From an uncultured Opitutaceae bacterium (GTDB lineage Bacteria; Verrucomicrobiota; Verrucomicrobiia; Opitutales; Opitutaceae): a DNA stretch of 64,000 nucleotides. The translations under genes were made by a program, and so were the position numbers. Positions 1 through 64,000 of this stretch are shown here, in pieces; position 1 is the stretch's first letter, and the number at the start of each line of letters is the position of its first letter. Location of the stretch: positions 1 through 64,000 of the forward strand of contig CALFNN010000093.1 of NCBI GenBank assembly GCA_937902925.1. Reading direction: 5' to 3'. The notes below the pieces were generated by a model that was not told the DNA's origin, made no database searches, and saw only the letters and a list, made by a program, of their open reading frames with translations.

Positions 1-250
1 TTAGGCTGCGGCTGGCGGGCTTAGGCAACTATTTATGGAAGGCCGCAGCATCATGGCGGCCACATCGAGGTGGCGGAAACGCCCCGGGACGATGCCGCCC
101 GAAAATCGGTGTCTCGTTGACCAAGCCTCCCGGCACGCGGCGTATTGCGAAAACTTCGATCAACCGTTTACGCGATCCACGAGATCGCGCAAAGCGCTGA
201 AGATCGATTCAGGTCGAAACCCGTCCTCAGGGATACGTCTCAGGTCGCTT
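1..250. other. Left edge, no supported gene
   Basis: No open frame here has a recognisable domain. A minus-strand frame ends with a stop at bases 1-3 but opens only about 50 codons upstream and resembles nothing I know. It may be the end of a decayed gene or plain intergenic DNA downstream of the GH140-like gene. Confidence 0.4.
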
Positions 251-1773
251 TCATCTGCTGCTCGTGCCGGGAGCAGGGAAGTTCCTCGCGGCGTCATCTA
301 GCACCAGGACCCAATCGTTCCCACGTCCACTGGATGGCGGCGTGAACTCCCGCGACTCGGTCTTTGGAAACTCTCCGATGTAGGCCGAGGTTCCAAGCCG
401 GGGATCATACCAATAGGCCTTGATCACATTTCCCGATAATTTCTCGTAGATGCGGTCCACCATCCTTATTCCCAGTTTCGCGCCGGTGGCGGTGTAGATA
501 AACGCATAGCTCCCATCCGACGCCCGGCAGGCCTGAATCCGGTCCGATGTGCCCATGGGGTCGTTGATGAGCAGCCATTGGTCAGGAATCCGCAGGAGCA
601 TGGGCCTCGATTCGATCAAAGCTCGCAAGTGTTGCATCTGCGCACCGGCGGGCAGTTGCAGTGCTTCCTTCCACGGCATGCTCGGCGCCCGGCTCGGCAC
701 TTCTCCATCCTGCACCCCAGCCGCGCTTCCGGTCGTCACACCTCTGCCAGTCGCCTTGTTCCTCGGGGCTCTGCCTGAACTGCGGCTGGTCGCGCCGAAC
801 ACCGCGTTAGCTCCGTAGGTATATCCGGCGGCCCCAGCGAAAACGCCACAGTATGCGATCCGGCGCACGAGGTAGGCTTCGATATTGTTATAGCCCTCGT
901 ATCCTCCCTCACCGTCAACCACCGGCTTCGCGGGAATCCGGTCGTAGTCCGCCGCGACCAAGTCGTAGTTCCGGTTCAGACTCGAGTGCCCGGTTTGCAG
1001 CATGTTAAAGTCCAACCAGGCGTCATCGTGGAACCACTGGGATGAACTGCGGGGCGATTTTGGGTGGTAGGTTTTCAGTTGGGTTCCACCGCCGCCCGAT
1101 GCGATGCCAGCGGCCATGGCCCGCCAGATGTCCTCGATACCGGAGGCAAACCAGTCGCCGCCGAGAATCCAGATGATGGGTTTGTCGCGGTATCGATCGC
1201 CGAGGAATCTGCCGTAGGTGTAGGCGCTCGACTTGTCCACCACCGAGGGTCCTTGGGCGCGGATGGCTGATCGGATGCTTGGTCCATAACTCGGCTTGTC
1301 CAGTAGCGAACGATCCTGCTGGACATACTCTTTGGACCAGATCGGCACCATACCGATGTAGAGTCCGAGCGCTTCGGCTTTGTCCACGACCCAGTCCACG
1401 TGCTTAAAGTAAGCCTCGTTGGGCCGGGTGGGATCGCCGTTCACGAAGACCGTCTCGCCGTAGGCATTCGGTCTGTCCAGGCCGCCCCAGAACGTGGCCA
1501 CGGCTTGGATGACGGTGAACTTCTTGGCCGCGCGGTCTTTCAAATAGAGTTCAGCATCCTCACGGCTGAGGTGGAACAGTGCCCATTCTGTGTCGCCCAT
1601 ATAGAAGAACGGCGAGCCATCCGCTTTGACGAAAACCGCTTATTATCCGAGATGCGCAGTCGCGGCAGCGAACCTGTCTGGGCCGACACGGCATTCAACG
1701 CCAGAACGGCGAAGATCGATAAGAGCATGGCACACTTGCACGAGGTATTGCTGAAGGGAAACTGGATTTTCAT
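251..1773 (-). pseudogene. GH140-like apiosidase (DUF4038), frameshifted
   Basis: Exported glycosidase of the DUF4038 (apiosidase-like, GH140) family with a C-terminal 'putative collagen-binding' beta domain. GH140 enzymes remove apiose from rhamnogalacturonan II side chains. The main frame (251-1600, 449 codons) opens at MGDTEWALFHLSREDA, a classic DUF4038 block, and carries ILGGDW and VDGEGGYEG, which probably hold the catalytic Asp and Glu. It lacks a signal peptide. That lies upstream in another frame: ATG at 1773 encodes MKIQFPFSNTSCK and a hydrophobic stretch ending in AVSAQ, then SDNKRF. The two frames join at a TTTT run near 1636-1640; one more T would restore the expected RFFVKADGSPFFYMGDTEW. 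This is either a true frameshift pseudogene or a consensus error in a homopolymer. The gene lies downstream of the GH28/GH106 pair on the same strand. Confidence 0.8.
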
Positions 1774-2052
1774 GGGATTATGCCGGGGAGGCGGTTCAAC
1801 GGGAGGGGGACGAATACACCCAAGGCAACTCGGAAATACTTGGTCACGGATTGCTGTTGGTCCCTTATGGTCGGAACCGCGCAAGGAACGTCCGGATTTT
1901 TAGTATCTCTGCGATTATCGCCAAAGGATTGGACTACATGGAGGAGTTTGGAGTTGGTGGTTTGCTGTCGGTGATTTCAAAAAGGCTCCCAATTGCAGAG
2001 AAGCGACGGTCGACCAAGGCCACGCGCCAGCAGCCGTGCGGGGAACGGATTC

Positions 2053-4716
2053 CTAGTTCACGCTGCGACCTCCGAAAGTCGTAAGCCGGACGGCCGGGAG
2101 GAGACCCGATACGACCGGACCCGGAATATACCGCCGCTCCCGGAGACCCGCGGTGCCCACACCGGTGGACGGTGAGGGGGCGCCGCCGCCGCGCGCGCCG
2201 CGTCCGCCGCTGCCGGAGCCCTGAACCTCGATTTCCAGCACATTCGTCCCGGGCTTTAGCGCCTTGGTAATCTCCCAACGATAGGGGCGCCAGCTATGGC
2301 CCTCCAGTTCCACGCCGTTCAGCCGCACCTTGGCGTAATCGCGAACATTATCGCACTCCAGAAACACCGGACCGGTTGAGGGCGGAGCCGTGAACTCCTT
2401 CCGGTAAAGTGCCATGCCTCCGAAGGCAGGAACGCCGAGGTCCTCCCAGGATTTCAGCGGCGTGGTCAGGCGTTTGTCGCCCAGGGTGAGTGACCAATCG
2501 CCCGACAATTCCAACAGGGTTTGGTCAGCGGCCAAGGCCGGTTTGGATTCAGCTGCGCCAGCAGGCAGGGGACCGAGAACAATGAGTTTCGCCTCGTAAG
2601 GCTCCAAGGAGAGAGGAACGGTCACGGTTCCGTTCCCGACGGTGGCGCCGGTCAGCGGGTGAATTGTTCCCGTGCCCGCGTCCCACACCTGCGGATCGCC
2701 GCCGCCGGCGAGAGTCGCCGTCCGCGACTGCCGTTGATTGCTCTCGTTGAAAAGAAAATACAACTCGGCGTCGGACAGGCTCCGGTGGTTGCAGGAAATC
2801 GGAGGGCAGGGACGGTCGAGCGCCACGTCCGGCTTGGGCAGAGCCTGCACGACCCGCTCCGTGATCTCCGCCGCGGGCTCCAGCACGGCAAAGCTGAGAT
2901 CCGGCGCCCCGTCGGCCGGTTTCAGGAAGGTTCGTTCCACCACCATGGTGGGAGTGCGGCCGACGAAAATCACCTTGCCGCCCTGGGCGGCAAACGCCCG
3001 CAATCGGTGCAGCGCCGCCCGCGTGATCACCGTCGAGGAGGGGATGACGATTCCGCGGTAAACCTGACCGCTGAGATTTTTCAAGCCGCCGTCGGCCAAC
3101 GTTCCCACCGTGGTCAGAGCCTGCTCGTCGAGGTAGTCGAAGTCGACTTGGTGCTCGAGCAGTTGCTGGCTGAGGCGCTCGGTGACTTCGATCGTGTCCT
3201 CGTCTCCCATCCAAATGCTGTTGGTGGTTCTATACATCGCCACCTGCGCCTTCGGCCGGCCAACGGAGAGCAGGTAGCCGAGGCGGTTCACATACCAGGC
3301 GATCGCCGAACCCTGCGGATTCACCAGCGGGAGCGTGCCACCGCGGCTGCCGCCACTGCCAGCACCGATGCCGGCAAGCCGGATCTGTAGGGCCGTGACG
3401 CCGCGGGCGAAGTGGTAGTCCGCGGTGAATTTGCCCACCTCTCCGGTGCCTCCGCCCTCCTCTTCCCACGCCTTCGGTCTACCGAACAGGTGCGCCGCCG
3501 AGGAGGCTAGCTTGGGAAAGTTGGCCTGAATGCCCGGGCCGATCCTATTAATATTGTCGATCCCGGGCACTTGCACATGCCGCATGTCCCGGAAAAAATC
3601 GCCCTCGTTGTGAACCAGATACAACGGCACGCTGGAGGCACCCACATGCCGGAGGTCTTCCAGGTTGTTTTTGGCGGCCCACTCCGCCTCCACATCGAAA
3701 AAGTTTTCCGCGAACATGCCGCTCCACACGTCGTAGTAATCCGCGTAGACGCGCTGGGCTTCTCCGGTCAGCTTGCCCATGAAGAAGAAGGGCAAATACG
3801 GTTTCAGGTCGTAGCCCTTCTGTTTCTTAAATTCTTCAAGCAGCGTGGGAGTCCAGGGAATAACGCCGTTGTAGTCCGTTTCGTCCCCGAAAAAGCCGAG
3901 CACGGTCTCACCAAACTCGGCCCCGATCGCCCGTTGGTAGGTTTCGTGCGTGAGCTTCATGAACGCGCGGGTCGCCGCCGGATCCAGAAAGTCGATGAGC
4001 GAGTAACGGGCGTCCTTGGGTTTGACGCCGTCGGGGCGATTGTTGGCCCGCGTGGGCGAACTGCGGTAGATGTGCCGCACAAAGACGACGGTCCACGTCC
4101 AGTTGGGCAGGTTCGGATCGGAACCTTCGCTCGGTGCGATCCACTCGAGCGGGCCGCTGGCGGGAAGTGGAATCACCCCCGTGCTCTGGTCGGAGCCCTT
4201 CACCCAGAACGCGCCCAGCGTGCCTGGAGGCAGCGGCAGGGTAAACGGCTGCCCGGCGACGACAGTGGCGCGGATATCGGCGACGATCGCCTGCATGCGG
4301 AGTTGCGGGTATTCAGTATTGATCAAGCCGCCCGCCATGCCGCTGGGGTAGTCGCTTTCGTCTTGGATCCAGAGCTTCATCCCGCGCTTGGCCGCTTCCT
4401 GGACCACGAACTTCACTTGGTCCATGTGCTCCGGCGAAAGGTATTTCGGCGGACCGTTTCCCGGCGACAGGTTGAACACGAACACCCCATTGGCCGCCAG
4501 CTGGTCCAAATCCCGGACGATCCTTGCCTTCCTTTCATTCGCGTCCGGACCGTTCCAACTTAGAAACGGCTGGATGGCGCCGTATTCGTGCGGCGGCGCT
4601 TTGAAGTTCGCAGCCGCTGCGCTCAAGGACGGCACCGTGATCTCCTGCCACGGTCTTTGCGCCGCCAGCAGGAGCGGGAAGCAAAACAGCGCAGCAATCG
4701 TTGATATGCTCTTCAT
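2053..4716 (-). CDS. GH106-type alpha-L-rhamnosidase
   Basis: Large exported protein (887 aa) of the GH106 alpha-L-rhamnosidase-like family, expected to remove rhamnose from pectic side chains. It has a Sec signal peptide (about 1-19), a TIM-barrel-like N-terminal half with the block GDETDYNG (about 277-284) and WEEEGGG (about 421) that recurs in the second family member of this window, and a C-terminal galactose-binding-like jelly roll (about 745-855) with the GH2 sugar-binding look (SGDWSLTLGDK, YRKEF). Its ATG overlaps the stop of the upstream GH28 gene as ATGA (4713-4716), so translation is likely coupled. A Gly/Arg-rich tract sits near residues 830-852. The catalytic glutamates were not mapped; family assignment is from overall sequence resemblance. 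Confidence 0.85.
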   Translation of the reverse strand: MKSISTIAALFCFPLLLAAQRPWQEITVPSLSAAAANFKAPPHEYGAIQPFLSWNGPDANERKARIVRDLDQLAANGVFVFNLSPGNGPPKYLSPEHMDQVKFVVQEAAKRGMKLWIQDESDYPSGMAGGLINTEYPQLRMQAIVADIRATVVAGQPFTLPLPPGTLGAFWVKGSDQSTGVIPLPASGPLEWIAPSEGSDPNLPNWTWTVVFVRHIYRSSPTRANNRPDGVKPKDARYSLIDFLDPAATRAFMKLTHETYQRAIGAEFGETVLGFFGDETDYNGVIPWTPTLLEEFKKQKGYDLKPYLPFFFMGKLTGEAQRVYADYYDVWSGMFAENFFDVEAEWAAKNNLEDLRHVGASSVPLYLVHNEGDFFRDMRHVQVPGIDNINRIGPGIQANFPKLASSAAHLFGRPKAWEEEGGGTGEVGKFTADYHFARGVTALQIRLAGIGAGSGGSRGGTLPLVNPQGSAIAWYVNRLGYLLSVGRPKAQVAMYRTTNSIWMGDEDTIEVTERLSQQLLEHQVDFDYLDEQALTTVGTLADGGLKNLSGQVYRGIVIPSSTVITRAALHRLRAFAAQGGKVIFVGRTPTMVVERTFLKPADGAPDLSFAVLEPAAEITERVVQALPKPDVALDRPCPPISCNHRSLSDAELYFLFNESNQRQSRTATLAGGGDPQVWDAGTGTIHPLTGATVGNGTVTVPLSLEPYEAKLIVLGPLPAGAAESKPALAADQTLLELSGDWSLTLGDKRLTTPLKSWEDLGVPAFGGMALYRKEFTAPPSTGPVFLECDNVRDYAKVRLNGVELEGHSWRPYRWEITKALKPGTNVLEIEVQGSGSGGRGARGGGAPSPSTGVGTAGLRERRYIPGPVVSGLLPAVRLTTFGGRSVN

Positions 4717-6362
4717 GGGCGGGTCTCCTTGCGAAGCGTTTGAGTCTGGGCCGCGTTAGGTGCCGCAGACTCCTCGGTTGGTTTCTGCGCGCTATCCAGC
4801 ACATTGTTTTGCAGCACGATGTCCTTCAATTCACCCGGCGGAGTCGACAGAAACGTGCCCGTGCCGGCAAACGCCCTGCTGGCTCGCACGATGGCACCCG
4901 GGCAGCGATCAAGCCGCAACACGGGGACGCCCACCAAGGGCTGGCGCGTGGACACGCCGTCCAGTTCGAGATCTCTTGAATCCTTAATCAGGAAGGTCGG
5001 CCCGCCGTCGGCGTTCACCTCCACGTCGCGTAATTGCAGAGCCACGGTATCGTGCACCTTCAATCCGCTCTTGCCCGAGGCGATCACATTGCTAATCCGC
5101 AGTCCCGAAATCGGCATCTCCGGCAGCCCTTCGATGTTGATCATCACGGGTGGCGCCGGCTCGTAGCCCACGGCCGCCCGACACCGGATGATGTTAATGT
5201 TGCTGATGGAGATGTTGCGTAACACCGGTGTGCGTTCCGAAGCGCGTGGTGGCGTGGCCGTCACGTTGCCTTCATGAACATAATATTGTGAGACATTGAT
5301 CGCCCTGCCGACGTCATCCATCGTCCAGTTGTCCAGCCTGATGTTTTCGACTACCCCGCCACGTCCGCGGTCACTCTTGATATTGATCCCCATCTGCGTG
5401 CCCTGGCAGACGATGTTGCTCGCCACGACATTGCGGATTCCTCCCGACATCTCGCTGCCCAGCACAACTCCGCCCGACCCGTGGTGCACGACGCAGTTGG
5501 TGATGACCACGTTCTCGGTCGGCCGGTTGACCCGCAGTCCGTCAGCATCCTTCCCCGACTTGAGAACGATGGCGTCGTCCCCAGTATCGACGTAGCAGTT
5601 GGCGATCCTGACATCACGGCTGGAATCGATATAGATGCCGCCGGTAAACGCTCCCGGATATGTCTCAAGAGTAACGTCACGAATGACCACATTCGCCGAG
5701 TAGAGCATGTGGATGGTCCAGAAGGATGAGCCCACCACGTGAATACCTTCGACGAGAACATTTTTGCTTTCCATGAATCGGATGAACGCGGGACGAAGGT
5801 AGGGAGCAGCTTTTACGTAATCCTCTTCCGGCGCGGGCGTCTTCAGTTCCAGTTTGGTGCGAAGAGTCTCCCAAACCGGCCCAAAAGCCCCGCCTGCCAC
5901 GCCCTGCGGCCTGCCCATGAGTTTGGTCCACTCGGCATTGTTTGTCGTCACCACACCCCGCCCGGTGATGGTAACGTTCTCGACGTTCATGCCGCCCAGC
6001 AGAGGCATGGGTTGGAGGCATTCGATGCCTTGCACCCTCCCCTTCGCGAGCGGAAGCCTGGTGGCCGGAAACTGCAGCGTTGCGCCCGCATCGATATCGA
6101 GCACCAGGTTGCTCACCAGTTCGATCGGCCCAGTGACGTATTTGCCGGGCGGGACGAAGACGGTCCCGCCACCGGCAAGCTTCGCCGCCTGGATGGCCGC
6201 GCGAAACGCTTCCGTCGCGCTGGCCGAACCATCGTTCTTTGCGCCAAAGTCCAGTATATTGAAAACCGGCGTGCTGCCGGCCGCCTGCGCATCGGTGCCG
6301 GCGAGAAGAACGATCATTGCCAAAAACCGAGTCCGCAGAGCCCGAGATGCCGGTCTTTTCAT
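4713..6362 (-). CDS. GH28 polygalacturonase-like glycosidase
   Basis: Exported right-handed beta-helix hydrolase (549 aa) of family GH28, acting on galacturonate- or rhamnogalacturonan-containing chains. It has a Sec signal (about 1-27), the N-terminal FGAKNDG pectin-lyase-fold motif, DTGDDAIVLKSG (259-270, the paired catalytic Asp region), HHGSGG (293-298, equivalent of the GHG motif) and NIKSDRG (the RIK equivalent). These are the canonical GH28 positions in slightly divergent form. It is first of a two-gene unit with the GH106 gene (4-base overlap), and the pair points to joint removal of galacturonate and rhamnose. A long C-terminal extension of helix coils follows. Exo- versus endo-activity cannot be read from sequence alone. 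Confidence 0.88.
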   Translation of the reverse strand: MKRPASRALRTRFLAMIVLLAGTDAQAAGSTPVFNILDFGAKNDGSASATEAFRAAIQAAKLAGGGTVFVPPGKYVTGPIELVSNLVLDIDAGATLQFPATRLPLAKGRVQGIECLQPMPLLGGMNVENVTITGRGVVTTNNAEWTKLMGRPQGVAGGAFGPVWETLRTKLELKTPAPEEDYVKAAPYLRPAFIRFMESKNVLVEGIHVVGSSFWTIHMLYSANVVIRDVTLETYPGAFTGGIYIDSSRDVRIANCYVDTGDDAIVLKSGKDADGLRVNRPTENVVITNCVVHHGSGGVVLGSEMSGGIRNVVASNIVCQGTQMGINIKSDRGRGGVVENIRLDNWTMDDVGRAINVSQYYVHEGNVTATPPRASERTPVLRNISISNINIIRCRAAVGYEPAPPVMINIEGLPEMPISGLRISNVIASGKSGLKVHDTVALQLRDVEVNADGGPTFLIKDSRDLELDGVSTRQPLVGVPVLRLDRCPGAIVRASRAFAGTGTFLSTPPGELKDIVLQNNVLDSAQKPTEESAAPNAAQTQTLRKETRP

Positions 6363-7045
6363 GCGGATGATACTGGCAATGTGAACCGGTCGCGTCGACG
6401 GTGAAACCGAGCCAAGCCGATCCCGAAACGCATGAAAACGCTCACGCTGCAGTGAACTTCCACTCGACGGAATCGGTGGCCCTTTTCATTTTGTCTTTGA
6501 GTGGGTCTTCGGCATTGCGAGGGCAACAAGCGTCACGAAAGGGCCAATTCTGGCCACGCACTCGTGATACGCTCGTTCGCCAACACCTGGACCCCATCTG
6601 CGCAGGGTTTCACGACGTCGATGCCATCCTGAAGAAGGCAAAAGGGTATGCCGTGAAATGATGGAGCGAACACAGGGTGCTGGTCGCGTGGTTGATGTTC
6701 CGGCATATTCCGCAGGCGCAGGAAGCAGTCCGCCATCTCCCGTCGGTAAGCCACGAGGTCGTAATCAAAATCAAGGAGTGGTGGAGGCGGAAGTGATGCA
6801 GGTCCGGGAGAGTTGACGTCGGACTGGACTCGAGAGCGCGGTGCAAAAATCAGCGCGAGGGCTGCGCGTCATTTGAACGCCACTCCCAACCGCAATCGCC
6901 AAAGATCCAACTCGGCGCACCGTGAAAATGACGTGTTCCAATGGAAGCCCATCGAACCAGCGCCGCTTGGCCCGGCATCCTTTGCGCCAAGACCTACGTC
7001 ATGCTACGGACAACTGAATCCGATCCTCGCAAACTTACCCCCCGC
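6363..7045. other. Intergenic region between divergent glycosidase units
   Basis: This 683-base gap separates the minus-strand GH28/GH106 unit from the plus-strand GH43/GH29 unit and must hold both promoters. I see no clear operator or terminator. A plus-strand frame (about 6401-6796) reads through one in-frame TGA at 6659 and ends HEVVIKIKEWWRRK; its last 39 codons look coding-like, but I do not recognise the protein and suspect a decayed small gene. Confidence 0.4.
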
Positions 7046-8182
7046 ATGAACTCTGCTCGTCTCCTGTCTCTTGCGTTGTCTGTGGTGTTTGGCGCCGCCG
7101 CGCTTTCAGCGGCAGATGTGCTCGACACCTTCAAGCCCGGCGCACTCTGGCCCGACGACCAGGGCGTGCACATCAACGCTCACGGTGGCGGCATCTTGCT
7201 GCATGAGGGCGTCTACTACTGGTATGGCGAACACAAGATCGGCGGTGAAATCGGCAACACGGCCCAGGTGGGCGTCCATGTCTATTCGTCCACCGACTTG
7301 TATAACTGGAAGGATCGGGGCATCGCGTTCCGCGTCTCCGACGATCCGAACAGCGAATACACGAAAGGCTGCGGCCTCGAGCGACCCAAGGTCATCTACA
7401 ACGAAAAAACCCGGAAATTCGTCATGTGGTTTCATCTCGAATTCAAGGGTCGGGGCTTCACGGCCGCCCACACAGCGCTCGCCGTCAGCGACCGGCCCGA
7501 GGGTCCTTTCGCCTATATGGCCTCCTTCCGACCCAACAAGGGAATCTGGCCGGTCAACGTCACGGAGGCGGACAAAAATCCGCAACTCCCCGAACCGCAC
7601 GCCGGCCGGCTGGCCAACGCCGTCCTCGGCCAATACCTGCGGCGGGATTACGAGGTCGGGCAGATGTCGCGCGACATGACGCTGTTCGTCGACGACGACG
7701 GGACCGGCTACCTCATCACCTCCGCCGAGGAGAACGCGACCATCCACATTCACCAGTTGACCGACGACTACCTCGGCTTCTCAGGCAAGTGGGCGCGGGC
7801 GCTGGTCGGCGATTCCAACGAGGCTCCCGCGGTTTTCAAGCGCGGCGGCAAATATTACATGCTTTCGTCCGGCACGACCGGGTGGCGTCCCAATCCCGGG
7901 CGGAGTGCGGTCGCCGACTCGATGCTGGGCACGTGGACCCGGCTCGGCAATCCGTGCCGCGGCACGCCGGAGCAGATCGCCACAACCTTCGAATCGCAAA
8001 GCACCCACGTGCTGCCGGCTCCCGGAAAGCCCGGCGCGTTCATCTACATGGGCGACCGCTGGCGTCCGAGCGACGCCATCGACGGCCGCTACATCTGGCT
8101 GCCGATCGAATGGGATAACGGAAAGCCGATCCTCCGCTGGCGCGACAGTTGGAAACTGAGCGACCTCAAAACCGCACCGTGA
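7046..8182 (+). CDS. GH43-family glycosidase
   Basis: Exported five-bladed propeller hydrolase (378 aa) of family GH43, close to the subfamilies that begin with the block AHGGGILLHEGVYYWYGE (seen early in the mature protein), which includes exo-beta-1,3-galactanase-like enzymes. The ATG at 7046 is chosen because it starts a good signal peptide (MNSARLLSLALS to LSAAD); an upstream in-frame ATG at 6941 would add an unlikely leader. DMTLFVDDDGTGYLI and SNEAPAVFK fit the GH43 middle Asp and general-acid Glu regions. It heads a five-gene run with four fucosidases and shares a GTGA stop/start with the first. Galactan or arabinogalactan side chains of pectin are plausible substrates; exact specificity is uncertain. 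Confidence 0.82.
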   Translation: MNSARLLSLALSVVFGAAALSAADVLDTFKPGALWPDDQGVHINAHGGGILLHEGVYYWYGEHKIGGEIGNTAQVGVHVYSSTDLYNWKDRGIAFRVSDDPNSEYTKGCGLERPKVIYNEKTRKFVMWFHLEFKGRGFTAAHTALAVSDRPEGPFAYMASFRPNKGIWPVNVTEADKNPQLPEPHAGRLANAVLGQYLRRDYEVGQMSRDMTLFVDDDGTGYLITSAEENATIHIHQLTDDYLGFSGKWARALVGDSNEAPAVFKRGGKYYMLSSGTTGWRPNPGRSAVADSMLGTWTRLGNPCRGTPEQIATTFESQSTHVLPAPGKPGAFIYMGDRWRPSDAIDGRYIWLPIEWDNGKPILRWRDSWKLSDLKTAP

Positions 8183-9561
8183 AAAACTTTCCGTTTCCCC
8201 TGCTGAGGTCGCGGCGCATGGCGTTGGCGATCGCGACTCTGGCGGCGTGGCTGCCGCTGGCGTCGGCGCAGTCGTTCACCGAAACGGCCGAGCAACATCA
8301 GGCGCGTCTGGCCGCTTGGCGCGAGGCGCGCTTCGGCCTGTTCATCCACTGGGGCATCTACGCCATCCCCGGTCGCGGCGAATGGGTGCAGTGGAACGAG
8401 CAGATTCCCGTGGAGGAATACGCCAAGCTGGCCGACCAGTTCAAACCGGCGAACTTCGATGCGAACGCCTGGGTGGCCGCGGCGAAGGCGGCGGGAATGA
8501 AATACATGGTGCTCACCACGCGCCACCACGACGGCTTCGCCCTCTTCGACGATCCGGGCAGCGACTTCACGAGCGTCAAGACAGCGGCGCACCGGGATTT
8601 TGTGGCCGACTACGTCAAGGCCGCCCGCGCCGGCGGCATGCTGGTGGGGCTCTATTATTCGCCGTTGGATTGGCGGTTTCCGGGCTTCTTCTTTCCCGAT
8701 CTCTATCTGAAGAACGCCGAGGCGATGCGCGACCAATACCACCGGCAGATGCGCGAGCTTCTGACCAACTATGGGAAGGTCGACATCCTGTTTTTCGATG
8801 GCGGCGAGAACAACTGGCTGCAGTTTGGTGGACGCTGGGTCAGTGGCGCGCGGTGGGAGAAGCGGCCCGCGGGACAATCGTATCAAGGGCACTTCAGTTG
8901 GCAGACCGACAAGGTCTACGCCATGTTGCGCGAGTTCCAGCCCGGCGTCGTCATCAACGGGCGGGCCGACATGCCCGAGGATTTTCACTCGCGCGAAGGC
9001 GACCGGGCCCTGGGCGATTTCGACGCGGAGCATCCGTGGGAATTGTGCACGACACTGGCGGCGGGCGCCTGGGGCTGGAAAGAAGGCGCGGCGATCAAGA
9101 CGCTGCGCGACAGCGTGCAGCTCCTCGTGAAAACGGTGGGCCGAGACGGCAATTTTATCCTCAATGTCGGGCCGCGGCCCGACGGCCAGATCGATCCGCC
9201 GCAAGTCCAGCGGTTGAAGGAAATCGGCGACTGGCTCGCGAAAAACGGCGCGAGCGTTTATGGCACGCGCGGCGGCCCGTTCCTGCCGGGCGTCTACGGC
9301 GTTTCGACCTACCGGGGGCAAAAAATCTTCGTTCACGTCCTCGACTGGAAAAGCGCCAGCAAGCTGCTGTTGCCGACGATCCCGGCGAAGGTCGTCCGCG
9401 CTTCGTTGCTGGCTGGCGGCGAGGCGATGGTTTCGCAGACCGAAAGGGGCATCGAGATTGCGGTGCCGGCCTCCAACCAGAACGACACCGACACCATCGT
9501 CGTGCTGGAGCTCGACCAACCGGCGAGCCGCATCAAACCCGTGGCTCCGGTCGCCAACTGA
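8179..9561 (+). CDS. GH29 alpha-L-fucosidase (1)
   Basis: Exported alpha-L-fucosidase of family GH29, hydrolysing terminal L-fucose with retention. The GTG at 8179 gives a 4-base overlap with the GH43 stop and a proper signal peptide (KNFPFPLLRSRR, hydrophobic core, ASAQS); ATG 8149 lies inside the upstream gene and ATG 8218 would drop the basic n-region. Family motifs: RFGLFIHWGIYAIP, TTRHHDGFALFD and the nucleophile Asp in VDILFFDGGEN (residue 207 from GTG). FILNVGPRPDGQI is the conserved end of the barrel, and a short beta-sandwich follows. It is second in the GH43-GH29x4 run. Linkage preference is not predictable. Confidence 0.9.
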   Translation: MKNFPFPLLRSRRMALAIATLAAWLPLASAQSFTETAEQHQARLAAWREARFGLFIHWGIYAIPGRGEWVQWNEQIPVEEYAKLADQFKPANFDANAWVAAAKAAGMKYMVLTTRHHDGFALFDDPGSDFTSVKTAAHRDFVADYVKAARAGGMLVGLYYSPLDWRFPGFFFPDLYLKNAEAMRDQYHRQMRELLTNYGKVDILFFDGGENNWLQFGGRWVSGARWEKRPAGQSYQGHFSWQTDKVYAMLREFQPGVVINGRADMPEDFHSREGDRALGDFDAEHPWELCTTLAAGAWGWKEGAAIKTLRDSVQLLVKTVGRDGNFILNVGPRPDGQIDPPQVQRLKEIGDWLAKNGASVYGTRGGPFLPGVYGVSTYRGQKIFVHVLDWKSASKLLLPTIPAKVVRASLLAGGEAMVSQTERGIEIAVPASNQNDTDTIVVLELDQPASRIKPVAPVAN

Positions 9562-9580
9562 CGCCTCGGAAGTCTCGCTT

Positions 9581-11053
9581 ATGAAATCGACCCTCCTTGT
9601 CTCTTGTCTGGCCCTGACGGTCACTCGCAGCTTGCTCGCGGCCGACGGAACGGCGACGCAGGCTCTCGCGATTCAGATGGCGCCCCCGGCGGCGGGATTG
9701 CCGGCCTATCCCGCCATCGTGAAAAAGGAGACCCCGGAGGAACACGCCGCCCGCCTGAAGTGGTTTCGCGAGGCGCGATTCGGGATGTTCATTCACTGGG
9801 GTGTTTACGCCGTGCCCGCCGGCGTGTGGCAGGGCAAGCCCGCCGGCGCCGAGTGGATCATGAACCGCGCCAAGATCACGGTCGCGGAATACCGGCCGCT
9901 GGCGAGCGACTTCCCGGCGACGCGATACGATCCGGAGGCCTGGGCGCAACTCGCCGCGGACGCCGGCATGAAATACGTCGTCATCACCGCCAAGCACCAC
10001 GACGGCTTCGCGCTCTTCGATTCCGCCTATTCCGACTGGAACGCGGCGAAGACCGGCGCGGCGCGGCGCGATTTGATCGCCCCGCTCGTCAAGGCCGTGC
10101 GCGCCCGCGGACTCCGCTTCGGTGCCTACTATTCGCAGTCGCAGGACTGGGTGAATCTCGGCGGCGGCAAGGGCAACACGCCGCCGTGGGACGAAGTGCA
10201 GAAGCGCGGATCGTTCGACGACTACCTCGCGAAAATCGCGCTGCCGCAGGTTCGCGAAATCATGGAGAAATTTCATCCCGACATTCTCTGGTGGGACACC
10301 GAATATTCGATGACGCCGGAGCGCGCCAAACCGTTCTTCGATCTCGCCTCTTCCGATCCGCATCTGCTCATCAACAGCCGGCTCGGCGGCGGCGTGCTGG
10401 GCGATTTCCGCACGTCGGAGCAGCGCATCCCGTCGAGCGCGATGCTGGGGCGGGCGCTCGAGGTCAACATGACCATCAACGATTCCTGGGGCTACAACCT
10501 GACGGACCTGCACTGGAAGTCCGCCCAGCAGCTCATCCGCAATCTCTCGGACATCGCGAGCAAAGACGGCAATTATCTGCTGAACGTCGGCCCGACCGCC
10601 GAAGGCGAAATTCCCCAGCCGGAAGTGGACCGCCTGCTCGCGATCGGCCGCTGGCTGAAGACCAATGGCGAGGCGATCTATGCCACCGAAGGCGGTCCGT
10701 TTAACGCGCCGCTTCCGTGGGGCCGCACGACGCAGAAGAAGCGGCCGGGCGGCGGATCAACGCTCTACATTCACGTCTGGGAATGGCCCGCCGACGGAAA
10801 AATCCTTTTGCCCGGGGTCAGACAGCTCGCTCTGTCGGGCCGCTTGCTCGCGCGCAGCGGCGTCGTGACCTCGACGCTCGCTCCCGAGGGTTTGGTCGTC
10901 ACGCTGCCTGGCGCCGCGCCCGATCCCGACGTTTCGGTCGCCGCGCTCGAATTTGCCGGACCGGTGGAAATCTGGAACACGCGGCCATTGCCGAAAGACA
11001 CCGGTGCCTCAGGCACGCTCGCCGATCCGAGCAAATCGCCGCCGGCTCTGTAA
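9581..11053 (+). CDS. GH29 alpha-L-fucosidase (2)
   Basis: Exported GH29 fucosidase, 490 aa from the ATG at 9581, which opens a signal peptide (MKSTLLVSCLALTVTRSLLA). Motifs: RFGMFIHWGVYAVP, ITAKHHDGFALFD, nucleophile Asp in PDILWWDTEYS (residue 239) and YLLNVGPTAEGEIP. It sits 19 bases after the previous fucosidase with a modest GGAAG ribosome-binding sequence. The signature WGYNLTDLHWKSAQQLIRNL is typical of bacterial GH29. Divergence from its three neighbours suggests each targets a different fucosyl linkage. Confidence 0.9.
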   Translation: MKSTLLVSCLALTVTRSLLAADGTATQALAIQMAPPAAGLPAYPAIVKKETPEEHAARLKWFREARFGMFIHWGVYAVPAGVWQGKPAGAEWIMNRAKITVAEYRPLASDFPATRYDPEAWAQLAADAGMKYVVITAKHHDGFALFDSAYSDWNAAKTGAARRDLIAPLVKAVRARGLRFGAYYSQSQDWVNLGGGKGNTPPWDEVQKRGSFDDYLAKIALPQVREIMEKFHPDILWWDTEYSMTPERAKPFFDLASSDPHLLINSRLGGGVLGDFRTSEQRIPSSAMLGRALEVNMTINDSWGYNLTDLHWKSAQQLIRNLSDIASKDGNYLLNVGPTAEGEIPQPEVDRLLAIGRWLKTNGEAIYATEGGPFNAPLPWGRTTQKKRPGGGSTLYIHVWEWPADGKILLPGVRQLALSGRLLARSGVVTSTLAPEGLVVTLPGAAPDPDVSVAALEFAGPVEIWNTRPLPKDTGASGTLADPSKSPPAL

Positions 11054-11102
11054 CGCCCCGAGCACAGCCAACCGCAACCGAGCGAAGAAGAATCTCATCA
11101 CC

Positions 11103-12794
11103 ATGCAATCCTCCCAACGTTTCATTCTTGCCGCCGCCAGCCTCTGGCTCCTGAGCACCGCTGTTTCTCCAGCTCAGTCCTCACTACCGCCGGTTGCTCA
11201 GTCTGCCGCTCCCGGTCCAGTCGAAGAACCCGGCGTCGCCGGTCCTGCCACCGCGCCCGGCGCCAACGCCCGGCCTCCCCGCGACACGCCCGAGATGATC
11301 GCGGCCGCCCTCAAGGATATTCCCGCTCCTCCCCCCGGCCCGTTTGACGAGAGTTGGGAGTCGATCGAGAAGAACTACAAGGATCCCGAGTGGTTCCGGG
11401 ACGCCAAGTTCGGCATCATGATGCACTGGGGCATCTACTCCGTCCCGGCTCACGGCAGCGAGTGGTATGTCCGCTACATGTATGGCGGCAACGCCGACAT
11501 CATGAGGTGGCACACCGAGCACTTCGGACCGCCGACCAGGTTCGGCTATAAGGATTTCCTCCCCATGTTCACCGCGGCCAAGTGGGACCCCGATGCCTGG
11601 GCCGCGCTCTTCAAAAAGGCGGGCGCCAAATACGTCCTCGCCCCCGGCGAGCATCACGACGGTTTTTCCAACTGGGACAGCGCGATCAATCCCTACAACG
11701 CCAAAAACTACGGGCCGCATCGCGACCTCGACGGCGATCTCATCAAGGCGTTGCAGAAAGTCGGCCTGAAGACCGGCATCTCCGATCATTCCTTCTTCCA
11801 TTTCGTCTTCATTCCCGCTCTGCCCGGCAGCGATGAATACGACCCGAAGTGGGCCGCCTTCTACAGCGTCGCGGACCGCAGCGAGACGGCCCGGATCAAG
11901 TTCATGCACGACTGGGTCGCAAAGCGGATCGAAACCATCGAGAAATATCATCCCGACATGCTCTGGTTCGACATGAACACCGATCACGCCATAGATCCGC
12001 TCAAGATCCGGGTGGCCGCCTACTACTTCAACTGGGCGAGGCAACAGCACAAGGAAGTCGGCATCAGCGCCAAGCAGGCTGCGTGGGTCTCCGGTCAGAT
12101 CATGGACTACGAACGCGAGGGGCGGGCGCCGATGGAGCTGACCGACTGGATCTGGCAGCCCGACGATCCCATCACCAACAAGTTCGGCTACGTGGAAGAA
12201 CAGAAGCCTTATCCGACCGACCAGTTTGTCTGGAAGATCGTCGAGAACGTGAGCAAGAACGGCAATCTCCTGCTGAACATCTCGCCGCGCGCCGACGGCA
12301 CCATCCCGCAGGAGCAACAGGACGTGCTCCTGGCGATCGGCAAATGGCTCGAGGTGAACGGTGAGGCGATCTACGGCACGCGCCCGTGGATCAAATATGG
12401 CGAGGGCCCCGCCACGGTCGGCGCAGCGGAAGCGATGGTCGCGGCCCGCGCAAAAGGTTTCGCCGGCCGGCTCAACGGACAGAACCAAGGCAACCAGATG
12501 GTCGGCGGCGGCGGGCTGCCGCGCAAGGGCTACACACCGCAAGATATCCGCTTCACCACGCACGGCGACACGCTCTACGCGACAGTGATGAGCTGGCCGG
12601 ATGCAGAAGCGGTGATTACATCACTCGCCAGCGGGAAAGCGCCGCGCGGAAAGATCGAAAAAGTCGAGTTGCTCGGCCACGTCGGTGCGCTTGCGTTCAC
12701 GCAGGACGCGATTGGCCTGCACGTGAAATTTCCCGCCGAAAAACCATGCGACTTCGCCTACGCCCTCAAAATTACCGGCCTGAAGCTGAAATGA
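11103..12794 (+). CDS. GH29 alpha-L-fucosidase (3)
   Basis: Exported GH29 family member, 563 aa from ATG 11103 (signal peptide MQSSQRFILAAASLWLL, cleavage near SPAQS). An in-frame start further upstream would lie within the preceding gene and lacks a signal. The mature N-terminus has a Pro/Ala-rich linker of about 70 residues before the catalytic barrel. Motifs: KFGIMMHWGIYSVP, APGEHHDGFSNWD, candidate nucleophile in DMLWFDMNTDH (Asp290) and LLLNISPRADGTIP. It resembles the following gene more than the first two fucosidases. Third of four consecutive GH29 genes. Confidence 0.88.
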   Translation: MQSSQRFILAAASLWLLSTAVSPAQSSLPPVAQSAAPGPVEEPGVAGPATAPGANARPPRDTPEMIAAALKDIPAPPPGPFDESWESIEKNYKDPEWFRDAKFGIMMHWGIYSVPAHGSEWYVRYMYGGNADIMRWHTEHFGPPTRFGYKDFLPMFTAAKWDPDAWAALFKKAGAKYVLAPGEHHDGFSNWDSAINPYNAKNYGPHRDLDGDLIKALQKVGLKTGISDHSFFHFVFIPALPGSDEYDPKWAAFYSVADRSETARIKFMHDWVAKRIETIEKYHPDMLWFDMNTDHAIDPLKIRVAAYYFNWARQQHKEVGISAKQAAWVSGQIMDYEREGRAPMELTDWIWQPDDPITNKFGYVEEQKPYPTDQFVWKIVENVSKNGNLLLNISPRADGTIPQEQQDVLLAIGKWLEVNGEAIYGTRPWIKYGEGPATVGAAEAMVAARAKGFAGRLNGQNQGNQMVGGGGLPRKGYTPQDIRFTTHGDTLYATVMSWPDAEAVITSLASGKAPRGKIEKVELLGHVGALAFTQDAIGLHVKFPAEKPCDFAYALKITGLKLK

Positions 12795-12816
12795 CCAGGC
12801 CATTGGGTCCCACCCT

Positions 12817-14511
12817 ATGAAAACCCCCTGCACCCGCCGCTCGTTCCTCAAAGCTTCCGCCCTCGCCGCCGGCGCCGGCCTCACCGCGCCGCTCTGGCAG
12901 TCGCGGCTGTTCGCGGCTGACGCCGCCGCGCCCGGGCGGAAGATCGCGCCCGGTCCATTCCAGCCGACGTGGGAATCGCTGAAGCAAAACTACCAATACC
13001 CGGAATGGTTTCGCGACGCGAAGTTCGGCATCTGGGCGCACTGGACGGCGCAGTGCGTGCCCGAGCAGGGCGACTGGTATGCGCGCAGGATGTATCTTCA
13101 GGGCGAGCGTGCCTACGACTACCACGTCAAAACCTACGGGCATCCCTCCAGATTCGGGTTCATGGAAATCGACAATCTGTGGAAGGCCGAGAAATGGGAA
13201 CCTGCCCGGCTCATGGCGCTCTACAAGCGGGCCGGCGCGAAATATTTCTTCGGCCTCGCAAATCACCACGACAACATGGACATGTTCGACTCCGCGCATC
13301 AGGCGTGGAACTCCGTGCGCGTTGGCCCGAAGAAAGACATCATCGGCACGTGGGCGACGCTCGCGCGCGAAAGCGGCCTGCGGTTCGGCGTGTCAAACCA
13401 CGCCTCGTGGGCCGCCCGCTGGCTGCAACCCGCCTACGGTTATGACGGCGAAGGTCCGCTCGCGGGCGTGCGCTACGATGCTTACCGCCTCACGAAGGAG
13501 GACGGAAAGGGCAAGTGGTGGGAGGGGCTCGATCCGCAGGCGCTCTACACCGGTCCTTCCGTGGTGATGCCGGACGGCCTGACCAGTGCGCAGGCGGTGC
13601 GGGACTGGCAGGTCAAGAATACCAGCCTCGCCAAGAGCAACCCGATGCCGACCGACGCGTTTTGCGAAAACTGGTATCTGCGTTGCAAGGATCTGGTGGA
13701 TAAATATCAGCCGGACGTGCTCTACTTCGATACCAACGAACTGCCGCTCGGCCAGGCCGGGCTAGATGTCGTGGCGCATTACTACAATCTCAGCGCCGCC
13801 CGCAACGGGGGCAAGGCGGACGTCGTCGTCAATGGCAAGCACATCGAGCGAGACCACATCGGCGCGTTCGTCGAGGACATCGAACGCAGCACCGCCAACG
13901 CCATCCGCCCCGACCCGTGGCAGACCGACACGTGCATCGGCGACTGGCACTACAGCCGGGCGGTTGCGGAGGAAAATCGTTATGCGACGGTCGCCACCAT
14001 CGTCGCCATGCTCACCGACATCGTGAGCAAGAACGGCAACCTGATGCTGAACATCCCGCTGCGCGGCGACGGTTCGATCGATGAACATGAGGAGGCGTTT
14101 CTCGCCGGCCTGACCGCGTGGATGGACGTGAACTCCGAGGGCATCTACGCCACGCGTCCGTGGAAGATTTATGGCGAGGGCCCGTCCACGATCGCCCGCC
14201 CTGCCGCACGAGGCGCCGGGCGGGGAGCGGCTCCCCCCTATACCGCGCAGGACATTCGCTTCACCACCAAGCGCGACACGCTTTACGCGTTTGTCGGCGC
14301 TTGGCCCAAATCGCGCGTCGCGCGGATTAATAGCCTTGGCACCGCGTCGCCGCACGTCGCCGGCGCTAAAGTCACTGGCGTGTCGCTTCTCGGTTACAGT
14401 GGCAGGGTGGCTTGGACGCAAGATGAGCAAGGTTTATCCGTGACCTTACCGGATCGGGCGCCAAGCCAATACGCCGTGACGCTGAAAATCCAGGGTGTGC
14501 CGACGAAGTGA
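12817..14511 (+). CDS. GH29 alpha-L-fucosidase (4), Tat-exported
   Basis: GH29-family protein (564 aa) with a twin-arginine signal (CTRRSFLKASALAAGAGL) rather than the Sec signals of its neighbours, so it is predicted to cross the membrane folded. The barrel has KFGIWAHWTAQCVPEQGDWY, where the usual HWG is HWT, FGLANHHDNMDMFD, and candidate nucleophile Asp305 in PDVLYFDTNELPLG. LMLNIPLRGDGSIDE closes the barrel. A short Ala/Gly/Arg-rich insert lies near residues 460-475. It is closest to the fifth fucosidase at 19574-21229, which is also Tat-type. The altered HWG motif makes strict fucosidase activity less certain. Confidence 0.85.
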   Translation: MKTPCTRRSFLKASALAAGAGLTAPLWQSRLFAADAAAPGRKIAPGPFQPTWESLKQNYQYPEWFRDAKFGIWAHWTAQCVPEQGDWYARRMYLQGERAYDYHVKTYGHPSRFGFMEIDNLWKAEKWEPARLMALYKRAGAKYFFGLANHHDNMDMFDSAHQAWNSVRVGPKKDIIGTWATLARESGLRFGVSNHASWAARWLQPAYGYDGEGPLAGVRYDAYRLTKEDGKGKWWEGLDPQALYTGPSVVMPDGLTSAQAVRDWQVKNTSLAKSNPMPTDAFCENWYLRCKDLVDKYQPDVLYFDTNELPLGQAGLDVVAHYYNLSAARNGGKADVVVNGKHIERDHIGAFVEDIERSTANAIRPDPWQTDTCIGDWHYSRAVAEENRYATVATIVAMLTDIVSKNGNLMLNIPLRGDGSIDEHEEAFLAGLTAWMDVNSEGIYATRPWKIYGEGPSTIARPAARGAGRGAAPPYTAQDIRFTTKRDTLYAFVGAWPKSRVARINSLGTASPHVAGAKVTGVSLLGYSGRVAWTQDEQGLSVTLPDRAPSQYAVTLKIQGVPTK

Positions 14512-14665
14512 TCGGCGAACCGTAACCGATTCTTCAATCATCTTTTGAGGAGATTCGAGGGAATCGATTACGGGACGCAACGTCGCTGTAAGATGCAATG
14601 CGACGCCGTCACAAACGATGCCCGTCGTTGCGACTGACGCCGGGGGCAAGCCCGAGGCAGCATTG

Positions 14666-16804
14666 CTAATTAGCCGACGCGACCGGTTTGCCCGCGAATT
14701 TTTGATTCTCGTCGAGTTCGAGGCGCAGGTAATCGTAGACGACGCCGGAGGTGAGCTCGCCGGCCGGGACGGTGAGCGTCATTTCGTTTTCGCCGGACTT
14801 CAGCAACGCGGCGTCGAACGGCTGGACGTATTCCCGCCACATTCCTTTGTTGGTGTTGTAGCGGAGGGCGTTGGTCGCGACGGTGCGAATGGTGCCGACG
14901 CTCGTGCCGTTGACGGCCACCGCGAGTCCGCCGCCGCCGTCCGCGCCGGCGAGCGCCACGCGCAGGGTCGCGAGACCCTTGTCGGCCTGGTCGCGGTTGA
15001 ACTTGATCGTCCATGTCGTCGCGCGGCCGCGGCCGTAGACGCGCCATGGGCCAGCCTGGTCGGTTTGCGGATATTTTTCCTGCGACTCCGCCTTCACCCA
15101 GCCGAAGCGCTGGTTGGCGGGATCCTTCGCCTCGGGGTTGAGCCACGCGGTGGATTCGCCGTGCGGCACTTGCTGGAAGAACCAGTCCTTGTGATAATCG
15201 CTCTTGCCGATCGTGTAGGTGATGTCGTTCGGGAAGAGCAGCGGGTAGCGCAGGCCCCAGCCCCAGAGCCAGTAGTTCGCGCGGTCGCCCTTGAAAAACT
15301 TACCGGCGGTGCGGTCCGGATACCCGATCTCCCAAATCTGTTTGCCGTAGCGCACGGGCTTCCACTCGAGCTTGCCGAGGTCGATCGCCTTGCCGGCCTC
15401 GACGGTGATGTCGGTCTTGGCGAATTCACCGAGCACGCCTTCGGCAAACGCGTGCAGCGTGTAAGTGCCGGGGCGCACGTTCGCGATGGAGAACTGGCCG
15501 TTGTCGCTGCCCTCGGACCAGAACTGGTAGTAGTTCGCGTCGTGGTCCCAGGTGACGAGTTTGCCGTTGCCCGAGCGCAGCGCGAATGCTCCGCCGGCAC
15601 CGTTGAAATCCGGATGCGTCAGGCCGACCCACAGGTGCGGTAGTTTCGTCGAGGCGGCCTGCGGGTCGTTGAGCGTGAGCCGACCGGCGACGGTGGCGCG
15701 GCCGGATTGCTGCGGGTAGTCCACGCCCTGCACCCACGCGTAGGGCCACTGGGTCTTGACGGTCTTGGCCTTTTCGAGCGCGTCGTTGAACAGGGCGTTC
15801 GCGCTGGCGGTCCAGGAGGCCGGAATCGTCGGGTTGCCCGCGGTGGCGGCGAGGGTGTCGAGTTCGGCCGGGGTCGGCGTCTGGGCGTTTTGCAGCGAGT
15901 TATAATAAACGAAGATCGGACCGACGACCTTGTTCCAGACTTCTCCCGCGAGCACGTTGCAGGCGGCGCCACCGGCGTAGTGGCCGGAGGTCCAGTAATC
16001 GAGCATCGTCGCGCCCATGTGGCAGACGAGGTCGATGCGCGTGGGGCCGCCGCCGAGATATTCGTTCGAGGGATTGATGAACCAGACGCCGACGTGGTCC
16101 TTGATGCTGGACCAGCCATACGCGGGGAGCTTATACATTTCCGCGCAGTAGCTGTATTTGTGCTCCACCGAATTCTTGTAGATGCCGGTGCTGAGGATGC
16201 GCTGCTCCTTCGCGTGAATGACGACGCCAGAGCGCGTGTCCGCATTGCTGCACATGGGCATGTTGCGGTCGGCGTCGACGGAGAGCCAGTCGAAGTTCGA
16301 CGACAGCTGGTTGATGAAACGACTTTCGCCCTCGCCCGCAGCGGGATAATTCGCGCCGTGCGAGTAGATGCCGTAGGTGTAGAAACCGCTCACACCGCGC
16401 TCGAGCGTGTAGCGCAGCTCGATGTCCATGCGGCCGGTCACGCCCTTCACGGCGACCTCGGCCCGCGCGCCGCCATTCGTCGCCGGATCGATCGTGACCG
16501 CTTGCGTGACGGTGCCGGTGGCAAGTTGCTCCCAGCTCTCGGAATTGCGTGTAAGCGTTTCCTGGCCCTGATAGACGAGCGAGGTCATCTTGCCGTTTTT
16601 CTTCTGGACGGTCGCCTTGACGATGCCGTTGTCGATGACCCACGCGTCGGCGCCGTCGGCGATAGTGACGGGCGCGTTGATGGCGGGCTTGGCGACGGTC
16701 GGGGCGGCGTCGGCCGCGTGCATCGCGGGCAGGTCGAAGCCGGTGGAAACGAAAGCAGCCAGCACGAGGCTGCGCAGGGGGAGTGACTTTGGGGACGTTT
16801 TCAT
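14666..16804 (-). CDS. PL4 rhamnogalacturonan lyase (1)
   Basis: Exported rhamnogalacturonan lyase of family PL4 (712 aa), cutting the rhamnose-galacturonate backbone by beta-elimination. Layout: signal peptide (about 1-31), N-terminal galactose-mutarotase-like lyase domain with YKNSVEHKYSY (Lys216 is a candidate catalytic residue), a fibronectin-III-like middle domain (FSIANVRPGTYTLHAFAEGV) and a C-terminal carbohydrate-binding-type beta-sandwich (RATTWTIKFNRDQ to DYLRLELDE). This three-domain order is the PL4 norm. It lies 59 bases downstream of a full-length paralogue, probably co-transcribed, and converges with the fucosidase run, leaving only 154 bases with no obvious hairpin terminator. 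Confidence 0.9.
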   Translation of the reverse strand: MKTSPKSLPLRSLVLAAFVSTGFDLPAMHAADAAPTVAKPAINAPVTIADGADAWVIDNGIVKATVQKKNGKMTSLVYQGQETLTRNSESWEQLATGTVTQAVTIDPATNGGARAEVAVKGVTGRMDIELRYTLERGVSGFYTYGIYSHGANYPAAGEGESRFINQLSSNFDWLSVDADRNMPMCSNADTRSGVVIHAKEQRILSTGIYKNSVEHKYSYCAEMYKLPAYGWSSIKDHVGVWFINPSNEYLGGGPTRIDLVCHMGATMLDYWTSGHYAGGAACNVLAGEVWNKVVGPIFVYYNSLQNAQTPTPAELDTLAATAGNPTIPASWTASANALFNDALEKAKTVKTQWPYAWVQGVDYPQQSGRATVAGRLTLNDPQAASTKLPHLWVGLTHPDFNGAGGAFALRSGNGKLVTWDHDANYYQFWSEGSDNGQFSIANVRPGTYTLHAFAEGVLGEFAKTDITVEAGKAIDLGKLEWKPVRYGKQIWEIGYPDRTAGKFFKGDRANYWLWGWGLRYPLLFPNDITYTIGKSDYHKDWFFQQVPHGESTAWLNPEAKDPANQRFGWVKAESQEKYPQTDQAGPWRVYGRGRATTWTIKFNRDQADKGLATLRVALAGADGGGGLAVAVNGTSVGTIRTVATNALRYNTNKGMWREYVQPFDAALLKSGENEMTLTVPAGELTSGVVYDYLRLELDENQKFAGKPVASAN

Positions 16805-16863
16805 AAACGAGGGTAAAATAGTTTAAGGGACTTGAGGTCGAAAATGGCGGTGCCGCCAACGTG

Positions 16864-19032
16864 TCAGTTGCTCATCGTGACCAGCGCGGAGGCGGGCTTC
16901 GCATTTTCGTCGAGTTCGAGGCGCAGATAATCGTAGACGACGCCGCTGGTGAGCTCACCCGCGGGGACGGTGAGCGTGAGTTCGTTTTCGCCGGCCTTCA
17001 GCAGCGCAGCGTCGAAGCTCACCGTGTATTCGCGCCAGACGCCCTTGTTGGTGTTGTAGCGCAACGCGTTGGTCGAAATGAAACGAATCGAGCCGACGCT
17101 CTGGCGATTCACACTCACACTGAGTCCGCCGGGCGCGCCGGGATTCGCGAGTCCGGCGGTGCCGTCGGAACCGGCCAGCGCAACGCGCAAAGCCGCTTGG
17201 CCGTGCGCGGCCTGGGGCAGGTTGAACTTGATCGTCCAAGTGGTCGCCCGGCCGTGGCCGATCGCACGCCAGATATCCTCTTTTCCGCTGGGAAATTTCA
17301 TCCAACCAAAACGCTGGTTGGCGGGATCTTTGGCGTCGGGATTCAGCCACGCGGTCGTCTCGCTGTGCGGCGTCTGCTGGAAGAACCAGTCCTTGTGATA
17401 ATCGCTCTTGCCGATCGTGTAGGTGATGTCGTTCGGAAAGAGGAGCGGGTAACGCAGGCCCCAGCCCCAGAGCCAGTAGTTCGCGCCATCGCCCTTGAAA
17501 AACTTGTCTCCGGTGCGAGTCGGATAACCGATTTCCCAGAGTTGTTTGCCGTAGCGCACGGGTTTCCACGCGAGCTGGCCCAGATCGATCGACTTGCCGG
17601 CCGCGACAGTGATGTTGGTTTGCGCGAATTCGCCGAGCACGCCGTCCGCAAACGCGTGCAGCGTATAGGTGCCGGGGCGCACATTCGCGATCGTGAACTT
17701 TCCATCGTCGGTGCCGTCGGTCCAGAACTGGTAATAGTTTCCGTCGTGCGGCCAGGTGACGATGCCGTTGTTCCCGGCGCGCGGGCTGCCGCCGGGGTAA
17801 TCCGGGTGCGCGAGGCCGACCGTGAGACGCGGCAGCTTCTTCGACGCGGCCTGCGGATCGTTGAGCACGAGCTGGCCGACCACGTTGCCGCGCTCCCTCT
17901 TGTGCGGGTAATCCACGCCGTTGACCCAGTCGTAGGGCCACTGCGCTTTTTCAACCTTCGCCTGGACGAGTGCGTCCTGGAAGAGCGTGGTGGCGTTGTC
18001 GCGCCAGGCGGGCGGCACGGTGGGATTACCGGCGGTGGCCTCCAACGTGACGAGGTCGGCTGGCGACGGAGCTTTCGGGTCGGCGAGCGCGTTGCAATAA
18101 ACGAAGATCGGGCCGATGACCTTGTTCCACTCTTCACCCGCGGGAATGTGGCAGCTCGCACCGCCAGCGTAGTGTCCGCCGCACCAATAGTCGAGGATGA
18201 TGGGGTCGGGACTCTCGCGATCGTCGTAGTGGGCGACCAGTTCCAACTTCTCGGCGCCGCCGCAGAGATACTCCGTCGTGGGATTGATGAACCATACGCC
18301 GATGTGGTCCTTGGTGCTGGACCAGCCGTAAGCGGGAATCCGGTATTGGATGGCGTTGTAGCTGTATTTGTGTTCGACGGAATTCTTGTAGTAACCGGTG
18401 CCGAGGATGCGCTGCTCCTTGGCGTGAACGACGACACCCGCACCCCAATCCTCCGGGGCGCATTCGAGCATGTTGCGGTCGGCGTCGACGGAGATCCAGT
18501 TGAAGGTGTGGCTGAGCTTGGTGATATAGCGGTTTTCGCCGTAACCCGCTGCGGGATTGGCCGCCGGATGGGTGTAAATCCCGTAGGCGTAAATGCCGCT
18601 GACGCCGCGGGCCAGCGCGTAGCGCAGCTCGATGTCGATGCCCCGGCCGCTGGGCGTCCCCTTGATGGAAACCTCGGCGCGTTCGCCGCCGCTCTTCGCC
18701 GGGTCGATTGTGACGGCGGATTTCGGCGCCTGCGGGGCCGATTCCCAATAGCCGCCGCCGGCCATGGTCTCGACACCATGGAAAAGGAGCGATGTCAGGT
18801 TGCCGTTGCGCTTGCTGACGCGCGCGGTGACGACGCCGTTGGCAAGCGTGAAGGAGTTGGCATCTTCGGTGACCGTGACCGGCACGGTGACCGCCGGCCG
18901 GGCGATGGCCGGGGCGGCGCCGGTCTCACGGAGCGTCAGCTCAATCGAGGCCGACGAAATCAGGGCAAATGCAAACAGACCGCGCCAAGCGGCAAACCGA
19001 GGAGATGGCATGGCAGTAGGGTTTCGCATCAC
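16864..19032 (-). CDS. PL4 rhamnogalacturonan lyase (2)
   Basis: Second PL4 rhamnogalacturonan lyase (722 aa), paralogous along its whole length to the downstream one. Shared blocks include YKNSVEHKYSY (Lys222), PAYGWSS, VRPGTYTLHAFADGVLGEF, NYWLWGWGLRYPLLFPNDITY and the C-terminal DYLRLELDEN. An N-terminal signal is likely (hydrophobic stretch FAAWRGLFAFALISS); the exact start among three close Met codons is uncertain. The pair looks like a tandem duplication retained for different chain lengths or branching. Upstream DNA (19033-19573) is degenerate and contains mobile-element and receptor scraps. Confidence 0.9.
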   Translation of the reverse strand: MMRNPTAMPSPRFAAWRGLFAFALISSASIELTLRETGAAPAIARPAVTVPVTVTEDANSFTLANGVVTARVSKRNGNLTSLLFHGVETMAGGGYWESAPQAPKSAVTIDPAKSGGERAEVSIKGTPSGRGIDIELRYALARGVSGIYAYGIYTHPAANPAAGYGENRYITKLSHTFNWISVDADRNMLECAPEDWGAGVVVHAKEQRILGTGYYKNSVEHKYSYNAIQYRIPAYGWSSTKDHIGVWFINPTTEYLCGGAEKLELVAHYDDRESPDPIILDYWCGGHYAGGASCHIPAGEEWNKVIGPIFVYCNALADPKAPSPADLVTLEATAGNPTVPPAWRDNATTLFQDALVQAKVEKAQWPYDWVNGVDYPHKRERGNVVGQLVLNDPQAASKKLPRLTVGLAHPDYPGGSPRAGNNGIVTWPHDGNYYQFWTDGTDDGKFTIANVRPGTYTLHAFADGVLGEFAQTNITVAAGKSIDLGQLAWKPVRYGKQLWEIGYPTRTGDKFFKGDGANYWLWGWGLRYPLLFPNDITYTIGKSDYHKDWFFQQTPHSETTAWLNPDAKDPANQRFGWMKFPSGKEDIWRAIGHGRATTWTIKFNLPQAAHGQAALRVALAGSDGTAGLANPGAPGGLSVSVNRQSVGSIRFISTNALRYNTNKGVWREYTVSFDAALLKAGENELTLTVPAGELTSGVVYDYLRLELDENAKPASALVTMSN

Positions 19033-19164
19033 AGTGTGATTGTTTTGAACCGGCGAAGCAGACGGGGAGATGGACGGCGCAACGGCGATTTTGGACTGCG
19101 AATTTCGACGAATTTTTCCGCCGGCGCGAGGTTCGTTTCATCCCTTGGTGTCTCAAGACTCGAC

Positions 19165-19321
19165 CGCAGCCTTTAAGCCGCGTCGCGTCGGTTAAGCGTG
19201 GCCGCCTGTCATTGCGCTGACGCTTCAGGATCTCGTTTTCCGTCTGCAAGTGATCGATGACCGCTTGCTGCTCCCGATTCAACCAGCCAGCAAGGATTCC
19301 GAGCAACTGGTGCAGGGGCAT
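19165..19321 (-). mobile_element. Transposase/integrase N-terminal remnant
   Basis: About 50 codons starting MPLHQLLGILAGWLNREQQ and continuing through a VIDHLQTENEILK coiled-coil-like stretch to RRPRLTDATR. This resembles the start of integrase-core transposases common in Planctomycetes and Verrucomicrobia, whose N-terminus has the NREQQAVIDHL and LTD blocks. The frame then loses the pattern and no catalytic core follows, so this is a dead 5' scrap. No terminal inverted repeats were identified. Its position between two carbohydrate blocks suggests past insertion and deletion. Confidence 0.5.
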
Positions 19322-19417
19322 GCGAACGCTTATCCGCCCTACCCTCTCACCGGTCCCGCGCCCGGCAAGAATTCCAGACCGATCTCACCCGATTGAGTTT
19401 TGAGACACCCCGGGCAA

Positions 19418-19538
19418 GGCAGCCTAAATCCTGCGTAATGTTGACCTCGAATGGGGAGAGTTCGAAGACTTCCGCGCTGGCAGCCGTGCCAGTGGCCACG
19501 AGCATTTGCGCAGTGCGATGGCGAGTGATCTTCTTCAT
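19418..19538 (-). pseudogene. TonB-dependent receptor N-terminal scrap
   Basis: A short frame beginning MKKITRHRTAQMLVATGTAA and containing FELSPFEVNITQDLG. The LSPFEV block followed by an acidic/DxGY-like segment marks the mature N-terminus of TonB-dependent receptors in Opitutaceae; the same motif is in the intact receptor at 62642. Nothing receptor-like follows, so about 95 percent of the gene is missing. Only about 40 codons support the call. It lies directly downstream of the fifth GH29 gene. Confidence 0.42.
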
Positions 19539-19573
19539 GAAATCATATGGGAGTTGCTGTTTATGATCATCTT

Positions 19574-21229
19574 TCATACGCCAACGACGCCCGCGATTTT
19601 CAGCGCGATCGCGTGCCCGCTCGGCAATTGTTCCGGCAGCTTCACGGCCAGCCCTTGCTCGGTCTGCGCCCACGCGAGCTTGCCTCCCTGGCCAAGCAGC
19701 GTCACGTCGGCTACCTTGCGCCCGCCGAGCTGAGGTGAGCGCGTGGAAAGGCTCGCCAGAACCGCGCTCGAATCATCCGGCCGTCCGAGCAGGAAGGCGT
19801 AGAGGAATCCATTCCTGGTGGTGAACCGGACGTCCCGCGCCGTCAGCGGCGCGCGATTGTCGCGCGCCCCGGCGGATCGAGTGGCACCCGGCGAGGTGTC
19901 GGGGATGGGCGGCAGCAGTTTGAACACGCTGGTGTCCCGCACGGTGCCCGCAACGCTGGGTCCTTCGCCGCAAATTTTCCAAGGGCGGGTGCCGTGGATC
20001 CCTTCGCTATTGGCAGCCATCCATGTTGTGATCTCGGAGACGATTCCCATTTCCGTGACATCGAGCGTTCCGTCTGATTTCAGCGGAAAGTTCAGCAGCA
20101 GGGTGCCATTCCGGCTGACCACGTCGACCAGCAAGTCGATGCACTGTTTTGGCGTTCGATACCGCGCCTCCCGATCGTAGTGCCAGCCAGCAACGCAGGT
20201 GTCGGTTTGGAACGGATTGGGCCAGATTCCCTCCGCGATACCTCGCTCAAAGTCCAGCACGGCCGTCCCGTCCTGGCAGTCCTCCAGGCCTTTGCTGGTG
20301 TAAACCGCCTCCACCCGGTCCTCGTGCCACTGCGCGCTCCGATTATATAGGTGCGCCACTAATTTCAGTCCGTAGCGCTCGAACCGAATGACCCCATCGT
20401 GATACATCAGGTCCGGCTGGAGTTGGTCGATGAGATCCTGAAGCCGCAGGAGATACTGCTGCTTCCAAGACTCTGGCACATTGCCAACGTCTCCCGGCTG
20501 CGGCGCCGGTTGGTGTTTGGGGTGATAAAGATCGGCGTATTGAGGATCGGTCCCGTCATAGGGCACGCCGGCGAGCGGACCCGTCTTGTCGCTGCCAAAG
20601 CAGGTCGACATCCACTCGTAGCTTGCGTGCAGGTGCTGGCTCACCCCGAAACGCAGCCCTTGCTTCATCGCCGCGTCCTTGAACATTTGCGCGATGTTTT
20701 TCCTCGGTCCGACTGCAACTGAATTCCACCGCGGTTGGAATCGCGAATTCCACAGGTCAAAGTTGTCGTGATGCACTCCCATACTGACGAAAAACTTCGC
20801 CCCGGCCTTCCGGTAAAGCCCCAGCAGATAATCCGGGTCGAAGTTTTCGGCCTTCCAGGTCGGAATCACGTCTTTGTAGCCGGACTTCGACGGGTGGCCG
20901 TAAGTCTTGAGGTGATGGTTGTATTGTCGGTGACCCTGCAGATACATGTTGCGCGCATACCAATCACCCATCTCGGGAGCGGATTGCGGGCCCCAGTGCG
21001 CCCAGATGCCGAACTTCGCATCGCGAAACCACTCCGGACACCGGTATTGCCGGAGCGATTCACGGGTCGGTTGAAACGGCCCGGGCGCGATCGGGTAGTC
21101 GGATACGGGGGGCGTCGGACTGGCGGCCGCAGCGCACGCCCGCGATTGCCAGAAGGGAGCTGTTAAGCCCGCGCCGGTTACGAACGCGGAGGTCTTGAGG
21201 AAATCGCGCCGGGAGAAGGGCATCTTCAT
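19574..21229 (-). CDS. GH29 alpha-L-fucosidase (5), Tat-exported
   Basis: GH29-family protein, about 551 aa from ATG 21229, chosen because it opens a Tat signal (MKMPFSRRDFLKTSAFVTG). Motifs: KFGIWAHWGPQSAPEMGDWY, VSMGVHHDNFDLWN and candidate nucleophile Asp278 in PDLMYHDGVIRF, where the usual aromatic before the nucleophile is His. LLLNFPLKSDGTLD closes the barrel. It is most like the fourth fucosidase (Tat signal, DWYARNMYLQG block). It ends a minus-strand run containing a LacI regulator 68 bases upstream, and may be controlled by it. The atypical active-site neighbour makes substrate uncertain. Confidence 0.85.
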   Translation of the reverse strand: MKMPFSRRDFLKTSAFVTGAGLTAPFWQSRACAAAASPTPPVSDYPIAPGPFQPTRESLRQYRCPEWFRDAKFGIWAHWGPQSAPEMGDWYARNMYLQGHRQYNHHLKTYGHPSKSGYKDVIPTWKAENFDPDYLLGLYRKAGAKFFVSMGVHHDNFDLWNSRFQPRWNSVAVGPRKNIAQMFKDAAMKQGLRFGVSQHLHASYEWMSTCFGSDKTGPLAGVPYDGTDPQYADLYHPKHQPAPQPGDVGNVPESWKQQYLLRLQDLIDQLQPDLMYHDGVIRFERYGLKLVAHLYNRSAQWHEDRVEAVYTSKGLEDCQDGTAVLDFERGIAEGIWPNPFQTDTCVAGWHYDREARYRTPKQCIDLLVDVVSRNGTLLLNFPLKSDGTLDVTEMGIVSEITTWMAANSEGIHGTRPWKICGEGPSVAGTVRDTSVFKLLPPIPDTSPGATRSAGARDNRAPLTARDVRFTTRNGFLYAFLLGRPDDSSAVLASLSTRSPQLGGRKVADVTLLGQGGKLAWAQTEQGLAVKLPEQLPSGHAIALKIAGVVGV

Positions 21230-21297
21230 TTGCAGCTGGGAGGATTGGGGTTGGGCCAGAGCCACGCTCTGACAAATCGGGGACCTTATTCGACGTC

Positions 21298-22410
21298 CTA
21301 TGGCGCGGCAGTCAAGTGCGCGTCCCCAACCACTGAGGCGAATTCTAGGCCAACGCGGTCGTCCGGTAATGACGCTTTATGCGCTTTGCGCACGGTCGGG
21401 CCTTCGACCCAGCGTGCGGGAACGATCGTCGTCATCGCCTGCTCAGGCACTCCGCATTCGTTGCGGTGCAGTTGCGCGATGAGCAACTCGACGGCGCGCG
21501 CGCTGAGTTTACGCGGATGCAAGTCGAGGCCGGCGCATGGTCGGGTTTTATAGAGCAAGTTGAGGCTGGCGAACCCGTGCGTTTGCGGCAGTCGCGCACC
21601 GCAGTATTCCATCCACTCGATGACGTCCGTAAAATGGCTGAGCACGACGTCGGGATTGTAGCGGCGGAACCATGCGACGAAATCGTCCCTGCGATGCCCC
21701 TGCACGAAAAGCGGTGGCACGCGCTCGACATCGGACTGGGTTTCTTGAAACGTCCGAAACGCCGCGCTAAATTCATGTTGGGTTCGTTCGTCACGCCTTG
21801 GCTCAAGGTAAAGGCCAGGCCGCTGATAGCCACGTTCGGCGAGTTGGACGAGCATTGCAAACATCGAACGGTAGTAGCTGCAGCAGACGCAATGCAGCGC
21901 CGGGCGCTCGATGAAATAGTCGGTGTAGACGCCAGCGTAGTGCGACCAATCCAGTTCCGACCAGTTGGGCGCGTTCCACGACGGCAGCACGAGCACGCCG
22001 TGGACGCCGCGTGATTGCAGGATCGAGTCCAGTCGCGCCATCGTGATCTTGGCGTGGTCCACGACAAGCGACTCGAGTTTACACCCAAGTTCGGTCGCGC
22101 GCGCCTTTCCTCCGGCCATGAGCTCGGTGTGAAAAATCCTCTGCGAGTCGGGCCGTTCCGGCTCGACGATGTCGACCGCAGCGAGCACGCCGCGAAATGT
22201 TGCGCGTCGCCGAAGTTCCGACATCATCGCCGACGCGAGCGGGTTGCTTCGGTAGCCAGCCTCACCGGCGGCATTGCGCACCCGCTGCGCCGTCGCGGCA
22301 TCGACGCGACCCCGGCCGCGCAACGCATCCGAAACGGTGGTGTGCGAGAGGCCCAGCTTGCGGGCCAGCGAACGGACAGTTGGAGCGGAACTCATGTGAC
22401 TCACGGTCAT
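21298..22410 (-). CDS. LacI-family transcriptional regulator (1)
   Basis: LacI/GalR-type repressor of about 370 aa: N-terminal helix-turn-helix (VRSLARKLGLSHTTVSDALRGRGRV) and a periplasmic-binding-protein-like effector domain. The ATG at 22410 forms an ATGA overlap with the stop of the upstream ACT-like gene, favouring it over ATG 22395 and over longer leaders. It is embedded in a minus-strand operon with a GH29 enzyme downstream and DUF1080 and TonB receptor genes upstream, so an L-fucose or related glycoside signal is plausible (inference). It is clearly paralogous to the regulator at 27824-28855, sharing VLPSWNAPNW/FLPIWSEPDF-type blocks and the terminal PARWV. Confidence 0.9.
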   Translation of the reverse strand: MTVSHMSSAPTVRSLARKLGLSHTTVSDALRGRGRVDAATAQRVRNAAGEAGYRSNPLASAMMSELRRRATFRGVLAAVDIVEPERPDSQRIFHTELMAGGKARATELGCKLESLVVDHAKITMARLDSILQSRGVHGVLVLPSWNAPNWSELDWSHYAGVYTDYFIERPALHCVCCSYYRSMFAMLVQLAERGYQRPGLYLEPRRDERTQHEFSAAFRTFQETQSDVERVPPLFVQGHRRDDFVAWFRRYNPDVVLSHFTDVIEWMEYCGARLPQTHGFASLNLLYKTRPCAGLDLHPRKLSARAVELLIAQLHRNECGVPEQAMTTIVPARWVEGPTVRKAHKASLPDDRVGLEFASVVGDAHLTAAP

Positions 22411-22712
22411 GCACGCGGACGCGATTCGAGCGGTTTGAGACGGCTGAGAATCCGCGCCTGTTGGTCCGTGCCGCCCTGGGAAACATACCGGACGCCAGCG
22501 AGACATCGGCAATCTTCCACGCAGGCATTGATCTGGGCTTCGTCCCCCTCGACGCTCATCCAGACGCGCACTTCACGGGGTTCGCCGAGCGCTGTCCACA
22601 CCAGCGAATCGAGCGTGAGGCGCTGCTGGGTGAGAACGTGCGCGACGCTGCCGAGCAGCGACTCACCATCGCAATCAAGCGGAGCGCCGTCGACGTCGAT
22701 GGTCTGCTTCAT
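22407..22712 (-). CDS. Small ACT-like domain protein
   Basis: A 101-aa protein starting MKQTIDVDGAPLDC. The middle (RLTLDSLVWTALGEPREVRVWMSVEGDEAQINACVEDCRCL split over two strands and a helix, then AGVRYVS) has the beta-alpha-beta rhythm of ACT domains such as acetolactate synthase small subunits, though no amino-acid-binding signature is clear. It overlaps the stop of the upstream gene (ATGA, 22709-22712) and the start of the LacI gene (ATGA, 22407-22410), so it is firmly in the operon. An ACT protein has no obvious role in fucoside use; it may be a small-molecule sensor. Function unknown. Confidence 0.6.
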   Translation of the reverse strand: MKQTIDVDGAPLDCDGESLLGSVAHVLTQQRLTLDSLVWTALGEPREVRVWMSVEGDEAQINACVEDCRCLAGVRYVSQGGTDQQARILSRLKPLESRPRA

Positions 22713-23290
22713 GGGCGCGGCTCCAACGCGCAAGGCGTGCGCTCCGTCTCACGGTCGAACTGGCGCACGTTCCTGTCGCGGGACGGCGGTGGAACGAAGT
22801 TCGGATCGATCGGCACGCGACGGGCCTTGATCGGGCGGATTTCAATGGTGGCGTTGTTTTCCCCGACGAGCGCGAGCGTCGAGCGATCCTGCGTAACTTC
22901 ATCGGGTTTAAGCCACGCGTGCGCCGTAACCCGCAGCGTGTCGCCGGGCTGGGAGTGCTGCGGGCTGGTGGTCCAAATTTCACTCCGTCCTTCGCTCCCG
23001 AACATGACGTGCTGAAAAACCGTTTCGCCGCGAACGAGGTTACGCACCTCGATCCGCGCGAATTCCGCAAAACCCGCGGCCCAGCACGCGCAGGGACCGA
23101 GCACGATTGCGCCGTCGAAACCGAGATCGAAGCGGGTTTCGAACGCGGCAACTTTTAGCCCGTGCAACTGCGCGCGAATGAAGGGGATGAGCATTTGCGT
23201 GGCGCGCTTCATAGCGGAGGGCCTGGGGGTTTCTCGCGCGGCCTTTCCCCACAAGCCGGAACGCGCAGTCGACCGGTTTGGTATCTTCAT
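22709..23290 (-). CDS. Hypothetical protein in LacI/DUF1080 operon
   Basis: Reading frame of about 193 aa from ATG 23290; ATG 23347 (overlapping the DUF1080 stop) and ATG 23212 are alternatives and none has a clear ribosome-binding site. I do not recognise the family. It has a hydrophobic mid-region (FDGAIVLGPCACWAAGFAEF) followed by a beta-rich part (GETVFQHVMFG, SQPGDTLRVTAHAWL) and an Arg/Pro-rich tail. Support as a real gene comes from the 4-base ATGA overlap with the ACT-like gene and the tight spacing within a seven-gene minus-strand run. Long antisense frames also exist here, so confidence is moderate. Confidence 0.48.
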   Translation of the reverse strand: MKIPNRSTARSGLWGKAARETPRPSAMKRATQMLIPFIRAQLHGLKVAAFETRFDLGFDGAIVLGPCACWAAGFAEFARIEVRNLVRGETVFQHVMFGSEGRSEIWTTSPQHSQPGDTLRVTAHAWLKPDEVTQDRSTLALVGENNATIEIRPIKARRVPIDPNFVPPPSRDRNVRQFDRETERTPCALEPRP

Positions 23291-23333
23291 TTTTGGCCCA
23301 CGGTGACGCGGAAATGGAACGCGATCGCTTGAT

Positions 23334-24263
23334 TCAGGGCAGGGCATTTTCTGCGAACTCCGGCGGCATAGCGTCGGCCGGTGCGATTTTCACGTCGCGG
23401 AAATAAACTTCCGCGCCTTCGGTCTGCAGGCTAATCTGCCCCGCGGCTAACGGCGCCGACGACGGTCCGTCGATGCGCTGAGCATGGTGGAGACGCATGA
23501 CAACCACGCCGTTGACGATATGAATGCTTTCGTCGCCCACACAGATTAGGTCGAGGGTGTTCCACTCACCGTTCGGTTTTTCCGGGTCGCCCCGCTTGAC
23601 ACAGCGATTGCCGACCGGCGGTTTCTGCACAAAGAGCGTTGGCTGACCTTTCGGGTCATACAACCATAGCTTCTCTTTGCGCGAGGCATTGACGGTGATT
23701 TGCGTGCCGAGCGCGTAGAGATCTCCCATGTCGTGTTCCTGAATTTGAAATTCAATGGAGCGCGGCCAAGTCGCATGGTCGAACCCCGGCTCACCGTGGA
23801 CGAAATACAGTAAACCGCTGTCGCGTGGCGCCTGCAGCTTGATGCTCCACTTTCTCTCGCCCCACTTCACTTGTAGTCGCAAATGAAAATTTGAAAACGA
23901 CTCTTTCGTCGTGATTACCCCGAAACCCTGCCCGGTGATGTGGATGGCCGGCTGGCCGTCGACCGTTTCGATGTTGAACACCTTGAGCGGGTCGCGGTTT
24001 TTTCCAATCGGCTCAAGGTAGCGGCCGTTGGCGTCGCGCTTGAGACCTGGGACGTTCCAAGCGGCATCGGGATTCGTCATGAACATCTCCCAGCCGTCGA
24101 GACTGCGACCATTGAAAAGCGGCCGCCATTTTTCTTCGGCACGAAGGACGTTTGGAGCGGCCGCGAACCAACCGGCGGCGACGAAAACTGCGGCGCGAAC
24201 ATACGATGGGCGGATTTTCATGAAGATCGATAGTGCGAACGCGGCAATGGTGGCGTGGTTCAT
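23334..24263 (-). CDS. DUF1080 (3-keto-glycoside hydrolase-like) protein (1)
   Basis: Exported beta-jelly-roll protein of the DUF1080 family, now linked to hydrolysis of 3-keto-glycosides. Motifs: WRPLFNGRSLDGWEMF at the mature start, SFSNFHLRLQVKWGERKW, DSGLLYFVHGEPG, IEFQIQEHDMGDL and a C-terminal GQISLQTEGAEVYFRDVKI block. The ATG at 24263 makes an ATGA overlap with the upstream DUF1080 gene, but ATG 24221 starts a better signal peptide (MKIRPSYVRAAVFVAAGWFA); the true start is one of these. It pairs with a second DUF1080 copy immediately upstream and a TonB receptor. Confidence 0.85.
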   Translation of the reverse strand: MNHATIAAFALSIFMKIRPSYVRAAVFVAAGWFAAAPNVLRAEEKWRPLFNGRSLDGWEMFMTNPDAAWNVPGLKRDANGRYLEPIGKNRDPLKVFNIETVDGQPAIHITGQGFGVITTKESFSNFHLRLQVKWGERKWSIKLQAPRDSGLLYFVHGEPGFDHATWPRSIEFQIQEHDMGDLYALGTQITVNASRKEKLWLYDPKGQPTLFVQKPPVGNRCVKRGDPEKPNGEWNTLDLICVGDESIHIVNGVVVMRLHHAQRIDGPSSAPLAAGQISLQTEGAEVYFRDVKIAPADAMPPEFAENALP

Positions 24264-25085
24264 TTGTCCGGCCAGACGAGTTCGCGAACCCAGATATTGC
24301 GAAAGGCGACAGGATGCCGATGGTCCTGGAGCACCAGCGGCAATTTCGCGGGATGCGGCTGGTAAGGCGGCAGCGTGGCACGGTGATACGTCGGACCATT
24401 CGGTGTTGGCCCGGTAAGCACGACGTCGTGCTGCACCAGCACGCCGTTGTGAAACGCCGTCATCCGCGCCGGCTTCAGCAGCGAACCATCCGCGCCAAAG
24501 CGCGGCGCGATGAACACCACGTCGTAGGTCTGCCACTCACCGGGGCGACGCGAGGTGTTAACGAGCGGCGCGTGCTCTTTATAAACTGCGGCGGCCTGGC
24601 CGTTGACGTAGGTTGGGTTGTTGAACGAGTCCAGCACCTGCAATTCGTAGAGCCCCATGAAAAACACCCCGCTGTTACCGCGGTCCTGACCGTTGCCTCT
24701 TACGTCGGCCGGCGCACGCCATTCAAGGTGAAGCTGCACATCGCCGAAACTCCGCAACGTCTGCTGGTCACAAGGCTGCGGACTCGGCACGACCACCATC
24801 GCGCCGTCCTCAATTTTCCAGCGCTGCCCGCCCTCGCGCACCGGTTGCCAGCCGTCAAGGTTCGTGCCATCGAAGAGCACGATCGCGTCCTGTGGCGGCC
24901 GGCCCGGCGGTGCATCGACAACTGGTGGGATGGGCGACCACACTTCGGTGGCTGCCTCGGGCGGAGGCGCTGCCAATCCGCGTAACGACGTCAGTGGGCT
25001 GTGCGACGAGCACGGCGTCGCTCGTCATTGCGAACCAGAAGAGCGCTAGCCAGGACGGTGTGCGGTCGGGTTCCCCTAGATTCAT
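24260..25085 (-). pseudogene. DUF1080 protein (2), probable 5' frameshift
   Basis: Second DUF1080-family protein. The body (24260-24976) is complete: IVLFDGTNLDGWQPV, SFGDVQLHLEWRAP, NSGVFFMGLYELQVLDSF and a terminal PLVLQDHRHPVAFRNIWVREL block. It has no ATG and no signal; only a TTG at 24976 opens it. The adjacent frame from ATG 25085 (MNLGEPDRTPS, then hydrophobic WLALFWFAMTSDAVLVAQP) looks like the missing signal peptide and runs out of phase near 24976-25000. A single indel would join them. It could be a consensus error, a decayed gene, or a cytosolic variant started at TTG. The downstream DUF1080 gene overlaps its stop. Confidence 0.65.
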
Positions 25086-25222
25086 AATGGGGATTTGGTT
25101 TGTGGTGGGGGAAAAGCGTGGGAAGGCCCATCCTGGCGCGGCTGCCGCTGCGCCTTCGGAGCAGGGACTCCAGCTGAATCCTCAAAACAGCCGAAGGTTG
25201 GCAGGGGGTTATGCGCGTAGGA

Positions 25223-27676
25223 CTAGAAACTATACGTAACCGAGCCTTTGATGTTGCGCGGGTCGCCGACGACGATCGACGTGCGGCTGCCGCCGGCGTA
25301 GATGTAGTTCTTGTCGAGCGCATTGTTGAGCTGGATGCGGGCGGTCCAGTCCTTCGCGCGATAGGTGAAGCCCAGGTTCACCAGGGTGCGGCCCTGGATT
25401 TTGTAGCTCGCCTGCTGCGGCACGAAGCCGGCGGCCACGCCGGGATAGGTCGTCGTGACGCCGGCCAGCGGCTTGGTGGTCGTGAGCCCGGTCACGCTCT
25501 CGCCCACAGAGTCACTGTGATAATCGGTGCCGGCGTTCACGCCGAAGCCCCGCAGCGCGCCCTCGGTGAAGCGATAGTCCACGTAGAGCGCGGCAATGCG
25601 GTCCGGCACCGCGCGAATGCGGACACCGGTCGGCTGGCGATATTTGTAGTCGGACCAATTGCCGATGATCGTCAGGTTTCGGCTGAGCGCATAGCTGCCC
25701 TCGGCCTCCCAGCCCTTCGACTTCACGTCGAGGTAGGTGCTGTTCGGCAGCAGATTCGCCGCCGCCTGGTTGCCCTGCGCCACAAGCGTGTAGTATTCGC
25801 TGTTCGGCACGGCGTAGTTCGTCTGCGAGATGTCGAAGTGCGCGACCGACAGCGTGAGCGTGTCGCGGAGCAGCGAGGTCTTGACGCCATACTCGTTCTG
25901 CGTGCCGTTGGTCGGCTTGAACGGCGGCAGCAGGCCCGGATTGCCGGCCTGCAACGAGCCGGGCATCGATTCACCCGACGTGTTGCGGCTGAAATACACC
26001 GAGACCGGCTTGATCGGTTTCACGGTGATGCCGTAGCTCGTCGCGTTGGTCGTGATGCTCAGCGTCCGATCGCCGATCGCACTGACACCGGTGTTGTCCG
26101 TGCGGGTCAGCGAACCATAATACTTCGAGGCGCCGCCGGAGAGCAGCAGGTGATCCTGCAGGAAACTCGCCGTCTCATAGACGTAGAGCTGCGCTTCCTC
26201 GAGCTTCGCGGTCTTGTTCTGCACGCCAATCGTCGGATTCGGCTCCGGATAGACCAGCGGGATGTAGCTGATCGACGAGAGGTTGTTGTTTGGCACGTCC
26301 GGTCCCTGCGACACGCCGACGAAGCTCTTCCACTTGGTCTTGGAAAAATTCGCCGCCAGGCCGGTGATCGTGGTGGACTTCACGAAATCGCTGTCGAACT
26401 TGCCCGCGTAGTCGTTGCGGAGGTGCGCCTCGTTGTAGTAAAGGTGATCGCTGTTGTTGTTGCGGTGGTAAACGTAGGTGCTCGGGTCGGGCAGCGGCAC
26501 GTTCTTCGAGGTCGCGATGGCAAACGGCCCCGAGTTGTCCACAGTCCAGACGACGCCCGGCTCGTATTTGCCCGTGTAAGGATCGCGGGTGGGATTGAAC
26601 GCCACCAGCGCGCCCGTGGTCGGATCCGGCGCGAAAATCGCGGCGCTGGTGCCGCCCTGGTCTTCGCGCAGGATGTGATCGGCCGAGACCGACAGCCGAG
26701 AGGTGATGTGGTCGCTGAGCGTCGAGAGCAGCTCGATGGTCACTCGGTCCGTCCGGCGATGGCGGTGGTCGTAGGCTTCGCCGCCCGAGAACGACCAATC
26801 CTTCGGCAGGCCCTTGGCAATGATCGCGTAGCCGTCGCTGCCGACGCTCGGATCGAGCGGCGCGCCAAAGCCGGGGATCTCGCGGTTCTGCACGAACTCG
26901 CCCTTCACGACGAGCTTGGTCGTGGGCGAGAGCTGCCAGCTGATCGAGGGCGCGAACTCGTAACCCTTGCGAAAGCTGTTTTTCTGATAGCCCTTGCTGT
27001 CCCATACCGCCGCCACGAAACGGACCGCGATGCCCTTTTGCGACGAGATCACGCGGTTGATGTCGGTGCTGAGCGCGGTGCCGAAGTATTGGGCGAGTTC
27101 CAGCGTCGCGGTCTGCTGGTCCTTCATGATCGGCGACTTGGTGATCGGGTTGAACTGGCCGCCGGGCGCGCCACCGGGGACGAGGATCGCGTTCGGACCC
27201 TTGATGATCTCGATGCGATCGATGTTATACGGCGCCTCCGCCATGCTGTAGCCGTCCTCACCGGAGATCACCATGCCGTCGATGAACTCGTGCGAGACCT
27301 GGAAGCCGCGGATGGTGTAACGGTCGCCGCCGATCGGCAGTGTGGATTCCACGACTGGCGTGACGTATTTGGCCGCGTCCAGCATGCGCTGACTCATCGA
27401 GTCCTGGATGAATTCACTCGTGACGATCGACACCGTCTGCGGGATGTCCTGGATGGCCATCGCCACGCGGGTGCCGGAGAGTGCCTGCTTCGAAAGATAG
27501 GGATTGTCGAGAGTCTCGTTGATGGTGAATTCGGCCAGCTTGATCGGTTCCTCCTTGGCCGCGGCCGGACTCTGGGCTGGCGCCATTTGAGCGAAAGCGG
27601 GACGGACGGTGGTTAACGCGAAGGCGGCGAGCATCGCGCAAACGGCGATGCGACTACGGTTCGTGGTCGTGTTCAT
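25223..27676 (-). CDS. TonB-dependent outer-membrane receptor (1)
   Basis: Outer-membrane active transporter, 817 aa. Signal peptide about 1-29 (ends RPAFAQ), mature N-terminal IKLAEFTINE block, plug domain (GTRVAMAIQDIPQTVSIV to RYTIRGF and IEIIKGPNAILVPGGAPGG) and a C-terminal beta-barrel ending GSVTYSF with terminal Phe. The plug resembles siderophore-type receptors (FhuE/FpvA-like), but in this phylum such receptors also sit in carbohydrate loci. It lies 147 bases downstream of a LacI gene and upstream of the DUF1080 pair, so glycoside uptake under LacI control is likely. No SusD partner is present, as expected outside Bacteroidetes. A long antisense open frame covers it and is judged spurious. 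Confidence 0.92.
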   Translation of the reverse strand: MNTTTNRSRIAVCAMLAAFALTTVRPAFAQMAPAQSPAAAKEEPIKLAEFTINETLDNPYLSKQALSGTRVAMAIQDIPQTVSIVTSEFIQDSMSQRMLDAAKYVTPVVESTLPIGGDRYTIRGFQVSHEFIDGMVISGEDGYSMAEAPYNIDRIEIIKGPNAILVPGGAPGGQFNPITKSPIMKDQQTATLELAQYFGTALSTDINRVISSQKGIAVRFVAAVWDSKGYQKNSFRKGYEFAPSISWQLSPTTKLVVKGEFVQNREIPGFGAPLDPSVGSDGYAIIAKGLPKDWSFSGGEAYDHRHRRTDRVTIELLSTLSDHITSRLSVSADHILREDQGGTSAAIFAPDPTTGALVAFNPTRDPYTGKYEPGVVWTVDNSGPFAIATSKNVPLPDPSTYVYHRNNNSDHLYYNEAHLRNDYAGKFDSDFVKSTTITGLAANFSKTKWKSFVGVSQGPDVPNNNLSSISYIPLVYPEPNPTIGVQNKTAKLEEAQLYVYETASFLQDHLLLSGGASKYYGSLTRTDNTGVSAIGDRTLSITTNATSYGITVKPIKPVSVYFSRNTSGESMPGSLQAGNPGLLPPFKPTNGTQNEYGVKTSLLRDTLTLSVAHFDISQTNYAVPNSEYYTLVAQGNQAAANLLPNSTYLDVKSKGWEAEGSYALSRNLTIIGNWSDYKYRQPTGVRIRAVPDRIAALYVDYRFTEGALRGFGVNAGTDYHSDSVGESVTGLTTTKPLAGVTTTYPGVAAGFVPQQASYKIQGRTLVNLGFTYRAKDWTARIQLNNALDKNYIYAGGSRTSIVVGDPRNIKGSVTYSF

Positions 27677-27823
27677 GGGTGGTGGGATTGGCTGTCGCTC
27701 GCTCGATGCCCAACAAAGCCCGCAAAAACGCCGGCTTCAGGGTTCTTCGCGCTGGGATCGAACTAAGCGGAGCCAGTCGTAGAGTCCGCCGACCGCGATT
27801 CAACGCTGCTCGATATGGACAGT

Positions 27824-28855
27824 CTAAATCCGTTGGGCCATCGTTGCCCCATCCACCCAGCGCGCCGGAATCAAGGTGTTCGAAGGCAGTGCCGGCACAC
27901 CCCGGTCATGATGCATCAGTTGGGAAACTACCAGTTCCACCGCCCGCATACCGAGCAACCTGGGTTGCAGGTCAAAGCCGCTGAAGCCCGGCGGAGCGGG
28001 AAGAACGTTCAGACAGATATAGCCATGCGTGCGGGGAATTGCTGCGCCCTCCGAGATCATCTGGCTGGGCGCATCAAGCCAATGGGTGATGACGACGTCA
28101 GGATTGTATTCGCGAAACCACGGCAAAAAGGAGGCCTGATTGATTTCATCGACGAGCAAGGGCGGCACCAGCTTCATTTCGGGGAAATAATGCAAGTAGC
28201 TTAGATAAGCTCCGGTCCAGCGACCGTGGAGGCGCGCATCGGCGCGCAGCACCACTGCAAACCCCGGTTTGCGGTATCCGAGTGTGCGGGCCTTTTCCAG
28301 GGCGACGAACATCGTTCGAAAGTGATCCGTCGAGACCGTATGCAAGGCGGGATGCCGGACCAGGTAGTCGATGTAAATCGCCGTGAACCGGGTCCAGTCC
28401 AGATCGCGAAAGTCCGGTTCACTCCAGATTGGCAAAAACAGGAGTCCCTCAATTCCGCGCCAATGCAAAATCTGGCTAAGCCGCTTCAGGGCCAGCGACT
28501 CCGTCCCGCCATAAATCCAGCGGGCGGCGGTGAAGCCCATGTCCGCGGCGCGCTTTTCGATTCCTTCCACCAGCCGCTTGTGGAAAATTGCCGCCGCCGG
28601 TGGGCGATTCGGTTCGTCCATTTCCAGCACGGCCAGGGTTCCGAGCGCCTTCGCTTGCCCGCCGCGGCGCAGTTGCGACATCACCGCGCTCGCAAACGGC
28701 TGGACCGCATATCCCATCGCCTTCGCGGCTCGCTGAACCCGCCGTCGGGTCGCGACTTTAACGCATGGCATTCCGCGCAGAGCATTGGACACGGTGGAAC
28801 GGGATAACTTGAGCGCCCTCGCAATCGAACGGACGGTGGGTTTGGCGGCGGCCAT
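27824..28855 (-). CDS. LacI-family transcriptional regulator (2)
   Basis: LacI/GalR-type regulator, 343 aa from ATG 28855; a TTG at 28876 would add seven residues. N-terminal HTH (VRSIARALKLSRSTVSNALRG) and effector-binding domain with FLPIWSEPDFRDLDW and a C-terminal IPARWVDG block shared with the regulator at 21298. It is first in the minus-strand run and likely controls the TonB receptor 147 bases downstream. I could not find a convincing palindromic operator in that gap. Confidence 0.9.
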   Translation of the reverse strand: MAAAKPTVRSIARALKLSRSTVSNALRGMPCVKVATRRRVQRAAKAMGYAVQPFASAVMSQLRRGGQAKALGTLAVLEMDEPNRPPAAAIFHKRLVEGIEKRAADMGFTAARWIYGGTESLALKRLSQILHWRGIEGLLFLPIWSEPDFRDLDWTRFTAIYIDYLVRHPALHTVSTDHFRTMFVALEKARTLGYRKPGFAVVLRADARLHGRWTGAYLSYLHYFPEMKLVPPLLVDEINQASFLPWFREYNPDVVITHWLDAPSQMISEGAAIPRTHGYICLNVLPAPPGFSGFDLQPRLLGMRAVELVVSQLMHHDRGVPALPSNTLIPARWVDGATMAQRI

Positions 28856-29172
28856 GGGGAAGAAGCTAACACTCAAATTTCAAGGCGCGTCGAGTTTAGT
28901 CAGTCAAAACCTGCGAGTTTCGCGCTGCTTATTCTGGAAATCGTGCGTGTCTTTACCGCCCGTCGATTGTTTCGTTGCCGGAGTCCGGCTAAACGACCTC
29001 GTTGGTTCCAAATCTGGACCGACGTCTCCCAGCATCGCCGGCACTGCCGGCATCTGAATGTCCAAGGGCTTTTGCTCCATCCGACCGTCCATCGTAAATT
29101 CGCCGCCGACTATGCAATCGACGGCAATCGTATTCGCGCGGCGACTGTGAATCTCAAGTCGGACTGCACGGA
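28856..29172. other. Intergenic/degenerate DNA
   Basis: About 320 bases upstream of the LacI gene. Minus-strand frames here encode fragments such as IVGGEFTMDGRMEQKPLD with no family match I can name. It probably contains the LacI promoter and the decayed 3' part of whatever followed the GH43 remnant. Confidence 0.35.
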
Positions 29173-29441
29173 TATGCGGATGCAGTCGAGGTCGCTGTAG
29201 TCCGAGCGCCGGACGGGATTCCGGGAGGTGCCATCGCCCTGCCACCCCACTTTGGCCAGTCGCCCCAGGTTGCCGGAGCGTCGCTCGCGGCCGACCGGGT
29301 CGCGACGCCTGCCAGAAGGAGACAAGTCAGCGCGCGAAACAGAAGGTTCGGCGCGCGAACGGGAGCGGTTTCAACACGCCGCGCCAGAAAGGCGCCGACT
29401 GCGCGGCGGACCTGATTCAGTTTGGAAGTGCGCGTGACCAT
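29173..29441 (-). pseudogene. GH43 glycosidase 5' remnant
   Basis: ATG 29441 opens MVTRTSKLNQVRRAV, then a hydrophobic segment (LLFRALTCLLLAGVATRSAA) and ATWGDWPKWG. One base out of phase the sequence continues QGDGTSRNPVRRSDYSDLDC(IRI). Together these match the mature N-terminus of GH43 xylosidase/arabinofuranosidase-type enzymes, which typically read WPKWGDQGDGTYxNPV then DYSDxDCIRV. After IRI the homology stops, so only the first ~90 codons remain, with a frameshift near 29270. It lies downstream of the CE12 gene in the same orientation and was probably part of that unit. Confidence 0.6.
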
Positions 29442-29582
29442 CGGCCAAACCGATTGTAGAGAGACGACCGACGGCGCTGACAAACCAGCGGTTTACCACT
29501 AAACCGACCTCCGTTGCGGGTGGGGCACGCCTTGCGATTGTCGCCGAGTTCGCGCGCCTTGAGCAGCATACCGGTGGGAATA

Positions 29583-31013
29583 TCACAGCGTCTTCGGCGC
29601 CGCCTCCGCCGCAGCGGGAGCAGGCGATGGCGCCGGGGCCGTCGTTCCGCGGGCGCCGCCACGGCCACCGCGACCACCCCGCCCGGAATTCGGGTCCGGC
29701 GGAAGATCGAACTGCGCCGGGGTGGGCTCGGGATGCTGCGGATCGAAGGTCCCGCAATCATCGACGATGAATTTCGCCAGCGGCAGGTTCGCCTGCTTGA
29801 TGCCGAGCACGATGCATTTCGACTGGAGGTAGCTACCATACTCGACGTGGTGGGTCTGATCGCCGAACTGTTTGGCGGCGTCCGCGCCGAGCGCCACATT
29901 GAGTTCCACGCCCATGGAATTCAGATCGATCCCTGTCACGCCGATTTCCCGGGCGACCTCCATCGCGGCGACCGCATAGGCGCCGAGCGAGGTTGGCTTT
30001 TTCACATCCTGTCGGCGGGCCGAGGGCGAAACGATGATCGGAAATGCTCCTCGCTTTTGCGCATCTGCCGCGAACCGCTTGAGCAGATCCTTGTAGGTCG
30101 TTCCGGCCTCGGCGTAGGTTTCGGAAAAATCCTGGCCGGGATAAATGTTCTGCGGCCCGCGGTTTTTCGAATCGTTCGTGCCGAACTCGATCAAGACGTA
30201 GTCGCCGGGCCGGATCGAATCCAGCACCTTGTCCCACCGGCGCTCTTTCAAAAAGCCCCGGAGGGTTTCGCCAGACTCGGCGTGGTTCGCGACGGCGACC
30301 TCCGGTTTGAACCAGCGCGGCGCCATCTGCCCCCAACTGCTGCCGGGCCACCCGCCTTGATCGGTGACCGTGGAATCGCCGAGGATAAACAGCGTGATGG
30401 CGTCGTCCACCTTGCGGATTTCGAGCGCCGCGACCGCCGGATGGGAATCGCTGAACGCAAGCGTGAGCTTGTCGTCCCAATGGCGTGCGATCGGCTCGTG
30501 CGTCTCGAGATTCATTTCGCGGCTGTCGAGGTTGACCTCGCCGCCGGTGGAAATCTTCGGGCCGCGAACATTGACGGTGAACGTGCGCGATACGAATTTA
30601 CCCGCCGCGGTGCGAATGCGCTCGAGCATGAGCCGGCGCGTCTCCGCTTTGACTGTGGTCATTGCCTCCTCCGTCGGGTCGCCGAGCGTGACGGTCACGC
30701 GATAGTTGCCCTCTGGCACTGCCACTGAAAACAGAAAAGGCTGGGCGTCGGTGACTGCGCCGCGATGCAGCGCGTCGCCTGTGTCCGACCTGACGGTCGT
30801 CGGAGTGGTCCCGGACTCGAATCCATAGCCGGTTTCCTTGGAATATTTGAGTGCTGGCGAAACTAACGTGTAGCCCGCAGCGGCCTTTTCGGCGCCGAAT
30901 TGAAACTTGAACGCCGTGACGGGCCCGGAGGCCGGCTGGGCGGAACCGAGCGATGCAGCCGCGACAAGAGCGAACATCGCGACGAGGGGATATCGGGCCG
31001 CAAAACAAGTCAT
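29583..31013 (-). CDS. CE12 rhamnogalacturonan acetylesterase
   Basis: Exported SGNH-type esterase (476 aa) of family CE12, which removes acetyl groups from rhamnogalacturonan so lyases and hydrolases can act. Signal peptide about 1-25; an N-terminal beta-sandwich (about 30-200; NYRVTVTLGDP) typical of extended CE12 enzymes; then the hydrolase domain with block I GDSTV (nucleophile Ser214), LIEFGTNDSKNRG (block III Asn) and DQTHHVEYGS (Asp/His of the triad, about 388-397). The tail after about 440 is a low-complexity Gly/Arg then Ala/Pro segment. A decayed second copy lies at 40123-40550. Confidence 0.92.
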   Translation of the reverse strand: MTCFAARYPLVAMFALVAAASLGSAQPASGPVTAFKFQFGAEKAAAGYTLVSPALKYSKETGYGFESGTTPTTVRSDTGDALHRGAVTDAQPFLFSVAVPEGNYRVTVTLGDPTEEAMTTVKAETRRLMLERIRTAAGKFVSRTFTVNVRGPKISTGGEVNLDSREMNLETHEPIARHWDDKLTLAFSDSHPAVAALEIRKVDDAITLFILGDSTVTDQGGWPGSSWGQMAPRWFKPEVAVANHAESGETLRGFLKERRWDKVLDSIRPGDYVLIEFGTNDSKNRGPQNIYPGQDFSETYAEAGTTYKDLLKRFAADAQKRGAFPIIVSPSARRQDVKKPTSLGAYAVAAMEVAREIGVTGIDLNSMGVELNVALGADAAKQFGDQTHHVEYGSYLQSKCIVLGIKQANLPLAKFIVDDCGTFDPQHPEPTPAQFDLPPDPNSGRGGRGGRGGARGTTAPAPSPAPAAAEAAPKTL

Positions 31014-31154
31014 CGGGAAGAAGGGTTCAGGGGATCGCAGAACGGATCGGATGAAACGGGACGGCGAGATGGATCAATCTGCCGCTTTCGGTCGAAAAAA
31101 CGCAAGAACCGCGGAGGAGGCGCCAAGACCGATCGTCATCGCCGGGAATTAACG

Positions 31155-34085
31155 TCATTGTGCCAGCAGCTTCACCGGGCCGAGCAACCCCGAGTCGGCG
31201 ACAAGCGCCGGTCCGGACGCCGCGCCGCGGCCCGCGCCACCCGGCGGAGTGCCAGTCGGAGCGGAGCCCCGCGTTGAGGCGGCGGCCGCGCCCGGCGCCC
31301 CAGTTCCACCCTGACGACCGCCTTGGGCACCGAACCCGCCGCGCCGTTCACCGGCGGTCGCCACTCGCACCTGCACTTCGAGCGTGTTGACGCCGCTTTT
31401 GATGGTGGTGGTGACATCCCAGAGATATGGCGGCCACGAACGCACCGCGAGTTCCACGCTGTTCAGCCGGACGCGGGCGATTTCGTGGACATTGCCCAGA
31501 TCGAGATAGACGCGCTGGTTCTGCGACGTCGGCGAGGCGGTGAACTCCCGCCGGTAAATTCCCGTGCCCGTGAACGACGCAACGCCCATCTCCGCCCATG
31601 ATTTGAGTGACGAAGTGACCTGTTTCTCTCCGAGCGTCACCGACCAGTCGCCGGTCAGATCGGCGATGGGTTGACTGCCGGAGACGGTCGGCAGCGGGTC
31701 GCCGGCACCGGCTGGCAACGCACCGATTACGATGACGCGCGCTTCCTGCGGGGCGAGCGTCAGCGGCAAGGCCACGGTGCCTGCTGCCTTCGCGACGCCA
31801 GCGAGCGGGTGAATCGTGCCACTCGTTGCGTCCCACACCTGCACCTGACCGGTGCCGACCAGCGTCGCAGTGCGCGTCTGCGTCTGGGCGGATTCGTTGA
31901 AGAAGAAGTAAACCTCACCGTCCTTCAGCGAGCGGCGAAGGTATTTGATCGAAGGGCACGCGGCGTCGAGTTTGACGTCCGGCACCGGCAATGCGGCAAC
32001 CACCTTTGAGGTGATCTCCGGCGTCGGCTCCAGTGTGGCGAAGCTCAGGTCGGGCGCGTCGGCCTCGGAGTTAAGGAATGTCCGGCCGACGATCATCGTG
32101 GGCGTGCGCCCGACGAAGATGACCTTGCCGCCGACCGTGGCGAAGGCCCGCAGCCGCGCCAGCACGCTCTGCTGGATGACGGTGGAGGTTGGGACGATCA
32201 CGGCGCGATAAACTTGTCCGCTGAGGTTTTTCAGACCGCCGCTCTCAAGCGTGCAGACCGTGGTGAGCGATTCGCCGTCGATATGATCGAAGTCGATTTG
32301 ATGCTCCAGCAGCTCGGTGACGAGCTTGAGGGTGGAGGTATCCGATTCCCGGTCGCCGAACCACATGCTGTCGGTCGGGTGCAGGAGTGCGACCTGCGCC
32401 GCCGGCCGGCCGACGGAGAGCAGGTATTGAGCGCGGCTGACGTAGTGGCCGATGGCCGATGCCGGATCCTGCAGGACTCCGGCGTCGGCGGGCGGCGCGG
32501 CGTTGAGGCCGCGAATATTCATGTAGTTGACGCCGCGGACGAGCTGGTAGTCGGCGACGAATTTGCCCGATTGATTCGGGCCGCCGCCCTCTTCCTCCCA
32601 GACTTGCGGGTGTCCGAACACATGGGCGGCCGAGGCGGCGAGTTTGGGAAAATCGGCGACAATGCCCGGCCCGATCTGGCTGAGGTTGTCGATGCCGGGG
32701 ACGCCGACAAAACGCATGTCGCGCCAGAAGGAGCCTTCGCTGTTGACCAACGACATCATCGTTTCCTCGTGGTTGAGGTGGGTCATGTAATCCATCCCCC
32801 GCGCGTTGCACCACTCCTGCTGCGGTTTGTAGAAATTGTCGCGAAACATCGCGCTCCATACGTCCCAGTAATCCGCCTTGGCGCGTTGCGCTTCGGGCGT
32901 CAGCCGGCCGCCGAAGATGTAAGGAATGTAGGGTTTCAGGTCATAGCCCTTCACCGTCTGAAACGTTTCGAGGAGCTTGGGCGTCCACGGCGTGACGCCT
33001 GAATAGTCGGTCTCGTCGCCGCGGAACCCGAGGACCGTCTTGCCGAACTCGTCGCCGACCGCCTTCTCGTAGGTTTCGTGGATCAGCTTGATGAAGGTCT
33101 GGGTGGCTACGGGGTCGAGAAAGTCGATGAGCGTGTAGAGGGTGTCCTTGGTGGCGCCGCCGTCTTCGCCGTTGTCGTTGCGGGTGGGCGACGTGCGGTA
33201 AGCGTGCCGGATAAACGCCACATCCCATGCGCCCGTGCCGGCGGGAGCGGTCCACTTGAGTAGTCCGTCAGCTGGGATCGGCACCACCGTGCCTTCCGGC
33301 CCGCCGCCGCCGCCGCCACCGCGTCCGCCGCGTCCGCGCCCGCCGCCGCCGCCGGCCGTGGTCAGAAAGATGCCCTTCGTGCCCGCTGGCACCGGAATGC
33401 TGAACGGTTCCCCGACGGCCACGTTGTAGCGCACGTCGGCATTGGGCAGTTGAACCGTGAGTTCACCCGCTCCGCCACGTGGCGCCGTGTATTTGAAAAT
33501 GCCGTCGGTTGGCAGCGGGAACGGCTTGACGGTCGGCGCCGCCGCATCCGCCGCCGGTGCCGCCGGCTCGGGGCGCGGATAGGCCAGAATACCCAGCGTA
33601 TCGACGGGCAACGGAATATCGAGCGTCTGGCCGGCGGCGACGGTGCAGCGCGCGTCCGTGAGGATGCCCTGCATGCCCAACTGCGGGTAGTCCCGGCTGA
33701 TCAAACCGCCGGCGAATCCGTCGGGATAACCGCAGTCGGTTTCGATCCAGACCTTCATGCCGCGTTGCTTGCATTCCTGGACGACAGTCTTCACCAAATC
33801 CATATACTCGGGCGAAAGATACTTCGGCTGCACCCGCTGCGAGTTGTTGATCATGTAAACGCCGCCGCCATTGGCGTGGATGCGTTCGATATCCGCGATG
33901 ATGCGCTCCTTTGTCTGCGCGCCGCCCCAGATGGCCCAGTGGATGGCGCCGTATTCCGTGGGCGGCTGGCGAAACGCGGTGGCCGCCTCGGCGACGGTCG
34001 GCACGACGATCTCCCGCCATGGTTGGGCGGCGTGGAGCGTCAGCGTTAGGCAAACGAGAATTACAGAGTTTGAGAGCGTTTTCAT
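31155..34085 (-). CDS. GH106-type alpha-L-rhamnosidase (2)
   Basis: Second GH106-like protein (976 aa), full-length paralogue of the gene at 2053-4716. Signal peptide about 1-19, mature start QPWREIVVPTVAEA, GDETDYSGVTPWTP (about 356) and WEEEGGG, and a C-terminal GH2-like sugar-binding jelly roll (TGDWSVTLGEK, YRREF). It is longer because of an inserted beta/low-complexity region including a near-pure Gly/Arg tract at about 244-264 and a Gly/Ala-rich tail. It sits between CE12 and GH28 genes on the same strand, forming an acetylesterase-rhamnosidase-galacturonidase set for RG-I/RG-II. Confidence 0.85.
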   Translation of the reverse strand: MKTLSNSVILVCLTLTLHAAQPWREIVVPTVAEAATAFRQPPTEYGAIHWAIWGGAQTKERIIADIERIHANGGGVYMINNSQRVQPKYLSPEYMDLVKTVVQECKQRGMKVWIETDCGYPDGFAGGLISRDYPQLGMQGILTDARCTVAAGQTLDIPLPVDTLGILAYPRPEPAAPAADAAAPTVKPFPLPTDGIFKYTAPRGGAGELTVQLPNADVRYNVAVGEPFSIPVPAGTKGIFLTTAGGGGGRGRGGRGGGGGGGPEGTVVPIPADGLLKWTAPAGTGAWDVAFIRHAYRTSPTRNDNGEDGGATKDTLYTLIDFLDPVATQTFIKLIHETYEKAVGDEFGKTVLGFRGDETDYSGVTPWTPKLLETFQTVKGYDLKPYIPYIFGGRLTPEAQRAKADYWDVWSAMFRDNFYKPQQEWCNARGMDYMTHLNHEETMMSLVNSEGSFWRDMRFVGVPGIDNLSQIGPGIVADFPKLAASAAHVFGHPQVWEEEGGGPNQSGKFVADYQLVRGVNYMNIRGLNAAPPADAGVLQDPASAIGHYVSRAQYLLSVGRPAAQVALLHPTDSMWFGDRESDTSTLKLVTELLEHQIDFDHIDGESLTTVCTLESGGLKNLSGQVYRAVIVPTSTVIQQSVLARLRAFATVGGKVIFVGRTPTMIVGRTFLNSEADAPDLSFATLEPTPEITSKVVAALPVPDVKLDAACPSIKYLRRSLKDGEVYFFFNESAQTQTRTATLVGTGQVQVWDATSGTIHPLAGVAKAAGTVALPLTLAPQEARVIVIGALPAGAGDPLPTVSGSQPIADLTGDWSVTLGEKQVTSSLKSWAEMGVASFTGTGIYRREFTASPTSQNQRVYLDLGNVHEIARVRLNSVELAVRSWPPYLWDVTTTIKSGVNTLEVQVRVATAGERRGGFGAQGGRQGGTGAPGAAAASTRGSAPTGTPPGGAGRGAASGPALVADSGLLGPVKLLAQ

Positions 34086-34520
34086 CGAGGGGTAGCCAGA
34101 ACAGGCCCGACTGAATGACGGTTCGACGGCGACAACGTTGTCCTTAAACGTGAAATCGCCGCTACTAGACGAGACAAGAAACTGCCTTGTTTGGTGCTGA
34201 CAGAGGAGACGACTTGGACGGCCCCGTGAGCGATTCCGACAAAGCCGTCTTCCCCACCCTACGCCTCTCAGGACGCGAAGGCCGCCAAGCGCATTGCGAG
34301 GCGCTACTCAACGACCCGAAGAACAACGCGCCTTTGTTTTGAGCGGCTCCACCAGCGTGCCAATTTCATTCTGAGGCGCGACTTTCTCTCGTCGGTAGAG
34401 AGCATGGGGTTGTCGCGGCATTCTGCAAGTCACCCTGGTGTCATCACCCATTTTCGAGGGGCACTTTTTGGACTCCACCCAAGATTCTCATTCTAACCCT
34501 TCCGTCATCGCCGGACACTT
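34086..34520. other. Intergenic region, no gene seen
   Basis: This 435-base gap lies between two minus-strand genes (GH28 upstream, GH106 downstream). No open frame with a recognisable product and no strong hairpin-plus-T-run were found. It probably contains a separate promoter for the GH106 gene. Confidence 0.4.
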
Positions 34521-36017
34521 CTACTTGGCTGGCGCCCCTGACTGAGAGGCGCCTTGAACCGATGCCGCCGCGTCCTTGCGCACGATTGGCTCGCCCTCCG
34601 TGACCTTGAGTTGCAAGCCGGATAGGTCTGGGTCTTCCACGTTCGAGAGGACGAGGCCGCGCTGTGCGGTCAGCTTACAGTTCTCAATCTTGAGGCCCAG
34701 AATGGGACTGCCGTTTAGGCCCTGGATGACGCCGCCTGCCTGCGCAGTTCCGGAAAAGTTGATCAGCCGGACGTTGCGAACAACCGTCAGCACCTTAGCC
34801 GGCGGGGCCAGCGGTGGCACCATTCTCCACTCCAATTCGAAACTGAACGCCCGGTTCACATCGGTAACGTGGATATCGCGATAGACGATGTCCTCGATTA
34901 CACCGCCGCGGCTCGGTTGCGATTTGATCCGTGCGGCCGAGCCGGAACCGGTGAAGGTGCACCGCTCGACCAGCACGTGGCGGATCGATCCGCTGACTTC
35001 CGAGCCCATGGCCACGCCGCCGCCCGATCCGAAGGTGCAGTCGCTGATGGTGATGTTCTCCGACGGCCGGTTCACCCGCAGCCCGTCGGCGTCTTTACCG
35101 GCCTTGATCGAGATGTCGTCATCGGTACAGGCGATGTCGCAGCCGGTGATGCGCACGTCCTGGGAGGAACAAACATCGATTCCGTCGGAGCTGGGAATGT
35201 AGGCGTCAATGCGAACATTGAGGTTTTCCGCGACGACCTTGCGGCAGTAGATGAACACAAAGCCCCAGCGAGCCTGGTTCTTGAGGTGCACACCGGAGAC
35301 GCGAACGTTGGTGCAATCCTGAAACACGACGGCGCGCGGCGGTGACACGCGGCCAGCGCCGCCCGGCAGGGGAATCCCGGCGGCGTTGATCGGGGGCAGG
35401 TGGGCCGGGTCCGGGGCGAAGTTGAGGGTCGCCGTGGTCGGCAACGGCATCGGATAGACGTCCGCCACTTTGGGCAGCGACGTGGGTTTAGGTGCGAGGA
35501 GAGGTGCCGGGCGGACTGCAGGCGCTCCTGCGCCGGCTCCCCCTCTGGCGACTGGGCCCCGCCGGGCACCGCCTCCCGACCAGGCGAGGCCGGATCCGTC
35601 GATGGTTCCCTCGCCGCTCACCACTACGTCCGTCATTCCGACAAAATTCAAAAAGGCTGAGGTCCAATAGCGCTCGATGCCTTCCCAACTCGTATACAGG
35701 GGCGGGAAGTCGGCCATCGTGGTGGTGCTCTTCAGCACTGCTTCCTTTTCCAGTTCGAGGTTCACGCCGGGTTTGAAATAGAGCGCGCCAGTTACGAAGG
35801 TCCCTGGGGGGACGACGATCACGCCACCGCCGGCTGCCGCGCAGGCGTCGATCGCGGCCTGGATGGCCTTGGTATTGACCGTGGCGCCGTCACCGACGGC
35901 GCCGTGTTCCGTGATCACGTATTGGGCGGCAGCGTGACTGCTCGTAACACACGAAATGGAGAAAGCCGCAATGACGAGAAGGGCGACGAGGGGCAGACGT
36001 TGAGGCAGGGTGTGCAT
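34521..36017 (-). CDS. GH28 polygalacturonase-like glycosidase (2)
   Basis: Exported beta-helix enzyme of family GH28 (498 aa). Signal peptide MHTLPQRLPLVALLVIAAFS to HAAAQ; N-terminal HGAVGDG; SSDGIDVCSS (NTDG equivalent); CTDDDISIKAGKD (catalytic Asp region); FGSGGGVAMGSE, where the canonical GHG histidine is absent; and ARIKSQPSRGG (RIK). The loss of the His is seen in some exo-acting or atypical GH28 members and may alter activity. A Gly/Arg/Ala/Pro-rich insert occupies about residues 147-180. The first 32 codons plus about 240 bases upstream are duplicated at 39689-40025. Confidence 0.87.
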   Translation of the reverse strand: MHTLPQRLPLVALLVIAAFSISCVTSSHAAAQYVITEHGAVGDGATVNTKAIQAAIDACAAAGGGVIVVPPGTFVTGALYFKPGVNLELEKEAVLKSTTTMADFPPLYTSWEGIERYWTSAFLNFVGMTDVVVSGEGTIDGSGLAWSGGGARRGPVARGGAGAGAPAVRPAPLLAPKPTSLPKVADVYPMPLPTTATLNFAPDPAHLPPINAAGIPLPGGAGRVSPPRAVVFQDCTNVRVSGVHLKNQARWGFVFIYCRKVVAENLNVRIDAYIPSSDGIDVCSSQDVRITGCDIACTDDDISIKAGKDADGLRVNRPSENITISDCTFGSGGGVAMGSEVSGSIRHVLVERCTFTGSGSAARIKSQPSRGGVIEDIVYRDIHVTDVNRAFSFELEWRMVPPLAPPAKVLTVVRNVRLINFSGTAQAGGVIQGLNGSPILGLKIENCKLTAQRGLVLSNVEDPDLSGLQLKVTEGEPIVRKDAAASVQGASQSGAPAK

Positions 36018-36258
36018 GACGGGGATTGAGGAGCTATGAAAGACATTCTATCCGCCGAACCGGAAAGAGCAGCGGAAATGGCGCAGGGAAGGCAGGTTTA
36101 GTTGGGGAAAATCCACGCCAGTGCGGAATCTGTGCGGCACGGCGCCGTATTGGCCTGACGCGTAAGTTCGGAAAGAGTTGTCCGGAATCTCGACCTACCC
36201 AGAAGAACCAAAACTCGGTTTGCTGGAGACCTGCGGCGCACCTATCGCAGTGCAATCG
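35922..36258 (+). repeat. Direct repeat copy A (GH28 5' end and upstream region)
   Basis: About 337 bases repeated in the same orientation at 39689-40025, roughly 94 percent identical by eye with one single-base indel. This copy spans the first 32 codons of the GH28 gene (signal peptide) and about 240 bases upstream, probably its promoter. The two copies flank 3.4 kb of broken genes. Confidence 0.85.
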
Positions 36259-36779
36259 GCACCAAGATCGTCCAGCGAAGCGCAATGAACCAATCAGGCG
36301 TTATTGTCGTTAACAGCGCGGAATGATCCGGGGATGATTGGATGGTGGCGTGTGAACTGCGTAGTTGTGGCGCAGCATTTTTTTTGGGGACGGGACTGGC
36401 GACGGATTTTGTCGCCGAATTGCCGCGCTTCGGCCGAAGGCTGCGACAAAAACTGGATGAGACGTGAGATGTCATCTGGCCGAGGCAAACGGCGTCCCGT
36501 TCGCCCTATGGAAACAGATGCTATCGGTTTCGAGGCAGAAGCTCTGCCGCGTCCGCTATGCATCGCAACCAAACCTCATTCTGCGATGAGGTGATCCGCC
36601 TGGATAAAGAATTCGCACGGACAGCAGAAGCCAAAGGAAACGCAATGCCGCGGAATTTTGCTTGGATGAGATACGGCCGTGCCGCATGGGTGTGCTCGAA
36701 AGTGTCCGCCGCGTCTCGATCCTGCCGAATACAAATCAGCGCGGCGTGACGCTTCGACCCCAATCCGAAAACATGCCAC
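36259..36779. other. Intergenic/degenerate DNA
   Basis: About 520 bases with only short open frames in all phases. One plus-strand stretch near 36590-36650 (EVIRLDKEFARTAEAKG) looks vaguely protein-like but cannot be assigned. No promoter or terminator could be identified with confidence. Confidence 0.35.
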
Positions 36780-38047
36780 CGCAAGATCCCGAACAGGCCC
36801 GTTGGTTCGCGGCTGAAGTGCAACCCTGCAAGGCGATGCTGCGAGCATGGTTGCCGCGCTGGCCTTGTTCGGCCTCTCGCTGCCCTGCAAGACCGGCACC
36901 GTCTCGCTGCCCGCGGCGTTGCTGGTGGTGTTTTGGTGGAAACGCGGCCGTCTCGAATGGCGCCGCGACTTCTGACCCTTGGTTCCGTGGCTGGTCTTCG
37001 GGGCGGCCGCGGGGCTGTTCAGTGGCTGGATTGAACAGCACTACCTCGGGGCGAAGGGCCAGGATTTTGAGCTACCGTTCCTTGCCCGCCGGCTCGTCGC
37101 CGGTCGGGCCATCTGGTTCTACCTCGGAAAACTCGTCTGGCCGTTCGATCTCAACTTCATCTATCCGCGTTGGACGTCGGACGCTGCGGTCTGGTGGCAA
37201 TGGCTCTTCCCCCTTGGCGTGCTCGCGCTCGTCGCGGCGCTGTGGTTCCTCCGTCAGTGGACTCGCGCCCCGCTCGCCGCGTGGCTGTTCTTCGTGGGTT
37301 CGCTGTTTCCAGTGCTCGGTTTCGTCAATCTCTATGGGGCGTTTTACAAGTTTGTCTGGGATCACTGGCAATACCTGCCCGGTCTCGGTCTGATCGCACC
37401 GGCGGCAGTTGGCCTCGTGCAGGCACGGAATTGGGCGGCGATCCGCATGCGCGGGGCCGGCCCGGCGCTGATGGCTCTGCTCGGCGGGATACTCGGTGCG
37501 CTGACGTGGAATCACTGCAGAATGTTCCGCGACGATCAAACGCTCTTTCGCGCCACCCTCGCGCGCAATCCCGGCGCCTGGATGGCGCACTTCAACTTGG
37601 GTGACATTTTGTTGAGGATTCCGCGGCGGGAGCCTGAGGCGATCGCCTAGTTTGAAGCGGCTTTGCGGATAAAGCCCGACATGGCGGACGCGCACTACAA
37701 CTTGGGCACGATCCTAGCAAAGACTCCGGATCGCCTGCCGGAAGCGATCGCCCATTTCGAGGCGGCATTGCGGAGTGCCCCGGCGAATGCGGCCGTCCAC
37801 TAGCAACCTGGGCAACGCCTTGGTGAACATTCCCGGCCGCATACCAGACGCCATCGACCATTATCGAGTCGCACTGCGGATCAACCCAGAGCTGGCGGAA
37901 GCGCATTACAACCTCGGGCTCGCTCTCTTAAGCGAACCAAGGCAGATACCCGAGGCGATCACTCAATTTGAAGCGGCGCTTCGAATCAGAACCGATTTTA
38001 CCTTTGCGCGTGAAATTGTGGCCCGATGGCGGGCTGCTCAGCGGTAG
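36780..38047 (+). pseudogene. Membrane TPR protein (O-mannosyltransferase/TMTC-like), broken
   Basis: C-terminal half of a large polytopic membrane protein with TPR repeats, of the kind annotated as glycosyltransferase/TPR proteins in Verrucomicrobia and Planctomycetes. Recognisable parts: KTGTVSLPAALLVVFWWKRGR, then LGKLVWPFDLNFIYPRW, FFVGSLFPVLGFVNLYGAF and WDHWQYLPGLG, then TPR units (ADAHYNLGTILAK, AEAHYNLGLALL). Lesions: missing N-terminal half, frame loss near 36820, in-frame TGA at 36973-36975, TAG at 37648-37650, and a one-base insertion creating TAG at 37801-37803, after which the TPRs resume in the next phase to the stop at 38045. Five independent lesions make true decay much more likely than sequencing error. 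Confidence 0.75.
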
Positions 38048-38614
38048 AGGACGACAGCCCGTCGCCGAGGTTGCTGCACGGCAAACAACCTTCAACCAAG
38101 GCAGGCGGCCGAAACCTGAAGGATACTGAATCAGCCGCCGCGCAAAGTTGGCGCCGGAACTGCGTTTGACTGAGCTACGCTTCGATGATTGCTTTAAGCG
38201 CGGGCCAGCTGGCGATGCACGTGCGCGGCGACGTTATTGTCGGCGGGTCGGTCCGCTCATGAAGAAGAGGTTAACAGGGATTGTGCGGGCCCATCGGAGG
38301 GGAATGGCCCAACGATGTCGCTCGACGACGGGGCATGGCCGGCACACCGCAGACACGGAGGCGCGGTTGGACTGTCTAACAACATCGTGGTTGCACTGCG
38401 GTCCCAACTAACTATGTGTGCGCAATACCCTACCCACTAGCGGTTTTACCCCACATAGGATCAGATGGTCCATTTTAGGAGCAGCATGGTCGTATCTTAA
38501 AATTGGATACCACCCGCAGCTTTGGCGTGGTGCAACGCCCCTGAATTCTTTCTTAGCCTAGCTCCAACTCCCCCTGAACAAAACAGACACCAAGAAATAG
38601 GAGAACATAAACAT
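38048..38614. other. Intergenic region, no gene seen
   Basis: About 570 bases with no supported gene. The last part holds the leader of the receptor remnant, including an AGGAG at 38599-38603. No other signal was found. Confidence 0.4.
38599..38603 (+). promoter_or_regulatory. Ribosome-binding site of receptor remnant
   Basis: AGGAG, 11 bases before ATG 38615. One of the few strong Shine-Dalgarno sequences in the window; it fixes the start of the signal peptide MDSIQRVLRIVQRL even though the gene is now broken. Confidence 0.6.
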
Positions 38615-39582
38615 ATGGACTCAATCCAACGGGTACTCCGAATAGTGCAGCGGCTGGCCCTCATGCTGGCTTGGGCTGGAATCGTGACTCTGCCAGCGAT
38701 GGCGCAATCGCCGGCAGCTCCGGACGCGCAGACGCTCGCGAAATACGACAAGAACAATAACGGCAAGGCACGAATTCCCAAGAGTCAAAGGGCATGGAAG
38801 GCTCGTTGATCTACAATCCGCTGCGCAATTGGAATATCAAGGTGACGGTGGGCCAGCAGATCTCGACCTACAATAAGGCCATCGGCGAGATCACCGCCTG
38901 GCTCTACGGCACCGGCACCGCGGCCAGCGGCAACGGTCGCCTGAACTTCTGGCAGAACTTGGCGGCACCCGACCTGCCGACGGTTTATACGCGCTCAAAC
39001 GGCAATAAGCTCTACCTGGGTAGTTTCTGGAACAGTTATGGTTACACGGGTGACGCCAACTCCAATACCACCGGGGCCACGAGCACGCCGCAGAGCACCT
39101 ACTACGGCATAGTCGACTCGCAACTGTATCAGTTGATCACGTTGCAGGGCACCAAGTCCCCGAGTGAGCGGGAATGGAGCAGCAGCCTCATTTCCAACTA
39201 TTCCTTCCAAGAAGGGAAGCTGAAGGGCCTCGCGGTGGGTGGCAGTCTGCGTTGGGCGTCCAATGCCGTGGTCAGCTACTATGGCGATTTGAATCCCGCC
39301 AAGTTCACCCATCCCTCACCCACGCAGAATCTGATATCCTATCCTGACCTTACGAAGCCGATCACGGTTCCGGCCACGACCAATGTCGACCTCTGGGTAT
39401 CCTATACGACCCGTGGCGATCTGTTCGGGAAAAACATCCGCGCCAAGTTCCAACTCAACGTCCGCGATGCGACGGAGAAGGGAGGCCTCCGACCGATAAT
39501 CTTTAATGCCGATGGCTCGCCGGCCCAATACCGCATTGTCGATCCACGGACCTGGTTCTTCACCACCACGTTCGACCTCTGA
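38615..39582 (+). pseudogene. TonB-dependent receptor with large internal deletion
   Basis: The 5' part (38615 to about 38775) encodes a signal peptide (MDSIQRVLRIVQRLALMLAW, cleavage after PAMAQ) and the start of an EF-hand-like loop, LAKYDKNNNGK, nearly the same as the N-terminus of the receptor at 62642. From about 38790, in another phase, the sequence is the C-terminal 260 residues of a TonB receptor: LIYNPLRNWNIKVTVGQQ, barrel strands such as GLAVGGSLRWASNAVV, GDLFGKNIRAKFQLNVRD and the terminal WFFTTTFDL. Roughly 700 residues (plug and most of the barrel) are missing and the junction is out of phase, so no receptor is made. The native terminator is preserved downstream. Confidence 0.8.
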
Positions 39583-39635
39583 TCGCGCGTGATCGACCTG
39601 CGTCGGCTGACGTCAGCAGGTTGTGGTTTCTCTCC

Positions 39636-39668
39636 AAGCTCCCCCACCCACCGGTGGGGGAGCTTTTT
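39636..39668 (+). terminator. Rho-independent terminator
   Basis: Perfect 12-base stem (AAGCTCCCCCAC pairing with GTGGGGGAGCTT), six-base loop CCACCG, followed by TTT and an AT-rich base pair. It begins 53 bases after the receptor stop and is the clearest intrinsic terminator in the window. Confidence 0.9.
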
Positions 39669-39688
39669 ATTCCAACGCGATTCCGCTC

Positions 39689-39784
39689 TTGGGCGGCAGC
39701 GTGACTGCTCGTAACACACGAAATGGAGAAAGCCGCAATGACGAGAAGGGCGACGAGGGGCAGCCGTTGAGGCAGGGTGTGCAT
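39689..39784 (-). pseudogene. Orphan GH28 signal-peptide fragment
   Basis: Within repeat copy B the minus strand encodes MHTLPQRLPLVALLVIAAFS through SSHAAAQ, identical to the first 32 residues of the GH28 enzyme at 34521-36017, then runs into unrelated sequence and the terminator. It is a truncated 5' end made by the duplication, with no catalytic part. If the copied promoter is active, it would express a useless exported peptide. Confidence 0.8.
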
Positions 39785-40025
39785 GACGAGGATTGAGGAG
39801 CTATGAAAGGCATTCTACCCGCCGAACCGGAAAAAGCAGCGGAATGGCGCAGGGAAGGCAGGTTTAGTTGGGAAAAATCCGCGCCAGTGCGGAATCTGTG
39901 CGGCACGGCGCCGTATTGGCCTGACGCTTAAGTTCGAAAAGAGTTGTCCGGAATCTCTACCTACCTAGAAAAACCAAAACTCGGTTTGCTGGAGACCTGC
40001 GGGGCACCTGTCGCGGTAAAATCGA
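39689..40025 (+). repeat. Direct repeat copy B
   Basis: Second copy of the 337-base repeat at 35922-36258, same orientation, about 94 percent identical by eye. Differences are scattered substitutions plus one single-base indel, so the duplication is not recent. It begins 21 bases after the receptor terminator and ends just before the CE12 remnant. Confidence 0.85.
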
Positions 40026-40122
40026 CCATGCTGCCAAAAGGACAGCCGGCCGAGCTGCGCCATTTTTCTTCGCGACATCGGAGCATGAGCTTGCGCCGTA
40101 GCGGAAGCTCCTCCGGTGCTTT

Positions 40123-40550
40123 GTGGGCGATGTCCGCGCCAAGGGAGACAATCCGGTCATCGCGTCACCCGCGGCCCGCTGCGGTGAGACCGACAACCCC
40201 TGCTCCCTCGGCGAGTGGACCTCCGCCGCCTTGGCGACTGCGAAGGATATCGGGGCGCCGGGCCTCGCTCTCAATACGCTGGCCTACGGCTCAACACGGC
40301 GCGGGGGGCCGACGCAGACCGGCAATTTGCAGACCCGACGCATCGCTCCGAATACGGCACCGCTGTCCAGGCCAAATGCATCGTGTTTGGGATCAAGCAG
40401 GCGAACCTGCCGCGCGCCAAGTTTATCATCGACGACTTCGGCGGTTTTGAACCGAAGCTTCCCGAGCCTTTGCCAGCGAATTGATCTCTTCCCGCGGACG
40501 CGAGTCCCGGCGACCGCGGCGGTCGCGGCCCGCGTGGCGCTCGGGGTGCC
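40123..40550 (+). pseudogene. CE12 rhamnogalacturonan acetylesterase remnant
   Basis: C-terminal part of a CE12 esterase in at least two phases. The first stretch (GDNPVIASPAARC, SLGEWTSAALATAKDIGAPG) matches GAFPIIVSPSARR, SLGAYAVAAMEVAREIGVTG of the intact gene at 29583-31013. The next stretch, one phase over, reads LNTARGADADRQFADPTHRS then EYGTAVQAKCIVFGIKQANL and AKFIIDDFGGFEPK, aligned to the Asp/His block and the end of the intact enzyme. A further phase change then gives the Gly/Arg-rich tail. The nucleophile and N-terminal half are gone. It lies on the opposite strand to the intact copy. Confidence 0.8.
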
Positions 40551-40711
40551 GGGAATCCGTCCACGATATCTGCCCCGGCCGCGGTGCGGAAACTCCTTGA
40601 GCCGGCAGCCCAAAGCGATCGATGCCGACCGGGCCACGTTCTGACTGACCGACCGAGTCGGCGCTTGCGGTCGGGGGCGGCCAGCCGTTCCCTCGGCACG
40701 GCATCCATTCG

Positions 40712-41845
40712 ATGAACTTACCCCGAATGCTGACTCTCGCAATGGTTGTTTTGATGGGCGGAGCGTCTCCGGCCCGCGCCCTCGACCGACCTGACGTGAC
40801 GTTTAAGGTCTTCCAATTTCCCGCGGACAAGATTCCGCGCGTCGACGGCAACACCGACGACTGGGCCATGGTGCCCGACGACTACTCGATCCGCATGGAC
40901 CAGTTCGTCGACGACGAAGGCGGCCACACCAAGCCCGATCCGACGACCCTGGACGTGAAAATCCGCGTCGGCTGGGTGAAGGGACTCAACCGGCTGTATT
41001 TCCTTTACGAGGCCTACGACGATTACTGGGACTTCGGACAGCCGGGGCTGCAGAACGACACCTTCGAGATCGCCGTCGACGGCGACGCCTCGGGCGGGCC
41101 GCTGATCGACAAGGGGCATCGCGAGATCTGGACGCCCGACGGCGTCGGCAAGTCCGCCGCGACACCCGACGACCGGATCAGCGTGACAGCGGCGCATTGG
41201 GCCGGCCACGGCGTCTCCGCGCAGAACTACCACATCTTCACCCCGGCGCAGGACAAGGATTGGTGCATGGCGTGGAGTTCGGCCACCTGGATCAAGGAAC
41301 TGCCATGGGCCAACGCCGCCACCAACTATGCCTTCAAGCCGGGCGAAGCCGGCAAGCTCGTGCTCGAATTCTGGATCACCCCCTTCGACTACGCCGGTCC
41401 CGAGGGTCCGCAGCGCGCGGTCGAGTCGGTGCTGGAGGAAAACAAGATCATCGGGCTCGGCATGGCCGTGATCGACTACGACGACGCCAAGAAACGGGAC
41501 CGCAGTTTCTGGAATCTCTCCCGTCACCACACGATGTATGGCCAGGCGTCGGAGCTGTGCGCGTTCAAACTCATGCCGGTCGAGCCATCGTTGCTCAAAC
41601 CGATCGAGGCGCGGTGGACGTGGAAAGTCGTGGACATGGACCGCCGCCTGGTCGCCTTCAAGGACCTGTCGGTCGGCAGGATCACCGCGTGGAAATGGGA
41701 TTTCGGCGACGGCGAAACGTCGACGGACCAGAACCCGGAGCACGCCTACAAGTCAGCACGCGGTAATACCGTCGTCGTGCTCGACGTCGAGGGCCCCGCC
41801 GGCAAATCGCGCCGCTCGAAAGTCTGGGACGTGCAGTTGAAGTGA
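40712..41845 (+). CDS. Exported PKD-domain carbohydrate-associated protein
   Basis: Secreted protein of 377 aa: signal peptide (MNLPRMLTLAMVVLMGGA to ARA), a central domain resembling CBM9/DOMON-type sugar-binding sandwiches (IPRVDGNTDDWAMVPDDY, RLYFLYEAYDDYWDF, NDTFEIAVDGDASGG) and a C-terminal PKD module (WKWDFGDGETSTDQNPEHAY, about 330-377). No catalytic motif is visible. It precedes the PL26 and GH105 genes on the same strand with a 204-base gap, suggesting a role in binding pectin fragments at the cell surface. An unusually short PKD ends the protein directly (WDVQLK). Confidence 0.75.
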   Translation: MNLPRMLTLAMVVLMGGASPARALDRPDVTFKVFQFPADKIPRVDGNTDDWAMVPDDYSIRMDQFVDDEGGHTKPDPTTLDVKIRVGWVKGLNRLYFLYEAYDDYWDFGQPGLQNDTFEIAVDGDASGGPLIDKGHREIWTPDGVGKSAATPDDRISVTAAHWAGHGVSAQNYHIFTPAQDKDWCMAWSSATWIKELPWANAATNYAFKPGEAGKLVLEFWITPFDYAGPEGPQRAVESVLEENKIIGLGMAVIDYDDAKKRDRSFWNLSRHHTMYGQASELCAFKLMPVEPSLLKPIEARWTWKVVDMDRRLVAFKDLSVGRITAWKWDFGDGETSTDQNPEHAYKSARGNTVVVLDVEGPAGKSRRSKVWDVQLK

Positions 41846-42049
41846 TGCGGCCGACCGTTGCCTGACGCGACAACGGGCCGGTGGGCAGGAAGCGCGCAAA
41901 ATTCTCGAACCCCAAATTACCATGAAAACGCAGGGTTTGCATTTTGGCGTCCTCTCCGCCGCGCTCACGCTTGACGCGGCCGGCGGCGTGACCAGCGCCA
42001 CATGCCGCCGCCTGCCAAAATCTTTCGCCAAAGCCGACCTTATCCCATC

Positions 42050-44818
42050 ATGAAATCGCATCTCCTTCTTCCGCGTTGTCCCTCGGCCACTGTTCGCATC
42101 GCGACACGGATCGCCTCGCTGGCGTTGGTGGTCTTCCTCGGCGCAACGTTCGCCCGAGCGGTCGAACCAGTGAAGCTCAACTGGCTCGACGGCAAGCCGC
42201 CGGCCACGCCGCAAAGCGTGAGCTGGGGCGTGCCCTGGCCGAAGGGCCAGGTGCAAATGAGCGATGCGCTCGTGCTCACGACCGCCGATGGCAAGGCCGT
42301 CCCGGCGCAGACGTGGCCGCTGGCATATTGGCCGGACGGCTCAATCATGTGGAGCGGTCACTCCATCGCTGCCACTCCCGACATGGCCGGGCCGCTGCAA
42401 CTCGCCGTCGGTGCGACACCCAATCCGGCCACAAAGATCACCTGCATGCAGGACAACCAAGTCATCACCATCGACACCGGCGCGATCCGCGTGCGGCTGC
42501 CGAAGCAGGGCGCGAATCTCGTCGAGTCGATCTCGATCGGCGACCACACGGTCGCCCAGAACGGCAAGCTCGTGTGTTTGTTGGAGGATCGCTCGGCCTA
42601 CGAGACTGCGAAGACCACTCACGAGGAGGAGTTCATCAGCCGGATCAAGACCGTCACGCTTGAGCAGTCGGGCCCGGTTCGCGCCGTCGTCAAGATCGAG
42701 GGCGATCACAAATCCACGACCTCCGATCGCGCATGGCTGCCGTTCGTCGTGCGGCTCTATTTCAACGCCGGCCTCGACTCGATCCGGATCGTCCACTCGT
42801 TCGTCTTCGATAGCGACGGTCAGAAGGATTTTATCAAGGGACTGGCGATTTCGTTCGCGGTGCCGTTGCGCGAAGAAGTCATCAACCGCCACGTGCGGTT
42901 CGGTGGCGACGAGGGTATGTGGGCCGAGCCAGTCAAGCCGCTGGTCGGCCGGCGCGAGATCGGTTTTGGCGGCGAGCGCACTGTCTTCCCTGCGCAGGTC
43001 GCCGGCAAACGTGTGCCCAATGCCGACAAATACGGCACGCGCGAGCAGCAATACATCAGCGAGATTGCCGACTGGGACGACTATAAGCTCACGCAAGGCA
43101 ACGCCAACGGCTTCGTCATCGAGAAGCGCACCCAGGCGAAAAGTTCCTGGCTCCACGTCACCGAGGGCAAACGTGCGCTCGGCCTCGCGTTTCTCGGCGA
43201 TGTCACCGGCGGCCTCGCGGTTGACGTGAAAAAATTCTGGCAGAAAAATCCGTCGGCCCTGGAGATCCACGGCGCGACTTCCCCGCTCGGCGAGTTGCGC
43301 GTCTGGCTTTGGTCGCCGGACGTGCCAGCGATGGACATGCGCCACTACGACATCAAGGGCCACGGCCTCGACATGGCCTATGAGGACTGGAAAGAAGGCT
43401 GGGATTCGCCGATGGGTGTGGCCAACACCACTGAGCTCACCCTCTGGGCGTGTGCCAGCGTCCCCGCCAACGCCGATCTCGTCAAAATGGCCAAGGCGGG
43501 TGCCGAGCCGTCGATGCTGGTCTGCACGCCACAGTATTATCACGACCAGCGCGCCTTCGGCTTCTGGAGCCTCCCGGACCGCTCCACCGCAGTCCGCCGG
43601 ACCCTTGAGGAACAGCTCGAAACCGCCATCAATTTTTACCGCGACGAGGTTGAACAGCGTTCGTGGTATGGCCTGTGGGACTATGGTGACATCGGGCGGA
43701 TGTTCGATGAAGTGCGCCACGAATGGCGCTACGACATCGGCGGCCAGGCCTGGAACGAAACCGAGTTGCTGCCGGATTACTGGTATTGGTATAGTTTCCT
43801 GCGCACCGGGCGCGCGGATATTTACCGCATCGCCGAAGCCATGACGCGGAACACGAGCGAAGTCGTCGTGCATCATCTCGGCCGCTTTGCGCCGCTGGGG
43901 TCGCGCCATAACGTCAACCACTGGGGCGACGGCGCCAAGCAGCCGCGCATCAGCCAGGCGGGCCTGAAGCGGTTTTACTATTTTCTGAGCACCGACGAAC
44001 GCATCGGCGATCTCATGCACGAGCAACTCCCGGCCGACGCCACCTATTCCGAGGTCAAGCGCACCGATCCGCTGCATCCCGACAACCGCGGCGATTTTTC
44101 CAGCGCCAGCTTCGGCACAGACTGGGCGGCCTATTGCATGAACTGGCTGACGGAATACGAGCGCACGCTCGATCCGCAGTGGCTGAACAAGATCAAGGCG
44201 GGCATGGACACGCAGCTCGCGCTGGCCAGCGTGCCCGGCCAGTTGCTTGGCGCCGGCCCTTACAATCCGGCAACCGGCAAGTTCACCGGCCGGCCGGAGA
44301 GATTCGCCCGCGCCGGTGGCGCACCCGCTGAAGCCGCGGTGCCGCCCGCTTCCGCCGGAAAACAAGGCGCGGCACCGGCGGCCGGTCGCGGCCGCGGCGG
44401 CGCGCGCGGCGGGGCCGACGTCGGCGGAGCCACCGGATTCGACCTGCTGTTTGGCACCATCGAGATCATGGCGGAGATGGAACCGATCGTCGACCATCCC
44501 GCATACTGGGAAGCGTGGCACTATTATGCCGCCCACACCGCCGGTAGTCCGATGGCCTATGCCGCCTACGTGACGAAGAACGCGGAACTCGGCCGGCAGG
44601 CGGCACAAACTCTGGTCGCCGCCGCCCGGCCCCGCGAGATCCCCGCGGGCGCGTTCGGCGTCCGCTTCGACTTGAAGCCGCGGCTGATTCCCGCCCCGGA
44701 TGTGCCGAGCCCCGTGTGGGAATTTCCCGGCCGACCCGAAGGCGGGCCCGACGGCCGCCACTGGGGCACGCTCATTGAAACGCTGGACTGGGCGGGTGAG
44801 TATCTGCCCAAGGAGTAG
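42050..44818 (+). CDS. PL26-type exo-rhamnogalacturonan lyase (PcRGLX/YetA-like)
   Basis: Large exported protein (922 aa from ATG 42050) of the PcRGLX/YetA family, PL26, whose fungal founder releases unsaturated galacturonyl-rhamnose from chain ends. Signal peptide with RIATRIASLALVVFLGATF, then the N-terminal RIFT-barrel block VKLNWLDGKPPATPQSVSWG and LAYWPDGSIMWSGHSI, a central beta domain and a C-terminal alpha/alpha-barrel-like part (HNVNHWGDGAKQPRISQ). A Gly/Arg-rich insert lies near residues 775-795 within the helical part. It is followed 89 bases later by GH105, which consumes exactly the unsaturated disaccharide such a lyase makes. Catalytic residues were not mapped. Confidence 0.87.
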   Translation: MKSHLLLPRCPSATVRIATRIASLALVVFLGATFARAVEPVKLNWLDGKPPATPQSVSWGVPWPKGQVQMSDALVLTTADGKAVPAQTWPLAYWPDGSIMWSGHSIAATPDMAGPLQLAVGATPNPATKITCMQDNQVITIDTGAIRVRLPKQGANLVESISIGDHTVAQNGKLVCLLEDRSAYETAKTTHEEEFISRIKTVTLEQSGPVRAVVKIEGDHKSTTSDRAWLPFVVRLYFNAGLDSIRIVHSFVFDSDGQKDFIKGLAISFAVPLREEVINRHVRFGGDEGMWAEPVKPLVGRREIGFGGERTVFPAQVAGKRVPNADKYGTREQQYISEIADWDDYKLTQGNANGFVIEKRTQAKSSWLHVTEGKRALGLAFLGDVTGGLAVDVKKFWQKNPSALEIHGATSPLGELRVWLWSPDVPAMDMRHYDIKGHGLDMAYEDWKEGWDSPMGVANTTELTLWACASVPANADLVKMAKAGAEPSMLVCTPQYYHDQRAFGFWSLPDRSTAVRRTLEEQLETAINFYRDEVEQRSWYGLWDYGDIGRMFDEVRHEWRYDIGGQAWNETELLPDYWYWYSFLRTGRADIYRIAEAMTRNTSEVVVHHLGRFAPLGSRHNVNHWGDGAKQPRISQAGLKRFYYFLSTDERIGDLMHEQLPADATYSEVKRTDPLHPDNRGDFSSASFGTDWAAYCMNWLTEYERTLDPQWLNKIKAGMDTQLALASVPGQLLGAGPYNPATGKFTGRPERFARAGGAPAEAAVPPASAGKQGAAPAAGRGRGGARGGADVGGATGFDLLFGTIEIMAEMEPIVDHPAYWEAWHYYAAHTAGSPMAYAAYVTKNAELGRQAAQTLVAAARPREIPAGAFGVRFDLKPRLIPAPDVPSPVWEFPGRPEGGPDGRHWGTLIETLDWAGEYLPKE

Positions 44819-44907
44819 GAATTGGCGTCCGCGCGGAGGCCGCGTCCTTGCGGCTGCCGAAAATTTCCATTCTCAATCGTGCTGTCTTTCTCAACTCTCA
44901 AAAACTC

Positions 44908-46395
44908 ATGAACCGTTCTTCTCCCACTGCCCTCGTTGGCGCGGTCCTGTTGTTGCTGGGCGGTATCGTCGCGCAGGCGCAAACGCCGCCCGCCACGCCG
45001 CCCGCCGCACCGGCCGCCGCTCGCGGAACCGCCCCGGCCACACCCGATCCCATGATCATCAACATGGGGGCAGGACAGGTGAATTATCCGATGCCCTACG
45101 GTCCCGCCTCGGTGCAGGACATCAAGGCGGTGCTCGATCGCATCCGCGCCTATCTCGAGAGCGAAACGCCCGACCACTTGGTGGACCGCACGACCAATCA
45201 AGTCATCACCGATTATTCCAAGCCCAATCCCAACGCCACGATGCCGCGCAGCACGTTCCAACTCGTGAGCTACGAGTTTGGCGTGACGTATGCCGGCATG
45301 TTGCTCGCGACCGAGACCACCGGCGACAAGCGGTTCGCCGACTACACCGCCAAACGCTTCAAGCTTATCGCGGACATCATGCCAATGTTTCGCGCGCAGG
45401 CTGCCGCGACGCCACCAACGCCGCCGCCCGCGGCTTCGGGCGCAGGTGGCCCCGGAGGCCGCGGCGCCTTCGGCCGGGGCAGCCCGGTGCGTCCGCTTCT
45501 CACGCCGCGGTCGCTCGACGATTCCGGTTCGATGTGCGCCGCCATGATCAAGGCGCAGCGCGCCGGGGTGGTCGGCGCCGATCTCCGACCCCAAATCGAC
45601 ACCCTCATCGATTGGATCAGCAACAAACAATTCCGGCTGCCCGACGGCACGCTGGCGCGCAATCGTCCGCTGGCGAACTCGCTCTGGCTCGACGACCTCT
45701 TCATGGGCGTTCCGGCGCTCGCGCAGATGGGCAAGCTCACCGGCGAGCGCAAATACTACGACGATGCCGTCAAACAGATCCTCCAGTTTTCGGAGCGGAT
45801 GTTCGTCAAGGAAAAGGGTTTGTTCATGCACGGCTGGGTGCAGGGCATGGATTACCATCCGGCTTTCCACTGGGGCCGCGCCAACGGCTGGGCGATCTTG
45901 ACGATGGCCGAGGTGCTCGACGTGCTGCCCGAGGATCACCCCGGCCGCGCCAAAGTGCTGGAACTCTACCGCGCGCACGTCCGCGGTCTCGCCGCCTGCC
46001 AGAGCGCCGACGGCCTCTGGCACCAACTGCTCGATCGGCCCGACACTTATCTCGAGACGTCCGCTTCGGCGATTTTTGTCTATGCAATCGCCCATGGCAT
46101 CAACAAGGGATGGATCGGCGCACTTGCGCACGGCCCAATGGTGATGCTCGGCTGGAATGCCGTCGCGAAGAAGGTCAACGACAAGGGCCAGGTCGAGGGC
46201 ACCTGCGTCGGCACCGACATGGGCTTCGAGCCGACGTTCTACAGTTTTCGCCCGACGAGTCCGATGGCTGCACACGGCTACGGCCCGGTGTTGCTCGCCG
46301 GTGCCGAGATGATCGCGTTCCGCAAGGGCGAAGGCAAAGACGCCGACGTCAACCTCGGCGCTCTCCAGATGCAGCGCCCCGCCTCGTTCTTCTGA
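44908..46395 (+). CDS. GH105 unsaturated rhamnogalacturonyl hydrolase
   Basis: Exported (alpha/alpha)6-barrel hydrolase of family GH105 (YteR/RhiN type), hydrating the 4,5-unsaturated galacturonate released by lyases to free rhamnose. Start at ATG 44908 opens the signal peptide MNRSSPTALVGAVLLLLGG. Catalytic-region motifs: LWLDDLFMGVPAL (Asp262/263), HGWVQGMDYHPAFHWGRANGW (about 308-328) and the final GTDMGFEPTFYSF. The mature N-terminus is Pro/Ala-rich and a Pro/Gly/Arg-rich insert sits at about 170-195, making it longer (495 aa) than the usual ~370. Family members are often cytoplasmic, so export here means unsaturated disaccharides are probably split outside the cytoplasm. Confidence 0.92.
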   Translation: MNRSSPTALVGAVLLLLGGIVAQAQTPPATPPAAPAAARGTAPATPDPMIINMGAGQVNYPMPYGPASVQDIKAVLDRIRAYLESETPDHLVDRTTNQVITDYSKPNPNATMPRSTFQLVSYEFGVTYAGMLLATETTGDKRFADYTAKRFKLIADIMPMFRAQAAATPPTPPPAASGAGGPGGRGAFGRGSPVRPLLTPRSLDDSGSMCAAMIKAQRAGVVGADLRPQIDTLIDWISNKQFRLPDGTLARNRPLANSLWLDDLFMGVPALAQMGKLTGERKYYDDAVKQILQFSERMFVKEKGLFMHGWVQGMDYHPAFHWGRANGWAILTMAEVLDVLPEDHPGRAKVLELYRAHVRGLAACQSADGLWHQLLDRPDTYLETSASAIFVYAIAHGINKGWIGALAHGPMVMLGWNAVAKKVNDKGQVEGTCVGTDMGFEPTFYSFRPTSPMAAHGYGPVLLAGAEMIAFRKGEGKDADVNLGALQMQRPASFF

Positions 46396-46530
46396 TATCC
46401 TTGGGGCGCCACCACCCGCCACATTCCTCGCCCATGGAAAATCCGCGACCGCTTGACATCGCAGATCAGGCGAAGGAACAGCTTTCCGCCAGCAAAGATT
46501 GATCTTCTAAACGAATGACAGTGCAGCGAC

Positions 46531-46540
46531 TGGGAGGAAG
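46531..46540 (+). promoter_or_regulatory. Ribosome-binding site of amidohydrolase
   Basis: TGGGAGGAAG ending seven bases before ATG 46547. It is a strong Shine-Dalgarno sequence and fixes the start of the frameshifted amidohydrolase, supporting that this was a genuine expressed gene. Confidence 0.7.
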
Positions 46541-46546
46541 TATCAC

Positions 46547-47560
46547 ATGAAAAATAATACCCTCGCCGCAGTTTTCTCGGCACCACGGTTCTCGGTGCGA
46601 TCACGCTGCCCAGCGCTTTGAATCGCGTGCTGGCGGCGGATGCCGGCCCCGCTGCTCCCACGACGACCGCGCCCGCCATCCCGGTCATCGACACGCACAT
46701 CCACCTCTTCGATCCGTTTCGCCCCGGCGGCGTGCCTTGGCCGAGCGCGACAAACCCGGCGCACGCGGTAATGCAAAAAACCTCCTTGCCGTCGCGCTAC
46801 CGCCCCATCGCCGAGCCGCTTGGCATCGTGGGCGCAATCGAGATCGAATGTAGTCCGTTGCTGGAGGACAACCGTGGGTGCTGGATGTTGCAGAAAAGGA
46901 AGACATCATGGTCGGGACCGTCGGGCGCCTCGTGCCCGGCACGCCCGAGTTCAGGCCGAACCTAAAGCGGTTCCACAAGAACCCGCTTTATCGCGGGATT
47001 CGTTACGGGTTGGGAAGGAATGGAGGCAAGGAACTCGACCGGCCGGATTTCGTTGCTGACTTGAAGACACTGGCCGACGCCGACCTGGTCCTTGATACGG
47101 CGAATCCGAGCGTGGCGCTGCTGGCCGACGTCGTGCGCGTGAGCGACCGCGTGCCCAACCTGCGCATCGTCGTCGATCACCTGCCGCAAATGGTGCCGCC
47201 CACCGATTCCGCTGCGCGGGCGTCCTACGACGCCAGTATGAAGGCCTTTCGAGACCGGCCGCAAATCTACGTGAAGGGGTCAGAAGTGCTGCGCCGGGTG
47301 GACGACAAGATTCCCACGGACCTCGAATTCGACCGCCCGCGGCTAGACGAGATTCTCGACGTCTTCGGCATCGACCGCGTGCTCTACGGGAGCGACTGGC
47401 CGAACGGCGATCAGTGGCTGCCCTTCCCCGTCGGATTTAAGATCGTCCAAGAGTATTTCACGGCCAAGGGCGACTGGCGGCCGAAAAGTATTTCTGGCGG
47501 AACTCCGTCAAGTGCTACAAGTGGGTGAAACGGACCGCCGCCCAGCAGCAACTCACCTGA
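46547..47560 (+). pseudogene. Tat-exported amidohydrolase (sugar lactonase-like), frameshifted
   Basis: Metal-dependent amidohydrolase-2 family protein, of the group containing L-fuconolactonase and L-rhamnono-lactonase. Pieces in three phases reconstruct it: ATG 46547 gives MKNNT, then one phase over PRRSFLGTTVLGAITLPSAL, a Tat signal (one extra C in a CCC run would join them); the body starts VIDTHIHLFDPFRPGGVPW (metal HxH) to ECSPLLEDN; a second missing base near 46870 leads to WVLDVAEKEDIMVGTVGRLV, IVVDHLPQM and VLYGSDWPNGD (metal/catalytic Asp); a third near 47480 leads to AAEKYFWRNSVKCYKWVKRT. All three lesions look like single-base losses in short runs, so consensus error is a real alternative to decay. 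It converges with the SUMF1-cytochrome gene, with a six-base gap. Confidence 0.75.
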
Positions 47561-47565
47561 GATTC

Positions 47566-49011
47566 CTAAACGCCGGGCGGACTGAAGGCCAACCTCACCC
47601 CGTTCCAGCGCAGCTTGCGGTTGGGACGATCCGAGTGGCGCAATGTCGGGTCGGCGGATTCGGCGGCATCCGTGAAATTGCCACCACGCAGGACGCGCAG
47701 GCCGGGAGCGCTGGCGGATTCGCGTCCGTCGGCAACATTGTAGGGATAGGGTTGGTAAAGACTCGAACACCACTCCGCGACGTTACCCTCCATGTCATAG
47801 AGCCCCCATTGAGTCGGCTTCGAGGTGCCAACCGGGTGAGGCGCGTAGTTGTTGGGCGCGGCCAGCTTTGCCGCCTCTACATCCTGCATGGCCCCGCGCG
47901 CCGCCGCGGCGGCCGGCGTAACCCCGGAACTGGCCGTGAACGCAGCGTTGGGGGAATTCTCGCGCAGCCAGGCTCCCGTTGAAGTCTTGGTGGCGTCGAA
48001 CACAGCGCTCGAGCCGCCACGGGCGGCGTATTCCCACTCGGCCTCGGTCGGCAGCCGAAACAGCCCGCCGCGCACCTTCTGGTTGATCTGCGCGAGCATC
48101 GACTGGCAGTCGTCCCACGATACCTGCTCGACCGGCATCTGATCGGCCTGCGGAAATTTCTCCCCCTGATAGAGGCTCGGATTCGAGGCCACGAGCGCGC
48201 GCCATTGCGCCTGGGTCATTTCACACTTGGCCAAATAGAATGGCGCGACGGAGACGTTATGAACCGGCGTGGTGTCCAGCCGTTTATCCGAACCCAGATC
48301 AATATTGCCTCCGGGAACCAGCACCATGGCGAGGTTCAGCCCTTCCAGCACGATTTCCTTCGGCAGGCCGGACGGGGCGTCGAATTGGTTGCCGACGATT
48401 TTGAAGCCGCTGATGCCGGGATTGAGCCGCCGGGTGGCCATGAGCAGCCCGGCCTTGGCGCGGTCGCTGCCGGGGTTGTCCTTGAGCGCGGCGGCAAAGG
48501 CGTTGCGCGCGGGCTCCCATTTAGCCTGTTGCGCCAACCGCTCGCCTTCGGCCAGATGCCCCCGGGAGGACTCCATCAGCCCGGCGAGATCGCTCGCCCG
48601 TTTCGCGATGGTGCCGGCATCGAGCGTGGGATTTACCAGCGCATGAACATGATGGCAGGTTTGGCAGTTTTTCACTTCCTGCGTCTTCGGGCAGCCGCGC
48701 CGATGGCACTCGACACACAACGACGCGATCGCGTCGCCATGGACCAAGCGGTCAGGCTTGGCCGTGTTTTGCTCGTCGATCACATGATCGCGGCTTTCGC
48801 CGTGGCAGCCGACGCAGTTGGGTTGCCGCGCGTTTCGCTGCGCGAGCGTGCTGTGTTTCGAGAGGCCCCACTCGAGCGCGGAGCTGACGTGGCACCGGCC
48901 GCAGACGCCGGCGCTGACCAACTCCTGCCGCTGTCCCTGCTGGCCGAGCAACGAAACCGGAATCCAGCAGGCCAGGGCCCAGGCGAAAACCGAAGCGTTT
49001 AGACGCGCCAT
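47566..49011 (-). CDS. Tetrahaem cytochrome c fused to SUMF1/FGE-like domain
   Basis: Exported protein (481 aa) combining three parts: a signal peptide (about 1-23), a multihaem cytochrome c region with four CxxCH motifs (37-41 CGRCH, 66-70 CVGCH, 99-103 CVECH, 116-120 CQTCH) and a short TPR-like helical linker, then a C-terminal SUMF1/formylglycine-generating-enzyme-like domain (about 205-481; LVPGGNIDLGS, PVEQVSWDDCQ, RLPTEAEWEYAARGG, GNVAEWCSSLYQPYP, RVLRGGNF). The Cys pair near the C-terminus of true FGEs is absent (RGGNFTDAAESADPTLRHS), so it is probably not a sulfatase activator. ATG 49011 is preferred over ATG 49026 because GGAGG precedes it. Last gene of the Tat-enzyme operon; start overlaps the upstream stop. 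Possibly an electron sink. Confidence 0.88.
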   Translation of the reverse strand: MARLNASVFAWALACWIPVSLLGQQGQRQELVSAGVCGRCHVSSALEWGLSKHSTLAQRNARQPNCVGCHGESRDHVIDEQNTAKPDRLVHGDAIASLCVECHRRGCPKTQEVKNCQTCHHVHALVNPTLDAGTIAKRASDLAGLMESSRGHLAEGERLAQQAKWEPARNAFAAALKDNPGSDRAKAGLLMATRRLNPGISGFKIVGNQFDAPSGLPKEIVLEGLNLAMVLVPGGNIDLGSDKRLDTTPVHNVSVAPFYLAKCEMTQAQWRALVASNPSLYQGEKFPQADQMPVEQVSWDDCQSMLAQINQKVRGGLFRLPTEAEWEYAARGGSSAVFDATKTSTGAWLRENSPNAAFTASSGVTPAAAAARGAMQDVEAAKLAAPNNYAPHPVGTSKPTQWGLYDMEGNVAEWCSSLYQPYPYNVADGRESASAPGLRVLRGGNFTDAAESADPTLRHSDRPNRKLRWNGVRLAFSPPGV

Positions 49012-50129
49012 TGTTCCTCCAGCCATTGGTAGTTTTCAGGGAGCCAGCCCAGTCCAGCCAGCCGCGTGAGCTTCCTGGCCGAATCCAGCGCCGCGTGTTC
49101 GTCGCGGGTCATCTGGTCGTAGCGCGTGATCGCGGCGCAGTTGTCCCTGACGAACTGGTCGTTGACCATCCCGGCCATCGTGCAGCTCAGAAACGGCTTC
49201 GAGTAGACGTAGCGCATGGCGGCCTGCGGCAGGCTCTCATCCGGCAGTTGGTTCAAGCTCTTGGCCAATTCGGCAACGGCCGCGGGCAGGATCGCCCGGG
49301 AGCCCGGCGTCGAGTTGAAGAGCATGAAGCGGGAGTTCTCCGGGTTGGAGTCCGACTTCAACCGCGGGTCGAGGCCGACAATCGAACCGGCGGCGAGCGC
49401 CTTGATGCCGATCAGCCCGATGCCGCGTTCAACGGCGGCGGGGAGGAACTGGCTGTAGTCCGCCTTCGCGTGAATGAAATTATAGGGGAGCATCAGGTAG
49501 TCCAAGCCTTCGAGCTCCTTCAGCGCGGTCATCATCGGCCCTTCCAGATGGCAGGCAATACCGATGGCGCGGATCTTTCCCGCCTCCTTGGCGCGACGAA
49601 GCACGTCCCATTGCTCCAGCAGCTTGTAGTCGAACGTCACCGTCTCGCTGCGAATGCGATAGAGATCGATGTATCCGCCATAGAGCCTTGCCAGCCGGTC
49701 AATGTTCTGCCCGATGAACTCCGGGTTGTCGTAGGCGCCGGCGACGAGGACCTTGTCGCGTTTCGGTTTGATGAGCTTCGCCAGCGGCTCCCACTGGCCC
49801 TCGTGTTCGTAGACATCGAGAAGATTTACGCCGAGGTCCATCGCCAGGGAAATCTGCCGGTCGCGACGCGTCTGACCCTCGGCATTGAGGACATTTCTGA
49901 TGCCGCCACGCAGTTTGTAGGCGCGATCCGTGTGCGACCCGAAGGCCAGCAGTGAGACGTTCAACCCTGTCTTCCCCAGCGGGCGATACACCATGCCGCC
50001 GCGGCGGAACTCGCCCGTCGCGACCAGGGGCGTCGCCGCGGTTGCAGTTCGCGGCAGCATCGAGGCCGCCAGTCCGACGCCAGCGCACTGCATGAATCGC
50101 CGACGAGTCATACGCGGTTTGTGGTCCAT
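48999..50129 (-). CDS. Tat-exported aldo/keto reductase-like protein
   Basis: Aldo/keto-reductase-fold protein (376 aa) with a Tat signal (MTRRRFMQCAGVGLAASML). The barrel shows YRPLGKTGLNVSLLAFGS, LGVNLLDVYEHEG (Asp and Tyr of the catalytic tetrad), DKVLVAGAYDN (Lys) and YIDLYRIRSE, where the usual tetrad His is replaced by Arg. AKRs need NAD(P)H, scarce outside the cytoplasm, so an exported member must either bind cofactor before Tat export or have a different role. It lies 35 bases after a dehydratase gene and overlaps the cytochrome-SUMF1 start by 13 bases. A GGAGAA precedes the ATG. Confidence 0.87.
   Translation of the reverse strand: MDHKPRMTRRRFMQCAGVGLAASMLPRTATAATPLVATGEFRRGGMVYRPLGKTGLNVSLLAFGSHTDRAYKLRGGIRNVLNAEGQTRRDRQISLAMDLGVNLLDVYEHEGQWEPLAKLIKPKRDKVLVAGAYDNPEFIGQNIDRLARLYGGYIDLYRIRSETVTFDYKLLEQWDVLRRAKEAGKIRAIGIACHLEGPMMTALKELEGLDYLMLPYNFIHAKADYSQFLPAAVERGIGLIGIKALAAGSIVGLDPRLKSDSNPENSRFMLFNSTPGSRAILPAAVAELAKSLNQLPDESLPQAAMRYVYSKPFLSCTMAGMVNDQFVRDNCAAITRYDQMTRDEHAALDSARKLTRLAGLGWLPENYQWLEEQWRV
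49016..49020 (-). promoter_or_regulatory. Ribosome-binding site deciding the cytochrome-SUMF1 start
   Basis: On the minus strand GGAGG lies four bases before ATG 49011, inside the coding end of the upstream reductase. A second in-frame ATG at 49026 would place this sequence within the gene, so 49011 is the better start. Confidence 0.6.
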
Positions 50130-50164
50130 AGGTTGTTCTCCGGCTTGCGAATGGCGTCTGCGGT

Positions 50165-51454
50165 TTAGCGCTCGATACGCGCGGTCATCTTGTCGAGCGC
50201 ATCGCGGTCGATTTCGTAGCCGAGCCCCGGTTTGGTCGGCGCCTGAACGTAGCCGTCGGCATCAATCCGGAACTTGTCCTTCATGTAGGGGCGGTCGGAC
50301 GCGCCCTGCGGCACCGTCATCTCGAACCAGCGATTATTCGGCATGGCGAGCTCGAGGTGAAAATGCACCGCGTGGTCGAACCCCTCGCCCCAGTTGTGCG
50401 GCGCGCATTCCAGCTCGAAGCACTCCGCCAGGTGTCCCAACTTCAACCCGCCGGTGATGCCGCCGACGTTGTCGACGATGAACCGGACGCCATCGACGGC
50501 GCCGCGCCGGATATATTCCGGATAGTCATAGATCGAGGTCAGGAACTCGCCGATGTGAACCGGAATGTCGAGGTCGTGGCAAAGTTCCGCCAATCCTTCG
50601 ATGTCCTTCGTCGGCAGCGGATCCTCGTAGAAAATGTAGCCCAGGTCCTGAATGGCCCGGCCGACCTTGATTGCCTCCTCGCGGGTGTAAACGCCGACCG
50701 GATCCATCATCAAGGTGAAGTCGTCGCCCGCGGCCTTGCGCACGGCGCGGCAAACCTCGATGTCCAGTTTGTAGTCGTGGCCGCCATTCGGCGAGGGCGG
50801 GTGGATCTTGTAGGCCTTGAACCCCTGCGTCTTGATCAGCTGCACCTCCTGCACGAACTGTTCGACGGTGGCGTGGTGCTGCGTGCTGGCATACGCCATC
50901 ACCTTGGTGCGATAGGCGCCGAGGATGCGGTAGACCGGCAGGCCGACCGCCTTGCCCAGAATATCCCAGAGGCAGTTGTCGATCGCGGAGGCGTAGGAGC
51001 TTTGTCCAAGACGCCGCTTCTCCGGAGTCCATTGCGAGGTGAGCGACGGCAGATCGAGCACGCTGCGACCAACGCACGCTCCCTTCGCGAATTCCAGCCA
51101 GCCGAGGTTGCTCCAATTGGGATGCCAATACCGGTCGCCGAGCGTGTAGTTACCCTCGAGGCCGCTGTTCGTGACGATCGAGGTAATCCGCGTGAACCCG
51201 CCGTAGAGCGCCGCGGCGACCCCCTGCCCGCGCGGGCTGTTCCCATCGATCGTCGGCGGAGCGGCGGGGTTGCGCCGGCGGTCCAGCACGTAGACCTTCA
51301 CCTCCTTGATCGTGAGATCGGGCAAGTCGGCTGCTTTGGCTCCGACCGCCTCAGCGGCGGCGCGTGCCGGGTTGGTCAGGACGGAAACTCCGGCGACCGC
51401 ACCGAGCGCCGTCGTGCCAAGGAACTGGCGTCGCGAAAGAGTGCGTTCAAGCAT
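50165..51454 (-). CDS. Tat-exported enolase-superfamily sugar-acid dehydratase (1)
   Basis: Mandelate racemase/muconate-lactonizing-type enolase-superfamily member (429 aa), the group of L-rhamnonate, L-fuconate and galactonate dehydratases. Tat signal TLSRRQFLGTTALGAVAG to ARAAAE; capping domain to about 170; barrel with KAYKIHPPSPNG, metal ligands Asp in LMMDPVGVY, Glu in FYEDPLPT and Glu in HIGEFLTS, and general-base His in APHNWGEG. The residues for Mg2+ and proton abstraction appear intact, so it should be active. It is paralogous to the gene at 52669-54057, with shared leader ARAAAEAxGxKxADLPDLTIKEVK. Gaps in the operon are 35-39 bases. Substrate not determinable. Confidence 0.88.
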   Translation of the reverse strand: MLERTLSRRQFLGTTALGAVAGVSVLTNPARAAAEAVGAKAADLPDLTIKEVKVYVLDRRRNPAAPPTIDGNSPRGQGVAAALYGGFTRITSIVTNSGLEGNYTLGDRYWHPNWSNLGWLEFAKGACVGRSVLDLPSLTSQWTPEKRRLGQSSYASAIDNCLWDILGKAVGLPVYRILGAYRTKVMAYASTQHHATVEQFVQEVQLIKTQGFKAYKIHPPSPNGGHDYKLDIEVCRAVRKAAGDDFTLMMDPVGVYTREEAIKVGRAIQDLGYIFYEDPLPTKDIEGLAELCHDLDIPVHIGEFLTSIYDYPEYIRRGAVDGVRFIVDNVGGITGGLKLGHLAECFELECAPHNWGEGFDHAVHFHLELAMPNNRWFEMTVPQGASDRPYMKDKFRIDADGYVQAPTKPGLGYEIDRDALDKMTARIER

Positions 51455-51492
51455 GAGATTCTCTTGTTGATCGTGGACTGTCAGTGCCCTAT

Positions 51493-52629
51493 CTACGCCC
51501 TCAAGTAGGGCTTCAGGTAGTTGTTAAGGGCGTCGCGGATTCCTTTGTCGTCAAGGCGCGGACCGCCAGGCGCAGCTCCGCCGCCACCGCCTCGCCTGCC
51601 GCGTCCACCGCCTGCCGCCGGCTCCCCGGCGACTTCGACTCCCATGGCGGGCGGGGCGTTGCGCGACGTGACCGTGGGTTTGAAGACGCCGCGGGCAATC
51701 AAAACGCTGTCGCGGCCAGTGGTGCCAAGACTATTGAAGGCGAGGATGCGGCCAAACATGTCGAAAGCCTCCTGCCGTCGGCCGGCGTGCCACAGGTCGA
51801 AGGCGGCGGCATAGACATCGGCCAGGGCAACGACCGGGCAATGGCCGGAGAATCCGAGTTCCATCTCGTTGATCATCGTCCGCACGCCTTGCCCGGAAAA
51901 CACCTTCATCTCGTCGTTGGTCCGCCGGCGGATCTCGGCGATGCGCTGCAAGGGGCCGCCGCCGGCAGCCGCTTCGTCCTTCACCTGCCGCACGGTCGGG
52001 ACCGTCTTGAAGATTTCGACGACCAAATCCACGCTCATATTTTCCTGCGTCTGCACGAACAGCGGAAGCGCGGTCATCTTCCCGACCTGCTGGTAATAAT
52101 CCAACAGGACCTTTTCGTCGGAGACGCCCGGGGGCGGCAGGGATACGATGGCGTCGGCGCCGTTCTCGGCTGCGTGCCTGGCGTAGCGTTCGACCTCCTT
52201 CATGTCGCCGGTCTTCGACTGCACGCCGACGACGAGGGTGGTGGCGCCGCCCCGGCCAGCCGCGAGGATGGCCTCGGTGCCGGCCATGCGTTCCGCCTCG
52301 GTGAGGGTTGTCCAGCCGCTCGCAATTTGCGGCCAGACGAAACCGTGCACGCCACCCCGATTGCAGAACGACACCTGCGCCGCCAGCGACTCGACGTCGA
52401 GTTTGTCGCCTTCCATAAACGGCGTCGATCCGATGGGGAAGAGGCCGCGCAACTGTTTCCGACCGTGGCCCGGTATCGGTGCCGCTTTGGCCGGAGCGCT
52501 CGGTTCCGCGGCGCGCACGGAACCGATGCCGGTCAGCGCGAGGCCCAGGGTGCCCGCGCCCAAGTATTGTAGGAAATCCCGCCGGGGAAATGCGGTGGAT
52601 CGAACGGATGGCTGTGAATTGGGGTTCAT
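51493..52629 (-). CDS. Tat-exported DHDPS/NAL-family lyase
   Basis: Dihydrodipicolinate synthase/N-acetylneuraminate lyase-fold protein (378 aa) with a Tat signal (TAFPRRDFLQYLGAGTLGLA). Schiff-base Lys217 is present in TVRQVKDEA, as is the GSTPFMEGDKLD opening. The usual Tyr of the YNxP block is missing: the strand reads LPLFVQTQENMS. In non-phosphorylative sugar-acid pathways such enzymes split or dehydrate 2-keto-3-deoxy acids produced by dehydratases like its two flanking neighbours. A Gly/Arg-rich insert lies near 340-360 before the final helix. Missing Tyr suggests altered chemistry. Confidence 0.85.
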   Translation of the reverse strand: MNPNSQPSVRSTAFPRRDFLQYLGAGTLGLALTGIGSVRAAEPSAPAKAAPIPGHGRKQLRGLFPIGSTPFMEGDKLDVESLAAQVSFCNRGGVHGFVWPQIASGWTTLTEAERMAGTEAILAAGRGGATTLVVGVQSKTGDMKEVERYARHAAENGADAIVSLPPPGVSDEKVLLDYYQQVGKMTALPLFVQTQENMSVDLVVEIFKTVPTVRQVKDEAAAGGGPLQRIAEIRRRTNDEMKVFSGQGVRTMINEMELGFSGHCPVVALADVYAAAFDLWHAGRRQEAFDMFGRILAFNSLGTTGRDSVLIARGVFKPTVTSRNAPPAMGVEVAGEPAAGGGRGRRGGGGGAAPGGPRLDDKGIRDALNNYLKPYLRA

Positions 52630-52668
52630 GGATTTATTTTTCTTGAGTGTTTCTCTTTGGCCGGGGGC

Positions 52669-54057
52669 TCAGCGGTCGATCCGGATGAGCACTTTTTCCA
52701 TCGCGTCGCGGTCGAGCACGCAGCCGAGGCCGGGCGCGGTCGGGGCATGCACGTAGCCCTCCTTGTCGATGCGGAATTGATCCTTGAGATAGACGCGGTC
52801 CGTCAGCGTCTGCGGATAGGGCATCTCGAACCAGAAGCAGTTGGGCATCGCCAGCTCGATCTGGAACTGCATCGCGAGGTCGAAGCCGTTGCCCCAGTTG
52901 TGCGGCGTGCACGGCATGCCGAAGGCCTCGGCGAGCTGCGCGATTCGCATCGAGCCGCTGATGCCACCCACGTTGTCGCCGATCAACCGGACGACATCCA
53001 TCGCGCCGCGGCTAATGTATTCGGCAAAAGCCTGAATCGTGTAGAGGAATTCGCCGACCTCGATCGGCACGTCCAGTTTCTGGCGCAGCTCGATGAGCCC
53101 CTCGATGTCTGTCGAGGGGATCGGATCCTCGAACGAAACGTAGCCGGTTTCCTCCAACGTGTGGCCGACCTTCAGCGCCTCGAAGACGTTGTAGCGCTGC
53201 ACAGGATCGAACAGGAGCGTGAAGTCCTCGCCGACCGCCTTGCGCACCGTCTTGATCTCCTCGATGTGCCCGAGATACGCCGGAATCTCCCCGCCCGACG
53301 CATGCTGGCCGCCGCCGGGATGGATCTTGTAGCCACGGAAGCCCTCGCTTTTCGCCTTCACGGCTTCTGGTGCGAAATCCTCGACGTTGGCCAGGTGCAG
53401 CGAACTCGCGTAGGCCAACACCCGATCCTTCGTGCCGCCGAGCAGCTTGTAGATCGGCCGGTTCACCGCCTTGCCGAGGATGTCCCAGAGCGCCACCTCG
53501 ATGATCGAGTTGTGAATGTCGGCATCGGATGCCTGGGTCAGAAGCCGGCCGTTGGGGTAGGCGAAGCCGCCAATGAATCCGGCTGGGCCGCGCCCACCGC
53601 GGCCGGCGCCGCCGCCTCGCGGAGCGACATTCGGACCGATGCGCGCATCGCCGCCGCCGCCACCGCGACCGCCACCGCCAAAGCCGCGCCGTGGCTGCCG
53701 CGTCGTCACCGTCGGCAACAGATCGAGCACGTTCTTGCCGAGGCACACGGCCTTGGCGTATTCCAGCCAGCCGGCGCCGCTCGAACGATTGCCGAGCGTG
53801 TAGTTTCCCTCGACGCCACTGGCCGTCACGATCGAGACGATCTCGCCGCCTTCCGAGCTGTTGATGCGGCGGATGTCACCGAGATTGGTGACATACATTT
53901 TGACCTCCTTGATCGTGAGGTCGGGCAAATCGGCGGGCTTGCCTCCGATCGCCTCGGCGGCGGCGCGGGCGGGGTTGACCAACATCGACGCTCCCGCGAC
54001 TGCACCGATGGCGGAAGCGCCGAGGAATTCACGGCGGGACAAGTTGCGATTCGACAT
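52669..54057 (-). CDS. Tat-exported enolase-superfamily sugar-acid dehydratase (2)
   Basis: Enolase-superfamily protein (462 aa). ATG 54057 is fixed by AGGAG at 54066-54070 and by the Tat signal that follows at once (NLSRREFLGASAIGAVAGAS). Barrel motifs: FRGYKIHPGG, LLFDPVQRY (Asp), SFEDPIPST (Glu), EVGEFLYT (Glu) and TPHNWGNG (His). A 40-residue Gly/Arg-rich block at about 121-160 interrupts the capping domain and is absent from its paralogue. First gene of the minus-strand operon dehydratase, lyase, dehydratase, reductase, cytochrome-SUMF1. Two dehydratases side by side may serve two epimeric acids such as L-rhamnonate and L-fuconate. Confidence 0.88.
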   Translation of the reverse strand: MSNRNLSRREFLGASAIGAVAGASMLVNPARAAAEAIGGKPADLPDLTIKEVKMYVTNLGDIRRINSSEGGEIVSIVTASGVEGNYTLGNRSSGAGWLEYAKAVCLGKNVLDLLPTVTTRQPRRGFGGGGRGGGGGDARIGPNVAPRGGGAGRGGRGPAGFIGGFAYPNGRLLTQASDADIHNSIIEVALWDILGKAVNRPIYKLLGGTKDRVLAYASSLHLANVEDFAPEAVKAKSEGFRGYKIHPGGGQHASGGEIPAYLGHIEEIKTVRKAVGEDFTLLFDPVQRYNVFEALKVGHTLEETGYVSFEDPIPSTDIEGLIELRQKLDVPIEVGEFLYTIQAFAEYISRGAMDVVRLIGDNVGGISGSMRIAQLAEAFGMPCTPHNWGNGFDLAMQFQIELAMPNCFWFEMPYPQTLTDRVYLKDQFRIDKEGYVHAPTAPGLGCVLDRDAMEKVLIRIDR

Positions 54058-54065
54058 GGTAGGAT

Positions 54066-54070
54066 CTCCT
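54066..54070 (-). promoter_or_regulatory. Ribosome-binding site of dehydratase 2
   Basis: AGGAG on the minus strand, eight bases before ATG 54057. It separates the true start from a long in-frame leader that opens further upstream. Confidence 0.65.
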
Positions 54071-54365
54071 GGGGTTGTTCTGAAAGAATCTGTTCGACTG
54101 CGCTCGCACGCGGAGTCGCGCTCTAATGGGGGTGCGCAGTTTTGAGTATTTGCGACGTCTGCCTGCAAGACGGAAAAAAGAATGGGACGGTCCGATTTAT
54201 TTTTCCGACCGCCCGTGGAAATTAGCTGGAGCCATTCCTCGTTGCTCTTACCCTCGCCGCTCGGCCTTGAGCTTGGCTGACTGTCGTTGTCGTTTCGGCA
54301 GCCTTTCATTCCTGAGCTGTTACCCTCTTTCTGCCCCGCCTCCCTGAGTGCGACTCCGCTTCTCC

Positions 54366-54578
54366 CTACCCTGCAGCCGACCGGTGCCCGGCCTTGGGTG
54401 CTCGCGTTCGCGGCCACGCTGGCCGTCATCACTTATACAGACCGCGTCTGCGTGTCGCGGACCAAGGGCTCCATTGCGGCCGACGTGGGTTTATCCAGCG
54501 TGCCGATGGGCTACGTTTTTGCCGCGTTCACCATCGCCTATGCCCTGTTCGAAATTCGGTGCGGCGGGCTCGCGAGCG
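54366..54578 (+). pseudogene. MFS transporter N-terminal remnant
   Basis: About 70 codons (LQPTGARPWVLAFAATLAVI, TYTDRVCVSRTKGSIAADVG, MGYVFAAFTIAYALFEI) matching the first two membrane helices of the intact MFS gene at 57293-58612, then sequence breaks at RCGGLASEF. DNA identity to the intact gene is visibly high but far from complete, so this is an old duplicate. It sits between the divergent dehydratase promoter and the PQQ gene. Confidence 0.8.
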
Positions 54579-54720
54579 AATTCGTGTTATGTCTGAATTC
54601 AACATTGCCGGGCCGGAATATTTCCCCCTCCTTGCCCGGCCTCAGCCTTACCTCAGCTCCAACCGACAAGCCGAACTGAGCCCACGATTGCCCGCCAGAC
54701 GTGCGCCCGGTCGCCCCCCT

Positions 54721-57129
54721 ATGAAATCCCACTGCCCCCGACGCTCTCCGAGAAATCTCCTCGCGACCGATTTTGTCCCGTCAACCCAGTGGTCCGCGAG
54801 CCGCCTGAAGGGCTTGGGGATCGCTTTGAGCCTAGCGGTGAACTCCGCCTGGTCGCAAGCGGCGGACCGTCCGCGGTTGGGCGCACTTGGGCCGGAGGGG
54901 ATAGAGGTCCCGCGGGCGTTTGTCCAAGTCTGCTCGCTTTGTCATGGTAACGATGCACGCGGCACGGACCGCGCGGCTCCACTGGTCAACAACAGCCAGC
55001 TCCGCAATCTGTCCGAGAGCGAGATCGCCGACATCATTCTGAAGGGAAAAGGCAAGATGCCCGCGTTCCCGCTGCCTCGGGAAGATATTGAGGCCCTCGC
55101 CCATTACATCCGGCTCATTAATGCGCCGGCACCGCGGACGGCCGTTCCGGGCAGTCCGCAGACCGGCGAGCGCCTGTTCTTTGGCAGCGCGCAGTGCGCC
55201 ACCTGCCACATGGCCAACGGTCTGGGCAGCTCGAACGGACCGAATCTTTCCGACGTCGGCCGAAGGTTGCGCCTCCCGGACCTGACGCAATCGCTCGTGG
55301 ATCCCGGCGCCCGCATCACTACTGGATATGAAATGGTGACCGTGACTATGAATGACGGAACCACGTTGCGTGGATTCGCCCGTGCCCGCGGCAGCCACGA
55401 TCTGGTCCTGCAGTCCGACGAGGGAAAACTGCACCTGCTGGCAGATACCGAATACCGCACGCTGACTTCGGACAAGAACTCCGCGATGCCTGCTTTTGCG
55501 GGAACGGACGACGAGCGGCGCGATCTCCTCGCCTTCCTGAGCCACCAAACGGGGATCGGCGTGGGGCCTCTGACCGAACCGCAGGCGCCGGTCACGCCAG
55601 CGCAGATCGACGCCATCGAGCACCCGAAGATAGGCGACTGGCCGACCTACAACGGCAGGCTGGATGGAAACCGCCACAGCGTTCTCGACCAAATCAATCT
55701 GCAGAATGTCTCGAAGATGCAACTGCAGTGGACCTACACCATTCCATTCTTCGGCCTGGAGACGACCCCGATCGTGACGAACGGCGTGATGTTCGTCACC
55801 GGCAACAATCAGGTCTATGCCCTGAGCGCACGGACCGGGCGCGAGATCTGGCGATACGAACGGCCCAAGAGTGTCGGCGCCACGATTTCGAGCGATGCTG
55901 CGATCGGCGTCAACCGCGGGGTCGCCGTCCTTGGTGATCGCGTCTTCTACCTGACCGACGATGCCCATCTGCTCGCCCTGGATCGCCTGACAGGCGCGCT
56001 GCGCTGGGACGTGTTTGCCTACACGCCCGGCGACCAAGGGCGCTACGGCGGCACGGCCGCGCCGCTCGTGGTGGGCGATCTCGTCATCACGGGGGTCAGC
56101 GGCGGCGACGACGGGATTCGCGGCTTCGTGGCCGCCTTCAAGGCCACGACGGGAGAGCTCGTGTGGAAACTGTGGACGATTCCGCAGCCGGGCGAGCCCA
56201 CCGCGGAAACCTGGAAGGGCGCGGCCCTCGCGCTCGGCGGAGGCGCGACGTGGCTCAGCGGGAGCGCCGACGTGGAATCAAACACCGTCTATTGGGCCGT
56301 GGGCAATCCCCACCCGGACACGGATGGCGACGAACGGCTCGGCACCAATCTCTACACGAACAGCGATCTCGCGATCGACCTGAGGACCGGGCGGCTGCTG
56401 TGGTATTATCAGTTCACCCCGCACGATCTGCATGATTGGGATGCGAACCAGCCGATCGTCCTGATAAACGAAAAGTGGAAAGGGCAGGACCGGCAGCTCC
56501 TGCTCCACGCCAACCGCAACGGCTTCCTCTACGTGTTGGACCGAAAGGTCGGCCAGCCGCTGCTGGCCAACCGCATGGTGGACAAGCTCACGTGGGCGAG
56601 CGGAATCAACGAGGAGGATTGGACTCCCCGGCTTCTGCCCAACAACGAAACGACCGCGCAGGGAGTGAAAACTGCCCCGGCCGTGCGCGGTGCCACGAAT
56701 TGGTATTCCACCGCCTACAACCCGGCGACGCGGCTTTATTATGTGATGACCGTGGAAGACTACACCATCTATCGTAAGGCGGACGAAGGCGGATTCGGCC
56801 GATATAGCAATCCCGTCGATCCGGCGCAAAAAATCCTTCGCGCTTTCGACATCGAAACGGGCAAGGCTGTCTGGCAAATCGACCTGCCCGGACCGGTGCA
56901 GGCAAACTACTCGGGCGTTCTGTCCACCGCGGGCGGCTTGCTCTTCTTCGGCGAAAGCAGCGGGGGATTCGCCGCCGTCGATGCCAGGACCGGCAAGTAT
57001 CTCTGGCACTTCGAGGCGAACCGCCCGATCAAGGCCTCGCCGATGACTTACAGCGTCAATGGCAGGCAATACGTCGCGATCGCTTCCGGGGCGAACATCC
57101 TGTCCTTCGCCCTCCCCGAAAACCCGTGA
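54721..57129 (+). CDS. Cytochrome c/PQQ-dependent dehydrogenase fusion
   Basis: Periplasmic quinoprotein of 802 aa from ATG 54721 (an in-frame start further upstream would run through the MFS remnant). Leader with a hydrophobic segment (RLKGLGIALSLAVNSAWSQA), a first cytochrome c module with CSLCH (71-75), a second with CATCH (159-163), then an eight-bladed PQQ propeller from about 290: DWPTYNGRLDGNRHS, GLETTPIVTNGVMFVTG, HDLHDWDANQP and GGLLFFGESSGGFAAVDA. PQQ alcohol/sugar dehydrogenases usually carry haem at the C-terminus or on a separate protein; here two haems precede the propeller. It could oxidise sugars or alcohols to lactones or aldehydes feeding the divergent Tat-enzyme operon. Confidence 0.9.
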   Translation: MKSHCPRRSPRNLLATDFVPSTQWSASRLKGLGIALSLAVNSAWSQAADRPRLGALGPEGIEVPRAFVQVCSLCHGNDARGTDRAAPLVNNSQLRNLSESEIADIILKGKGKMPAFPLPREDIEALAHYIRLINAPAPRTAVPGSPQTGERLFFGSAQCATCHMANGLGSSNGPNLSDVGRRLRLPDLTQSLVDPGARITTGYEMVTVTMNDGTTLRGFARARGSHDLVLQSDEGKLHLLADTEYRTLTSDKNSAMPAFAGTDDERRDLLAFLSHQTGIGVGPLTEPQAPVTPAQIDAIEHPKIGDWPTYNGRLDGNRHSVLDQINLQNVSKMQLQWTYTIPFFGLETTPIVTNGVMFVTGNNQVYALSARTGREIWRYERPKSVGATISSDAAIGVNRGVAVLGDRVFYLTDDAHLLALDRLTGALRWDVFAYTPGDQGRYGGTAAPLVVGDLVITGVSGGDDGIRGFVAAFKATTGELVWKLWTIPQPGEPTAETWKGAALALGGGATWLSGSADVESNTVYWAVGNPHPDTDGDERLGTNLYTNSDLAIDLRTGRLLWYYQFTPHDLHDWDANQPIVLINEKWKGQDRQLLLHANRNGFLYVLDRKVGQPLLANRMVDKLTWASGINEEDWTPRLLPNNETTAQGVKTAPAVRGATNWYSTAYNPATRLYYVMTVEDYTIYRKADEGGFGRYSNPVDPAQKILRAFDIETGKAVWQIDLPGPVQANYSGVLSTAGGLLFFGESSGGFAAVDARTGKYLWHFEANRPIKASPMTYSVNGRQYVAIASGANILSFALPENP

Positions 57130-57292
57130 GAGCAAACGCGAACTGTAGTCGCGCCGCAGTTGCGGCGAAATACTCTGGCCGCATGGCCGGTCGCAACTAT
57201 TCTCGCCGCGAGTTTTTTCGCCGCGGTTGCCTGTCCGCCACAATCGCCGGCCACTGGCCACAAAACCCCCGCCACCCCATGCCCCGGTCCTC

Positions 57293-58612
57293 ATGAACGC
57301 AACACCGACTCCCCCGCCTCCAGTCGGTGCGGCCCTGCAACCGACTCGCGCGCGCCATTGGGTGCTGGCGTTTGCCGCGACGCTGGCCGTCATCACTTAC
57401 ATCGACCGCGTTTGCATGTCGCAGGCCAAAGTCTCCATCGCCGCGGACTTGAGTCTGACCAGCGTGCAGATGGGCTACGTCTTTGCGGCGTTTACCATCG
57501 CCTATGCCCTGTTCGAGATTCCGGGGGGCTGGCTTGGCGACAAGATCGGTCCGCGCAAGGTGCTCCTCCGCGTGGTGCTCCTGTGGTCGTTCTTCACCGC
57601 CGCCACCGGACGCGCTTGGAACCTGGCCTCGTTGATGGTCACGCAGTTTCTTTTCGGCGCGGGTGAAGCCGGCGCCTTTCCCAATTTAGCCAAGGCGTTC
57701 ACCAACTGGTTGCCGGCGCCCGAGCGCAACCGGGCCGTCAGTGTCATGTGGCTGTGCACACGCTGGGGCGGGGCCGTCACGCCACTGCTGGTCGTGTGGG
57801 TTATCTCCCTGGTGGGATGGCGATGGGCCTTCGCGGTGTTCGCCGTCCCCGGCGTCGTGTGGGCGATTGTTTTCTACTGGTGGTTTCGCGATCACCCGCG
57901 CGACCACCCGAGCGTGAATGCGGCGGAGCTGGCATTGTTGAGCGAAGGGCGCCCGGCAGCCACCGCGCGCCCGCAAGTTCCGTGGTCAAAAATCCTGCGC
58001 TCGCGCACGGTGTGGCTGTTGTTCATGCAATATTTCTGTTTCGGCTACGGCTGGTATTTCTACATCACGTGGCTGCCGACCTACGTGAAAGAGGCGCGCG
58101 GACTCGAACTGCAAAAGGGCGCACTGCTGGCCGGCATTCCGCTTTTCTTCGGCGGGTTCGCCTGCATTTTTTCCGGCTGGTTCGCCGGCTGGCTCGTGCG
58201 GCGCGGCTTCGCGCTCGCCCGTGTCCGCCGGGGCTTGGCGTTTGTCGGTTATGGCGGAGCTGCGGCCATGCTGCTGCTCTCGCCGCGCATCGCTGACCCG
58301 GTCTGGGCGATGGTGGCGATGGGCCTCGCCAGCTTCTCACTCGATCTCACTTTGCCCGTCTGCTGGCGCACGGCCATGGACGTGGGCGGAAAATATGCCG
58401 GCACCATTTCCGGCACCATGAACATGGCCGGCCAGATCGGCGGCGCGACCGGCCCGATCGTCGTCGGCTACATCCTCCAATACATGAATCACAACTGGAC
58501 GCTTACCTTTGCTATCTCGGCGGCCATCTACGTGCTCGGCGGACTGTGCTGGATGGGAATCGATCCGGTGACGCCGATCGAGCAAGCGGAGCCGGGCGCG
58601 CGCCCAAAGTAG
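57293..58612 (+). CDS. MFS transporter, anion:cation symporter type
   Basis: Inner-membrane transporter (439 aa, about 12 helices) of the major facilitator superfamily, resembling the hexuronate/galactonate (ExuT/DgoT-like) symporters. Motifs: TYIDRVCMSQAKVSIAADL in helix 1, GGWLGDKIGPRKVL (loop 2-3 motif A) and FGAGEAGAFPNLAKAFTNWLP, the signature of sugar-acid carriers. ATG 57293 follows a GC-rich leader without a strong ribosome-binding site; in-frame ATG 57227 gives an unlikely extension. It follows the PQQ dehydrogenase by 163 bases and likely imports the sugar acid or keto-acid product. A broken copy of its 5' end lies before the PQQ gene. Confidence 0.9.
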   Translation: MNATPTPPPPVGAALQPTRARHWVLAFAATLAVITYIDRVCMSQAKVSIAADLSLTSVQMGYVFAAFTIAYALFEIPGGWLGDKIGPRKVLLRVVLLWSFFTAATGRAWNLASLMVTQFLFGAGEAGAFPNLAKAFTNWLPAPERNRAVSVMWLCTRWGGAVTPLLVVWVISLVGWRWAFAVFAVPGVVWAIVFYWWFRDHPRDHPSVNAAELALLSEGRPAATARPQVPWSKILRSRTVWLLFMQYFCFGYGWYFYITWLPTYVKEARGLELQKGALLAGIPLFFGGFACIFSGWFAGWLVRRGFALARVRRGLAFVGYGGAAAMLLLSPRIADPVWAMVAMGLASFSLDLTLPVCWRTAMDVGGKYAGTISGTMNMAGQIGGATGPIVVGYILQYMNHNWTLTFAISAAIYVLGGLCWMGIDPVTPIEQAEPGARPK

Positions 58613-58631
58613 GCCGTCGCCGAGCACTGCG

Positions 58632-58781
58632 TCACTTCGGCAACCGCGCGACCAGATCGCCATGTGGCCTCGCGATGACATGTGCGGTCACGAGCCTGCC
58701 AAAGTTGCCCACCGCTTGGGCGCCGGCGTCCACGGCCGCCTCCACAGCCGCGACATCGCCCTTCACGATCACCGTCGGTAT
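58632..58781 (-). pseudogene. Bacterial microcompartment shell protein (BMC-H) C-terminal remnant
   Basis: A 49-codon minus-strand frame, too short to show up as a normal gene: IPTVIVKGDVAAVEAAVDAG then AQAVGNFGRLVTAHVIARPH and GDLVARLPK, stop at 58632. This is the C-terminal half of a BMC-domain hexamer protein (PduA/EutM type): the TVIVKGDVAAVEAAVDAG strand-helix and the HVIARPH end are diagnostic. The N-terminal half has been replaced by the 3' end of the response regulator gene, whose stop (58769-58771) lies inside it in another phase. No start codon or ribosome-binding site remains in place. Confidence 0.82.
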
Positions 58782-59392
58782 TTCATCACCGCTTCGGTGC
58801 GCGAGCGCACATGTAGTTTGCGGTAGATGCTCTTGATGTGCGTGCCAACTGTGTCGATCTTGATCCCTAGGCGTTCGCCGATTTCCTTGTAAAGCAGTCC
58901 TTCGCTCAACCGTCGCAGGATTTCCTCTTCCCGTGGAGTCAACGGGTCCGCCGAATCGCTCCGCACCGGATTGCGGTGAAACGACTCAATCAGCTTCCGG
59001 GCGACTTCCCGGCTCATCGGCGCACCTTGGTTGCGCACCTCTCGAATCGACGTGAGGATCTCAGCCGATCCCGTGTCCTTTAAGAGATAACCGGAGGCTC
59101 CCGCTTCCAGCGCTTTGACGATTTGATCGGTGTCATCGTTGATGGTGAACATCAGGATTTGGGTATCAGGCAGCAGTCGTTTCAGACGCGCGGTGCAGTC
59201 GATGCCGGAACCATCGGGCAGGCGAATATCCATAATGATTACGTCCGGGCAGATCGACGGAATCCGTCGGACGGCCGACTCCGTGTTGCGACAGATGCAG
59301 ACACAGGTGAGATCCTCGGCGCGCGCAATGAGGTGCTTCAGCTCTTCGCAAATGCCTTCGTCGTCCTCCACGATCGCTATCGTCGTATGCAT
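58769..59392 (-). CDS. NarL/LuxR-type response regulator
   Basis: Two-component response regulator (207 aa): receiver domain with phosphoacceptor Asp55 in VIIMDIRLPDGSGID and acidic pocket VEDDE, and a C-terminal LuxR-type HTH (LTPREEEILRRLSEGLLYKE, IKSIYRKLHVRSRTEAV). It starts six bases after the stop of the sensor kinase gene, so the two form one unit. Its last codons overlap a broken microcompartment gene, which suggests the locus arrived by recombination at that point. Targets are unknown; the downstream-facing receptor at 62642 or the PQQ/MFS genes are candidates. Confidence 0.93.
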   Translation of the reverse strand: MHTTIAIVEDDEGICEELKHLIARAEDLTCVCICRNTESAVRRIPSICPDVIIMDIRLPDGSGIDCTARLKRLLPDTQILMFTINDDTDQIVKALEAGASGYLLKDTGSAEILTSIREVRNQGAPMSREVARKLIESFHRNPVRSDSADPLTPREEEILRRLSEGLLYKEIGERLGIKIDTVGTHIKSIYRKLHVRSRTEAVMKYRR

Positions 59393-59398
59393 CGAGAG

Positions 59399-62300
59399 TC
59401 AGGTGATTGAATCTCGTGATGGGCAGGGGAGTCGGAAGATCACCTTTGTTCCCATTCCCGGCCCGCTGGTTATTTCCAAAGTGCCACCGATTTCTGCCAT
59501 TCGCGTGTGCAGGTTACGCAGGCCATTCCCTTCGGGCATCGAAGCGGCATCAGCCGTAAAGCCAGCACCATTGTCGATTATCCGCAGCTCGAACACTCCG
59601 TCGGTGTAGTGCATCTCGAGGCACGCTTCAGTGGCCCGGGCGTGCTTCAGGATGTTGTTCATCGCTTCTTTTGCCGCCGCCAGTAACTGATGCTGGGGAT
59701 CGGGGGGCAGTGGGATGGCGGGAATCGCGTCGACCCCGGTCACGACACAGGAGATGCCCGTATCGCGAAATACACGTTCGGCGAAGCGCCGCAAAAACCC
59801 GGCGAGGCGATCGAGCGAGGAATTGGCGGCATTCATCGTCCAGACGATGCTGGACAACTCGGTTGCGAGCCGTCGCGTTCGCCGAGCGAGCCCGGAGAGC
59901 TGAGGAGCAATGTCACTCGGTGAGTCCGCGATGAGGCGTTCGGCAAGAAGTCCGACCTCCGTCAGACGAGCTCCAAGATCATCGTGAAGATCACGGGCGA
60001 TGCGCACGCGCTCCTTCTCCAAGGCATGCTCCTGCTCGAGTCGCAGCAATCGATGGCTCAACCGGCGTTGCGCAATTGAGCGCGCGAGCAACGCCGTGAC
60101 TCCTGTCAGCAATGCGACGGCGCCGAGACGAAAGCCCAGCGTTTCCCACCAAGCCGGCACCACAGTGAAGGCCAGCGTTGCTCCCTCGTCGTTCCAGCGG
60201 CCGGCGCTGTTGCGCGCAATGACCCGAAGGCGGTAAGCCTTCGGTGGCAGGTTCGTATAACTCGCCATGCGGTCACTTCCGGTATCGATCCACTGCGGAT
60301 CCGCTCCTTCGAGCTGATGGCGGAGAATCACACTTTCGGGGGCGGTGTAACTCAGCGCGGCAAAGCGAAATTGAATGCGGTGTTGGCCCGAAGGAATTCG
60401 CATCGCGGCACCAAGCGGCAGCAGCCGTCCGTCAAGGTGCACTTCATCGATCAGCAGCGGTGGCGGCGGCAGGTTCCGCGGCAGGCGCGCAGGATCAACG
60501 GCGACCGCTCCTTGCGCCGTGGCAAACCAAAGCCGTCCATCGCGAGTTTTGCATGCTGCCGGTTGGTAGTTGGCGGTCGGGCTCAAGCCGACGAGACCCT
60601 CGCTGGGTCCGAGCCGGTGTGATTCGACTCGCGGATTTTCGCCCCGCGCCGTCGCGAGCAAGTCGGACGTCCTGGCGTAGAAAAGCCCGCGCCGCGCGGC
60701 AAACCAAAGGCACCCCTGGTCGTCCTCGAGAATTTGCTGGATGATGTCGTCGGCCAAGCCGTTCGCCGTCGTGAGGACGCGGAAATGATCGTTGTCCTTC
60801 AAAACGAGTCCACCCGCCGTGCCGATCCAGAGATGGTCCGAAGCATCGACCCAAATCGCGTGAATCAGTTCGGGCGGAAAACCGCGTGGGGCATCAAATC
60901 GCTCGATTCGCCGGCCATCCCAGCGCAGCAACTCGCCGCTGCGCCCGCCGAGCCAGATGTCACCCGCGCGATCCTGTGCAATGGCGCGGATCTCTTGCGG
61001 CACGAAGCCGTCCGCAGCCGTGAGCGTGTGCAAGTCGTCACCGCGATAAAAGCCGACCAGGCCGGGGTCGCCGGCAAACCACAGGTCTCCATTTTTCGCG
61101 CGGAAGAGAAGGTGCAAATTCGTTTGCGGGGCGGGCAACTGCACCAAGGCGTCCGGTTTTTCCGGATCCCAGCGCAGGAGCCCGTTGCGCCCGCCGCCGA
61201 ACCAAAGGCGGTTTTTGGCATCCGCGCAGATCGCATTGGCGAAGGCTAGCGGGCCAGTCGGCCCCCGGCGCTGCGCCAGGCCATCCGGGCCAATCTCCAC
61301 CAATCCACCCGAGCGGTTGGCGAGCCACACGTGCCCGTTGAGATCCTCGCAAATCGAGCTGACGACATCCTGGGCCAGGCCGTTCGCGGTGTTGAAGACA
61401 CGATAGTTTTTTTCGCGGAGCTGGCCGACGCCGTTGCCGTCCGTCGCGATCCAAATATTGCCCTCGCGATCTTCCGTGACGAACAAGACGGATGAAAACG
61501 CGCCCACGCGTGTCACGTGTCCCTCCGCGTAACAAAACAAGCCTTGCCGACTCGTCGCGATCCAGATCGTCCCGGTGCTGTCCTCGAATAGGTGCCGGAC
61601 GGATCCGACGCCCGCGGGCAAAGGCACGTCGAATTCGCGGACGACGCGACCACTTTCGAGTTGGAGCAGGTGCCGATCCGTCCACGCCCAAATCCGCCCG
61701 TTGCGACCGGACGCGACCAACCGCGGTTCGATCGACCCCAATTCGTGTCGCTTCAACACCCCATTCGCATCCACCGATGACAAGAAATCCGCCGCAATCC
61801 ACACGCCGCCCGCGACATCGTCGGCGAGCGTGATGCTTCTCGAGCGCGATACGATACCCTCATCAGGGCCAAACATCTTGCTCTGGCCATCGGCCGACCA
61901 GCGCAGGAGCCGTCCCGCGGCAGTAGTAATCCAAACGTTACCTCTGGCATCGACGTGCACGTCGACCGGCGTCTCGTGCAGGTCGGCCAAGACCGATGTC
62001 GCGGGGTGAACGCTCCAGGTGGATCCGGTGAGGCGCAGGACCGTGCCACCGGTAGGCAGCACGAGCAACGTGCCCGGGCGTTCTTCGGCCAGCCCGTGGA
62101 TATTGAGGCCGAGCGCCCGGTATTCCGCGGGTGGACGCATCTCGCGAAACTCCCGTCCGTCGAACCGGGCGAGGCCGCCCACGGTTGCCAGCCAAATAAA
62201 GCCGGCGGAATCCTGCATGACGCCACTCGCGCTATTGTGGGGCAGGCCGTCGTCGGTTGTCCACATCCGCACGTGAAAGTTTCGCTCGTCCGCCGCGCTT

Positions 62301-62401
62301 CCGTTCACGACCACGCTCAGGCAAAGCAGCGCCACGCGGGCGGCTCGCGCCGCCGTTCGAGGCAAGCGAACACTGATCGGAAAATCCATCAGACGGACCA
62401 T
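59399..62401 (-). CDS. Propeller-type sensor histidine kinase (one-membrane-span)
   Basis: Large sensor kinase (1000 aa). Signal peptide near 1-36, then about 600 residues of repeated propeller blades (DSAGFIWLATVGGLARFDG, GNVWITTAAGRLLRW, DREGNIWIATDGNGVGQL and others, two 7-bladed propellers), a Y_Y_Y-like beta domain (YTNLPPKAYRLRVIARNSAG), one membrane helix (LGAVALLTGVTALLA), a HisKA_3 dimerisation helix with RIARDLHDDLGARL (His806) and a C-terminal HATPase (AAKEAMNNILKHARA, DNGAGF). The architecture is that of hybrid-type polysaccharide sensors, but here split, with the LuxR-type regulator in the next gene. Start could also be ATG 62389. It probably senses an oligosaccharide in the periplasm. 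Confidence 0.93.
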   Translation of the reverse strand: MVRLMDFPISVRLPRTAARAARVALLCLSVVVNGSAADERNFHVRMWTTDDGLPHNSASGVMQDSAGFIWLATVGGLARFDGREFREMRPPAEYRALGLNIHGLAEERPGTLLVLPTGGTVLRLTGSTWSVHPATSVLADLHETPVDVHVDARGNVWITTAAGRLLRWSADGQSKMFGPDEGIVSRSRSITLADDVAGGVWIAADFLSSVDANGVLKRHELGSIEPRLVASGRNGRIWAWTDRHLLQLESGRVVREFDVPLPAGVGSVRHLFEDSTGTIWIATSRQGLFCYAEGHVTRVGAFSSVLFVTEDREGNIWIATDGNGVGQLREKNYRVFNTANGLAQDVVSSICEDLNGHVWLANRSGGLVEIGPDGLAQRRGPTGPLAFANAICADAKNRLWFGGGRNGLLRWDPEKPDALVQLPAPQTNLHLLFRAKNGDLWFAGDPGLVGFYRGDDLHTLTAADGFVPQEIRAIAQDRAGDIWLGGRSGELLRWDGRRIERFDAPRGFPPELIHAIWVDASDHLWIGTAGGLVLKDNDHFRVLTTANGLADDIIQQILEDDQGCLWFAARRGLFYARTSDLLATARGENPRVESHRLGPSEGLVGLSPTANYQPAACKTRDGRLWFATAQGAVAVDPARLPRNLPPPPLLIDEVHLDGRLLPLGAAMRIPSGQHRIQFRFAALSYTAPESVILRHQLEGADPQWIDTGSDRMASYTNLPPKAYRLRVIARNSAGRWNDEGATLAFTVVPAWWETLGFRLGAVALLTGVTALLARSIAQRRLSHRLLRLEQEHALEKERVRIARDLHDDLGARLTEVGLLAERLIADSPSDIAPQLSGLARRTRRLATELSSIVWTMNAANSSLDRLAGFLRRFAERVFRDTGISCVVTGVDAIPAIPLPPDPQHQLLAAAKEAMNNILKHARATEACLEMHYTDGVFELRIIDNGAGFTADAASMPEGNGLRNLHTRMAEIGGTLEITSGPGMGTKVIFRLPCPSRDSIT

Positions 62402-62641
62402 ATCGAGTTTTACGCAAACCCCACGCTGGGAGCGCGGGCCACTTCCGCAATCCCGTAGTCACGTCTAACCGGAACATGGGATGGCGCGTGCGTGGGCTAG
62501 CTGCAATACTGGCAGCGCATCCCACGCTTTAGCAGGTGGGCGCATCGGTCTTACACGCATCCCCGTGATGCTGTGAAAGCGATCAGGGCAGCAGCGACGC
62601 TCGCCTGCCCCTAGTGACCAGCACCCCAAGATCAAAATCGT
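62402..62641. other. Divergent promoter region of sensor and receptor
   Basis: This 240-base gap lies between the divergent sensor kinase and TonB receptor genes and should hold both promoters. No convincing operator, box or hairpin was found by eye. A GC-rich stretch near 62500 is of no clear meaning. Confidence 0.4.
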
Positions 62642-64000
62642 ATGAACTCCTCCGAAAATACCCTCTTCCGAATGGCGCGATGGATTCTGCTCCCGGCCTT
62701 CGCTTGTCTCGCCACATTATCCTGTCCGGCGCAAGTCGTGCCGGCGGCCGACGCCGCGGTTTTGGCCAAATATGACTTGAACAAGAACGGGAAACTCGAT
62801 CCCGACGAACTCGCTGCGATGCAGGCCGACAACGCCAGGGCGGCCAACGCGCCCGTGGCGAGCGCGACCGCGAGCGACGAAACCATCACGCTTTCGCCCT
62901 TCGAAGTGAGGGAGGCGAACAACGGCTACTACGCCGCCAACACGATGTCGGGCACCCGCCTCAACGCCAAGATTGAGGATCTGGGTTCCGCAATCTCAGT
63001 CGTCACGAAGCAGCAGATGTCGGATTTCGCGATGCTCGATATCAACGACATCTTCAACTACGAGGCCAGCACCGAGGGAACGGGCAACTACACCGACTTC
63101 ACGATCGACCGCAATGGCATGGTCATCGACAACATTCAAAACAACCCCCAGGGCGCGAACCGCATCCGCGGGGTCGGCGCGGCCAACATCGCACTCAACA
63201 ACTTCGCCACCAGCGGTCGCGTGCCGGTCGATCCGATCTCTATCGACAGCGTCGAGATCAGTCGCGGGCCGAATTCCAACATCTTCGGCCTGGGTGGGGG
63301 TGCCGGCACCGTGAATATGATCGCCGCGAGTGCCGCGCTCAATCGCGAGACGACGACCGCGGAGGTTCGCGTGGACAGCCTGAGCGGTTACCGCACCTCG
63401 CTCGACGTCAACCGGCCGCTCATCAAAGGCAAAATCGCCCTCCGCGCCAGCATCGTCTACCAGCACGACGGGTATAACGAGAAGCCGTCGGGCGCGACCA
63501 CGCGGCGCTACAGCCTCATGCTCCGGGCCCAGCCATTCAAGAACACGTCGGTGCGCGCTTCATTCCAAGCCTACGATTTTTACGGCACGCGCGCCAACAC
63601 CATTACGCCGCGTGATGCGGTTTCGTATTGGAAGAGCCTCGGTAGCCCCACGTGGGATCCCATCGCCAATGCCGTCACGGTCAACGGCGTCACGACCGTT
63701 ACCGGCACCGTCAATCCCACCGGCCTGAGCGGTCAGAATTTCAGCGACCCGATCCTGTTCGTGGATGGCGGCATCAAGCTCTGGGAGATCAGCCGCCTGC
63801 CGGCCGCCACCGCGACGAACGGCCCGAACAATCAGAGTGGCGTCAACCGCCTGCTGGAAACCGTCGCGCCGCCCATTCGCACCGGCCACCCGCTTTTTGC
63901 CACGGTGCCCGGCATCGCCGACAAGGCGCTCTTCGACTGGTCGTCGATCAACCTCGCCGGGATCAACTCCATCAAGGACCACAACGAGACGACGACCGTC
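62642..64000 (+). CDS. TonB-dependent receptor with N-terminal EF-hand (runs off edge)
   Basis: First ~453 codons of a TonB-dependent outer-membrane receptor; the frame is still open at the right edge. Signal peptide MNSSENTLFRMARWILLPAF to LSCPAQ, then VLAKYDLNKNGKLDPDELAA, a single EF-hand-type Ca2+ loop (DxNxNGxLxxDE), then the Opitutaceae mark ITLSPFEVREANNGYYAAN, plug domain (MSGTRLNAKIEDLGSAISVV, SIDSVEISRGPNSNIFGLGG, GAGTVNMIAASA) and the first barrel strands. The receptor fragment at 38615 has the same signal-EF-hand start. It is divergent from the two-component pair, a likely regulator. Ligand unknown; pectin-derived oligosaccharides are plausible. Confidence 0.9.
   Translation, partial: MNSSENTLFRMARWILLPAFACLATLSCPAQVVPAADAAVLAKYDLNKNGKLDPDELAAMQADNARAANAPVASATASDETITLSPFEVREANNGYYAANTMSGTRLNAKIEDLGSAISVVTKQQMSDFAMLDINDIFNYEASTEGTGNYTDFTIDRNGMVIDNIQNNPQGANRIRGVGAANIALNNFATSGRVPVDPISIDSVEISRGPNSNIFGLGGGAGTVNMIAASAALNRETTTAEVRVDSLSGYRTSLDVNRPLIKGKIALRASIVYQHDGYNEKPSGATTRRYSLMLRAQPFKNTSVRASFQAYDFYGTRANTITPRDAVSYWKSLGSPTWDPIANAVTVNGVTTVTGTVNPTGLSGQNFSDPILFVDGGIKLWEISRLPAATATNGPNNQSGVNRLLETVAPPIRTGHPLFATVPGIADKALFDWSSINLAGINSIKDHNETTTV

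Follow-up and report, generated by a model that had tools for sequence, protein, structure and literature searches.

A candidate Tat-exported sugar-acid catabolic module in an uncultured Opitutaceae bacterium

Results

Gene content and state of the locus

The window, which is the whole 64,000-nucleotide stretch of DNA that was analysed, contains a rhamnogalacturonan-type locus with GH106, GH28, rhamnogalacturonan lyase, alpha-L-fucosidase and Glyco_hydro_88 genes. The genome of the window is referred to as G000; G092, G015, G184, G252, G852, G128 and G129 are other genomes. Four genes on the minus strand (48999-54057) carry twin-arginine leaders, and the place, families and motifs given for them in a first-pass annotation were all recovered. 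ENO1 (52669..54057; MR_MLE_C 172 bits; leader SRREFLG) is a putative acid-sugar dehydratase of the enolase superfamily, mandelate racemase subgroup, and ENO2 (50165..51454; MR_MLE_C 181 bits; leader SRRQFLG) is a second putative dehydratase of this superfamily. Between them lies the gene of a DHDPS-family protein, a probable 2-keto-3-deoxy-aldonate dehydratase (51493..52629; DHDPS 44 bits; leader PRRDFLQ; Gln/Lys-x-Glu active site). The fourth gene encodes an aldo/keto-reductase fold protein, AKR (48999..50129; Aldo_ket_red 63 bits; leader TRRRFMQ), in which two residues of the catalytic tetrad, Lys and His, are missing. The plus strand carries a broken lactonase-like amidohydrolase (46547..47540; Amidohydro_2), a dihaem quinoprotein-type dehydrogenase (54721..57129) with two CxxCH motifs and a PQQ-ADH-like propeller, and an MFS transporter of the anion:cation symporter type (57227..58612). 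The latter matched TIGR00893 ('D-galactonate transporter') with 247 bits, below the cut-off of 395, and it recurs in this neighbourhood; an ACS-type transporter had been named there before. A secreted protein (47566..49026, minus strand) had been called a tetrahaem cytochrome. It does contain four CxxCH motifs, but they are fused to a C-terminal FGE-sulfatase domain, and its linkage to the other genes is positional only.

The locus is partly decayed. Besides the broken amidohydrolase, it holds a 5′ fragment of another MFS gene, located between the ENO1 and dehydrogenase genes (54164..54580, plus strand; tblastn 57% over 143 aa versus the G092 MFS) and the remnant of a bacterial microcompartment (BMC) shell gene (58635..58775, minus strand), which retains the last 47 of 231 aa with 83% identity to a G092 protein. 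The profile search gave a PF00936 match at C93:58665-58781. The remnant is convergent with the MFS gene, the same arrangement as in G092 and G015, and G000 has BMC shell genes.

Twin-arginine leaders

The N-terminus of ENO1 is MSNRNLSRREFLG and that of ENO2 is MLERTLSRRQFLG; the leaders of the DHDPS-family protein and AKR include ...AFPRRDFLQ and ...MTRRRFMQ, respectively. All four proteins have an n-region with an RR-x-[F/L]-type motif and, after it, an uncharged h-region. With the general Tat model TIGR01409 (cut-off 16.7), the proposed signals were called for ENO1 (25.5 bits) and ENO2 (21.5 bits), but the DHDPS-family protein and AKR were absent from the matches at E<=0.001. Although this model did not list the DHDPS leader, we accepted it because every one of 17 DHDPS relatives retains the RR motif, some with as little as 32% identity to the window protein. 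A hydrophobic stretch was recognised by rule in 15 of these 17 rows; in the two that the rule missed (L037 and L040), the RR motif is visible, but an Arg lies in the h-region. Nine of nine close clustered enolases have a leader as well, and the leaders first noted on both enolase-superfamily proteins and on the DHDPS-family protein are thereby borne out.

As background, 20 of 168 other genes were Tat-like by the motif-plus-hydrophobicity rule, the two AKRs among them. This set comprised genes of the window and the fetched loci with a codon-position bias >=0.25, counted without the DHDPS, enolase and amidohydrolase families and without L030, a copy of L099. Leaderless paralogues coexist with the exported types in G000, where leaders are absent from 2 of the 4 DHDPS-family and 4 of the 7 MR-family proteins, so that the leaders are hardly due to chance. 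TatC is encoded in G000. The enolases and the DHDPS-family protein are therefore predicted to be exported to the periplasm by Tat.

Active site of the exported DHDPS-family protein

In the tree, one clade of 29 of the 48 rows (support 99/96) holds all 27 rule-called Tat DHDPS proteins, and leaderless relatives fall outside it. The tree and the active-site table exclude L083 (at a contig end) and the copies L056, L057 and L086; of 43 places found, 13 had no locus and did not enter the analysis, and alignments were made without L032 and L033, which repeat L029. Gln at the Tyr position together with Lys-x-Glu was found in 46 of 46 non-canonical aligned rows, against Tyr in all 4 canonical rows, the latter being the DapA-like L045 and L046 and two BMC-linked DHDPS proteins, which combine Tyr with [ST]TGE. 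Both the catalytic Tyr and [ST]TGE are absent from the window protein and from every exported relative aligned. The Gln/Lys-x-Glu signature also occurs in leaderless DHDPS relatives.

The catalytic residues of L-2-keto-3-deoxyarabonate (L-KDA) dehydratase, an enzyme of the DHDPS/NAL superfamily, are given as Gln143, Lys171 and Glu173 in the part of its description consulted (PMC9795676), and the Gln, the Schiff-base Lys and the Glu at Lys+2 of the exported proteins match this account. Its second base, Glu200, is not conserved and is replaced by Gly in the window protein (alignment with 7c0c). Since the aldolase Tyr is missing and Gln and Lys-x-Glu are present, dehydratase activity is more probable than lyase activity, and the exported protein is probably a 2-keto-3-deoxy-aldonate dehydratase. 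Owing to the absence of Glu200, we liken it to L-KDA dehydratase in its working and do not file it as a member of that enzyme class. The 'keto-acid lyase' step proposed at first is not supported by these residues, which lack the aldol-cleaving Tyr and [ST]TGE and resemble L-KDA dehydratase instead.

The predicted structure of the protein (mean pLDDT 66.5) has the DHDPS/NAL fold (top match by VIA-align: Z 25.4, rmsd 3.1, 263 aligned). The 50 matches listed lie within one Z unit of each other, and L-KDA dehydratase (7c0c, 3fkk) was not among the matches listed. A plasmid search with the DHDPS-family protein matched 127 of 72,556 records, none at >=80% query coverage, with 28-29% identity in the five listed. 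All NCBIfam equivalog matches of the enolases and the DHDPS-family protein were far below their cut-offs.

Enolase-superfamily proteins and accessory genes

The D/E/E metal ligands and the H-D dyad are kept in ENO1, ENO2 and 6 close relatives; the distant enolases of G128 and G129 fail the string patterns for these residues. K-x-K is the base motif of acid-sugar dehydratases of the mandelate racemase subgroup; the window enolases have K-x-H, as does the aligned 1rvk. Their best family matches, below the cut-offs, are aldonate or aldarate dehydratases, the nearest solved enolase structures are vaguely annotated, and the predicted structure of ENO1 is poor (pLDDT 51.5). At E<=1e-50, ENO1 was recovered from 5 of the 252 genomes of the family, always beside the core DHDPS gene, while ENO2 was common only to the window genome and G092 in the family search.

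The catalytic tetrad of aldo/keto reductases is Asp-Tyr-Lys-His. Alignment with 4xk2 and with a further Tat AKR from G092 shows that its Lys and His are absent in both members. Among the compared loci, a close AKR homologue occurs only in G092, where the start of an FGE-sulfatase/CxxCH protein homologue lies beside it. The AKR is thus found in just 2 of the 5 family genomes with the close enolase-DHDPS pair, and, with the missing residues taken into account, a reductase step is not supported. On these comparisons, ENO2 and AKR are accessory and the recurring core is the enolase and the DHDPS-family protein.

The best NCBIfam match of the dehydrogenase is 'acido-empty-quinoprotein group A', below the cut-off. 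PQQ-dependent dehydrogenases carry a vicinal Cys-Cys near PQQ; the pair seen in 1kv9 and 6zcv is missing in 7 of 7 dehydrogenase homologues examined. pqqC was unmatched in G000 (a genome 95% complete) and in 11 genomes with an exported DHDPS; as a control, the search matched 8 of 337 phylum genomes, 6 above the cut-off. PQQ made elsewhere could be taken up by the cell. Of the 'dihaem-PQQ dehydrogenase', the two CxxCH motifs and the propeller thus hold, but PQQ dependence is unproven, and PQQ binding is doubtful.

The amidohydrolase is broken at least at three places: its leader with the first part, its middle and its end are each in a different reading frame. The expected PRRSFLG leader is there, but a stop directly precedes it in its frame, and repair of a single frameshift, as envisaged before, does not suffice. 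An intact paralogue with an RR leader exists in G000 (G000:C92:3281-4213). When the best lactonase match of each of 12 genomes was inspected, an RR motif was seen in 10, among them all 7 genomes that have the close pair, which supports a Tat leader for this family. The sole NCBIfam match of the window fragment was L-fucono-1,5-lactonase (52.8 bits, cut-off 400); the S. natans protein reached 81 bits.

Recurrence in other genomes

Of 252 family genomes, 5 have the close enolase-DHDPS pair, as do two Sphingomonadaceae, namely Sphingomonas natans and a second genome, both with ENO1. The MFS gene and the dehydrogenase gene each accompany the pair in 4 of the 5 family genomes. Of the five-family co-occurrence that had been suggested, the enolase-DHDPS core thus recurs, but AKR and ENO2 stand outside it; the repeated presence of a quinoprotein-type dehydrogenase and an ACS-type MFS nearby was upheld. 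A genome-contig scan with a single-protein query returned 2 loci, and an alignment query would suit better. Within the fetched stretches, an enolase neighbour was present at 8 of 17 exported DHDPS genes and absent at the other 9, and none was found for a second exported DHDPS clade where examined. Next to the exported DHDPS gene of G128 and G129 lies the gene of a distant enolase (26% identity), which likewise has an RR motif.

The S. natans locus also contains an alpha-L-arabinofuranosidase, an aldose 1-epimerase, AraD1 and an aldehyde dehydrogenase, whose best match is 2,5-dioxovalerate dehydrogenase (87 bits, cut-off 750). Near the pair of the second Sphingomonadaceae genome lies a galactonate dehydratase without RR leader, not arabinose genes. 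The sequence pointers to the substrate differ: S. natans points to L-arabinose and G852 to galactonate, whereas the polysaccharide genes of the window suggest rhamnose, fucose and other sugars. The MFS gene of G092 and G015 converges on a BMC shell gene and a canonical DHDPS gene (Tyr, STGE motif), whose product has a C-terminal extension that seems to resemble an encapsulation peptide. No BMC match was obtained in G184, G252 and G852, all of which have the enolase-DHDPS pair.

Discussion

From the observed leaders, families, active-site residues and recurring linkage, we infer export, substrate, step order and import as follows. An aldose freed from plant polysaccharide would be oxidised to a lactone by the quinoprotein-type dehydrogenase, with electrons passing to haem, and the lactone would be opened by the exported amidohydrolase. 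The exported enolase-superfamily enzyme would dehydrate the aldonate to a 2-keto-3-deoxyaldonate, and a second dehydration, most likely by the exported DHDPS-family protein through a Schiff base, would give a 2,5-dioxo acid. With a pentose as the sugar, this would be alpha-ketoglutarate semialdehyde. An acid product would then enter the cell through the ACS-type MFS. NAD(P), ATP and CoA are required at none of these steps, which fits a periplasmic location. Our preferred reading, to which we assign a probability of roughly 0.4, is that the locus encodes a module for sugar-acid catabolism that Tat has relocated from the cytoplasm: a Weimberg-like series that needs no nucleotide cofactors and whose product is imported through the MFS. 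More tentative is its full form, in which the whole double dehydration takes place in the periplasm by exported enzymes only, a dioxo or keto acid and not the sugar is imported, and the DHDPS clade has a single origin and was passed between Verrucomicrobiota and Sphingomonadaceae.

The canonical, BMC-linked aldolase across from the MFS in G092 and G015 suggests, against this best explanation, that an undehydrated keto-deoxy acid is imported. Oxidation, lactone opening and one dehydration would then be periplasmic, and a cytosolic microcompartment-linked DHDPS aldolase would cleave the imported 2-keto-3-deoxy acid; in the case of L-rhamnose or L-fucose, the products would be pyruvate and lactaldehyde. 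The exported DHDPS-family protein would be left with a side or binding role. The encapsulation-peptide-like extension, the shell-gene remnant kept in the window and the rhamnogalacturonan-type genes are in line with such a division. We nevertheless consider it unlikely, since G184, G252 and G852 have the pair and no BMC match, the window has lost the intact shell gene, and the conserved Lys, Gln and Glu of the exported protein would be left unexplained.

Somewhat less likely still, the exported enzymes act on other extracytoplasmic compounds, such as aromatic or glycoside-linked acids, and not on free aldonic acids, so that the pathway would be an artefact of family names. The low equivalog scores, the vague annotation of the nearest solved enolases and the exported DHDPS genes lacking an enolase neighbour (9 of 17, and the second clade where examined) could be read in this way, whereas the linkage to a lactonase-like amidohydrolase, an acid-type MFS, an aldose epimerase and an arabinofuranosidase argues for sugar acids. 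If the exported DHDPS-family protein were a keto-acid lyase (retro-aldolase) working in the periplasm, with the exported AKR possibly acting on the released aldehyde, this would agree with the DHDPS fold, the conserved Schiff-base Lys and the adjoining AKR gene. This seems improbable, as the aldolase Tyr and [ST]TGE are missing in all 46 non-canonical rows, the AKR lacks the tetrad Lys and His in both members and stands outside the recurring core, and NADPH supply in the periplasm would be a problem. That the motifs are spurious and the enzymes cytoplasmic, as the TIGR01409 misses of the DHDPS-family protein and AKR and the predicted nature of the leaders might suggest, is scarcely credible given the conservation of the motif in 17 DHDPS and 9 enolase proteins, its single-clade distribution, the leaderless paralogues in G000 and the encoded TatC.

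The oxidative L-arabinose (Weimberg-type) pathway of Azospirillum brasilense is taken as cytoplasmic and NAD(P)-using. It shares dehydrogenase, lactonase, dehydratase and Schiff-base dehydratase steps with the module proposed here; in comparison, the window has Tat leaders, a quinoprotein-type first enzyme and an enolase-superfamily first dehydratase, and it lacks Glu200. Its L-KDA dehydratase, in the part of the account consulted, has the same Gln, Lys and Lys+2 Glu as the window protein (PMC9795676). The non-phosphorylative sugar and sugar-acid pathways proposed for SAR202 likewise involve enolase-superfamily acid-sugar dehydratases; unlike the module of the window, they would rely on NAD(P)-dependent dehydrogenases, and the main text of that report, as far as consulted, does not contain the word 'periplasm' (PMC10444878). 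Planctomycetes-Verrucomicrobia BMC loci for fucose and rhamnose resemble G000 in that it has shell genes and a shell remnant at the window locus. The excerpted account of these loci describes an AraD-like aldolase (PMC8857213), whereas G092 and G015 have a DHDPS-family aldolase beside the shell gene. Acetic acid bacteria differ from the window in their enzyme families and in performing mostly oxidation alone. The dehydroquinate dehydratase of their quinate oxidation is periplasmic. Their oxidative fermentation, in the portion of the source consulted, uses periplasm-facing dehydrogenases, as in our proposal, and the quinate case adds a dehydration after oxidation, from quinate via 3-dehydroquinate to 3-dehydroshikimate (PMC9171043). 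Among the literature matches listed, a set with few subscription papers, no description of Tat-exported sugar-acid dehydratases was found.

Our data indicate that enolase-superfamily and DHDPS-family enzymes, the latter in a single clade, carry conserved export leaders and have pathway-type neighbours. Bare labels such as 'dihydrodipicolinate synthase' or 'mandelate racemase' would hide a different location and probably a different reaction. Sugar-acid breakdown past the first oxidation is generally taken as cytoplasmic. If the proposed module is real, reactive keto or aldehyde intermediates would arise outside the cytoplasm, the breakdown of sugar acids could begin before uptake, and only acids would need to be transported.

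Gene arrangement and decay of the window locus

Four consecutive minus-strand genes, each with a twin-arginine (RR) leader at its start, form the center of the locus: the enolase-superfamily genes ENO1 (52669-54057) and ENO2 (50165-51454), the DHDPS-family gene between them (51493-52629) and the aldo/keto reductase gene AKR (48999-50129). This run is flanked on the right by a dihaem quinoprotein-type dehydrogenase (54721-57129), followed by an MFS gene (57227-58612). To the left are a secreted fusion of four CxxCH haem motifs with an FGE-sulfatase (SUMF1-type) domain (47566-49026, minus strand) and a lactonase-like amidohydrolase (46547-47540). Still farther to the left lies a rhamnogalacturonan-type polysaccharide locus with GH106, GH28, GH43, three alpha-L-fucosidases, a rhamnogalacturonan lyase, PcRGLX and Glyco_hydro_88. 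Two of the fucosidases, at 12817-14511 (plus strand) and 19574-21265 (minus strand), start with a twin-arginine motif, and the third (10953-12794) adjoins the former. The genome (G000; 6.0 Mb, 105 contigs, 95% complete) contributes the window as part of contig C93, and among the relatives found the closest with a name is an uncultured Opitutae MAG.

Parts retained in relatives have been lost from the window locus, as seen from a broken amidohydrolase, an MFS fragment and a remnant of a microcompartment (BMC) gene. The first-pass annotation expected an RR motif on the amidohydrolase once a frameshift was repaired; the motif is present, but the gene is split over three frames and a stop precedes the motif. 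The frameshifts are possibly an assembly error. An intact paralogue with RR motif is found on contig C92 and is 51% identical to the protein of genome G184. Between ENO1 and the dehydrogenase, upstream of the latter, lies a fragment duplicating the 5′ part of the MFS gene (54164-54580, plus strand), which points to local duplication and deletion. After the MFS gene, at the end of a response-regulator gene, a BMC shell protein survives only as its C-terminal 47 residues (58635-58775, minus strand), which are 83% identical to the protein of genome G092. At this place G092 (L031:8029-9779) and G015 (L029:4756-6524) hold the intact counterpart, a two-domain BMC protein, together with a canonical DHDPS aldolase (L031:8658-9779 and L029:4756-5895) that overlaps the shell gene. 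The C-terminal extension of this aldolase (...IVQEVMKQF...) appears to resemble an encapsulation peptide. The aldolase described for PV-BMCs, in contrast, is AraD-like (PMC8857213).

Tat leaders

The general Tat model TIGR01409 called both ENO1, its highest-scoring match among 11 in the genome, and ENO2; S-R-R was found in 9/9 close clustered enolases. DHDPS and AKR were not called in the genome search at E ≤ 0.001; the DHDPS motif is nevertheless conserved. In 16 places in 10 of 252 family genomes plus the Sphingomonas natans protein (n = 17), R-R-x-[FL] was present in every leader, and 15 passed a stricter rule of motif and hydrophobic stretch. This conservation favors a genuine leader on DHDPS. 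To avoid bias, the search was repeated with only the mature part of DHDPS (A1) across the class (384 genomes); 43 places in 37 of these genomes matched, and 30 of the places were given as loci and read. In a tree of 48 rows, one clade of 29 (99/96 support) comprised all 27 rule-called Tat proteins and two missed by the rule, and the remaining 19 rows, all leaderless, fell outside it (midpoint root).

TatC is encoded in G000, where two of four DHDPS-family proteins (one DapA-like) and four of seven MR-family proteins carry no leader. A third enolase-superfamily protein with RR leader (ITRRDWIKF) lies elsewhere in this genome (L053 = G000:C10:25443-26093). A loose rule also called 20 of 168 further genes Tat-like, both AKRs and one of the two RR-bearing fucosidases of the window included. 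These calls suggest that Tat export as such is common among these genes.

DHDPS active site

The keto-acid lyase step proposed in the first-pass annotation is not supported by the alignment. All four canonical members (DapA-like L045 and L046 and two BMC-linked proteins) have Tyr and the [ST]TGE motif, whereas the other rows, exported or leaderless, have Gln for Tyr and x-Glu after the Schiff-base Lys (46/46). By motif position, these residues are Gln193, Lys217 and Glu219 in the DHDPS protein of the window. The exported DHDPS is thus probably not a lyase. The Azospirillum brasilense enzyme, which dehydrates without cleavage, shares these features, with Gln143 and Glu173 replacements beside Lys171; elsewhere among DHDPS/NAL enzymes, Glu173 is not a conserved residue (review PMC9795676). 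However, its third residue, Glu200, is not retained in the window protein, and we therefore do not assign the latter as an A. brasilense-type enzyme. As leaderless relatives also carry the Gln/Lys-x-Glu signature, it probably predates export.

Other enzymes of the locus

The metal ligands Asp/Glu/Glu are retained in both ENO1 and ENO2, as are the His-Asp dyad and a K-x-H motif; all enolase equivalog scores were below cut-off, the top ones being acid-sugar dehydratases. Of the expected tetrad, Lys and His are missing from AKR; another Tat AKR of G092 keeps both. The annotation as dihaem-PQQ dehydrogenase held for the dihaem quinoprotein type; PQQ binding is doubtful: the top score, 'acido-empty-quinoprotein group A', was below cut-off, the vicinal cysteines are absent from the window protein and six homologues, and pqqC was found in 0/11 genomes with exported DHDPS, G000 among them. 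A repeat again found none in G000, while 8 of 337 phylum genomes matched. PQQ may be scavenged, or the dehydrogenase may not use it.

Conservation of the gene set

ENO1 (E ≤ 1e-50) was found in 5 of 252 family genomes, in every case adjacent to the core DHDPS, which is 60-82% identical in the four other genomes. The chance of this co-occurrence is 1/C(252,5) = 1.2e-10, but the genomes are related to each other. An MFS gene and a dehydrogenase are each near this core pair in 4/5. Among 397 Sphingomonadaceae genomes three had a DHDPS match, two of them close and with the enolase-DHDPS pair and both leaders. An exported DHDPS also has an enolase beside it in G128 and G129, but a distant one (26% identity, 76-82 bits), again with RR motif. 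ENO2 and a window-type AKR occur only in G000 and G092, and 9 of the 17 exported DHDPS genes had no enolase neighbor within the fetched stretch. These are second copies in G000, G015, G016 and G184 and those of G075, G079 and G081; beside several, a dehydrogenase takes the place of the enolase.

Of 12 genomes tested, 10 had an RR motif on their best lactonase-like match; G128 and G129 had none on theirs. In G184, G252 and the second Sphingomonadaceae genome (G852) this match is at most about 7 kb from the core pair, and in other genomes it is located elsewhere. In G092 a metallo-beta-lactamase-fold protein, possibly a further lactonase, is encoded between ENO2 and AKR (L031:1471-2532, minus strand); the window has none there.

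A secreted family of ~440 aa adjoins exported DHDPS genes without enolase neighbor (L029:14034-15431, L034:15447-16778, L039:5246-6574, L040:11626-12948); the one member scanned gave no Pfam match. A second large clade of DHDPS with Tat leaders, mostly TRRQM[LI], occurs in other families of the class (L059-L068, L073), and BLAST clustering found no related enolase near them in the 8 genomes, out of 11, with surroundings fetched.

Proposed pathway

Judged by their families, the enzymes of the exported core (a quinoprotein with haem, a metal lactonase, a metal-dependent enolase and a Schiff-base enzyme) require no NAD(P), ATP or CoA. The S. natans locus, with a dehydrogenase of the membrane glucose-dehydrogenase type, also holds an alpha-L-arabinofuranosidase, an aldose epimerase, an aldehyde dehydrogenase and an AraD1 protein above cut-off, as an L-arabinose pathway would. 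On account of an exported core free of nucleotide cofactors and these genes we favor, tentatively (probability about 0.43), a Weimberg-like reading in which exported enzymes would dehydrate a sugar acid twice in the periplasm and the acid product would be imported. The main rival, a split pathway with a cytosolic aldolase, is rated less likely. L-arabinose is only one candidate substrate: in G852 a galactonate dehydratase without RR leader is located near the core pair.

Among the literature matches listed, none described a Tat-exported aldonate dehydratase or DHDPS pathway, which is weak evidence as few subscription papers were covered. Sugar oxidation in the periplasm is well known. In acetic acid bacteria, quinate is described as being oxidized and then dehydrated (PMC9171043).
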